IMG/VR virus record: IMGVR_UViG_3300035670_001326 | Location: 1-22,497 of that record | Strand: one strand, 5' to 3' | From: a virus | DNA length: 22,497 nt | Part shown: positions 1 to 22,497 of the stretch, piece by piece | How the letters are laid out: each line of letters starts with the position of its first letter | Numbering within the stretch: the first letter of the stretch is position 1 | Position numbers and translations under genes: made by a program | The notes under the pieces: generated by a model | The model's database searches: none | The model's input: the letters and a program-made list of their open reading frames with translations, nothing else | What the model was told of the DNA's origin: nothing

Positions 1-225
1 AAGGTCTATGAGCGATTTCTTCCCTGGATTCGAACCCACCCAAACGTCAGTATATGTAACGACTACACAAGCTGCACACGGTGTGGAAGCTACAGTCTAC
101 AGCGGAGGGGGTATAGCACTACTGCCACGGGAAAGTACCAGCGATACCAGTGTCAAGACTGTGGTGGATGGCAGCAACAACGTAGAGGAGAAAAACTTGC
201 TACAGAAATACTCAAACCAAGCTAA
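1..225 (+). CDS. C-terminal end of a phage protein with a zinc ribbon (partial)
   Basis: The frame beginning at base 1 is open from the window edge to TAA at 223-225, giving 74 residues of a gene that starts outside the window. Seen: a four-cysteine zinc ribbon, CTRCGS at about residues 25-30 and CQDCGG at about 49-54, joined by LQRRGY and TGKYQRYQC. Before it lies KVYERFLPWIRTHPNV. Ribbons of this type occur in transposase InsA-like and phage proteins. From memory, this tail resembles the C-terminus of phage RNase H-fold exonuclease-like proteins, but the catalytic part is not in view, so the function is left open. The overlapping frame at 8-196 is a shadow: this one has the clean motif. The gene overlaps the start of the DUF3310 gene by about 29 nt, which suggests translational coupling. 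Confidence 0.8.
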   Translation, partial: KVYERFLPWIRTHPNVSICNDYTSCTRCGSYSLQRRGYSTTATGKYQRYQCQDCGGWQQQRRGEKLATEILKPS

Positions 226-439
226 ACAGGTTGGAGGTGATCACTACAAGCAGACAACACTCCAGCCTTGGGATGTCATCAGTGCTTGGTCTTTAGATCC
301 TTGGTCCGCTAATGTAGTTAAATACATTCAAAGGTTTCACCGTAAAAACGGTAAGGAAGACCTACAGAAAGCAGCACACTATCTGGAGTATTTGATTGAT
401 AACTATGATACCGTAAAGAAAAAGTATTACAAGGAGTAA
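197..439 (+). CDS. DUF3310 family protein (TTG start)
   Basis: About 80 residues. Seen: the core QVGGDHYKQTTLQPWDVI, then KYIQRFHRKNGKEDLQKAAHYL, the signature of the phage DUF3310 family (sometimes annotated SaV-like or nucleotide-kinase-like). No biochemical role is firmly established for the family. Start choice: the only ATG in frame, at 8, would add 63 residues with no DUF3310 similarity, and they lie over the zinc-ribbon coding region in another frame. TTG at 197 sits six bases after GAGGAG, a strong ribosome site, and leaves only a short lead before the conserved core. The gene overlaps the end of the upstream gene and is followed after two bases by the next ATG, so it is part of the plus-strand operon that leads to the ribonucleotide reductase. 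Confidence 0.85.
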   Translation: MLQKYSNQAKQVGGDHYKQTTLQPWDVISAWSLDPWSANVVKYIQRFHRKNGKEDLQKAAHYLEYLIDNYDTVKKKYYKE

Positions 440-441
440 CT

Positions 442-615
442 ATGGCTTTGACGATTCTGGACTTATTTGATAAACTAAAAAGACTAGATGAGATATCTCT
501 ACTTGAGATACTGAACATAACAGCAGAAGACTTGGTTGATAGGTTTGAGGACAGAATCGAAGCCATGTTTGATGATTTAGTTGACGAACTAGACGATACA
601 AAAGAGGAAGAGTAA
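442..615 (+). CDS. Small acidic phage protein, function unknown
   Basis: 57 residues. Starts with MALTILDLFDKLKRLDEISL and ends DDTKEEE. It is rich in Asp, Glu and Leu, looks almost fully helical, and has no cysteine or membrane segment. The start is supported by AAGGAG five bases upstream of ATG 442. The stop overlaps the start of the reductase gene as TAATG, so translation of the two is probably coupled. Small acidic helical proteins like this are common beside phage nucleotide-metabolism genes, but I recognise no named family. A binding partner or regulator of a neighbouring enzyme is possible and is inference only. Confidence 0.75.
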   Translation: MALTILDLFDKLKRLDEISLLEILNITAEDLVDRFEDRIEAMFDDLVDELDDTKEEE

Positions 616-2513
616 TGAAGTTGAATAACTACCAAGCATTTATCCACAAGAGCCGCTACAGTAGGTTTCTTGACGAACAAGGGCGTAGAGAGAACTGGGG
701 TGAGACTGTAGATCGCTACATGGCTTTTATGCAAAAGCAGTTACTGAAGAAGCATAAGTATGAGATTCCTCAGCATATCTTTAAGACTGTACACAAGGCT
801 ATCCTGAACCTTGATGTCATGCCTTCGATGCGCTGTATGATGACTGCTGGTGAGGCACTGGAGCGGCAGAACATTGCAGGATATAATTGTTCGTATCTTC
901 CCATCGATGATCCTAAGTCATTCGATGAGGCAATGTACATCCTTCTATGTGGCACTGGTGTCGGTTTCTCTGTAGAGTCTAAGTATGTCAATCAATTACC
1001 TGAAGTCCCTGATCAGCTATTCGATAGTAAAACTACTATCGTGGTATCCGACAGCAAAGAAGGCTGGGCTAAAGCACTACGACAACTTATTGCTTTACTC
1101 TATGCTGGAGAGATTGCAAAATGGGATGTCTCCAAAGTTAGACCTGCTGGGGCAAGACTTAAGACCTTTGGAGGAAGAGCTTCTGGTCCAGAACCCCTCG
1201 TTGAACTATTCAAGTTTGTTATTAGGAAGTTCCAGTCGGCCAAAAATCGTCGTCTCTCGTCCATTGAATGCCATGATATTTTGTGCAAGATCGGGGAGGT
1301 TGTTGTTGTGGGTGGTGTGCGACGATCTGCAATGATATCTTTAAGCGATCTAAGTGATGATCGTATGGCACACGCTAAAGCCGGTGCTTGGTGGGAACAA
1401 CAAGGACAACGTAGCTTAGCGAACAACTCTGCTGTGTATGATACAAAGCCTTCAGTGGGTCAGTTCATGCGTGAATGGTGCTCAGTCTATGAGAGTCATT
1501 CTGGTGAGCGTGGTATCTTCAACAGAGAAGCATCACAGAAACAGGCTGCTATCAATGGTCGTAGAGATCCTAATCATGACTTTGGTACGAATCCCTGTAG
1601 TGAGATCATTCTACGTCCATACCAATTCTGTAACCTCACTGAGGTTATTGTCAGAGCTACAGATACCATTGAGGATCTACGCTATAAAGTACGTGTAGCA
1701 TCGATTCTAGGCACTTGGCAGAGCACAATGACTGACTTCCCTTACCTGCGTAAGATCTGGGAAAAGAACACTGCTGAAGAGCGTTTATTGGGTGTATCGC
1801 TGACAGGTATCTACGACAATCCCTTGTTGAATGATCCTAATGATAATCAATTACCATTAAGACTACAGGATCTTAAGCATGAAGCAGTCACTGCGAATGA
1901 AGTTACAGCAAATGCTCTTAGTATTCCTGTCTCTGCTGCTATCACTTGCGTCAAGCCTTCTGGTACTGTGTCTCAGCTGTGTGGCACTGCTAGTGGCATT
2001 CATCCTCAGCATGCCCAGTATTACATCAGGCGTGTACGATCGGATAAAAAAGATCCTCTCACAGCGTTTATGATCAGCCAGGGTATCCCTAATGAGCCTT
2101 GTGTTATGAGACCAGACAGTACAACCGTGTTCTCATTTCCTATGAAGGCTCCTGATTCAGCAGTGACTAGGGATGATGTATCGTCTATTGCACACTTAAA
2201 CCTATGGAAGGTGTATCAGCTTAACTGGTGCGAACATAAGCCTTCAGTGACTATCTCAGTGAACGAAGAAGATTGGCCTGCTGTAGGGGCTTGGGTATAC
2301 AGGAACTTTGATATCTGTACTGGTGTATCGTTCTTACCTATGGATGGTGGTACGTATCGACAGGCTCCTTATGAGACATGTACTGAACAAGAGTACAATG
2401 AACTCTTAGCTAAGATGCCTGTGAACATCAATTGGGATGATCTTAAGGAGGTGGATGATAACGTCGAAGGTGCACAGCAATTGGCCTGTGTTGCTGGAGT
2501 GTGTGAGATCTAG
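615..2513 (+). CDS. nrdJ: Adenosylcobalamin-dependent (class II) ribonucleoside-triphosphate reductase
   Basis: 632 residues. It reduces ribonucleotides to deoxyribonucleotides for phage DNA synthesis, using adenosylcobalamin to make the thiyl radical, so it needs no oxygen and no separate small subunit. Seen: NPCSEI at 326-331 with candidate radical cysteine C328, plus N326 and E330; the redox pair C92 (in YNCSYLP) and C339 (in QFCNLTE); the glycine-rich LCGTGVGFSVE at 111-121; and VKPSGTVSQLCGTASG in the C-terminal half. It ends CVAGVCEI, a CX4C tail for re-reduction by thioredoxin. The 11-residue gap between C328 and C339 equals that of C408 and C419 in the Lactobacillus leichmannii enzyme. 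That enzyme has 739 residues, so this is a compact monomeric form. It is coupled by TAATG to the small gene upstream. No plus-strand terminator follows. Confidence 0.95.
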   Translation: MKLNNYQAFIHKSRYSRFLDEQGRRENWGETVDRYMAFMQKQLLKKHKYEIPQHIFKTVHKAILNLDVMPSMRCMMTAGEALERQNIAGYNCSYLPIDDPKSFDEAMYILLCGTGVGFSVESKYVNQLPEVPDQLFDSKTTIVVSDSKEGWAKALRQLIALLYAGEIAKWDVSKVRPAGARLKTFGGRASGPEPLVELFKFVIRKFQSAKNRRLSSIECHDILCKIGEVVVVGGVRRSAMISLSDLSDDRMAHAKAGAWWEQQGQRSLANNSAVYDTKPSVGQFMREWCSVYESHSGERGIFNREASQKQAAINGRRDPNHDFGTNPCSEIILRPYQFCNLTEVIVRATDTIEDLRYKVRVASILGTWQSTMTDFPYLRKIWEKNTAEERLLGVSLTGIYDNPLLNDPNDNQLPLRLQDLKHEAVTANEVTANALSIPVSAAITCVKPSGTVSQLCGTASGIHPQHAQYYIRRVRSDKKDPLTAFMISQGIPNEPCVMRPDSTTVFSFPMKAPDSAVTRDDVSSIAHLNLWKVYQLNWCEHKPSVTISVNEEDWPAVGAWVYRNFDICTGVSFLPMDGGTYRQAPYETCTEQEYNELLAKMPVNINWDDLKEVDDNVEGAQQLACVAGVCEI

Positions 2514-2542
2514 ATAAAAAAAGCCCTCCATCAAAGGAGGGC
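2514..2542 (-). terminator. Rho-independent terminator of the late (structural/lysis) operon
   Basis: Read on the minus strand: GCCCTCC, six-base loop TTTGAT, GGAGGGC, then TTTTTTT. This is a perfect 7-bp GC-rich stem followed by a U tract. On the plus strand the hairpin is preceded by A residues and followed by GAACGG, so it does not look like a terminator for the reductase gene. It lies 52 bases beyond the endolysin stop and would stop late transcripts before they run antisense into the reductase gene. Confidence 0.9.
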
Positions 2543-2563
2543 GAACGGTCACTAAGGAAAACT

Positions 2564-2737
2564 ATGCCGAATGTATGGGGTTGGTCATTTCTATCAGGGT
2601 TTATGTTGGGTATCTGCTATTCTGACGATTTTGTCGTAACTGACGAGGACGGAGACGAGGCTTTTCTCGAAGGGTTCTTCGTCTTTATTAACATTGCTAT
2701 CTTTAGTTTTGTTGTTGGTTGGGCTAAGGAAGAGTGA
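2564..2737 (+). CDS. Small two-helix membrane protein, antisense to the endolysin tail
   Basis: 57 residues, too short for most gene callers. Seen: ATG at 2564 preceded by AAGGA with a five-base gap. There are two hydrophobic stretches, about residues 5-19 (WGWSFLSGFMLGICY) and 37-53 (GFFVFINIAIFSFVVGW), separated by an acidic loop DDFVVTDEDGDEA. This is a helical-hairpin plan seen in many small phage membrane proteins. It lies just downstream of the reductase gene on the same strand, and 144 of its bases overlap the 3' end of the convergent endolysin gene. Function unknown. A spanin, antiholin or superinfection protein can be imagined, but nothing in the sequence decides it. It could also be a chance reading frame. 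The ribosome site and patterned hydrophobicity argue for a real gene. Confidence 0.55.
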   Translation: MPNVWGWSFLSGFMLGICYSDDFVVTDEDGDEAFLEGFFVFINIAIFSFVVGWAKEE

Positions 2738-3175
2738 TGCCTCAGCTTCACGACGAAGAATCAAGCCTCTGGTTACTTTACCTGCTGCAAGATTCCAACG
2801 CTTTAGTTCTTGAGCAGCTTCCACCCATCGTTCTTGGTTTATCCTTGTTCGCATCGTGGATGATCTCAACCTAGCTGGTCCTAAATTATAAGTCCAACTA
2901 AGGATCGCTGCAGCTTTATTATCGTGTTTCGTCAACACTGGACAGGCTTTATAGACTTGAAGTAGAAACCTCTCTGCATCAAGTTCAAATAAAACTTGTC
3001 CTCTTTCTTTTGTGATCTCAGGATCATCTAAGGTAACCTTATCCCCATTCTCGTACATCGTAGACCCCCAACCTATGGTGGGTACGTTAGCACTACAGAG
3101 ATAAGGTTTACTTCTCCATCCTTCGAATCTCTTAATCAATGGTTCAGCGATTGAGATTACTTCTTTGATTCCCAT
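2594..3175 (-). CDS. Endolysin, GH24 (T4-type) lysozyme with an E-C-T triad
   Basis: 193 residues. A muramidase that cleaves peptidoglycan at the end of infection. Seen: KRFEGWRSKPYLC...VPTIGWGST, giving E18, C27 and T33, with the same 9 and 6 residue spacing as E11, D20, T26 of T4 lysozyme. Cys replaces Asp, as known for the phage P1 lysozyme. The lysozyme fold ends near residue 150 (RREAEASLFL); the last 43 residues, Lys- and Asn-rich at first, match no domain I know and lie antisense to the small plus-strand gene. There is no signal peptide or SAR segment, so release should depend on the holin. The start overlaps the holin gene by 19 nt, and a terminator follows the gene. Late lysis cassette. 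Confidence 0.93.
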   Translation of the reverse strand: MGIKEVISIAEPLIKRFEGWRSKPYLCSANVPTIGWGSTMYENGDKVTLDDPEITKERGQVLFELDAERFLLQVYKACPVLTKHDNKAAAILSWTYNLGPARLRSSTMRTRINQERWVEAAQELKRWNLAAGKVTRGLILRREAEASLFLSPTNNKTKDSNVNKDEEPFEKSLVSVLVSYDKIVRIADTQHKP

Positions 3176-3621
3176 ACTCTACCAACGAACCAAAAGGTTA
3201 AGATCAACGACAGCATACCTTCATCAAAGTCTGTCCATCCTGACATAAGCACTGATGTCCATGAACCATTCTGAAGGAAAGCTAGGTAGAGACCAGTAGC
3301 TTTGACGATGGAATAGAAACCTACAAACCAGTAAGTCACTGCTGGTCTAACCAATGCTGACAGCGATGCTACCCACTTCCAAGCCTTACCATCAGACTCT
3401 GCTTGTTGTTTGAATGCTTCACCGATAGCGTCTAATTCATGCTCTTGTAGACGCTGATGTCCTTGCTGTAGAGCAAACTCTGCTTGCATCTTAGCAATAG
3501 AGACTTCAACGTCTAACTTCTTTAGCTCATGCTCTCTTTCAAACTTACGATCTAAGATCTTAAGTACTTCAGGGGCTAACCTGAATACACCACCGATAAG
3601 AGCACCAATGAGTTCGAACAT
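3157..3621 (-). CDS. Holin, three-transmembrane GTA type
   Basis: 154 residues. Forms the inner-membrane lesion that lets the endolysin reach the wall. Seen: a hydrophobic N-terminus (about 3-18), a long charged helical stretch (about 22-75, EREHELKKLDVEVSIAKMQ), then two strong membrane segments at about 92-115 (RPAVTYWFVGFYSIVKATG) and 133-148 (DEGMLSLILTFWFVGRVW). This layout and the RPAVTYW motif fit the gene-transfer-agent-type 3TM holin family as I know it. The start shares one base with the upstream stop (TAATG) and the gene overlaps the endolysin by 19 nt, so the cassette is translationally coupled. A second holin-like gene lies at 12376-12582. Confidence 0.8.
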   Translation of the reverse strand: MFELIGALIGGVFRLAPEVLKILDRKFEREHELKKLDVEVSIAKMQAEFALQQGHQRLQEHELDAIGEAFKQQAESDGKAWKWVASLSALVRPAVTYWFVGFYSIVKATGLYLAFLQNGSWTSVLMSGWTDFDEGMLSLILTFWFVGRVWESKK

Positions 3622-6239
3622 TACTGCATCTCCTCCGGCATACCAGCCTGGACAGCTGGAATAGCTCTAGCAGCACCCCTAGCAGCATCATCGATAACCA
3701 TCGTAGTCCAATCAATACCTGCTTTCTTACCTAAATCTACTAGCTTCTTAGCCGCTGTAAGATCCAACGTACCATCAGCTTTAGGTGTTAGAGCCTCAGA
3801 CAATATCCTAGTTGCTTTAGGATCTAACAATAAAGTCTTTAGCTTCTCATCAGTAGCTGCTGCTGTCTGCTTTGCCCAGAACTTAGACAAGATAGATGAC
3901 ACAGCCCATGTAGTACTTGCTATTGGGTTTCTTAACTTAGAGATTATCTCTTCTGGAGGAACGCCAACTAACTGCTCAATAGGTGTTGTTGGTACTTCCT
4001 TAACATTAAACTTAACATCAGCAGGGTTTACTGACAATCTACGAGCAGCTTCAGCAAGATTCTCTACATTCTTAGCGTAAGTAGGTCCAAAGACTTTATC
4101 GTAAGTAGCCTTACGTGTTCGATCTGCTAGAGCCTCTACAGGGTTTTGTGCTGACAGAATATCATCTAACATAAAAGATCTAACAGCATTCAAGGTATCG
4201 ATGTTACTACCATGAGTACGTAAGAAACGATCTACATTAGCTGGGTTACTGTACAGATTGTTGACGATGTCCTGAGCAGTCTTACCTTCTAATTGAAGTA
4301 GATTACCTTTCCTAGCCTCTGTGAAGGCATTGTTGATTCTTACCTTCTGTGCATTCAGTTCAGTAACATCAGTAACTGCTTTACGGATAACATCAGCTTT
4401 ATCACCCAATAGAGCTAATTCTGATGAGTTAGACTTTAACCACTTCCTAGCAGCGTTAACATCTATAATACCGTTCTTCACAGCTGCTTTATCAAAGTCA
4501 AACAAGAAAGCCTTCATTGCTAAATCAGCTCCTTGTTCTCCAGTAACGTCCATAAACTGAGACAAAGCAGACTTGTTCTTTGTTAGTACAGGCACAATAG
4601 ATTCATCAAACTTAGCTCTATCTACCTGCCTAAGTGCTTCTTCACCAAAAGGTAAGCCAACACGGTTTAGATAAGCAGCATCAGCAGCCCTATACTGTGT
4701 TACAAAACCTTCAGGAAGTGTGTTGATAACACCATCAACCTTAGTTTTCAGTTCAGATAGTAAACGTACTGCATTGTCATCTTTAGTGATTCTAAGCTGA
4801 CGATTGATCTCTCTCTTTAGCGAGTCTAAGTCTTCAATCGTTGCTGCTTTAAAGACCTGTTCACCACCTTCAGATAACGGACGACCGAACTCATCAACAA
4901 GAGCACTTGGTTGTGTTACTGTTGGCTTAAACTTAGTTGATACGTCATTCCATATACGTTGGAACGGAAAGAATTTATCAGCTACTTTTGTGTCAGTAAC
5001 AAACTGATAAATATCCTCTACACCAGCAGCAGGAAGATTAATATTGTTTTCATTAGCAAAAGCAAATGCTTTGTTATATAAAGGAGCTACAGACTTTTTA
5101 GCTTCTTCTTCTTTAGTTGCAACTAAGTTAGCTACTCGTTGTCCTATGGTCTGCTGATCTTCGACACCTAGTTGGGATGCTTTAGCTATCTGAGTATCAA
5201 TACCCCTTAACTTACGTTGCTGTGCTTTATCTAAAGGAATATCAGCTAGTGCATTACGTAGTATTGTATTAGCCTGTGTAGGATCACCGAACAATCTGGT
5301 AGCTCTTCCTGACAAGGTATCCATTGCTTGTTCAAACTGCGAACCATATAGATTACGGAAAGCAGGATCTCTACTTGATAAGTTTCTAATCAAATCACCT
5401 AGTACAGGATTATTATTTAGCATTGCTGATGCTGGTAGCTGCACACCTGTCGTAGCACTGATCTGCTGTGATTTAGCTAATGCTTCAGCAAACTTAGGAT
5501 CTGCCTGTGCTGCTGCTTGGAAGATAGAAGTTACAGTGTTGTCAGCTTGACGTAGAACCTCTTCTTCAGGAACAGTACCACGAATACGTTGGATCAGTGG
5601 TTTAGCCAGACCAGAACGCAGTGTTGAAGTCCTTGGTATAGTTCCTTGAGCAACACCACCACTTATACCACCAACTAAAGCACCAATAACTTGTCCTTCA
5701 TCACCAGCTACATTTTGACCAACTTGACCACCAAACTCAGCGGTAACCCCAGGTATAAAACCACCCAGTACTCTACGAACAATACCACCAGGACCAGAAG
5801 CAATACTAACAGGATCTAGTGCTGATTCAATACCAGCACCAATCAATCGACTACCAGTATCTGGAGGAGGTATCTGCTGATAACCTATCGCTTGCTGTGA
5901 TCGTTGCTGTACAGGCTGAATAACCTGTTGTTCTATCTGTTGCGTTAGAGAAGGCTGTGTAGAAGGCATTTGCATAGGAGCCTCCATACCACCCATGACT
6001 CTCATAGCCTGTGGAACAATGTTAGCCACTGCTCTCTTAGTTACATCAGCTAGATAATCAGTTGTAGATGCTCCTGTATCCTGCGGACGATTACGCTGAA
6101 ATACTCTAGATAGTTCTTTAGGAGTTATTCCACCAGTTTTAGGCAAAGAAGCAGCAATCTCATCAATCTCAGCATCAGTTAATTGTTTTTTAGTTATTAC
6201 CTGCTGACCTCTAATTGTGTATTCAAACTCAGTAGCCAT
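3621..6239 (-). CDS. Large internal virion / DNA ejection-type protein
   Basis: 872 residues, the largest protein in the window. Seen: a short N-terminal region with TDAEIDEIAASLPKTGGITP; a Gln/Pro-rich linker at about 88-125; a Gly-rich, weakly hydrophobic stretch at about 130-200 (SRLIGAGIESALDPV, GALVGGISGGVAQG); then a long, mostly helical, charged body to the end. No transglycosylase motif was found. Size, helical content and the hydrophobic stretch, together with its place between the tail genes and the lysis cassette, fit podoviral internal virion or ejection proteins (compare T7 gp14-16 and P22 gp7, gp16, gp20). This assignment rests on position and composition, not on a sequence family I recognise. 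Start ATG at 6239 shares one base with the upstream stop (TAATG). Confidence 0.6.
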   Translation of the reverse strand: MATEFEYTIRGQQVITKKQLTDAEIDEIAASLPKTGGITPKELSRVFQRNRPQDTGASTTDYLADVTKRAVANIVPQAMRVMGGMEAPMQMPSTQPSLTQQIEQQVIQPVQQRSQQAIGYQQIPPPDTGSRLIGAGIESALDPVSIASGPGGIVRRVLGGFIPGVTAEFGGQVGQNVAGDEGQVIGALVGGISGGVAQGTIPRTSTLRSGLAKPLIQRIRGTVPEEEVLRQADNTVTSIFQAAAQADPKFAEALAKSQQISATTGVQLPASAMLNNNPVLGDLIRNLSSRDPAFRNLYGSQFEQAMDTLSGRATRLFGDPTQANTILRNALADIPLDKAQQRKLRGIDTQIAKASQLGVEDQQTIGQRVANLVATKEEEAKKSVAPLYNKAFAFANENNINLPAAGVEDIYQFVTDTKVADKFFPFQRIWNDVSTKFKPTVTQPSALVDEFGRPLSEGGEQVFKAATIEDLDSLKREINRQLRITKDDNAVRLLSELKTKVDGVINTLPEGFVTQYRAADAAYLNRVGLPFGEEALRQVDRAKFDESIVPVLTKNKSALSQFMDVTGEQGADLAMKAFLFDFDKAAVKNGIIDVNAARKWLKSNSSELALLGDKADVIRKAVTDVTELNAQKVRINNAFTEARKGNLLQLEGKTAQDIVNNLYSNPANVDRFLRTHGSNIDTLNAVRSFMLDDILSAQNPVEALADRTRKATYDKVFGPTYAKNVENLAEAARRLSVNPADVKFNVKEVPTTPIEQLVGVPPEEIISKLRNPIASTTWAVSSILSKFWAKQTAAATDEKLKTLLLDPKATRILSEALTPKADGTLDLTAAKKLVDLGKKAGIDWTTMVIDDAARGAARAIPAVQAGMPEEMQ

Positions 6240-7534
6240 TAGTTACCCCTTTTAACTACTCGATATTCTGTACCAGTTGAGGTTGTACCTGTTATTGTCC
6301 CACTAGGAGCAACGCCAGGAACTGTACCAAAGGCTGCATCAAAGTTAGGAAATATCTCTGTAGCATTTACGTTAGATGCTTTTGCAGCATTTACATAAGG
6401 AGTTCTTCTGCGTTCGTACTGCGCTTTTTCTTTTTCTCGAAGAGCTAACAACACAGCTCTTCTGTCTTCGTTGGTAACCTTTGTATCTTTACCATTGATA
6501 AACTGCGTGATTCTGTTAGCAATACGTTGATCAAGTGAACCTGTGTTAGCTAATGCTTCGATCTCAGTCTTAGCTTTGTTAGCATCACCGAAGATAGAAC
6601 TAATTTCTTGACGTAAAGCAGCCTCACTGAACGGAGTTCCTTTATTAATCAATGTAAGAGAGCTATCAATAGCGGATACTCTGTCAGTAATTTGTTTTGT
6701 TGATGTTTCAAATCTACCAATCAAAGCCGCATTTTCAGGTGTACTTAGATTTATGTTAGTGCCGCTACCTTCTCTGATTTGACCAGCAAATGGTACTTGA
6801 CTTCCATCAGCGTTGATAGTTACCTGCCTACTTGTATTAGGATCTAAGTAAACAATTTGACCTGTTGTAGAAACACCAACTTTTTGAAGTGATTTAGGTT
6901 CTTTAGGTGCTGGAGGTGCAAATGAACTTTCTTTGTCAATCTTTTTCTTTAGTGTGTTTATCCTTTTAAGGAGAGCGTCTGCTTCTGCCTCATCAGTAGC
7001 ACTTTGTAACCTTGTCTCAAGAGTGCTAAGTTCATTCTGTAATTGAACAAACTCTGGTGTCTTTGGCTTACCTGCTGCTTCTGCTCTAGCTTCTGATGCT
7101 TTTTTATCAGCAACATACTTACCAATCTGTGCTTCTTTAACCCTTATCTCTAAACCTGTCTTAGTCTTAGCCTCTTCAGCCTGTTTAACCTGCATAGCAG
7201 CTGCTAAAGACTGTTGTGTCAGTCCTAACCTAGCAGCCTCTTTAGCCATGATCTTGTAGGCTTCTACAGGGTCTGTACCATCCCACTGAGTATTGATAGC
7301 AGTCTTCAGCTCCTGCATCGCAGATGCTTCTTTAAGTCTAGGGTCTTCAACACCGAACAATCCAGCAATGTTTCTACCAGCTCGTTGTCCTGCACTGGCA
7401 GCTTGATACATCAAACCTTGACCAGGACCCAACTGTGCTTGACGCATTGCTAACTCTTGGTCAGCTTGTTGCTGTTGACGTAATAGATCCTGTGGTGTTG
7501 GACCAAACAAACTAGTCATTTGTTCTTGAGCCAT
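6239..7534 (-). CDS. Internal virion-type protein with coiled coil
   Basis: 431 residues. Seen: a Gln-rich N-terminus (QDLLRQQQQADQELAMRQAQ), then GQRAGRNIAGLFGVEDPRLK, a motif I associate with podoviral virion proteins. A long charged coiled coil follows at about residues 110-205 (Lys/Glu/Ala rich). After a Ser/Thr-rich middle comes a helical C-terminal half (RIANRITQFINGKDTKVTNEDRR) and a short Thr-rich end. No enzymatic motif and no membrane span. It sits between two other large virion-type proteins, so it is probably a member of an ejected internal complex; this is inference from context. The first base of its stop overlaps the start of the downstream gene. Confidence 0.6.
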   Translation of the reverse strand: MAQEQMTSLFGPTPQDLLRQQQQADQELAMRQAQLGPGQGLMYQAASAGQRAGRNIAGLFGVEDPRLKEASAMQELKTAINTQWDGTDPVEAYKIMAKEAARLGLTQQSLAAAMQVKQAEEAKTKTGLEIRVKEAQIGKYVADKKASEARAEAAGKPKTPEFVQLQNELSTLETRLQSATDEAEADALLKRINTLKKKIDKESSFAPPAPKEPKSLQKVGVSTTGQIVYLDPNTSRQVTINADGSQVPFAGQIREGSGTNINLSTPENAALIGRFETSTKQITDRVSAIDSSLTLINKGTPFSEAALRQEISSIFGDANKAKTEIEALANTGSLDQRIANRITQFINGKDTKVTNEDRRAVLLALREKEKAQYERRRTPYVNAAKASNVNATEIFPNFDAAFGTVPGVAPSGTITGTTSTGTEYRVVKRGN

Positions 7535-7543
7535 TGTGATTCC

Positions 7544-9466
7544 TTAGATAAACAACCCAATATCTTCATTACCGTAACCCATACCAGTACCAAAACCGAT
7601 ACTGTTAACATTACCAGCAGCGTTAGGATTAGCGAAATAGTTAATACCACTACTTAGTAAGTTACCTAAGTTAACACCATTCTGGCCCAATACCTGATTA
7701 GCTACGTTGGACCTACCTACAGCAAGAGCATCTAAGGCTTGTTGCTGTGCAGCTAAATTAGATGCTACACCAAGTCTTTGTGTTGTAGCTACCTGTGGTA
7801 ATCCCTGAGCAAACAAGCTCAATGGTTGTGTAATACCTGCCATTGCTGGTTGTAGATAAGCCTGTGTTTGAGCAGTTCTACCAGCCTGTGCTAACTGACC
7901 TAGTTGACCAGACAACTGTGCTTGCTGTAGTGCTTGTTGACTTACCTGCTGTAGTGGTGCAAAGGCTTGCTGTGATTGGCTAAGTAGCGTACCACGTTCA
8001 CCTAAAGCAGCCTGCCTAGATTGTAACTCTCTTTCAAGTTGTTGTCTAGCTATAGCTTGTTCCTGAGCAAGTAACTCAGGTGCTGAGGTAGTGATTGGCT
8101 TACCTGTAGCAGGATCAATCGTACTGCTAAGAAGACCAAGCCTACCTTGTGCTCGCATCCTAGCCTCTGTAGCTAGGCGTTGTTGTTCGATACCAGGGGC
8201 AGACAATGCAGCTAACTTGTTGTAGTAATCTCTTGATAACTGATCAACATCAGTCATTTCAGCAGCCTGTGCAGACTGTATAGCTGCTCTACCTAGAGGA
8301 GCCATCAGCATTTGTGCTACAGGACTAACATTACTCTCTAGTTGTCCTGTCTGAGGATTAACTTGAGTATTAACTAAGTTAGTGGATACACCATAAGGTG
8401 TAAACTGACCAACCATGTTTGAAGCACGTTCAGCGATGTTTCCTAATGCCTGTCCAGCACCTTGACCAACATCACGGTATGCGTTGAATAGGTTAGTAGA
8501 TAACGTATTGTATTCTTGTTGACTAATCTTACCTTGTTCACGTAGTTTATCTGCTGCATCCTGCACCATAGCTAGGTTAGCACCAGATCCAACAAGATTA
8601 CCTAGTAAGTTACCAGCGGAAGAACCACCTAATGCGTTAGCTACAGTACTTGCTGCTGTACTAAGAACAGAGGAAGGGATATTACTTAGTAAACCACCAG
8701 CTGCTGCTGGCAGTACACTACCTAAACCTAAACCAGCTCCTAAAGCACCTAAATTAGATCCAACAGCTCCTGCCTGAGCTACTGTAGAAGCTAGTGGGAC
8801 CATTCCTTCACCAAGAGCTATAGCTAAATCAGCCCCTGTTAATGCACCAGCCGCTGCTGGTAATCCTGAAGCAGTTGCAGCAAGTGACGCAGGTGCAGCA
8901 GTGCTTGCTAATGTCCCAGCAACCTCTGGAATAGTTGCGCCGCCTGCAGCGGCAGCAGCTTCTGCAGCACCAGCAGCGGTAGCGGCCTCAGCACCACCAA
9001 ACAAAGAACTAATTTCAGGAAGACTACTTAGTCCAATAGCACCGCCAACAATTCCTAATGCTTGTAACCAACCCTTCCACTCTGGTGTGTTAGGACTAGC
9101 TAGCCTAGTTGATGTAGGTGTTCCATAAGCATCATACTGTTGTACAACAATCTTATCACCCTGCGTACCGATTGCTTTCTCAACAACAAAGTCATCAGCC
9201 TTTTCCTGCTGAGTGATCCTTCCTTGCTCTGTGCCAATGGTACGTTGTACATCACCAGTAAGCAATGTACCCATCGGTACACCAGCATTCAAGAAGTATT
9301 GCCGTACTTGCTCTACAGGTAATCCAGTAACAGTAGCTAAGTCTTGTGCTGTAGCTCCATAAGCAGCAGCAGTTTTCCTAATAGCTTCTGGATTATTGAT
9401 GTTAGTTACAAGCGTATCAATAAAACTTTGCTTATCTTGAGGTGACAGATTAAAAGTGGTTGCCAT
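7544..9466 (-). CDS. Internal virion / ejection-type protein with long Ala/Gly hydrophobic region
   Basis: 640 residues. Three parts are visible. Residues 1-130 are a helical, soluble head (PQDKQSFIDTLVTNINNPEA, then GLPVEQVRQYFLNAGVP). Residues about 135-300 are dominated by Ala, Gly, Ser and Leu with repeated AAGA-type runs, hydrophobic enough to associate with a membrane. Residues about 400-570 are a Gln/Ala-rich helical stretch (QQALQQAQLSGQLGQLAQA), before a Gly/Asn-rich end. Hydrophobic repeats of this kind are typical of ejected proteins that help build the trans-envelope channel in podoviruses. It is the first of three consecutive large ejection-type genes after the tail hub. No named family is recognised. 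Confidence 0.6.
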   Translation of the reverse strand: MATTFNLSPQDKQSFIDTLVTNINNPEAIRKTAAAYGATAQDLATVTGLPVEQVRQYFLNAGVPMGTLLTGDVQRTIGTEQGRITQQEKADDFVVEKAIGTQGDKIVVQQYDAYGTPTSTRLASPNTPEWKGWLQALGIVGGAIGLSSLPEISSLFGGAEAATAAGAAEAAAAAGGATIPEVAGTLASTAAPASLAATASGLPAAAGALTGADLAIALGEGMVPLASTVAQAGAVGSNLGALGAGLGLGSVLPAAAGGLLSNIPSSVLSTAASTVANALGGSSAGNLLGNLVGSGANLAMVQDAADKLREQGKISQQEYNTLSTNLFNAYRDVGQGAGQALGNIAERASNMVGQFTPYGVSTNLVNTQVNPQTGQLESNVSPVAQMLMAPLGRAAIQSAQAAEMTDVDQLSRDYYNKLAALSAPGIEQQRLATEARMRAQGRLGLLSSTIDPATGKPITTSAPELLAQEQAIARQQLERELQSRQAALGERGTLLSQSQQAFAPLQQVSQQALQQAQLSGQLGQLAQAGRTAQTQAYLQPAMAGITQPLSLFAQGLPQVATTQRLGVASNLAAQQQALDALAVGRSNVANQVLGQNGVNLGNLLSSGINYFANPNAAGNVNSIGFGTGMGYGNEDIGLFI

Positions 9467-9478
9467 AGTTAACCTTAC

Positions 9479-11011
9479 TTAAACAGTTCGTCCTGTCTTA
9501 AAGAATATGTCGATTTGTTGAATCGATAACGAGTCTGAGGTAATATCTGCCTGTATACCAACTTGGAATACTCTACCATTCCTACTTAATTGTGCTTTAA
9601 GTATGTTGATACCTTTAGTAGTGCTAAAGTATTCGTTGATGTTGTATTGAGCTACGTTGTACTCAGATTGTGTAGAACTAGGTATTGCTGTTAAATTAGC
9701 TATAGAATAGTCTGTGGAGTAATCAACACCCCACTTCAGTGTGATGTCAGTGCTAGCACCGCCAACGACAAGCATCGATAGCTTCTTAAGTATCTTTATG
9801 ATAGAAGCATTCGTAGCATCTAAGTAGGCTGTGAAGTACATAAACCTGAAAGAAGTACCATTGTCTGAATAGCTAGCACCATATTCACCAATGTATCCTT
9901 CTCTACTGATGTATAGTTTTCTATCTCTAGTTGATACAAAGGCTTTAGGATACAGTGTCCATGTTGTTGTTTTACAAGAACCATCCTGAAGTCTTGACTT
10001 TAGATCAAAACAATAAGACATTAATCGATTAGGTAGGCTTAAGACATAGAAAGCATTCTTCTCATCGTATACTGACTTAATAAGATCATTGTCATTATTA
10101 ATCTGTACATCGTTGATTAGATCGTTTCGGACATTCCTTGATACATCGAACAATGGTGGTGACTTCTCTTGGATGATACGTCCAAGGCTACGAACACCAG
10201 TGTCAGATAAGAAGAACAGATCTGCTCCAACATCCTGTACTGAGTCTCTAGCGATGCAACCAACACCATCAATGACTTCAACTAACTTTAGATCATTAGC
10301 AGGATCTACGTCAGCACCAGAATAGATGATGATTGTTTTCTTACAAAAGATAACTAAGTAGCCGTTAAAGCCTGCTAAGGCTACAATGCTGTCAGTACCG
10401 TTAGTAAGTACAGTTTCAATGCTTACAGAGCCACTAGCACCACCAGACCATTTAACACCTGACAAAGTATCTGACCACCACACAGTTGTCTTGTCTGTGG
10501 TTGTGTCAGCTACCCATAAACGACCATAAGCGGCTAAGACTTCGTTACCGAGCTGTACTGTTCCTGAATAGCCGCCATGCGCCGAAACCAATCCCCAAGT
10601 ATTAGCGGCATGATCATATAAGAGCGGATTATGTGCTCGTTGAAAGAAGTAGGTGTGATCATTGAAGCTAACAGCTTTCCAGTTTTGTGCAGTCCAAGTA
10701 GCGGATCCATCATATTTCTCAGTTAAGGTTGTTGTACCACTATAGATACGGTTGTTACCAATGCTGATGATCTCTGTTGTACCTGCTTTCTTAACTACTT
10801 CATGTAATAGTGTAGGCTCTGTGTTGTTGTATCCAGCAGAGGTATTGACGTTATCCCAACCAGCTCTAGCAGCAATACGACCATACTGATCAATAACAGC
10901 ATTGTCTGCCATTAAAGCAAATTCTTTAGGGATGGATACAGAGGCATCTTGAGTATTAAGACCGGCAAAGCCAGGAGCTACAATACTTACTGGTAGTAAA
11001 GGAGCAGACAT
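9479..11011 (-). CDS. Tail hub / packaged-DNA stabilization protein (P22 gp10-like)
   Basis: 510 residues from ATG at 11011. Seen: N-terminal PGFAGLNTQDASVSIPKEFA, then repeated beta-rich segments with FNDHTYFF, EVLAAYGRLWVADT, NGYLVIFCKKTIIIYSG and LMSYCFDLKSR. These suggest a beta-propeller-like plug, as in the P22 gp10 tail factor that caps the adaptor and seals the packaged DNA. An upstream in-frame TTG at 11026 would add five residues, but ATG 11011 follows GGGAG at eight bases and shares a base with the adaptor's stop (TAATG), so it is preferred. It directly follows the adaptor gene, the order seen in P22-like tail machines. The family assignment is by pattern and context. Confidence 0.75.
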   Translation of the reverse strand: MSAPLLPVSIVAPGFAGLNTQDASVSIPKEFALMADNAVIDQYGRIAARAGWDNVNTSAGYNNTEPTLLHEVVKKAGTTEIISIGNNRIYSGTTTLTEKYDGSATWTAQNWKAVSFNDHTYFFQRAHNPLLYDHAANTWGLVSAHGGYSGTVQLGNEVLAAYGRLWVADTTTDKTTVWWSDTLSGVKWSGGASGSVSIETVLTNGTDSIVALAGFNGYLVIFCKKTIIIYSGADVDPANDLKLVEVIDGVGCIARDSVQDVGADLFFLSDTGVRSLGRIIQEKSPPLFDVSRNVRNDLINDVQINNDNDLIKSVYDEKNAFYVLSLPNRLMSYCFDLKSRLQDGSCKTTTWTLYPKAFVSTRDRKLYISREGYIGEYGASYSDNGTSFRFMYFTAYLDATNASIIKILKKLSMLVVGGASTDITLKWGVDYSTDYSIANLTAIPSSTQSEYNVAQYNINEYFSTTKGINILKAQLSRNGRVFQVGIQADITSDSLSIQQIDIFFKTGRTV

Positions 11012-11664
11012 TAGGTCCACTCCCAAGTAGTTTCATCACCGTATCTTTCTGCTTCAATAGAGATATACGATGCTACTGCTTTACGATAAAGATCAGCTTG
11101 TTGATCACTTAAGCGACCACCGTCTTCACCACGTTCATTGATAGCACGTAGATAAGCACCTTGAATAACTAACTCTGACGGTACATAGACAACATCAGTG
11201 CCTGCTGACAAATCTGCTTGAGGAACAACACAGTCTACTTTAACAGTCAGTACTGATGTTGGTACAGGCCATAGATCAATTGTTAATACACCTGTAGCTG
11301 CTGTACTGTTACCAACAGAGAAGTACTGTGGATCTCCAGTAGTTGTTCCCTGAAGATTAGTCCACTCGTGCATCTGATACTGTGTAGCCTGAACTAAGTC
11401 TCTTTTTAGAGAAGGAATATAAATACTTAGAAGACGAGATCTAGGATTTGTACCAGGAATCTCATAGTTTTGTGTACCGTTAGCAGTAGAGATTGTCTTT
11501 GTGGTGCGTAGTACAGACCAGTTCCAAGCATCCTCTACTTCACGTTTAGCTTCGTTAACAAATTCACCAACAAGTTTAACGTAAGCGTTATCCGAGACAG
11601 AAACAGCTTCAACCTCTCTTACTCTACGTAAAACACCATTAACACAATCTAAGAATGTAGCCAT
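11011..11664 (-). CDS. Head-tail adaptor (P22 gp4 / T7 gp11-like)
   Basis: 217 residues. Seen: a helical start MATFLDCVNGVLRRVREVEA, then EFVNEAKREVEDAWNWSVLR, a pattern of adaptor proteins that dock below the portal. A beta-rich middle has PGTNPRSRLLSIYIPSLKRD and LTIDLWPVPTS. A helical end has ERGEDGGRLSDQQADLYRKA. Adaptors form a ring linking the portal to the tail nozzle. The stop overlaps the start of the gp10-like gene by one base, so the two tail-machine parts are coupled in translation. No lytic-enzyme motif, unlike P22 gp4, which also has muralytic activity. Confidence in the structural role is good; the exact family name is from memory. Confidence 0.75.
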   Translation of the reverse strand: MATFLDCVNGVLRRVREVEAVSVSDNAYVKLVGEFVNEAKREVEDAWNWSVLRTTKTISTANGTQNYEIPGTNPRSRLLSIYIPSLKRDLVQATQYQMHEWTNLQGTTTGDPQYFSVGNSTAATGVLTIDLWPVPTSVLTVKVDCVVPQADLSAGTDVVYVPSELVIQGAYLRAINERGEDGGRLSDQQADLYRKAVASYISIEAERYGDETTWEWT

Positions 11665-11669
11665 TTAAG

Positions 11670-11948
11670 TCACCACTTTTCCCTGTCAGACCAGTACGCA
11701 GCAGACATCTTACCTTTCTTAATGTTAGCAGCATGACGAGCCTTAAAAGATTCTCTACGTTTACGATATGAAGAAGACTCTCCTTCTTTCTTAGGAGAGC
11801 CTTGTACTCCTTGTTGACCGAAACGAATCAACTTAACTTGATCACCTTCTTTCGCAACAACAACGTGACTTTTAGTAGGATGGTCTGGTGTTTTTTTAGG
11901 ACGATTATATCCAGACACTCCTGCCCTTTCTAATCTAGGATCTTTCAT
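11670..11948 (-). CDS. Basic phage protein, DUF5872-like C-terminus
   Basis: 92 residues, rich in Lys and Arg. Seen: N-terminal RAGVSGYNRPKKTPDHPTKS, a short beta segment SHVVVAKEGDQVKLIRFGQQ, and a C-terminal FKARHAANIKKGKMSAAYW. The last motif recurs in many aquatic phages and, from memory, corresponds to the family listed as DUF5872. Role unknown; the charge suggests nucleic-acid binding, possibly in the virion. Its ATG overlaps the stop of the preceding small gene as ATGA. Confidence 0.75.
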   Translation of the reverse strand: MKDPRLERAGVSGYNRPKKTPDHPTKSHVVVAKEGDQVKLIRFGQQGVQGSPKKEGESSSYRKRRESFKARHAANIKKGKMSAAYWSDREKW

Positions 11949-12091
11949 TTCTTCTTTGCAGTTTTAGCTGCCTCCTTAAAAGCCTTATTAGTTGGAGCAC
12001 CTTTGCTTCCAGGCTTCCTCATCTTTTCTTTGGAGCCTTCAGCAATACGCTGTCTTTTAGCGTGAATGTTGGCGTATAGTCCTTGTTTCAT
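11945..12091 (-). CDS. Tiny Lys-rich phage protein (MKQGLYANIHAKR type)
   Basis: 48 residues, too short for most callers. Seen: MKQGLYANIHAKRQRIAEGS, then EKMRKPGSKGAPTNKAFKEA and a poly-Lys end. I recognise this as a recurrent small protein of aquatic phages with no assigned function. It starts four bases into the ATGA overlap with the upstream gene and ends in another ATGA with the next gene, so translation is probably reinitiated along the chain. Very basic; nucleic-acid binding is plausible but is inference. Confidence 0.8.
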   Translation of the reverse strand: MKQGLYANIHAKRQRIAEGSKEKMRKPGSKGAPTNKAFKEAAKTAKKK

Positions 12092-12246
12092 TTCTTTTTC
12101 TTAGGCTTAGTCATACCAGCCTCTGAAAGAGCAATAGCCACTGCTTGCTTACGTGACTTTACAACAGGACCACCTTTACCGCTATGTAGTGTTCCTTCTT
12201 TGTATTCACGCATAACTTTCTTTACTTTAGCAGGTTTCTGTTTCAT
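12088..12246 (-). CDS. Small basic DUF6496-like protein
   Basis: 52 residues. Seen: KVKKVMREYKEGTLHSGKGG followed by SRKQAVAIALSEAG and a Lys-only tail. This matches the pattern of the DUF6496 family as I remember it. The SRKQAVAIALSEA motif is highly characteristic and common in phages, and its function is not known. The gene overlaps both neighbours by ATGA. Reading-frame length and the conserved motif make it a real gene despite its size. Confidence 0.82.
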   Translation of the reverse strand: MKQKPAKVKKVMREYKEGTLHSGKGGPVVKSRKQAVAIALSEAGMTKPKKKK

Positions 12247-12395
12247 GAAGGATAACCCATCTTACGTTCTTTAGCCTTCATTGACTTTGATTCTTTCTTT
12301 TCATGCATCTTCTTTGCTTTCTTTGATGCATACTCTTCAGCAGCTTTTTTACCTTTAGCTGTGTAAGGAAACTTCTTATTCGCTACCATCGGCAT
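12243..12395 (-). CDS. Small Lys-rich phage protein
   Basis: 50 residues from ATG at 12395, starting MPMVANKKFPYTAKGKKAAE and ending KERKMGYPS. The open frame extends further up to 12470, but CAGGAG lies seven bases before ATG 12395 and the added residues do not resemble the conserved part. The middle is a highly charged helix of Lys, Glu and Ala. The motif FPYTAKGKKAAEEYAKK-like is common in phage small proteins. Its start overlaps the holin-like gene by 20 nt and its stop forms ATGA with the next gene. Function unknown; one of four consecutive small basic proteins. Confidence 0.78.
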   Translation of the reverse strand: MPMVANKKFPYTAKGKKAAEEYASKKAKKMHEKKESKSMKAKERKMGYPS

Positions 12396-12582
12396 TTGTT
12401 TTCTCCTGCTTACGTTTAAACATACATTGAATAGTATCTGTTTCCCATATCCTGATAGCAGTCCAAACAATCGTTAACACTGCTGCTATGGCTGGTAACA
12501 GTTCAGCTAAAGTCCCTACCACAGTAAGGATTGAAATAGCATCTCCTACTTGCTTAACTTGCTCATCAGCGTGGATAGCCAT
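12376..12582 (-). CDS. Small membrane protein, holin-like
   Basis: 68 residues. Seen: a short polar N-terminus MAIHADEQVKQVGDAIS, then a hydrophobic region at about residues 17-46 (ILTVVGTLAELLPAIAAVLT, then IVWTAIRIWETDTIQ) that could form one long or two short membrane helices, and a charged C-terminus KRKQEKTNADGSE. Proteins of this layout in podoviral tail-gene clusters are often annotated as class II holins. A dedicated 3TM holin next to the endolysin already exists, so this may be a second holin, an antiholin or a virion membrane factor; the sequence does not decide. It overlaps the next gene by 20 nt. Confidence 0.65.
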   Translation of the reverse strand: MAIHADEQVKQVGDAISILTVVGTLAELLPAIAAVLTIVWTAIRIWETDTIQCMFKRKQEKTNADGSE

Positions 12583-12584
12583 GA

Positions 12585-12827
12585 TTATTCACTCAAGGCT
12601 GCAATCTGTTGCTGTAACTGCTGAAGCTGAGTTAACAAAACCTCTTTCGTTGGTGTTATGGGTGTTATTGGTGTGGTTATTGGTTCTGCGAACACACCAT
12701 CTACATAGCTCCACCCTGGTCCTGCTTGTGGACAATCAATCCATCCATTCTGTTCAGCAAGTTCAGCATCAGCAACGACAACATTAACAACAACATTGTT
12801 CTCTATGATTGCGAATCGGTTGTTCAT
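12585..12827 (-). CDS. Small tail-fibre accessory protein
   Basis: About 80 residues from ATG 12827. Seen: MNNRFAIIENNVVVNVVVAD, then AEQNGWIDCPQAGPGWSYVD, a beta-rich pattern common in proteins encoded after phage tail fibres and annotated as fibre accessory or assembly proteins. A Pro/Thr repeat follows (PITTPITPITPT) and a Gln-rich helix closes the protein. The open frame reaches 12854 by a TTG and includes ATG 12839, but only ATG 12827 has a plausible ribosome site (GGTGA, five bases upstream). It lies immediately after the glycine-rich fibre gene, which supports a fibre-linked role. Chaperone versus virion component is undecided. Confidence 0.6.
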   Translation of the reverse strand: MNNRFAIIENNVVVNVVVADAELAEQNGWIDCPQAGPGWSYVDGVFAEPITTPITPITPTKEVLLTQLQQLQQQIAALSE

Positions 12828-12832
12828 TTTGA

Positions 12833-14203
12833 TCACCATGCGTAAACACGACAAAGACCACTACCACCAGCACCACCAGCACCACTTGCGACAGCAAAAC
12901 CAGCCCCAGCAGCAGCTCCACCACCACCCCCGCCACCAGCAGCTATGCCACCAGCACCACCTGCAACAGCAGTAGCCGCTGCTGAATTACTACCAGCACC
13001 ATCGCCACCACCACCGCCAAAGAAATTTGTGGATGATGCGGTATTTCTTGCAGCACCGCCTCCTGTTTCACCAGTGCGTGAACCACCAGCAGCACCGTTT
13101 GATGCTACACCGCCACCTGCTGTTTCGTTCCAACTACCTCCAGCACCTCCACCAGCACCTCCTTGATAGCTACAACCACCAGCCCTTGCTGTTTGATCTG
13201 CATTTGTTGCACCGCCAGCAGCACCGCCAAATCCGCTTGAGAACTGAGCTTGCGCTATATTCGCCCATGTTGTGACCAAAGAGCTAACAGAAGCCCCGCC
13301 AAACTGTCCTGAACCAACTGTAGTACCACTTGTTGTTATTTTAGGTGCGTTTCCTGTACCTAAGACACCACCGCCATCACCACCAAAAGTATTGATTGTA
13401 GCTCCTACCGTACTTACACCTTTTTGACCAGCACCGCCTCCATAGCTCGTTAAGTAAGAGCCGAATGTTGAATTACCTCCAGCCGTTCCATTTGCTCCGC
13501 CACCGTTGGTTGTTCCAGAAGCACCTCCTGATCCACCAGCACCTATAGTTACTGAAACGGTGGAAGGAAGATCAGAAGCTTTAAACAATCTAAAAGTATA
13601 AGCACCGCCTCCTCCACCGCCACCACCTCCAGCGTCACCAAGGCTTGGTCCTGAATTCTTATAAGAGAAACCGCTACCGCCTCCCCCTCCAGCACCCCAA
13701 CATTCAACCATCACAAATGTTTTTCCTGATGGTTTTGTCCATGTGCCTGAAGATGTGAACTCATCTATCTTAGGAGCAGGAGATGCAGCAGATTCCCAAA
13801 TAGAGCCTGTAGAAGTTAATACATTACCTGCTGTTCCTGCAGGTATAGTAATTAAAGACCCAGAACCATTACCTAACAATACAGTTCCTGCTGTAACAAA
13901 AGATAAACCAGTACCACCATCGCTGACAGCTATATCTGTTGCTAGATTTGATACAGTACCACCACTAAAACTAAAATTAGTTAATGTACCGCTTGTGGCA
14001 GTTAGGTTTGTAATTACAAAGTTTTCAGCAGTACCTGTTAAATTACTAACAGTACCAGAAGCAGCGTCTAACTTCGTAGTAATAGCCGTGGCAATATTAT
14101 TGTACTCAGTATCGTGCTCAGTACCTTTAATAATCTTGTTCGCATTACCACTCGGTAGCGAGTCTTTTGCAGCAAAGTTAGTTGTCTTTGTATAGTTAGA
14201 CAT
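12833..14203 (-). CDS. Tail fibre with glycine-rich receptor-binding-type C-terminus
   Basis: 456 residues from ATG at 14203, preceded by GAGG ten bases upstream; the in-frame TTG at 14212 is rejected because it abuts that site. N-terminal MSNYTKTTNFAAKDSLPSGN is typical of phage fibres. Next come Ser/Thr/Gly repeats and DIAVSDGGTGLSFVTAGTVL, a frequent fibre motif. From about residue 150 the segment FTSSGTWTKPSGKTFVMVEC WG leads into a very long glycine-rich domain (about 168-450) with runs of Gly broken by short loops. This resembles glycine-rich sandwich adhesins at phage fibre tips, known in T4-like adhesins, and is a likely host-recognition domain. Codons for the glycine runs create long false open frames on the plus strand. 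Only the last few residues (CRVYAW) leave the glycine pattern. Confidence 0.8.
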   Translation of the reverse strand: MSNYTKTTNFAAKDSLPSGNANKIIKGTEHDTEYNNIATAITTKLDAASGTVSNLTGTAENFVITNLTATSGTLTNFSFSGGTVSNLATDIAVSDGGTGLSFVTAGTVLLGNGSGSLITIPAGTAGNVLTSTGSIWESAASPAPKIDEFTSSGTWTKPSGKTFVMVECWGAGGGGGSGFSYKNSGPSLGDAGGGGGGGGGAYTFRLFKASDLPSTVSVTIGAGGSGGASGTTNGGGANGTAGGNSTFGSYLTSYGGGAGQKGVSTVGATINTFGGDGGGVLGTGNAPKITTSGTTVGSGQFGGASVSSLVTTWANIAQAQFSSGFGGAAGGATNADQTARAGGCSYQGGAGGGAGGSWNETAGGGVASNGAAGGSRTGETGGGAARNTASSTNFFGGGGGDGAGSNSAAATAVAGGAGGIAAGGGGGGGAAAGAGFAVASGAGGAGGSGLCRVYAW

Positions 14204-14208
14204 GCTAA

Positions 14209-14370
14209 TCAATCCTCTTTGGTGTTCTTACCCTTTTGGACCTTTTCAGTTTTCTTTTCTTCTTGTTCTTTTACTTCTTCGTAATCAGGATGTTTTCTCA
14301 TCTCAGCAATATCAAAGTCATACTCTACATTAAGTAAGTTGTTTGACCATATACATCTAAAAGTAACCAT
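14209..14370 (-). CDS. Small acidic/charged phage protein after the capsid terminator
   Basis: 53 residues, too short for most callers. Seen: MVTFRCIWSNNLLNVEYDFD, then IAEMRKHPDYEEV and a Lys/Glu-rich tail ending KNTKED. The start MVTFRCIWS with RKHPDYEEV is a pattern I know from phage hypothetical proteins located near capsid genes. The start is supported by GAGG seven bases upstream of ATG 14370. It lies between the terminator that follows the major capsid gene and the fibre gene. Function unknown. Confidence 0.78.
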   Translation of the reverse strand: MVTFRCIWSNNLLNVEYDFDIAEMRKHPDYEEVKEQEEKKTEKVQKGKNTKED

Positions 14371-14384
14371 TGTGACCTCTATAT

Positions 14385-14412
14385 AAAAGAGAAGCTGCCT
14401 AAGCAGCCTCTC
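14385..14412 (-). terminator. Rho-independent terminator after the major capsid gene
   Basis: Minus-strand reading: GAGAGGCTGC, loop TTAG, GCAGCTTCTC, then TTTT. The 10-bp stem has a single G.U pair and is followed by a short U run. It starts 14 bases after the capsid stop. A terminator here would raise the capsid transcript level relative to downstream genes, as T-phi does after gene 10 of T7. Confidence 0.85.
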
Positions 14413-14429
14413 TATAGTGCTTCTAATTA
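14407..14429 (-). promoter_or_regulatory. Possible T7-type RNA polymerase promoter
   Basis: Minus strand, starting at the capsid TAA: TAATTAGAAG then CACTATAGAGAG. It matches the T7 class III consensus at 17 of 23 positions, including TAAT and the whole CACTATAG block with the same spacing. The putative +1 G starts the first arm of the terminator hairpin, which conflicts with simple use as a promoter. The phage polymerase is not in this window and no sister copy was found here, so chance is quite possible. Confidence 0.25.
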
Positions 14430-15329
14430 GCTCGGAATGATCAGAGCAATACCAGCATCGTTACGCAACTCTGCAACACCGTAGAGGGTGTCAGCAGTGT
14501 AAAGCGTAGCTAGGTACTCTTGCTTGTACTGAGCCTGTGAGCGAACAGCCATCTGCTCTGCAAGGACCATTGCATCCTTGTGGAACATCAAGCAAGCACG
14601 AGGAGCCGTACCAGAAGAAGCGTAAGCAGTGTCAGCGTTGCTAGAAACAAACACTTTAACACCGTATACGTCACCAATCTGACCGTTACGGATGGTGTTG
14701 TTACCACCTTGCTCACCAACAAATGCTTGCTCAGTAAAGCGAGCAAGACCCATAAGAGTGTTACGAGCAACAGGAGGAATAACCAAGTAACGACCATCTT
14801 GAGGTACGTTAGCATCGTCAAGACGCTGAATCGTACGACGAATAGCAGCATCGGTCAATGCAGTTGCATTACCAGCACCAGCACCACCAACGAATGCAGT
14901 AGTACCATCACCACCGATATAGGCAGTGGTTGTACCTGACACACTATAGTCACCAGTAGCACCGGCAGCGTGTGATCCGTTGAAGAGACGACCGATCTGA
15001 ATAAGATCGCTGTCTACCTGAGTAGCAAGAGCGTAACCAGCGTCTTCCGTGTAGAAACGACGAAGTGATGCCAATGCCTGAACTTCTACGATGTCCTCGA
15101 TGAGACGTGAGTATTCGTAGTGCTTGTTGATGCTAACCTGTACTTCAGACTCTACGTTAGCCTGAATCGTAACAGCAGTGTTAGCTGCTTTAGCGAACGC
15201 TGCGCCACGAGTGGGGCTAGGAATGTGAAGCGTATCGCCTTTCTTACCACGCATCGTCATCTTGTTGACGAGGTTCGCCATAACAAGAGCTTTTTTGTAA
15301 GATGCAATTATTTCGTCTGACCAAATTTC
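14427..15329 (-). CDS. Major capsid protein, exon 2
   Basis: Encodes residues 25-324 of the spliced protein (300 residues, then TAA). It begins EIWSDEIIASYKKALVMANL, upstream of the ATG at 15281 that a gene caller would choose. Seen: GKKGDTLHIPSPTRG, the N-terminal region; LIEDIVEVQALASLRRFYTE; RTIQRLDDANVPQDGRYLVI with PPVARNTLMG; and NGQIGDVYGVKVFVSSN, all typical of a phage major capsid protein with an HK97-type fold. Starting at 15281 would lose 40 residues, including the first, conserved part of the coat protein. The frame is open upstream only to a few codons beyond the splice site. The scaffold gene lies directly upstream and a terminator directly downstream, the normal head-gene order. 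Confidence 0.92.
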   Translation of the reverse strand, partial: EIWSDEIIASYKKALVMANLVNKMTMRGKKGDTLHIPSPTRGAAFAKAANTAVTIQANVESEVQVSINKHYEYSRLIEDIVEVQALASLRRFYTEDAGYALATQVDSDLIQIGRLFNGSHAAGATGDYSVSGTTTAYIGGDGTTAFVGGAGAGNATALTDAAIRRTIQRLDDANVPQDGRYLVIPPVARNTLMGLARFTEQAFVGEQGGNNTIRNGQIGDVYGVKVFVSSNADTAYASSGTAPRACLMFHKDAMVLAEQMAVRSQAQYKQEYLATLYTADTLYGVAELRNDAGIALIIPS

Positions 15330-15361
15330 CCAATATCTAAAAAGATATTCCGACTATCGCA

Positions 15362-15805
15362 TCACAGAAGTCTACTTACTAACTCCTGTGCCTTCTCACT
15401 TAGTCTGTGCGGGTCACGCTTCATTGCTTTTAGCTCAGTTATAACAAGCTGTCTTGCTTCATCAGCGACCTGCTTGCCTTTTAAGTTATTCTCCATCCAC
15501 AGAAGAAATCTGGCTTGTTCATGTTTGATATATAGATGGTTTGCTATGTTTCGTAAGAAAGGACATACTTTACTGTATCCAACAAGTTCCCATGATACAG
15601 AATCTTGCCAGTTGTCATTCTTACTTTCACGGTAGGTTAAAAAACCACCATGATTTGTTTGCAACATATCAAGTAACATCTTAGAACTAACAGCCATTCC
15701 AATTCTAACTCTTGGTCTGACATAAATACCGTTTGTTACTTGAACATCTAGACAGCCTTCGCCATCAATCAAACCTGCGATATACTTCCAACTTAATCGC
15801 TTCAT
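15362..15805 (-). CDS. Intron-encoded LAGLIDADG homing endonuclease
   Basis: 147 residues. Cuts intronless capsid alleles so that the intron is copied in by repair. Seen: YIAGLIDGEGCL at residues 8-19, a LAGLIDADG motif with the acidic residues (D14, E16) expected to bind metal. Only one motif is present, so the enzyme should act as a dimer. The rest is about right for a single-motif enzyme: VRIGMAVSSKMLLDMLQ, then GGFLTYRESK, and KHEQARFLLWMENNLKGKQV. GGAGG sits four bases upstream of the ATG, but start and ribosome site fold into a hairpin. The gene is not in frame with exon 1, so it is translated on its own. Its C-terminal codons also encode part of the intron core, which limits how that end can change. 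Confidence 0.92.
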   Translation of the reverse strand: MKRLSWKYIAGLIDGEGCLDVQVTNGIYVRPRVRIGMAVSSKMLLDMLQTNHGGFLTYRESKNDNWQDSVSWELVGYSKVCPFLRNIANHLYIKHEQARFLLWMENNLKGKQVADEARQLVITELKAMKRDPHRLSEKAQELVSRLL

Positions 15806-15824
15806 ACACCCTCCACGGTGTGAA
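15801..15824 (-). promoter_or_regulatory. Hairpin hiding the endonuclease ribosome site
   Basis: Minus strand: TTCACACC, loop GTGGAG, then GGTGTATGAA. TTCA pairs with TGAA and CACC with GGTG, with two bases (TA) bulged. The loop holds part of GGAGG and the stem holds the AUG. T4 intron endonucleases are kept silent in early and unspliced transcripts by similar hairpins. The function here is inferred from that precedent. Confidence 0.55.
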
Positions 15825-15921
15825 CTGCATTGTTGGTAATGTCGTGTTCCCTCTGGTTAAGACACCTTACGTTCTTTCCCAGTTATTCAGAGAAGGTTTT
15901 ACATCCCCAAAATTATAGGCT

Positions 15922-15993
15922 AGGGATAAATTTATCCGCATTGGTCTTGTTAACAATGGAGCCACTTCCTCCAGGATATGCTGCTGATGCCAT
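15922..15993 (-). CDS. Major capsid protein, exon 1
   Basis: 24 codons: MASAAYPGGSGSIVNKTNAD then KFIP. The start ATG at 15993 has AAGGA seven bases upstream. Reading on without splicing gives S-L-stop, a 26-residue peptide, so the exon is meaningful only when joined to exon 2. The junction is CCT/GAA, giving FIP-EIWSDE, a sequence expected near the N-terminus of many phage coat proteins. The last exon bases AUCCCU also form the 5' strand of intron helix P1. Confidence 0.9.
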
Positions 15994-16016
15994 TTTAAAT
16001 TCCTTAAAAGTTTAGG

Positions 16017-16799
16017 TTATCTAACCCTATTCTCGTTATAGGCTGCCATGATGTCATCTTGTAAAGCCATATAACGCTCAGGGTCTGTCATTTGTAGTCG
16101 AATAAGATCTGCTCGACGATAAATTTTCTTGCTCGCTTCACCAGTAGCACCATCGACTGCTACCGTAGCTGCTTTCAGTGTTTGAGTACGTTGATCCTGT
16201 AGTTGCTGTGCTGCTTGCTGAACAGTTTCCTGCTTAGCTTTCTTCAATGCTTTGAAGTTAGACAACAACTCATTAGCGGAATCAAAGTCAAACTGTTTAT
16301 CTGCTGCTAGGTACAATCTTTGACGTACAGGTGACTCATTCACCCAGGTAGCAAACTCAGGATCAGCAATGACCTGTGTATAATCTGGATGCGATTGAGC
16401 TAGCCTGTTTGCAGTTTGCATCCTTGCCATTTGTGCCGCAGCTTGTTGAGCTTGGACAACTGCTGGATGGGATTCAACTGCTTTGTTAACTGCCTTAACA
16501 GGATCGGCAAAAAAGTCAGTATCATCTTCGATAGCTTTAACAGGTTGATCCTGCGGTGTGATTTGCCTCTTGATGAGTTCATCAGCTAACTTACGAACTT
16601 CTCCAACTTCTTGTGCTTGACGACCAATAAGCTTTTCAGCCTCTTGATGCATCTTTATGATGTCATCTAACGATTTACCCTTGTACTTCTCAGGGATCGT
16701 AGGTTCTTCCTGAGTTGGTGCTGTTTCAGTCTTAGCCTCTACAGCTTGAAATTCATCATTACCTACTTCTTCATCTAGAGATTCTACAAATTCAGCCAT
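16017..16799 (-). CDS. Capsid scaffolding protein
   Basis: 260 residues. Guides assembly of the procapsid and leaves before or during packaging. Seen: an acidic N-terminus (FVESLDEEVGNDEFQAVEAK), then PEKYKGKSLDDIIKMHQEAE and KLIGRQAQEVGEVRKLADEL, a helical motif characteristic of podoviral scaffold proteins. A long Gln/Ala-rich coiled coil runs through about residues 110-215, and a basic helical C-terminus ends DIMAAYNENRVR, the usual coat-binding end. No cysteines and no hydrophobic core. It lies immediately upstream of the MCP start and follows a good ribosome site (AGGAG, six bases before ATG). Confidence 0.88.
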   Translation of the reverse strand: MAEFVESLDEEVGNDEFQAVEAKTETAPTQEEPTIPEKYKGKSLDDIIKMHQEAEKLIGRQAQEVGEVRKLADELIKRQITPQDQPVKAIEDDTDFFADPVKAVNKAVESHPAVVQAQQAAAQMARMQTANRLAQSHPDYTQVIADPEFATWVNESPVRQRLYLAADKQFDFDSANELLSNFKALKKAKQETVQQAAQQLQDQRTQTLKAATVAVDGATGEASKKIYRRADLIRLQMTDPERYMALQDDIMAAYNENRVR

Positions 16800-16855
16800 C
16801 TGCTTCTCCTAGTCGGGTATAACCCAATTGTTAGGAATTAAAAGGAAAGTCTAAG

Positions 16856-17095
16856 TTATCCCTCATAGTAGGACTTAGACGCTGCTACGTTTGCTGCCTG
16901 TTCATGAACTGTTGCCCATCGATCATAAGCAGTTGGAAAAGCACCTGTGATGCCTTCCAATTTACTCCTAGGAGCTGCTAACTTACGATGTGCTAACAAA
17001 TCACAGTACGGGCACTGCACACTACTTACGGAACTATCAACGAAGTGTTCGCTTACGTGATGGTTCCCACATTCAAAATCATTTAGTATCCTCAT
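16856..17095 (-). CDS. Small zinc-ribbon protein, FmdB-like
   Basis: 79 residues. Seen: MRILNDFECGNHHVSEHFVD, with the first zinc ligand at C9 and nearby histidines, then VQCPYCDLLAHRKLAAPRSK, giving the second knuckle. The rest is helical and Ala-rich (AYDRWATVHEQAANVAASK). Proteins with an FmdB-type N-terminus are common next to phage head genes; role unknown. It overlaps the preceding gene by 17 nt and is followed by the scaffold gene, so it belongs to the head operon. Confidence 0.75.
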   Translation of the reverse strand: MRILNDFECGNHHVSEHFVDSSVSSVQCPYCDLLAHRKLAAPRSKLEGITGAFPTAYDRWATVHEQAANVAASKSYYEG

Positions 17096-17324
17096 TGACT
17101 AAATCCTCATAGGCTTTTTCCCAAACTTCATGCATTGTTAGGAGCCAATCTAAAGCTTTTAGTTGACCTTTACGTTCTTGTAGTTCTTCACCACTAGAGA
17201 TGGTGTTTATGTCCGCTACTGCATCTCGGTACTCTTTAGCGTCTTCTAATAAAGTTTTCCATCCAGGATGACTCATTAGGTCGAATCGCTCTTCGTAGTA
17301 CTTTAATAACTTTGTAGTATCCAT
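17079..17324 (-). CDS. Small helical phage protein, first gene of the head operon
   Basis: 81 residues, charged and helical: MDTTKLLKYYEERFDLMSHP, then GWKTLLEDAKEYRDAV and QLKALDWLLTMHEVWEKAYE. The pattern HPGW..LLEDA..Y is one I recall from phage hypothetical proteins near the scaffold. No cysteine and no membrane span. It has no Shine-Dalgarno sequence before ATG 17324. The -10 element ends only seven bases upstream, so its transcript probably starts at or next to the ATG and may be translated leaderless. Function unknown. Confidence 0.75.
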   Translation of the reverse strand: MDTTKLLKYYEERFDLMSHPGWKTLLEDAKEYRDAVADINTISSGEELQERKGQLKALDWLLTMHEVWEKAYEDLVNEDTK

Positions 17325-17331
17325 TGTTGTT

Positions 17332-17360
17332 ATTTTACCACATCTTTATGAATTTGTCAA
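17332..17360 (-). promoter_or_regulatory. Sigma70-type promoter for the head genes
   Basis: Minus strand: TTGACA (17360-17355), a 17-base spacer, TAAAAT (17337-17332). The -35 is a perfect consensus, the -10 matches 5 of 6, and the spacing is ideal. A second TTGACA lies 23 bases upstream at 17383-17378, overlapping the stop of the previous gene. The expected start site falls within a base or two of the ATG at 17324. Confidence 0.85.
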
Positions 17361-17379
17361 GCATGTTTCAATGCTTTTG

Positions 17380-17706
17380 TCAAGATATTTTAGAAATTTG
17401 TGATGTAGTCAACATAGTTACCTGATCAGTGGTTAAAGTAGCTACAATGTCAGGTAACTCTATAGCCTCTACAATCTGTAGTTCAGTCTGCCAAGCACTC
17501 TCTACCCAAGTCCTGCTCTCGTGCTGCCAGTTCCACTGATAACCTGCTCTGTCTGCTGGCTTAGGGTCTCTTACGACCCATTCCCAGTTTAACCATACAA
17601 GTTCCTTGCCTTCAGGGATGTCTGTCGGTGGTGATGGAGCCTGTTGCCAGCCCTCTGTGCCGTCTGTCTCTTGTGATGGGATAGACCCGTTTTTAGTCCA
17701 GTACAT
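17380..17706 (-). CDS. Tail-fibre accessory-type protein
   Basis: 108 residues. Starts MYWTKNGSIPSQETDGTEGW and continues with a Trp-rich middle (LVWLNWEWVVRDPKPADR, then YQWNWQHESRTWVES) and a Thr-rich end with LTTDQV and LTTSQI, a repeat type seen in phage fibre-linked proteins. Position directly after the LamG-domain protein suggests an assembly or accessory role. No family recognised with certainty; the fibre link rests on context and composition. Confidence 0.55.
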   Translation of the reverse strand: MYWTKNGSIPSQETDGTEGWQQAPSPPTDIPEGKELVWLNWEWVVRDPKPADRAGYQWNWQHESRTWVESAWQTELQIVEAIELPDIVATLTTDQVTMLTTSQISKIS

Positions 17707-17715
17707 ATCTATCCT

Positions 17716-19686
17716 TTAAAACGTGGGAAACGCTGCTGTTGGTGCGGTGAAGTTGCTGGTGTAGCGAGCGTAGTTAGTAACCCTAACATCCTGCATATAC
17801 GCATTAGCAACGCTTCCACCTGTTCTATCTGCACCAACGTACATTGAATTGGTTTGGTTAAAGTCTGTGCTTACCGTACCTGTCCCGTCATTGGTTCCGT
17901 TGATGTAAATCTTCGTCTGATTGGTGCTTGTGCCTTCCCTCACCACAGCAATATGCGTCCACGTTGTTGCGGACACCGTCCCTGTAGATGTGATAGTAGA
18001 AGAGCCGTATGTAAACACAACTTGATTACTGCTGTTAAGTGATACCAACCATCCTGTTGTGCCAGTACCTTTACCGACAAGACCGTAGGTTCCAGAGGAG
18101 TTTCTATAAACCCACAATTCAATCGTGAACTTGCCTGTGCCAATTCTTTGCGGAGGTTGATCCGGTATAAGCAGCCAGTCACCAGTACCGTCAAACGAAA
18201 TACTACTCCCACCCCACTTGCTCTGTATCGTACTTATCTGAGCATTGCCCACCGTCTCCAGATCATTCTTGCTAGTAGCATCGTAAATGCCACCATTAGT
18301 GTAGTTGAGGAGGAGGACTACATTTGTTGTTGATGTTGGTGGCTCAGTTGGAACTGAAATACTTTCAGCCGTTCCGTTTGTATATTTCAAGCCGCTAATA
18401 TAACCATTCATTACATTGGCTGCACCACGGTCAGCACCTATATAAAGCGTATCTGTTTGGTTAAAGTCTGTTGAAACAGTCGCCGTAGCAGAACTAACCC
18501 CATTTATATATAGTTGGAAACCATTGGTTGATGTATTAGTTCTTACCGCTGCAATATGCGTCCACGCAGACGCAGGTATTGTGGTTGTTGTATCAACGTT
18601 TGTTGTTCCGTGAGTAAACCTCAATATATTTGTTGAAGTTACCTGCAACACAAACCCTGTTGAAGCACCTCCTTTGGCTATAATTGAATGGGCGGCTCCA
18701 GAGGCATTTCTATAAATCCACCCTTGAATAGTAAAAGCGTTAGTACCGAACCTCAAGTTAGAATTATCCGCAACACTCAAATAATCCCCGCTCCCATCGA
18801 AATACCCTGACCCACCATAAGTCGCAGCAGACCAGCTTGAGGTGGGGTTGAATGGGGAGAAGGCTTGTACGGAGGGAGAGCCTGTGACGGTAAGTGCGTA
18901 GTTGTTAGTGCTGCTGTCTTTGAAGCGGTTGGATTGACATGTAAGAAGAACTGTCCCAGATACAGCGGTTAACGGTGAAGTTGGAACCGTGTAAGTTGAT
19001 CCGGTATATAAAGCCGTTCCTTTGATTATCCTAAGATTAGATATATACCCAGCTAAAGGGTCTGATGTAGTAATACCATTAGCCATAATACCCGGTCTAT
19101 TTGCCGGACATAAATAATTGGTTGAGTCCCCTGTATAGTCGTTACCAACTTTATTACCATTTAGATATAACTTTGTAGTAGTACCAGACCTTGCTAGAGC
19201 TATATGGTTCCACGCATTAACAGTTGGTACGGTGCTATTGGTAATCCTTACCGCAGAATTTGTAAAATATTGCAGTGTTGAATTGCTTACATATATTGCT
19301 GGATAAGCTCCTTGTGTTCCTGCTGGTCTAAAATCAAAAAAGTTATTGACAGTAGCAGTAAGCGATGTTGGATAAAGCCACATCTCAATAGTGAAATCAC
19401 CAGTACCCAATGCTAAATTTGAATCGCTTACTACATTTAAATACTGCCCACTTCCCGAAAAATAATTCCCCCACCCCGTCTGCGAGAACGGTGAGAACGT
19501 ACCTTGTGTGGTGTTGCCGTTGCGGGTGATGGTGAAGTTATTGGTAGAACCATCTAAGAACGTATTGTTCTGTGCGCCATTCGTGCCGTTGCCAGGAAGC
19601 AATAGCGTGGTGTATGGATAGTAAGGGTCTGCTGTGACTCCACCTGAAAAGATGGAGGCAATCATTGCTGTTAAGTTACCAGCCAT
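17716..19686 (-). CDS. Virion protein with three LamG/concanavalin-type domains
   Basis: 656 residues. Three copies of a beta-sandwich lectin-like domain (LamG type) are visible at about 45-245, 255-460 and 465-656. Shared motifs: DGSTNN or DSSTNN near the start, TGDFTIEMWLYP or TNAFTIQGWIYR or TGKFTIELWVYR, and TWTHIAVVR or AWNHIALAR. In copies 2 and 3, a strongly similar end STDFNQT..(L/M)Y(I/V)GADR is present. Domains of this type bind carbohydrate or host surface in many phages, and their number often varies by recombination. It lies between fibre-like genes upstream and a small accessory gene downstream, so a host-adhesion role on the virion is likely. Its stop is followed almost at once by the next gene. 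No catalytic motif. Confidence 0.82.
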   Translation of the reverse strand: MAGNLTAMIASIFSGGVTADPYYPYTTLLLPGNGTNGAQNNTFLDGSTNNFTITRNGNTTQGTFSPFSQTGWGNYFSGSGQYLNVVSDSNLALGTGDFTIEMWLYPTSLTATVNNFFDFRPAGTQGAYPAIYVSNSTLQYFTNSAVRITNSTVPTVNAWNHIALARSGTTTKLYLNGNKVGNDYTGDSTNYLCPANRPGIMANGITTSDPLAGYISNLRIIKGTALYTGSTYTVPTSPLTAVSGTVLLTCQSNRFKDSSTNNYALTVTGSPSVQAFSPFNPTSSWSAATYGGSGYFDGSGDYLSVADNSNLRFGTNAFTIQGWIYRNASGAAHSIIAKGGASTGFVLQVTSTNILRFTHGTTNVDTTTTIPASAWTHIAAVRTNTSTNGFQLYINGVSSATATVSTDFNQTDTLYIGADRGAANVMNGYISGLKYTNGTAESISVPTEPPTSTTNVVLLLNYTNGGIYDATSKNDLETVGNAQISTIQSKWGGSSISFDGTGDWLLIPDQPPQRIGTGKFTIELWVYRNSSGTYGLVGKGTGTTGWLVSLNSSNQVVFTYGSSTITSTGTVSATTWTHIAVVREGTSTNQTKIYINGTNDGTGTVSTDFNQTNSMYVGADRTGGSVANAYMQDVRVTNYARYTSNFTAPTAAFPTF

Positions 19687-19687
19687 A

Positions 19688-20125
19688 TCAAGTCACTCCT
19701 GGCCCAGTTACCCACCAAGTATCTGTAGCAACCTTGATAAGTGAAGCCATACCTTTAGTGGCTACTGTACGGTTTCCAGTGGCTCCGTTAGCTAGTTGAA
19801 ACGTTACACCAGCACCGGAGATAGTTAAGTTACCACTGTTGTTGTTCAACACCAAAATAACCGTACCCGTTGGAAACGCAACGGAAGCATTGGTAGGTAC
19901 TGTTAACGTTGCTGTAGAGCCGCTAGTAAAATACACATGATCACCAGCATCAGACAATACTAATGTATATGTAGAACCTGTTTGACTATTTTGAGGTGCT
20001 CCTAAATAACCTAATGTTTCATCAGCATCAGGTAAAGTTGTTGTACGACTACTATTTGTATTGGCAGATTGCAGCGTATGTGATCCTGTACCGCTGGAAT
20101 TGCCTTTAACAATAATGGAACTCAT
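19688..20125 (-). CDS. Small beta-rich fibre-like protein
   Basis: 145 residues from ATG 20125, which has AGGAG five bases upstream; the frame runs to a TTG at 20155 that overlaps the previous gene and lacks a site. Seen: MSSIIVKGNSSGTGSHTLQS, a Thr/Ser-rich stretch with TTTLPDADETLGYLG, then GDHVYFTSGSTATLTVPTNA and VILVLNNNSGNLTISGAGVT, and a hydrophobic end KVATDTWWVTGPGVT. Repeating short strands with Gly turns fit a trimeric fibre or spike end domain, and the DADETLGYL motif is one I know from fibre proteins of aquatic phages. Sits between two fibre-type genes; probably part of the same appendage. Confidence 0.65.
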   Translation of the reverse strand: MSSIIVKGNSSGTGSHTLQSANTNSSRTTTLPDADETLGYLGAPQNSQTGSTYTLVLSDAGDHVYFTSGSTATLTVPTNASVAFPTGTVILVLNNNSGNLTISGAGVTFQLANGATGNRTVATKGMASLIKVATDTWWVTGPGVT

Positions 20126-20133
20126 GTTTTCTC

Positions 20134-21327
20134 CTAAAAACCAAGAACAACCCAACGCTCATCTGTTCCTACAGTTACTGAGACATTTGAGTTAATTGTT
20201 ACAGGACCAACGCTTAATCCGTTGTAACCGTCTGTTATTGTATAGTTAGATGATATGGTTCGTAGGTTTTCTAATATTGTACTAGAACCTCCTCCACCAC
20301 CGCCGGTAGCAGTTAATGTACCGGATGACAAAGATAAACCAGAACCAACAGTAACATTACTAAAACCACCAGTACCGTTATTAGCTAGTAACTGTGCTGA
20401 AGTTCCTGTTGTTGCGGGAGCATAATCAGTTGATGCCGTAGCAGTTGTAAAACCAGAACCATTACCTTTTAGAATACCATTAAGTGTTGTGGTTACTGCT
20501 AATGTACCAGAGCTAGTTACTGGCGATCCTGAAACAGAAAAGCCAGTTGGCATCGTTAAAGCAACACTTGTTACTGTACCTGATCCACCACCGCCTGTAC
20601 CGTTTGCTGCTGATGTGATACGACCTTGTGCATCAACAGTGATATTAGCGTTAGTGTATGAACCTGCTGTAACCGCTGTGTTTGCTAAATTAAGGGTTCT
20701 GTTAGCGGACAAATCACCACCACCAGATAGGCCAGTACCAGCAGTGATAGTCCTTGACGTTGATACATAACCTGCTGTAGCGTGGTTACCCCATCCATAA
20801 GCAGTATTCCAATTACTTATGTTTGTAGATGTGATACCAGCAGCAGCACTAGCAGTAAATACAGGATCTGTTTCTGATGTTAGATAAGTTGATGTATCTA
20901 GTGTCCATGTATTTGTTGCTGTTTTCTTTAACAATCCAGAAGTACCAGCTAAGCCAGCAATTGCTGTTAAATCAGCATCTAAAGGTTGATAGGTTGTTGC
21001 TGCTGTTGCTGATGTAAGATAACCTGCTGAAGCATGATTACCCCAGCTATAAGCAGTATCCCAATCAGTTTGCTTTGATGTGGTCGGTATTCCATAACCA
21101 GCTGTATACGATACTGCTAACGTACCTGCTGATGTTACTGGTGATCCTGTTACAGTTAATCCAGTAGGTACTGACATAGCTACTGATGTTACTGTACCGT
21201 TACCTGACAAAGCAGCAATGTCGCTTAATGTTGTTTTTACCGTATTACCACTCTGTACAATAGGTACAACTTCAGTACCAGCCAGTGCTGATGCATTTGA
21301 TAGTGCTGAGATCTTTATATCAGCCAT
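20134..21327 (-). CDS. Tail-fibre-type repeat protein
   Basis: 397 residues. N-terminus MADIKISALSNASALAGTEV then VPIVQSGNTVKTTLSDIAAL, a common start of phage fibres and head fibres. Two internal repeats are visible: TDWDTAYSWGNHASAGYLTS at 87-106 against SNWNTAYGWGNHATAGYVST at 171-190, and VTSVAMSVPTGLTVTGSPVT at 46-65 against VTSVALTMPTGFSVSGSPVT at 252-271. The C-terminal motif NYTITDGYNGLSVGPVTINS is widely shared among aquatic phage fibres. Beta-structured and Gly/Ser/Thr-rich throughout, with no membrane span. The protein probably forms part of a trimeric fibre. It starts two bases after the collagen-repeat gene ends, so the two are likely co-translated. Confidence 0.75.
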   Translation of the reverse strand: MADIKISALSNASALAGTEVVPIVQSGNTVKTTLSDIAALSGNGTVTSVAMSVPTGLTVTGSPVTSAGTLAVSYTAGYGIPTTSKQTDWDTAYSWGNHASAGYLTSATAATTYQPLDADLTAIAGLAGTSGLLKKTATNTWTLDTSTYLTSETDPVFTASAAAGITSTNISNWNTAYGWGNHATAGYVSTSRTITAGTGLSGGGDLSANRTLNLANTAVTAGSYTNANITVDAQGRITSAANGTGGGGSGTVTSVALTMPTGFSVSGSPVTSSGTLAVTTTLNGILKGNGSGFTTATASTDYAPATTGTSAQLLANNGTGGFSNVTVGSGLSLSSGTLTATGGGGGGSSTILENLRTISSNYTITDGYNGLSVGPVTINSNVSVTVGTDERWVVLGF

Positions 21328-21329
21328 GT

Positions 21330-21890
21330 CTACTCCAAGATAATATAGTCACCAGCTTCTGTGGTGATGAGGTTACCGTTTTCAGTAGCTAAAACAGGAA
21401 CAACACTAATCCAATCAAGTAAGTAGTTAAACGATGCTTTCTTCCATTGTCCGTTTTGTCTGACAACAAAATATTCAGGTACTGTATCAGGAGATGCGTC
21501 AGGTAAACTATCTAGTCCAAACTGCTGTGTATTCTGAATGTATATGTTGTCTTTAGACTTAGAGGTCTGTGGTAACTCACCAGCACTGACTTCAATGCCA
21601 TTAGACAGTTTAAGTACCAGTGAGTTGTCAATGTCAATGTAAGCATCAACAACAGATACACCATCCTTACCTGCTTTACCGTCCTTACCATCTTTACCAT
21701 CAACACCATCTCTACCATCTTTTCCTGGTAGTCCGTCTTTACCAGGATTACCTTTTTCACCTCTTGGACCTTGTTTACCTTGTGGTCCTTCCAGCTTAAT
21801 GATGGTATCTGCTTTGGAGTCTAACTCACTTACTTTCTTCTTTAGCTTACCAACAACAGCAGCGAGCTGTAGTAGCTTTTCCTCATCCAT
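21330..21890 (-). CDS. Collagen-repeat virion protein
   Basis: 186 residues. Seen: an N-terminal helix, likely a coiled-coil trimeriser (MDEEKLLQLAAVVGKLKKKV), then 15 uninterrupted Gly-X-Y triplets from residue 35 to 79 (GPQGKQGPRGEKGNPGKDG..., many with Lys and Asp). A globular tail follows with ISVVPVLATENGNLITTEAG at the end. Collagen-like triplets in phages form trimeric rods in fibres or surface spikes. The protein lies directly between the portal and a fibre-type protein, so it is likely a connector or shaft of the same appendage. The Gly-X-Y array is encoded by a non-identical DNA repeat at about 21654-21788. Confidence 0.85.
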   Translation of the reverse strand: MDEEKLLQLAAVVGKLKKKVSELDSKADTIIKLEGPQGKQGPRGEKGNPGKDGLPGKDGRDGVDGKDGKDGKAGKDGVSVVDAYIDIDNSLVLKLSNGIEVSAGELPQTSKSKDNIYIQNTQQFGLDSLPDASPDTVPEYFVVRQNGQWKKASFNYLLDWISVVPVLATENGNLITTEAGDYIILE

Positions 21891-21892
21891 GA

Positions 21893-22497
21893 TTACTCAC
21901 CAAGAGCGTCACTGAATTGCTTATCTACTTGCTTTTTAGCCTCCATCTGCATCTTAGCTATGTTTTCGTTACTCTTGATGTCTTCTTCCTTCAACATCAA
22001 CTCAGCAATCTTAATCCTACGTTCAAACTCACGCTGTGCTGTGTCATCGTTGTTAGGAAGGTTCTGAGTAGCTGCATTAACAATCTTTGCTCTGGTTTCT
22101 TCAGGCATTAATTGAGCCTCTACAACGGCTTTCTGAGCCTCAGCAGCAGCTTTCTGTGCTCTAGCTTGTTTTTCCTGCACTGTTGCCTGTGCATCCGCTA
22201 ATTGAAGCTGTGCAGCCTGTTGTTGTACCTGTTGTTGCTCAGGATTAGGCTGTGTTAGCTGCTGAAGTTGCTGTAATAGGCTTTCTCTGTTAGGTAATGA
22301 TGAGTATTCAACAATACCTTGTAGCAATAACGGTACAATAGGACTATTTGGACCTAAAGTAGACATCATCGCCATCATTTGAGCCTGTTCAAACTCTCTA
22401 GCAACCATACCTAGCGTACCTGTAGGTATAAATTCAAAGTCTTTTACAGGATAACGCTCTGGAGAGAACTGCATATACCGCCATGCAGCCTTTTGAA
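21893..22497 (-). CDS. Portal protein, C-terminal part (partial)
   Basis: The frame is open to the window edge; 201 residues are visible, and the ATG at 22474 is internal (QKAAWRYMQFSPERYPVK). Seen: PTGTLGMVAREFEQAQMMAM, then LGPNSPIVPLLLQGIVEYSS and LPNRESLLQQLQQL, the C-terminal part of P22-type portal proteins as I know them. A long Gln/Ala/Lys/Glu coiled coil follows (about the last 120 residues), corresponding to the barrel-like helical end of this portal type. The portal forms the 12-fold ring through which DNA enters the head. It is the first head gene of this strand; the terminase lies presumably beyond the window. Confidence 0.8.
   Translation of the reverse strand, partial: QKAAWRYMQFSPERYPVKDFEFIPTGTLGMVAREFEQAQMMAMMSTLGPNSPIVPLLLQGIVEYSSLPNRESLLQQLQQLTQPNPEQQQVQQQAAQLQLADAQATVQEKQARAQKAAAEAQKAVVEAQLMPEETRAKIVNAATQNLPNNDDTAQREFERRIKIAELMLKEEDIKSNENIAKMQMEAKKQVDKQFSDALGE

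Follow-up and report, generated by a model that had tools for sequence, protein, structure and literature searches.

One question raised by the left end of the window (the whole stretch of DNA analysed here, 22,497 bases, which is the entire stored IMG/VR record) is which of the overlapping reading frames at positions 1–225 belongs to a gene, and to which gene. Starting at base 1, frame 1 runs without a stop up to the TAA at 223–225 and encodes 74 residues with two cysteine pairs, C25xxC28 (nt 73–84) and C51xxC54 (nt 151–162), as the original prediction had said; that prediction assigned this CxxC...CxxC ribbon to a separate gene and placed the start of the adjoining DUF3310 gene at TTG197. 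We hold with high confidence that frame 1 is the edge-cut C-terminal ribbon of a 244-residue DEDDy exonuclease, that the DUF3310 gene starts at TTG197 inside the last codons of the exonuclease gene, and that the frame left open between ATG8 and 196 arises as a by-product. This explanation rests on evidence at the sequence level, namely homology, conservation of the catalytic residues and of the four ribbon cysteines, the pattern of selection and the invariance of the start. The features are as follows:

1–225, plus strand: 3'-terminal 74 codons plus stop codon of a predicted DnaQ-like DEDDy 3'-5' exonuclease gene, PHROG 403 (PHROG 403 match, full-length relatives, pN/pS)
8–196, plus strand: spurious 63-codon N-terminal extension of the DUF3310 frame, judged non-coding (pN/pS like that of an unused frame; no homologue in the phage records searched)
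73–162, plus strand: predicted Cys4 zinc ribbon (CxxC at 73–84 and at 151–162; four cysteines invariant in relatives)
185–190, plus strand: GAGGAG, probable ribosome-binding site of DUF3310, within exonuclease codons (read from the sequence)
197–439, plus strand: DUF3310 gene (PF11753), 80 aa from TTG197, overlapping the exonuclease gene by 29 nt (197–225) (PF11753 match, start conservation, own-frame pN/pS)
442–615, plus strand: context ORF of 57 aa without a family (ORF list, Pfam and PHROG comparison)
615–2513, plus strand: ribonucleotide reductase, PHROG 367 (E 8.8e-188)

The gene cut by the left edge of the record

The 74 residues matched PHROG 403 with E 3.7e-17 at profile positions 241–305 of 321. 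When viral contigs were scanned, 91 of 111 candidate stretches proved to be relatives, and the best 80 of the 91 were kept (designated here by L numbers). Extension of the sequence upstream, proposed originally as the way to find the start of a ribbon gene, was performed in near-identical contigs (L002, L004, L009 and others); there the frame continued into a whole 244-residue protein starting MRILLLDIES. In the relatives followed upstream that have enough DNA there, L018 excepted, the ribbon frame ran on into the catalytic domain. The whole protein of L004 matched PHROG 403 with E 1.7e-90, residues 1–232 being covered, and the Pfam family RNase_H_2 with 57.1 bits (cut-off 22). The DEDDy motifs (D-x-E, N..D and Y-xxx-D) were read in the relatives, since the window holds the C-terminal part only. 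Residues D7, E9, D84, Y161 and D165 and the four cysteines were invariant in 26/26 aligned exonucleases, picked from the 80 relatives for diversity and full length, and the same DEDDy residues were also invariant in 18/18 more diverse proteins. An AlphaFold2 model of the L004 exonuclease (pLDDT 88.2, pTM 0.83) matched PolB exonuclease domains with Z 17.2–18.0 and an rmsd of 2.1–2.5 Å over 155–169 residues. The full-length frames, the matches to PHROG 403 and RNase_H_2, the invariant residues and the PolB-like fold indicate that the presumed zinc-ribbon gene is the tail of an exonuclease cut by the contig edge. By profile, motifs and predicted fold, its product is a DnaQ-like DEDDy 3'-5' exonuclease, the activity being predicted.

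Two of the relatives deviate in this gene: the exonuclease frame is interrupted upstream in L018, and a stop codon lies inside the ribbon in L043. Either may be a sequencing error or a sign of gene decay. The longest ORF of the L004 exonuclease carries 42 extra residues from GTG 2365 (2365–2490), which overlap a 106-aa ORF; stops are found at this place in L019 and L053, and the 42-residue extension is probably false. In the L053 contig (42,225 bases) one query stretch matches near both ends with equal score, which suggests that this contig is terminally redundant.

Records of this class are often fragments. The left edge of the window falls inside the exonuclease gene, whose start lies outside the record, and the right edge seems to cut a portal gene (21893–22495, minus strand; PHROG 1216 matched only at 535–701 of 714), both record ends thus seemingly lying inside genes. 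The neighbours of the exonuclease are a 5'-3' exonuclease (named from PA11; PHROG 107 here), a RusA-like nuclease, thymidylate synthase, DUF3310 and ribonucleotide reductase. An HNH endonuclease (PHROG 5046), possibly a homing endonuclease, is encoded at 15362–15805 (minus strand) and adjoins the gene of the major head protein. Megablast against 50,697 phage records identified no named phage related to the window by DNA. For cellular relatives of the exonuclease, 52 genome-contig stretches matched the pattern CQDCGGW and none encoded a relative, a weak negative from a single-pattern scan. The situation is an ordinary one, a truncated known gene with a false start beside it, and the family is already known.

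Overlapping frames and the start of the DUF3310 gene

The stretch at 46–450 occurs in two alleles in the window and in L002–L058, A being the allele of the window, and the alleles are 68–77% identical at 61–196. L002 and L020 are 91–96% identical just upstream and 95–99% identical just downstream and, from their sequences, look like recombinants. In each flank the nearest neighbour was of the same allele in 51/53 loci; swaps of the allele domain were seen as single cases only, with four exceptions in the flank comparison. Two of these, L018 and L006, stand at 24–29% identity, a level at which the ungapped comparison is out of register, and the low minima in the flank comparison likely reflect lost register too.

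In order to decide which frame is real, pN/pS was counted frame by frame in 58 sequences, those of the window and of 57 close relatives, 44 of the 58 being distinct over the 225 nt. The sequence pairs were grouped as A with A, B with B and A with B. The ribbon frame gave 0.17, 0.09 and 0.24, respectively, whereas the overlapping frame 8–196 gave 1.51, 1.87 and 1.10, and the unused frame 3 gave 1.33, 2.15 and 1.79. The own frame of DUF3310 at 230–436, used as control, gave 0.08, 0.15 and 0.21. These substitution patterns indicate selection on the ribbon frame and none on frame 8–196, the DUF3310 frame being conserved only past the overlap. The window and L020 share 49/62 amino acids in frame 1; the counts for frames 2 and 3 are 30/63 and 28/63, respectively.

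An overprinted gene would be the alternative at 8–196, the frame being translated from ATG8 to give DUF3310 a 63-residue N-terminal domain. In its favour, ATG8 is kept and frame 2 is stop-free over 8–196 in 58/58 sequences, this frame also stays open for 58–62 codons ahead of the annotated start in the four further Paundecimvirus records that have DUF3310 at this place, and the between-allele pN/pS of frame 2 (1.10) is below that of frame 3 (1.79). When the ribbon codons were shuffled synonymously, frame 2 stayed open with a probability of 0.73 for allele A and of merely 0.12 for allele B. The latter value leans towards an overprinted gene, yet because shuffles that keep the ribbon protein often leave the frame open, the open frame needs no special cause, and with these probabilities its openness alone is weak evidence. 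Moreover, the values of 1.10–1.87 resemble those of the unused third frame, the identity between alleles is practically that of frame 3, and ATG8 arises from the Tyr-Glu codons TAT GAG, the Tyr of which (Y173) is invariant in the exonuclease. A tblastn search of 50,697 phage records with the 63 residues found nothing at E<=10, and in 15/15 related contigs the extension sequence had a single match, always at the same ribbon-coding place; relatives keeping the extension without the ribbon, which would have spoken against the original prediction, were not found in these searches. The overprinted gene was hence rejected on pN/pS, the lack of homologues and the control frame, and we consider it very improbable. 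Still less credence can be given to a short zinc-ribbon gene standing alone. Start codons in frame 1 could sit just upstream of the window, and the ribbon is a compact domain (modelled alone with pLDDT 75.8, a moderate confidence), but relatives 97–100% identical over the ribbon carry an unbroken frame into the catalytic exonuclease domain, and one profile, PHROG 403, spans residues 1–232. The full-length frames in near-identical contigs and the full-length profile match led to its rejection. Frame 1 is therefore read here as the exonuclease tail, and frame 8–196, in which no recognisable content had been seen originally either, as a spurious extension.

The start of DUF3310 was assessed in the same 58 sequences. 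The 80-aa protein from TTG197, which excludes the extension, matched PF11753 (DUF3310) with 39.8 bits (cut-off 24, E 4.8e-10). GAGGAG at 185–190 stands 6 nt ahead of TTG 197–199, and allele B has AAGGAG at 183–188. Other start codons are also kept (GTG164 in 57/58, GTG188 in 37/58), and conservation alone does not separate GTG164 from TTG197 (58/58); a start at one of them is nevertheless unlikely, TTG197 being the only start present in 58/58 that has a Shine-Dalgarno-like motif at normal spacing in both alleles. The Paundecimvirus records examined are not a census; in four of them DUF3310 is annotated to start where the exonuclease gene ends, two bases past the last exonuclease base in IME180, O4 and K4 and with an 11-base overlap in TC6. 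DMTU_1 and GP100 have a gene at that place without a DUF3310-like beginning. PA11 is the only one of these records with a false extension, its gp022 (L082 5068–5460) being annotated from an upstream ATG that gives it a 176-base overlap with the exonuclease; judged against TC6, IME180, O4 and K4, this start appears to lie 59 residues too early. The comparison of starts across relatives thus agrees with the original placement, and DUF3310 is judged from these sequences to start at or near TTG197.

The expected consequence of an automatic ATG choice, a 143-residue protein with 63 artefactual residues, holds for the window, where the ORF from ATG8 extends to 439. The figure of 63 does not hold generally, because it reflects where the record happens to be cut: the corresponding longest ORF in L004 opens with ATG 2984 (window position -16) and encodes 151 aa, 71 of them false. 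The gene call is corrected accordingly, since the longest frame adds false residues to DUF3310, and the public record of PA11 carries an error of the same kind. The probable ribosome-binding site of DUF3310 would sit among exonuclease codons, as is ordinary where adjacent phage genes overlap, and DUF3310 translation may be coupled to that of the exonuclease. The open frame 8–196 would be a by-product of the ribbon codons that yields nothing conserved.

The Cys4 ribbon and the role of the exonuclease

The four ribbon cysteines were kept in 23/23 ribbon segments and in 81/81 loci including the window (L043 being read past its stop). At E<=0.1, tblastn detected the ribbon in 676 of the 50,697 phage records; this result and the PHROG 403 match indicate a pattern beyond chance. 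The structures predicted for the whole L004 protein and for the ribbon alone have two CxxC knuckles and three strands. Pfam matches to curated ribbon families were all below cut-off, and a Lar (restriction-alleviation) or transposase ribbon was rejected for this reason. Foldseek gave no match of the ribbon alone to solved structures at E<=0.001. The nearest solved structures were NrdR zinc ribbons (Z 3.9–4.5 over 43–44 residues), scores too weak for kinship, pointing at most to a ribbon-like shape; NrdR is a repressor, whereas the present ribbon is the tail of a predicted nuclease. The exonuclease would perform 3'-5' hydrolysis with two catalytic metal ions, and the ribbon would bind zinc and might help to hold DNA or a partner.

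With the whole exonuclease as query, tblastn found 1,516 phage records, 1,495 of them at >= 80% coverage. Alignment A2 was built from 18 proteins (L004, PA11, CW02, SVOphi44 and 14 picked from 60 rows spread over the 1,516), and 15/18 of these diverse phage exonucleases have four cysteines in ribbon-like spacing, a loose pattern that admits ICP1 (L180), where CxC stands for the first CxxC, and StolenFromERC (L181), where the second pair is wider. The proteins of Klebsiella phage K54_rec3 and Pseudomonas phages phiPMW and SYP (L178, L179 and L187) have no ribbon cysteines and keep the catalytic residues; from the alignment, they appear to have lost the four cysteines together. The SYP exonuclease also has an N-terminal stretch resembling a helix-turn-helix, under the Pfam cut-off.

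One important question is whether the name "DNA polymerase exonuclease subunit" fits this protein. The family A DNA polymerase encoded in the genome to which L004 belongs (L087 1492–3132, minus strand, 546 aa) has a proofreading exonuclease domain of its own, with all three motifs and a PF01612 score of 21.6 bits, slightly below the 23.6-bit cut-off. By phmmer, the PA11 and CW02 polymerases contain a comparable domain with clear first and second motifs; the search for one in the annotated SVOphi44 polymerase was negative. The name is therefore doubtful here: in the L004 genome the exonuclease does not supply, as a proofreading subunit would, an activity missing from the polymerase. From these gene contents, the role of polymerase subunit appears unsupported in this phage group and is unproven. 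We tentatively suggest, as a possibility that falls somewhat short of even chances, that this widespread, free-standing, ribbon-bearing family acts alongside a polymerase with proofreading of its own and is therefore a separate DNA-processing nuclease aimed by its ribbon, not a polymerase subunit. If true, it might serve in recombination, end trimming or the recycling of host DNA.

Comparison with known exonucleases

In the available text of PMC7968707, zinc fingers are reported as absent from the exonuclease domains of phages RB69, phi29, T7 and T4, and a heading extends this absence to cellular and phage enzymes. Those domains are polymerase-linked, whereas the present family is free-standing. 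The available part of another study places phage RNase_H_2 proteins in a cluster of their own, F.23, and names no zinc ribbon for it (PMC3985635). No description of a zinc ribbon on this phage exonuclease was found in the titles, abstracts and passages of open-licence PubMed Central articles. The Cys4 ribbon of most PHROG 403 members looked at is thus a modest exception to the generalisation as worded in the available text of PMC7968707.

The PolB exonuclease domains (KOD, Pyrobaculum and Pol epsilon) have the same fold, with the Z values given above. Unlike them, the present enzyme is free-standing, is ~17% identical and has a C-terminal ribbon where the polymerase would be. MrfB, a 3'-5' exonuclease of Bacillus (8un9), gave a weak profile match (E 0.0077) with no ribbon in the matched stretch; we take it to be of the RNase_H_2 kind, like the present exonuclease. 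In the accessible portion of its description, MrfB is a bacterial repair enzyme that partners a helicase (PMC12458937). The closest known systems are the members of PHROG 403, annotated as "DNA polymerase exonuclease subunit", among them PA11 gp021, CW02 gp30, LKD16 gp24 and the "DnaQ-like" proteins of mycobacteriophages. They share with the present protein the full-length match, the DEDDy residues and, in 15/18, the C-terminal Cys4 ribbon, and they differ from it by the usual divergence only, the identity to 17 named phages being 25–44% in alignment A2.

Follow-up and report, generated by a model that had tools for sequence, protein, structure and literature searches.

Why should a block of five fibre-type genes lie between the portal gene and the head genes of a phage? 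In the stretch of DNA analysed here (the window: 22,497 nucleotides, IMG/VR virus record IMGVR_UViG_3300035670_001326), such a module occupies positions 17380-21890 on the minus strand, between the portal gene and the g81-g79-scaffold-major capsid protein (MCP) genes. A sequence-only reading had proposed that it encodes a capsid-attached fibre or is a swapped host-range cassette. The evidence presented below makes it likely that the module is a receptor-binding tail-fibre cassette of a podovirus, which occupies one of the two addresses open to it, on either side of a self-contained head unit.

The gene order on the minus strand is: portal C-terminus, gCol, gFib2, gFib3, the triple-LamG gene, gAcc, g81, g79, the scaffold-position gene, a LAGLIDADG endonuclease, MCP, hyp53, a glycine-rich fibre, g89, several small genes, the adaptor, the nozzle-like g515, and three long genes at the position of internal virion proteins. 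The fibre genes that had been named between portal and scaffold were all found on the minus strand at the coordinates given here, as was the second, glycine-rich fibre downstream of the MCP gene. The main features are the following.

21893-22474, minus strand: portal gene, C-terminal 193 aa (PHROG 1216/156 portal; Pfam P22_portal above cut-off); left flank and border of slot 1
21330-21890, minus strand: gCol, with an N-terminal helix, a GXY collagen stretch and a C-terminal domain; slot-1 anchor (Pfam Collagen)
20134-21327, minus strand: gFib2, a repeat shaft; the first ~103 aa are conserved along with portal/gCol, the remainder is variable (tail-fibre PHROG 9729)
19688-20155, minus strand: gFib3, a connector with a C-terminal knob-like domain (PHROG 8780, minor tail)
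17716-19686, minus strand: tip gene, a docking tag and three hypervariable LamG cores between conserved linkers (Pfam Laminin_G_3, three times)
17380-17706, minus strand: gAcc, small accessory protein that accompanies the LamG tip and may be its chaperone or cofactor (small beta domain in the AF2 model)
17332-17360, minus strand: head-unit promoter, right border of slot 1 (sigma-70 match 11/12, kept in close relatives with either gene order)
17079-17324, minus strand: g81, first head-unit gene (core family, 152 proteins of the fetched loci)
16856-17095, minus strand: g79, small Cys-containing head-unit protein (core family)
16017-16799, minus strand: scaffold-position protein, before the MCP (PHROG 13678/479, unknown-function; core family)
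15362-15805, minus strand: free-standing LAGLIDADG/HNH homing endonuclease within the head unit (PHROG 5046; Pfam LAGLIDADG_1)
14427-15281, minus strand: MCP (PHROG 267; Pfam Phage_capsid_2)
14388-14413, minus strand: terminator-like stem-loop/T-run after the MCP, end of the head unit (position conserved across relatives)
12833-14212, minus strand: slot-2 fibre, an N-terminal NYTK anchor fused to a glycine-rich tip (PHROG 863; Gly_rich_2 just under cut-off)
12585-12854, minus strand: g89, accessory protein behind the glycine-rich tip (PHROG 14370)

The head-tail genes are of the P22/SU10-like kind: P22_portal, Phage_capsid_2 and SU10_adaptor are present in the window, whose portal is of P22/SU10 type, and the complete portal of the relative L004 matches SU10_portal. 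The entire 661-aa portal and the terminase are supplied by contig L084, which is 100% identical to the window across 6.8 kb. The scaffold is named by its position, since the gene matches only weak PHROGs of unknown function. gCol starts 2 nt past the portal stop codon, so the fibre module is probably transcribed by read-through out of the portal gene; the true start of gFib3 is probably the ATG at 20125.

The window derives from an uncultured lake podovirus, of a group that is abundant in IMG/VR: a search with the MCP returned at least 600 matches. The listed matches of MCP, scaffold, portal and gAcc searches were reduced to about 290 non-redundant loci, which were annotated by iterated profiles. 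No near DNA relatives of the window were found among sequenced phages. Named phages are distant; the MCP is about 30% identical to those of Pf-WMP3-type cyanophages, and the closest cultured relatives of the portal are HMO-2011-type marine podoviruses (22-26% identity). A search for the host through genome contigs gave just two MAG contigs, from different phyla (67% and 52% identical), and was uninformative.

The head unit, made up of g81, g79, scaffold and MCP, lies between a promoter of its own and the stem-loop behind the MCP gene. The promoter reads TTGACA-17 nt-(TG)TAAAAT at 17360-17332, with an extended -10 element. Matches of 9/12 occur no more often than chance predicts (10 found against 16 expected); nearly all near relatives, in either gene order, keep the 11/12 match immediately upstream of g81, and this bears out the earlier suggestion that the head operon restarts with its own promoter. 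As single matches the promoter and the stem-loop are weak, and both are conserved in place whichever side carries the fibres. Endonuclease genes recur in and around the unit. A LAGLIDADG reading frame lies between scaffold and MCP in 16 of the listed loci, the window included, and 23 loci of relatives have an antisense endonuclease-VII-type reading frame placed precisely where fibre and head genes meet, although contigs of one genome may be repeated in this count. A seemingly noncoding stretch of ~650 nt before g81 in L004, L035, L042 and L096-L098 was considered as a possible RNA; it had no match in Rfam and contains an antisense HTH/endonuclease-VII-type reading frame.

Comparison of the relatives defines two fibre addresses flanking the head unit: slot 1, between the portal gene and the promoter, and slot 2, after the MCP gene. 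In type A genomes (the window, L004, L006, L009, L015, L031, L042, L050, L058 and others) the fibres are in slot 1, and slot 2 holds a second, smaller fibre or small genes alone. In type B genomes (L016-L025, L093, L153, L204, L264 and others) the portal gene abuts g81, at about 20-95 nt, and the fibres are located in slot 2 wherever the contig covers it. L016-L025 have MCPs 95-96% identical to that of the window; here the portal and g81 are separated by 36-37 nt, and 7.7-9 kb of fibre genes follow the MCP gene where the contig reaches. The same genes are therefore not in the same place in all relatives: at 95-96% MCP identity the fibre block is found at the opposite flank of the head genes. 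The length of the portal C-terminus was considered as a correlate of the slot state and dropped, as the lengths seen were inconsistent.

The portal-head junction is covered in 101 of the listed loci, being short in 37 and long in 64. Slot 1 was scored as empty below 700 bp and as full at 700 bp or more, and slot 2 was divided at 4 kb. Both slots could be measured in 28 unique genomes among the listed loci: all nine with a slot 1 below 700 bp have a slot 2 of at least 4 kb, and all 19 with a slot 1 of 700 bp or more have a slot 2 below 4 kb (Fisher 1.4e-7, a test that ignores kinship). Phylogenetically independent pairs agree with this reciprocity in four of four cases, too few for significance; it rests on the 28 unique genomes and on few independent events. 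A tree built from the head-unit proteins (69 rows) calls for no fewer than seven changes in the occupancy of slot 1, each forced by supported (starred) branches. Misassembly of metagenome reads could in principle create alternative gene orders, and the near relatives are all metagenome contigs; the recurrence of identical junctions across contigs of different samples, including the 37-nt portal-g81 junction in at least eight loci, makes this explanation exceedingly improbable.

The borders of the exchanged segment can be located by alignment. Breakpoints had been anticipated at 17380 and 21890. Against close type A relatives, the window is 88-93% identical from the portal gene to 21019, inside gFib2, and the similarity resumes from 17342-17396 onward. 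This gap places the right border at the head promoter, as anticipated, and the left border 0.9 kb within the module rather than at 21890: the portal gene keeps gCol and the N-terminal ~103 aa of gFib2 beside it. Further breakpoints fall in the LamG linkers. In one relative (L002), identity to the window is 99.4% over positions 8140-18315 and is lost beyond that point, within the LamG gene.

Sequences have also passed between the two slots. The cassette at the end of slot 1 in L037 is 96.7% identical over 846 nt to slot 2 of L097, while the scaffold and MCP of the two are 77% and 75% identical; slot 1 of L042 and slot 2 of L093 share 94.3% over 314 nt on a backbone of 71-77%; and gAcc of the window is 89.6% identical to that of the type B locus L231. 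The tips themselves change places: the window has LamG in slot 1 and the glycine-rich tip in slot 2, and L006 has the reverse, on a backbone that is 88-93% identical. Three N-terminal tags (M[AST]G-L.., MPxLxTxGAA.R.GF and GVWSLxEQ..GIWP) each occur on both LamG and glycine-rich tips, with LamG/glycine-rich counts, in that order, of 32/11, 8/1 and 8/6, as scored by hand-made pattern expressions and with the 8/1 class being thin. The fibre locus could be imagined to have moved once, long ago, leaving an ordinary lineage-specific gene order and no active exchange, and each gene order does form clades of several members. With at least seven changes on the tree, 94-97% identical cassettes on 71-77% identical backbones, and near-identity over 10 kb that breaks off within the LamG gene of L002, a single move is very unlikely. 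The proposal of a swapped host-range cassette is, as far as a swapped fibre cassette is concerned, well supported by the relocated block, by cross-slot cassettes that exceed the identity of their backbones, and by the mosaic lectin cores described below.

The fibre appears to be built in the order of its genes: an anchor (gCol with the N-terminus of gFib2) would be followed by a shaft (gFib2), a connector (gFib3), a tip (tag and triple LamG) and an accessory protein (gAcc). gCol scores 35.3 bits against Pfam Collagen (PF01391; cut-off 27.2) and belongs to that family. Among the listed loci it is present in 56 of 57 with an occupied slot 1 and in none of the 37 with an empty one, and it is the leading gene in 47 of 48 unique occupied slots, a derived count; ten whole type B records, with slot 1 empty, contain no collagen domain. 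It is fused to the fibre shaft in distant kin and is a separate gene in near kin; an intermediate, L100, has gCol alone in slot 1, and gCol may thus be an independent structural protein. The slot-2 protein of near type B relatives has a C-terminal shaft homologous to that of the fused type A fibre, and the gFib3 family occurs in both slots. The shaft homology indicates that shaft, connector and tip are common to the two types and that the anchor differs, being collagen in slot 1 and KGSST or YRG in slot 2 of type B. A weak PDB match of gFib2 to a tail collar fibre (9d93, E=0.0064) was not relied on.

In 82 of the 84 cases that allow a test, the gene directly before gAcc is a LamG gene; this holds for both slots as well as for other phages. 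Its AF2 model has a good fold over residues 1-70 and a short, poorly predicted C-terminus. It may be a chaperone or a cofactor of the LamG tip; assignment to a known chaperone was rejected, with no Foldseek match at E<=0.001 and no PDB profile match. The gAcc tree has too few columns for firm event counts. The accessory protein g89 comes after glycine-rich tips in L013, L015, L024, L031 and L049.

Where on the particle would this fibre be attached? Capsid fibres such as phi29 gp8.5 and SPP1 gp12 are attached to the capsid lattice, and SPP1 gp12 is collagen-like. The slot-1 module might likewise be a head fibre with gCol docking on the MCP lattice, leaving the slot-2 fibre as the tail fibre: the module adjoins the head genes, its collagen-like start resembles the known capsid collagen fibres, and gCol is a separate gene in near kin that can remain alone in slot 1. 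We consider this unlikely, as relatives with a 96% identical MCP lack gCol, the C-terminal partners of gCol are homologous to the slot-2 shaft of those same relatives, and tips swap freely between the slots. The LamG+gAcc pair, moreover, recurs in unrelated phages: the genes before it encode a collagen fibre and a tail-fibre protein of 1182 aa in L234, and in L269 they are a long fibre-like gene and the gene of a probable ejected virion protein; this company of tail-fibre genes argues for the tail and not the capsid. The capsid-attached fibre of the sequence-only reading thus received no positive support, and the cassette fibre would sit on the tail.

A tail role for the NYTK anchor is supported by its placement. 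In genomes that allow it to be placed, this domain, which has no match in the PDB, occurs once: it is fused to the slot-2 fibre in 24 unique cases and forms a gene directly after the nozzle g515 in 43 unique cases; one locus has it at both positions. NYTK is a third mobile piece.

The tip scores 186.5 bits against Laminin_G_3 (PF13385; cut-off 27.6) in three stretches and belongs to that family. Its tag (aa 1-22) is followed by cores at aa ~80-235, 305-440 and 505-630, separated by linkers at aa 26-75, 270-300 and 451-500. Among 59 triple-LamG proteins the mean pairwise identity is 78-89% in the linkers, in contrast with 29-33% in the cores, where 25-residue blocks show 16-53% mean column identity and are hypervariable throughout. 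The identities of the three cores are uncorrelated (Spearman 0.02, -0.06 and 0.06); mosaic pairs are the stronger evidence, since most pairs sit near background. In 61 pairs with a third core at least 85% identical, core 1 is also common to two and core 2 to two, and the 59 proteins contain 58 combinations of cores. L244 and L269, which have unrelated backbones, are 88-100% identical over codons 36-276, mostly 29-61% identical to codon ~490, and 87-100% identical thereafter, indicating that the middle core alone was exchanged. The three cores assort independently between conserved linkers. A diversity-generating retroelement was considered and rejected, as no reverse transcriptase was found and the variation comes in blocks; RVT_1 was absent from the records of 12 relatives, the window genome itself being incomplete.

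LamG cores may bind cell-surface glycans and so set the host range. Alternatively, host range could be set by cutting of the surface polysaccharide, the LamG/ConA-like tip being an enzyme or a capsule-degrading spike; the Pfam model does span lectins and glucanases. The absence of any conserved catalytic block in the hypervariable cores and the best PDB match, a 227-aa S-layer domain-containing protein, render an enzyme quite improbable, and a binding tip is preferred.

The exchange of blocks, the exchange of tips between addresses, the reciprocal occupancy and the independent exchange of cores are all observed among these genomes. They could arise by recombination between co-infecting phages at conserved islands, namely the portal/gCol/gFib2 start, the LamG linkers and the gAcc/head-promoter region. 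Homing endonucleases encoded as free-standing genes close to the border adjoin the exchange points and may stimulate this recombination. Models of reverse transcriptase, RecT and Erf had no match in the near relatives tested, and YqaJ and Erf recombination genes are present in some distant members only. More tentatively, there may be two mutually exclusive fibre systems, one with a collagen anchor in slot 1 and one with a KGSST or YRG anchor in slot 2, which dock at different places on the virion and share shaft, connector and interchangeable tips. A move of the block would then switch the site of the lectin on the particle, and specificity would be set combinatorially by three LamG cores, reassorted independently and passed among unrelated phages.

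Among known systems, the gp38 adhesins of T-even phages (T2/S16/PP01), at the tail-fibre tip, have hypervariable receptor-binding segments between conserved glycine-rich motifs (PMC12892980), an alternation similar to that of the window tip (pairwise identity 0.78-0.89 in linkers, 0.29-0.33 in cores). However, gp38 is a poly-glycine II sandwich in which loops are exchanged, whereas here three whole domains of LamG fold are exchanged and the cassette also changes its genomic address; no gp38 family was present among the PHROG, Pfam and PDB matches of the window, and the likeness is one of analogy. In cyanophage Pam3, the tail fibre gp24 has an N-terminal docking part and a glycine-rich receptor domain, and gp25 is a Tfa-type chaperone with an N-terminal beta domain and a helical C-terminus (PMC9608196). 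gAcc has a similar layout in its AF2 model and is likewise encoded directly after its fibre, but has no sequence or fold match to any solved chaperone.

Against the HMO-2011 type (HMO-2011, CRP roseophages, HTVC pelagiphages), identity is 22-26% in the portal and 24-29% in the nozzle, in fragments only, and there is no nucleotide similarity to the window. In CRP-3, too, portal and coat are separated by a large gene; it carries a cell-wall hydrolase domain and is not a recognised fibre, and was rejected as a homologous one. Pf-WMP3-type cyanophages (Saffermanviridae) share the 30% identical MCP but have portal, scaffold and MCP adjacent, with the fibre gene well away from them, at the far end of their structural operon. 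The uncultured Dishui Lake phage DSL-LC04 combines LamG (45% over 97%) and gAcc (65%) with a 2OG oxygenase in a single fibre cassette, although its backbone is unrelated and the cassette lies between the adaptor gene and the lysis genes.

Fibre modularity, as in gp38 and Pam3, and the exchange of fibre tips are already known. In the limited set of open-access papers searched, no description was found of a fibre block that moves as a whole, repeatedly and reciprocally, between two fixed addresses on either side of an insulated head operon, or of a lectin whose three LamG cores shuffle independently between conserved linkers; both appear to be new. If the cores set the host range, the many metagenomic sequences would form a readable code of which phage infects which lake bacterium. 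Phage fibres have natural joints, marked by the conserved linkers and tags. This phage family appears to swap and move its host-range parts as units.

Two kinds of endonuclease ORF recur at fixed places in or beside the head unit (g81-g79-scaffold-MCP); L-numbers denote contigs of relatives from IMG/VR, each with its own coordinates.

L098 2668-3288 (-): antisense ORF, GcrA-like/HTH N-terminus and endonuclease-VII/HNH C-terminus
L004, L009, L035, L037, L039, L042, L096, L097: the same type of antisense ORF, immediately 5' of g81
Window 16856-17324: g81 and g79, first genes of the head unit, conserved among relatives
Window 15362-15805: free-standing LAGLIDADG/HNH-type homing endonuclease, scaffold/MCP gap

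Among the matches listed, the antisense ORF lies precisely on the fibre/head border in 23 loci, a count in which one genome may appear more than once; the window does not carry it. Neither g81 nor g79, whose cysteine-containing portion is N-terminal, matched a known family. The LAGLIDADG/HNH-type ORF occupies the identical position in 16 loci among the matches listed, and is missing from other loci whose MCP is near-identical.

Further features occur in the relatives and in the window.

L015 4657-5274; L037 2-532; L097 12862-13464; L305 5324-5944: 2OG-Fe(II) oxygenase within the fibre cassette
L031 15764-15976; L098 12529-12765; L050 14082-14357: short stand-alone NYTK-domain protein, immediately 3' of the nozzle gene (g515)
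L001 4198-5508; L032 3456-4062: rearranged stretch 3' of the slot-2 fibre (after MCP)
Window 615-2513 (+): class II (B12-dependent) ribonucleotide reductase gene

The cassette-borne oxygenase accompanies Gly-rich or LamG tips in these four loci, and possibly modifies the fibre or the host surface. The NYTK anchor domain, fused to the slot-2 fibre in the window, is a separate short protein in L031, L098 and L050, where it looks like a tail adaptor peptide. In L001 and L032 the slot-2 fibre is followed directly by small genes, together with a gene related to g154 of the lysis region, an order that differs from the window's and is another rearrangement. The window's structural operon and its reductase gene are convergent, on opposite strands. 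In L246, a different podovirus whose portal is only distantly related, fibre genes and a LamG tip (2762-9992) likewise lie 3' of the portal gene, a possible independent instance of the slot-1 arrangement (portal to head promoter).
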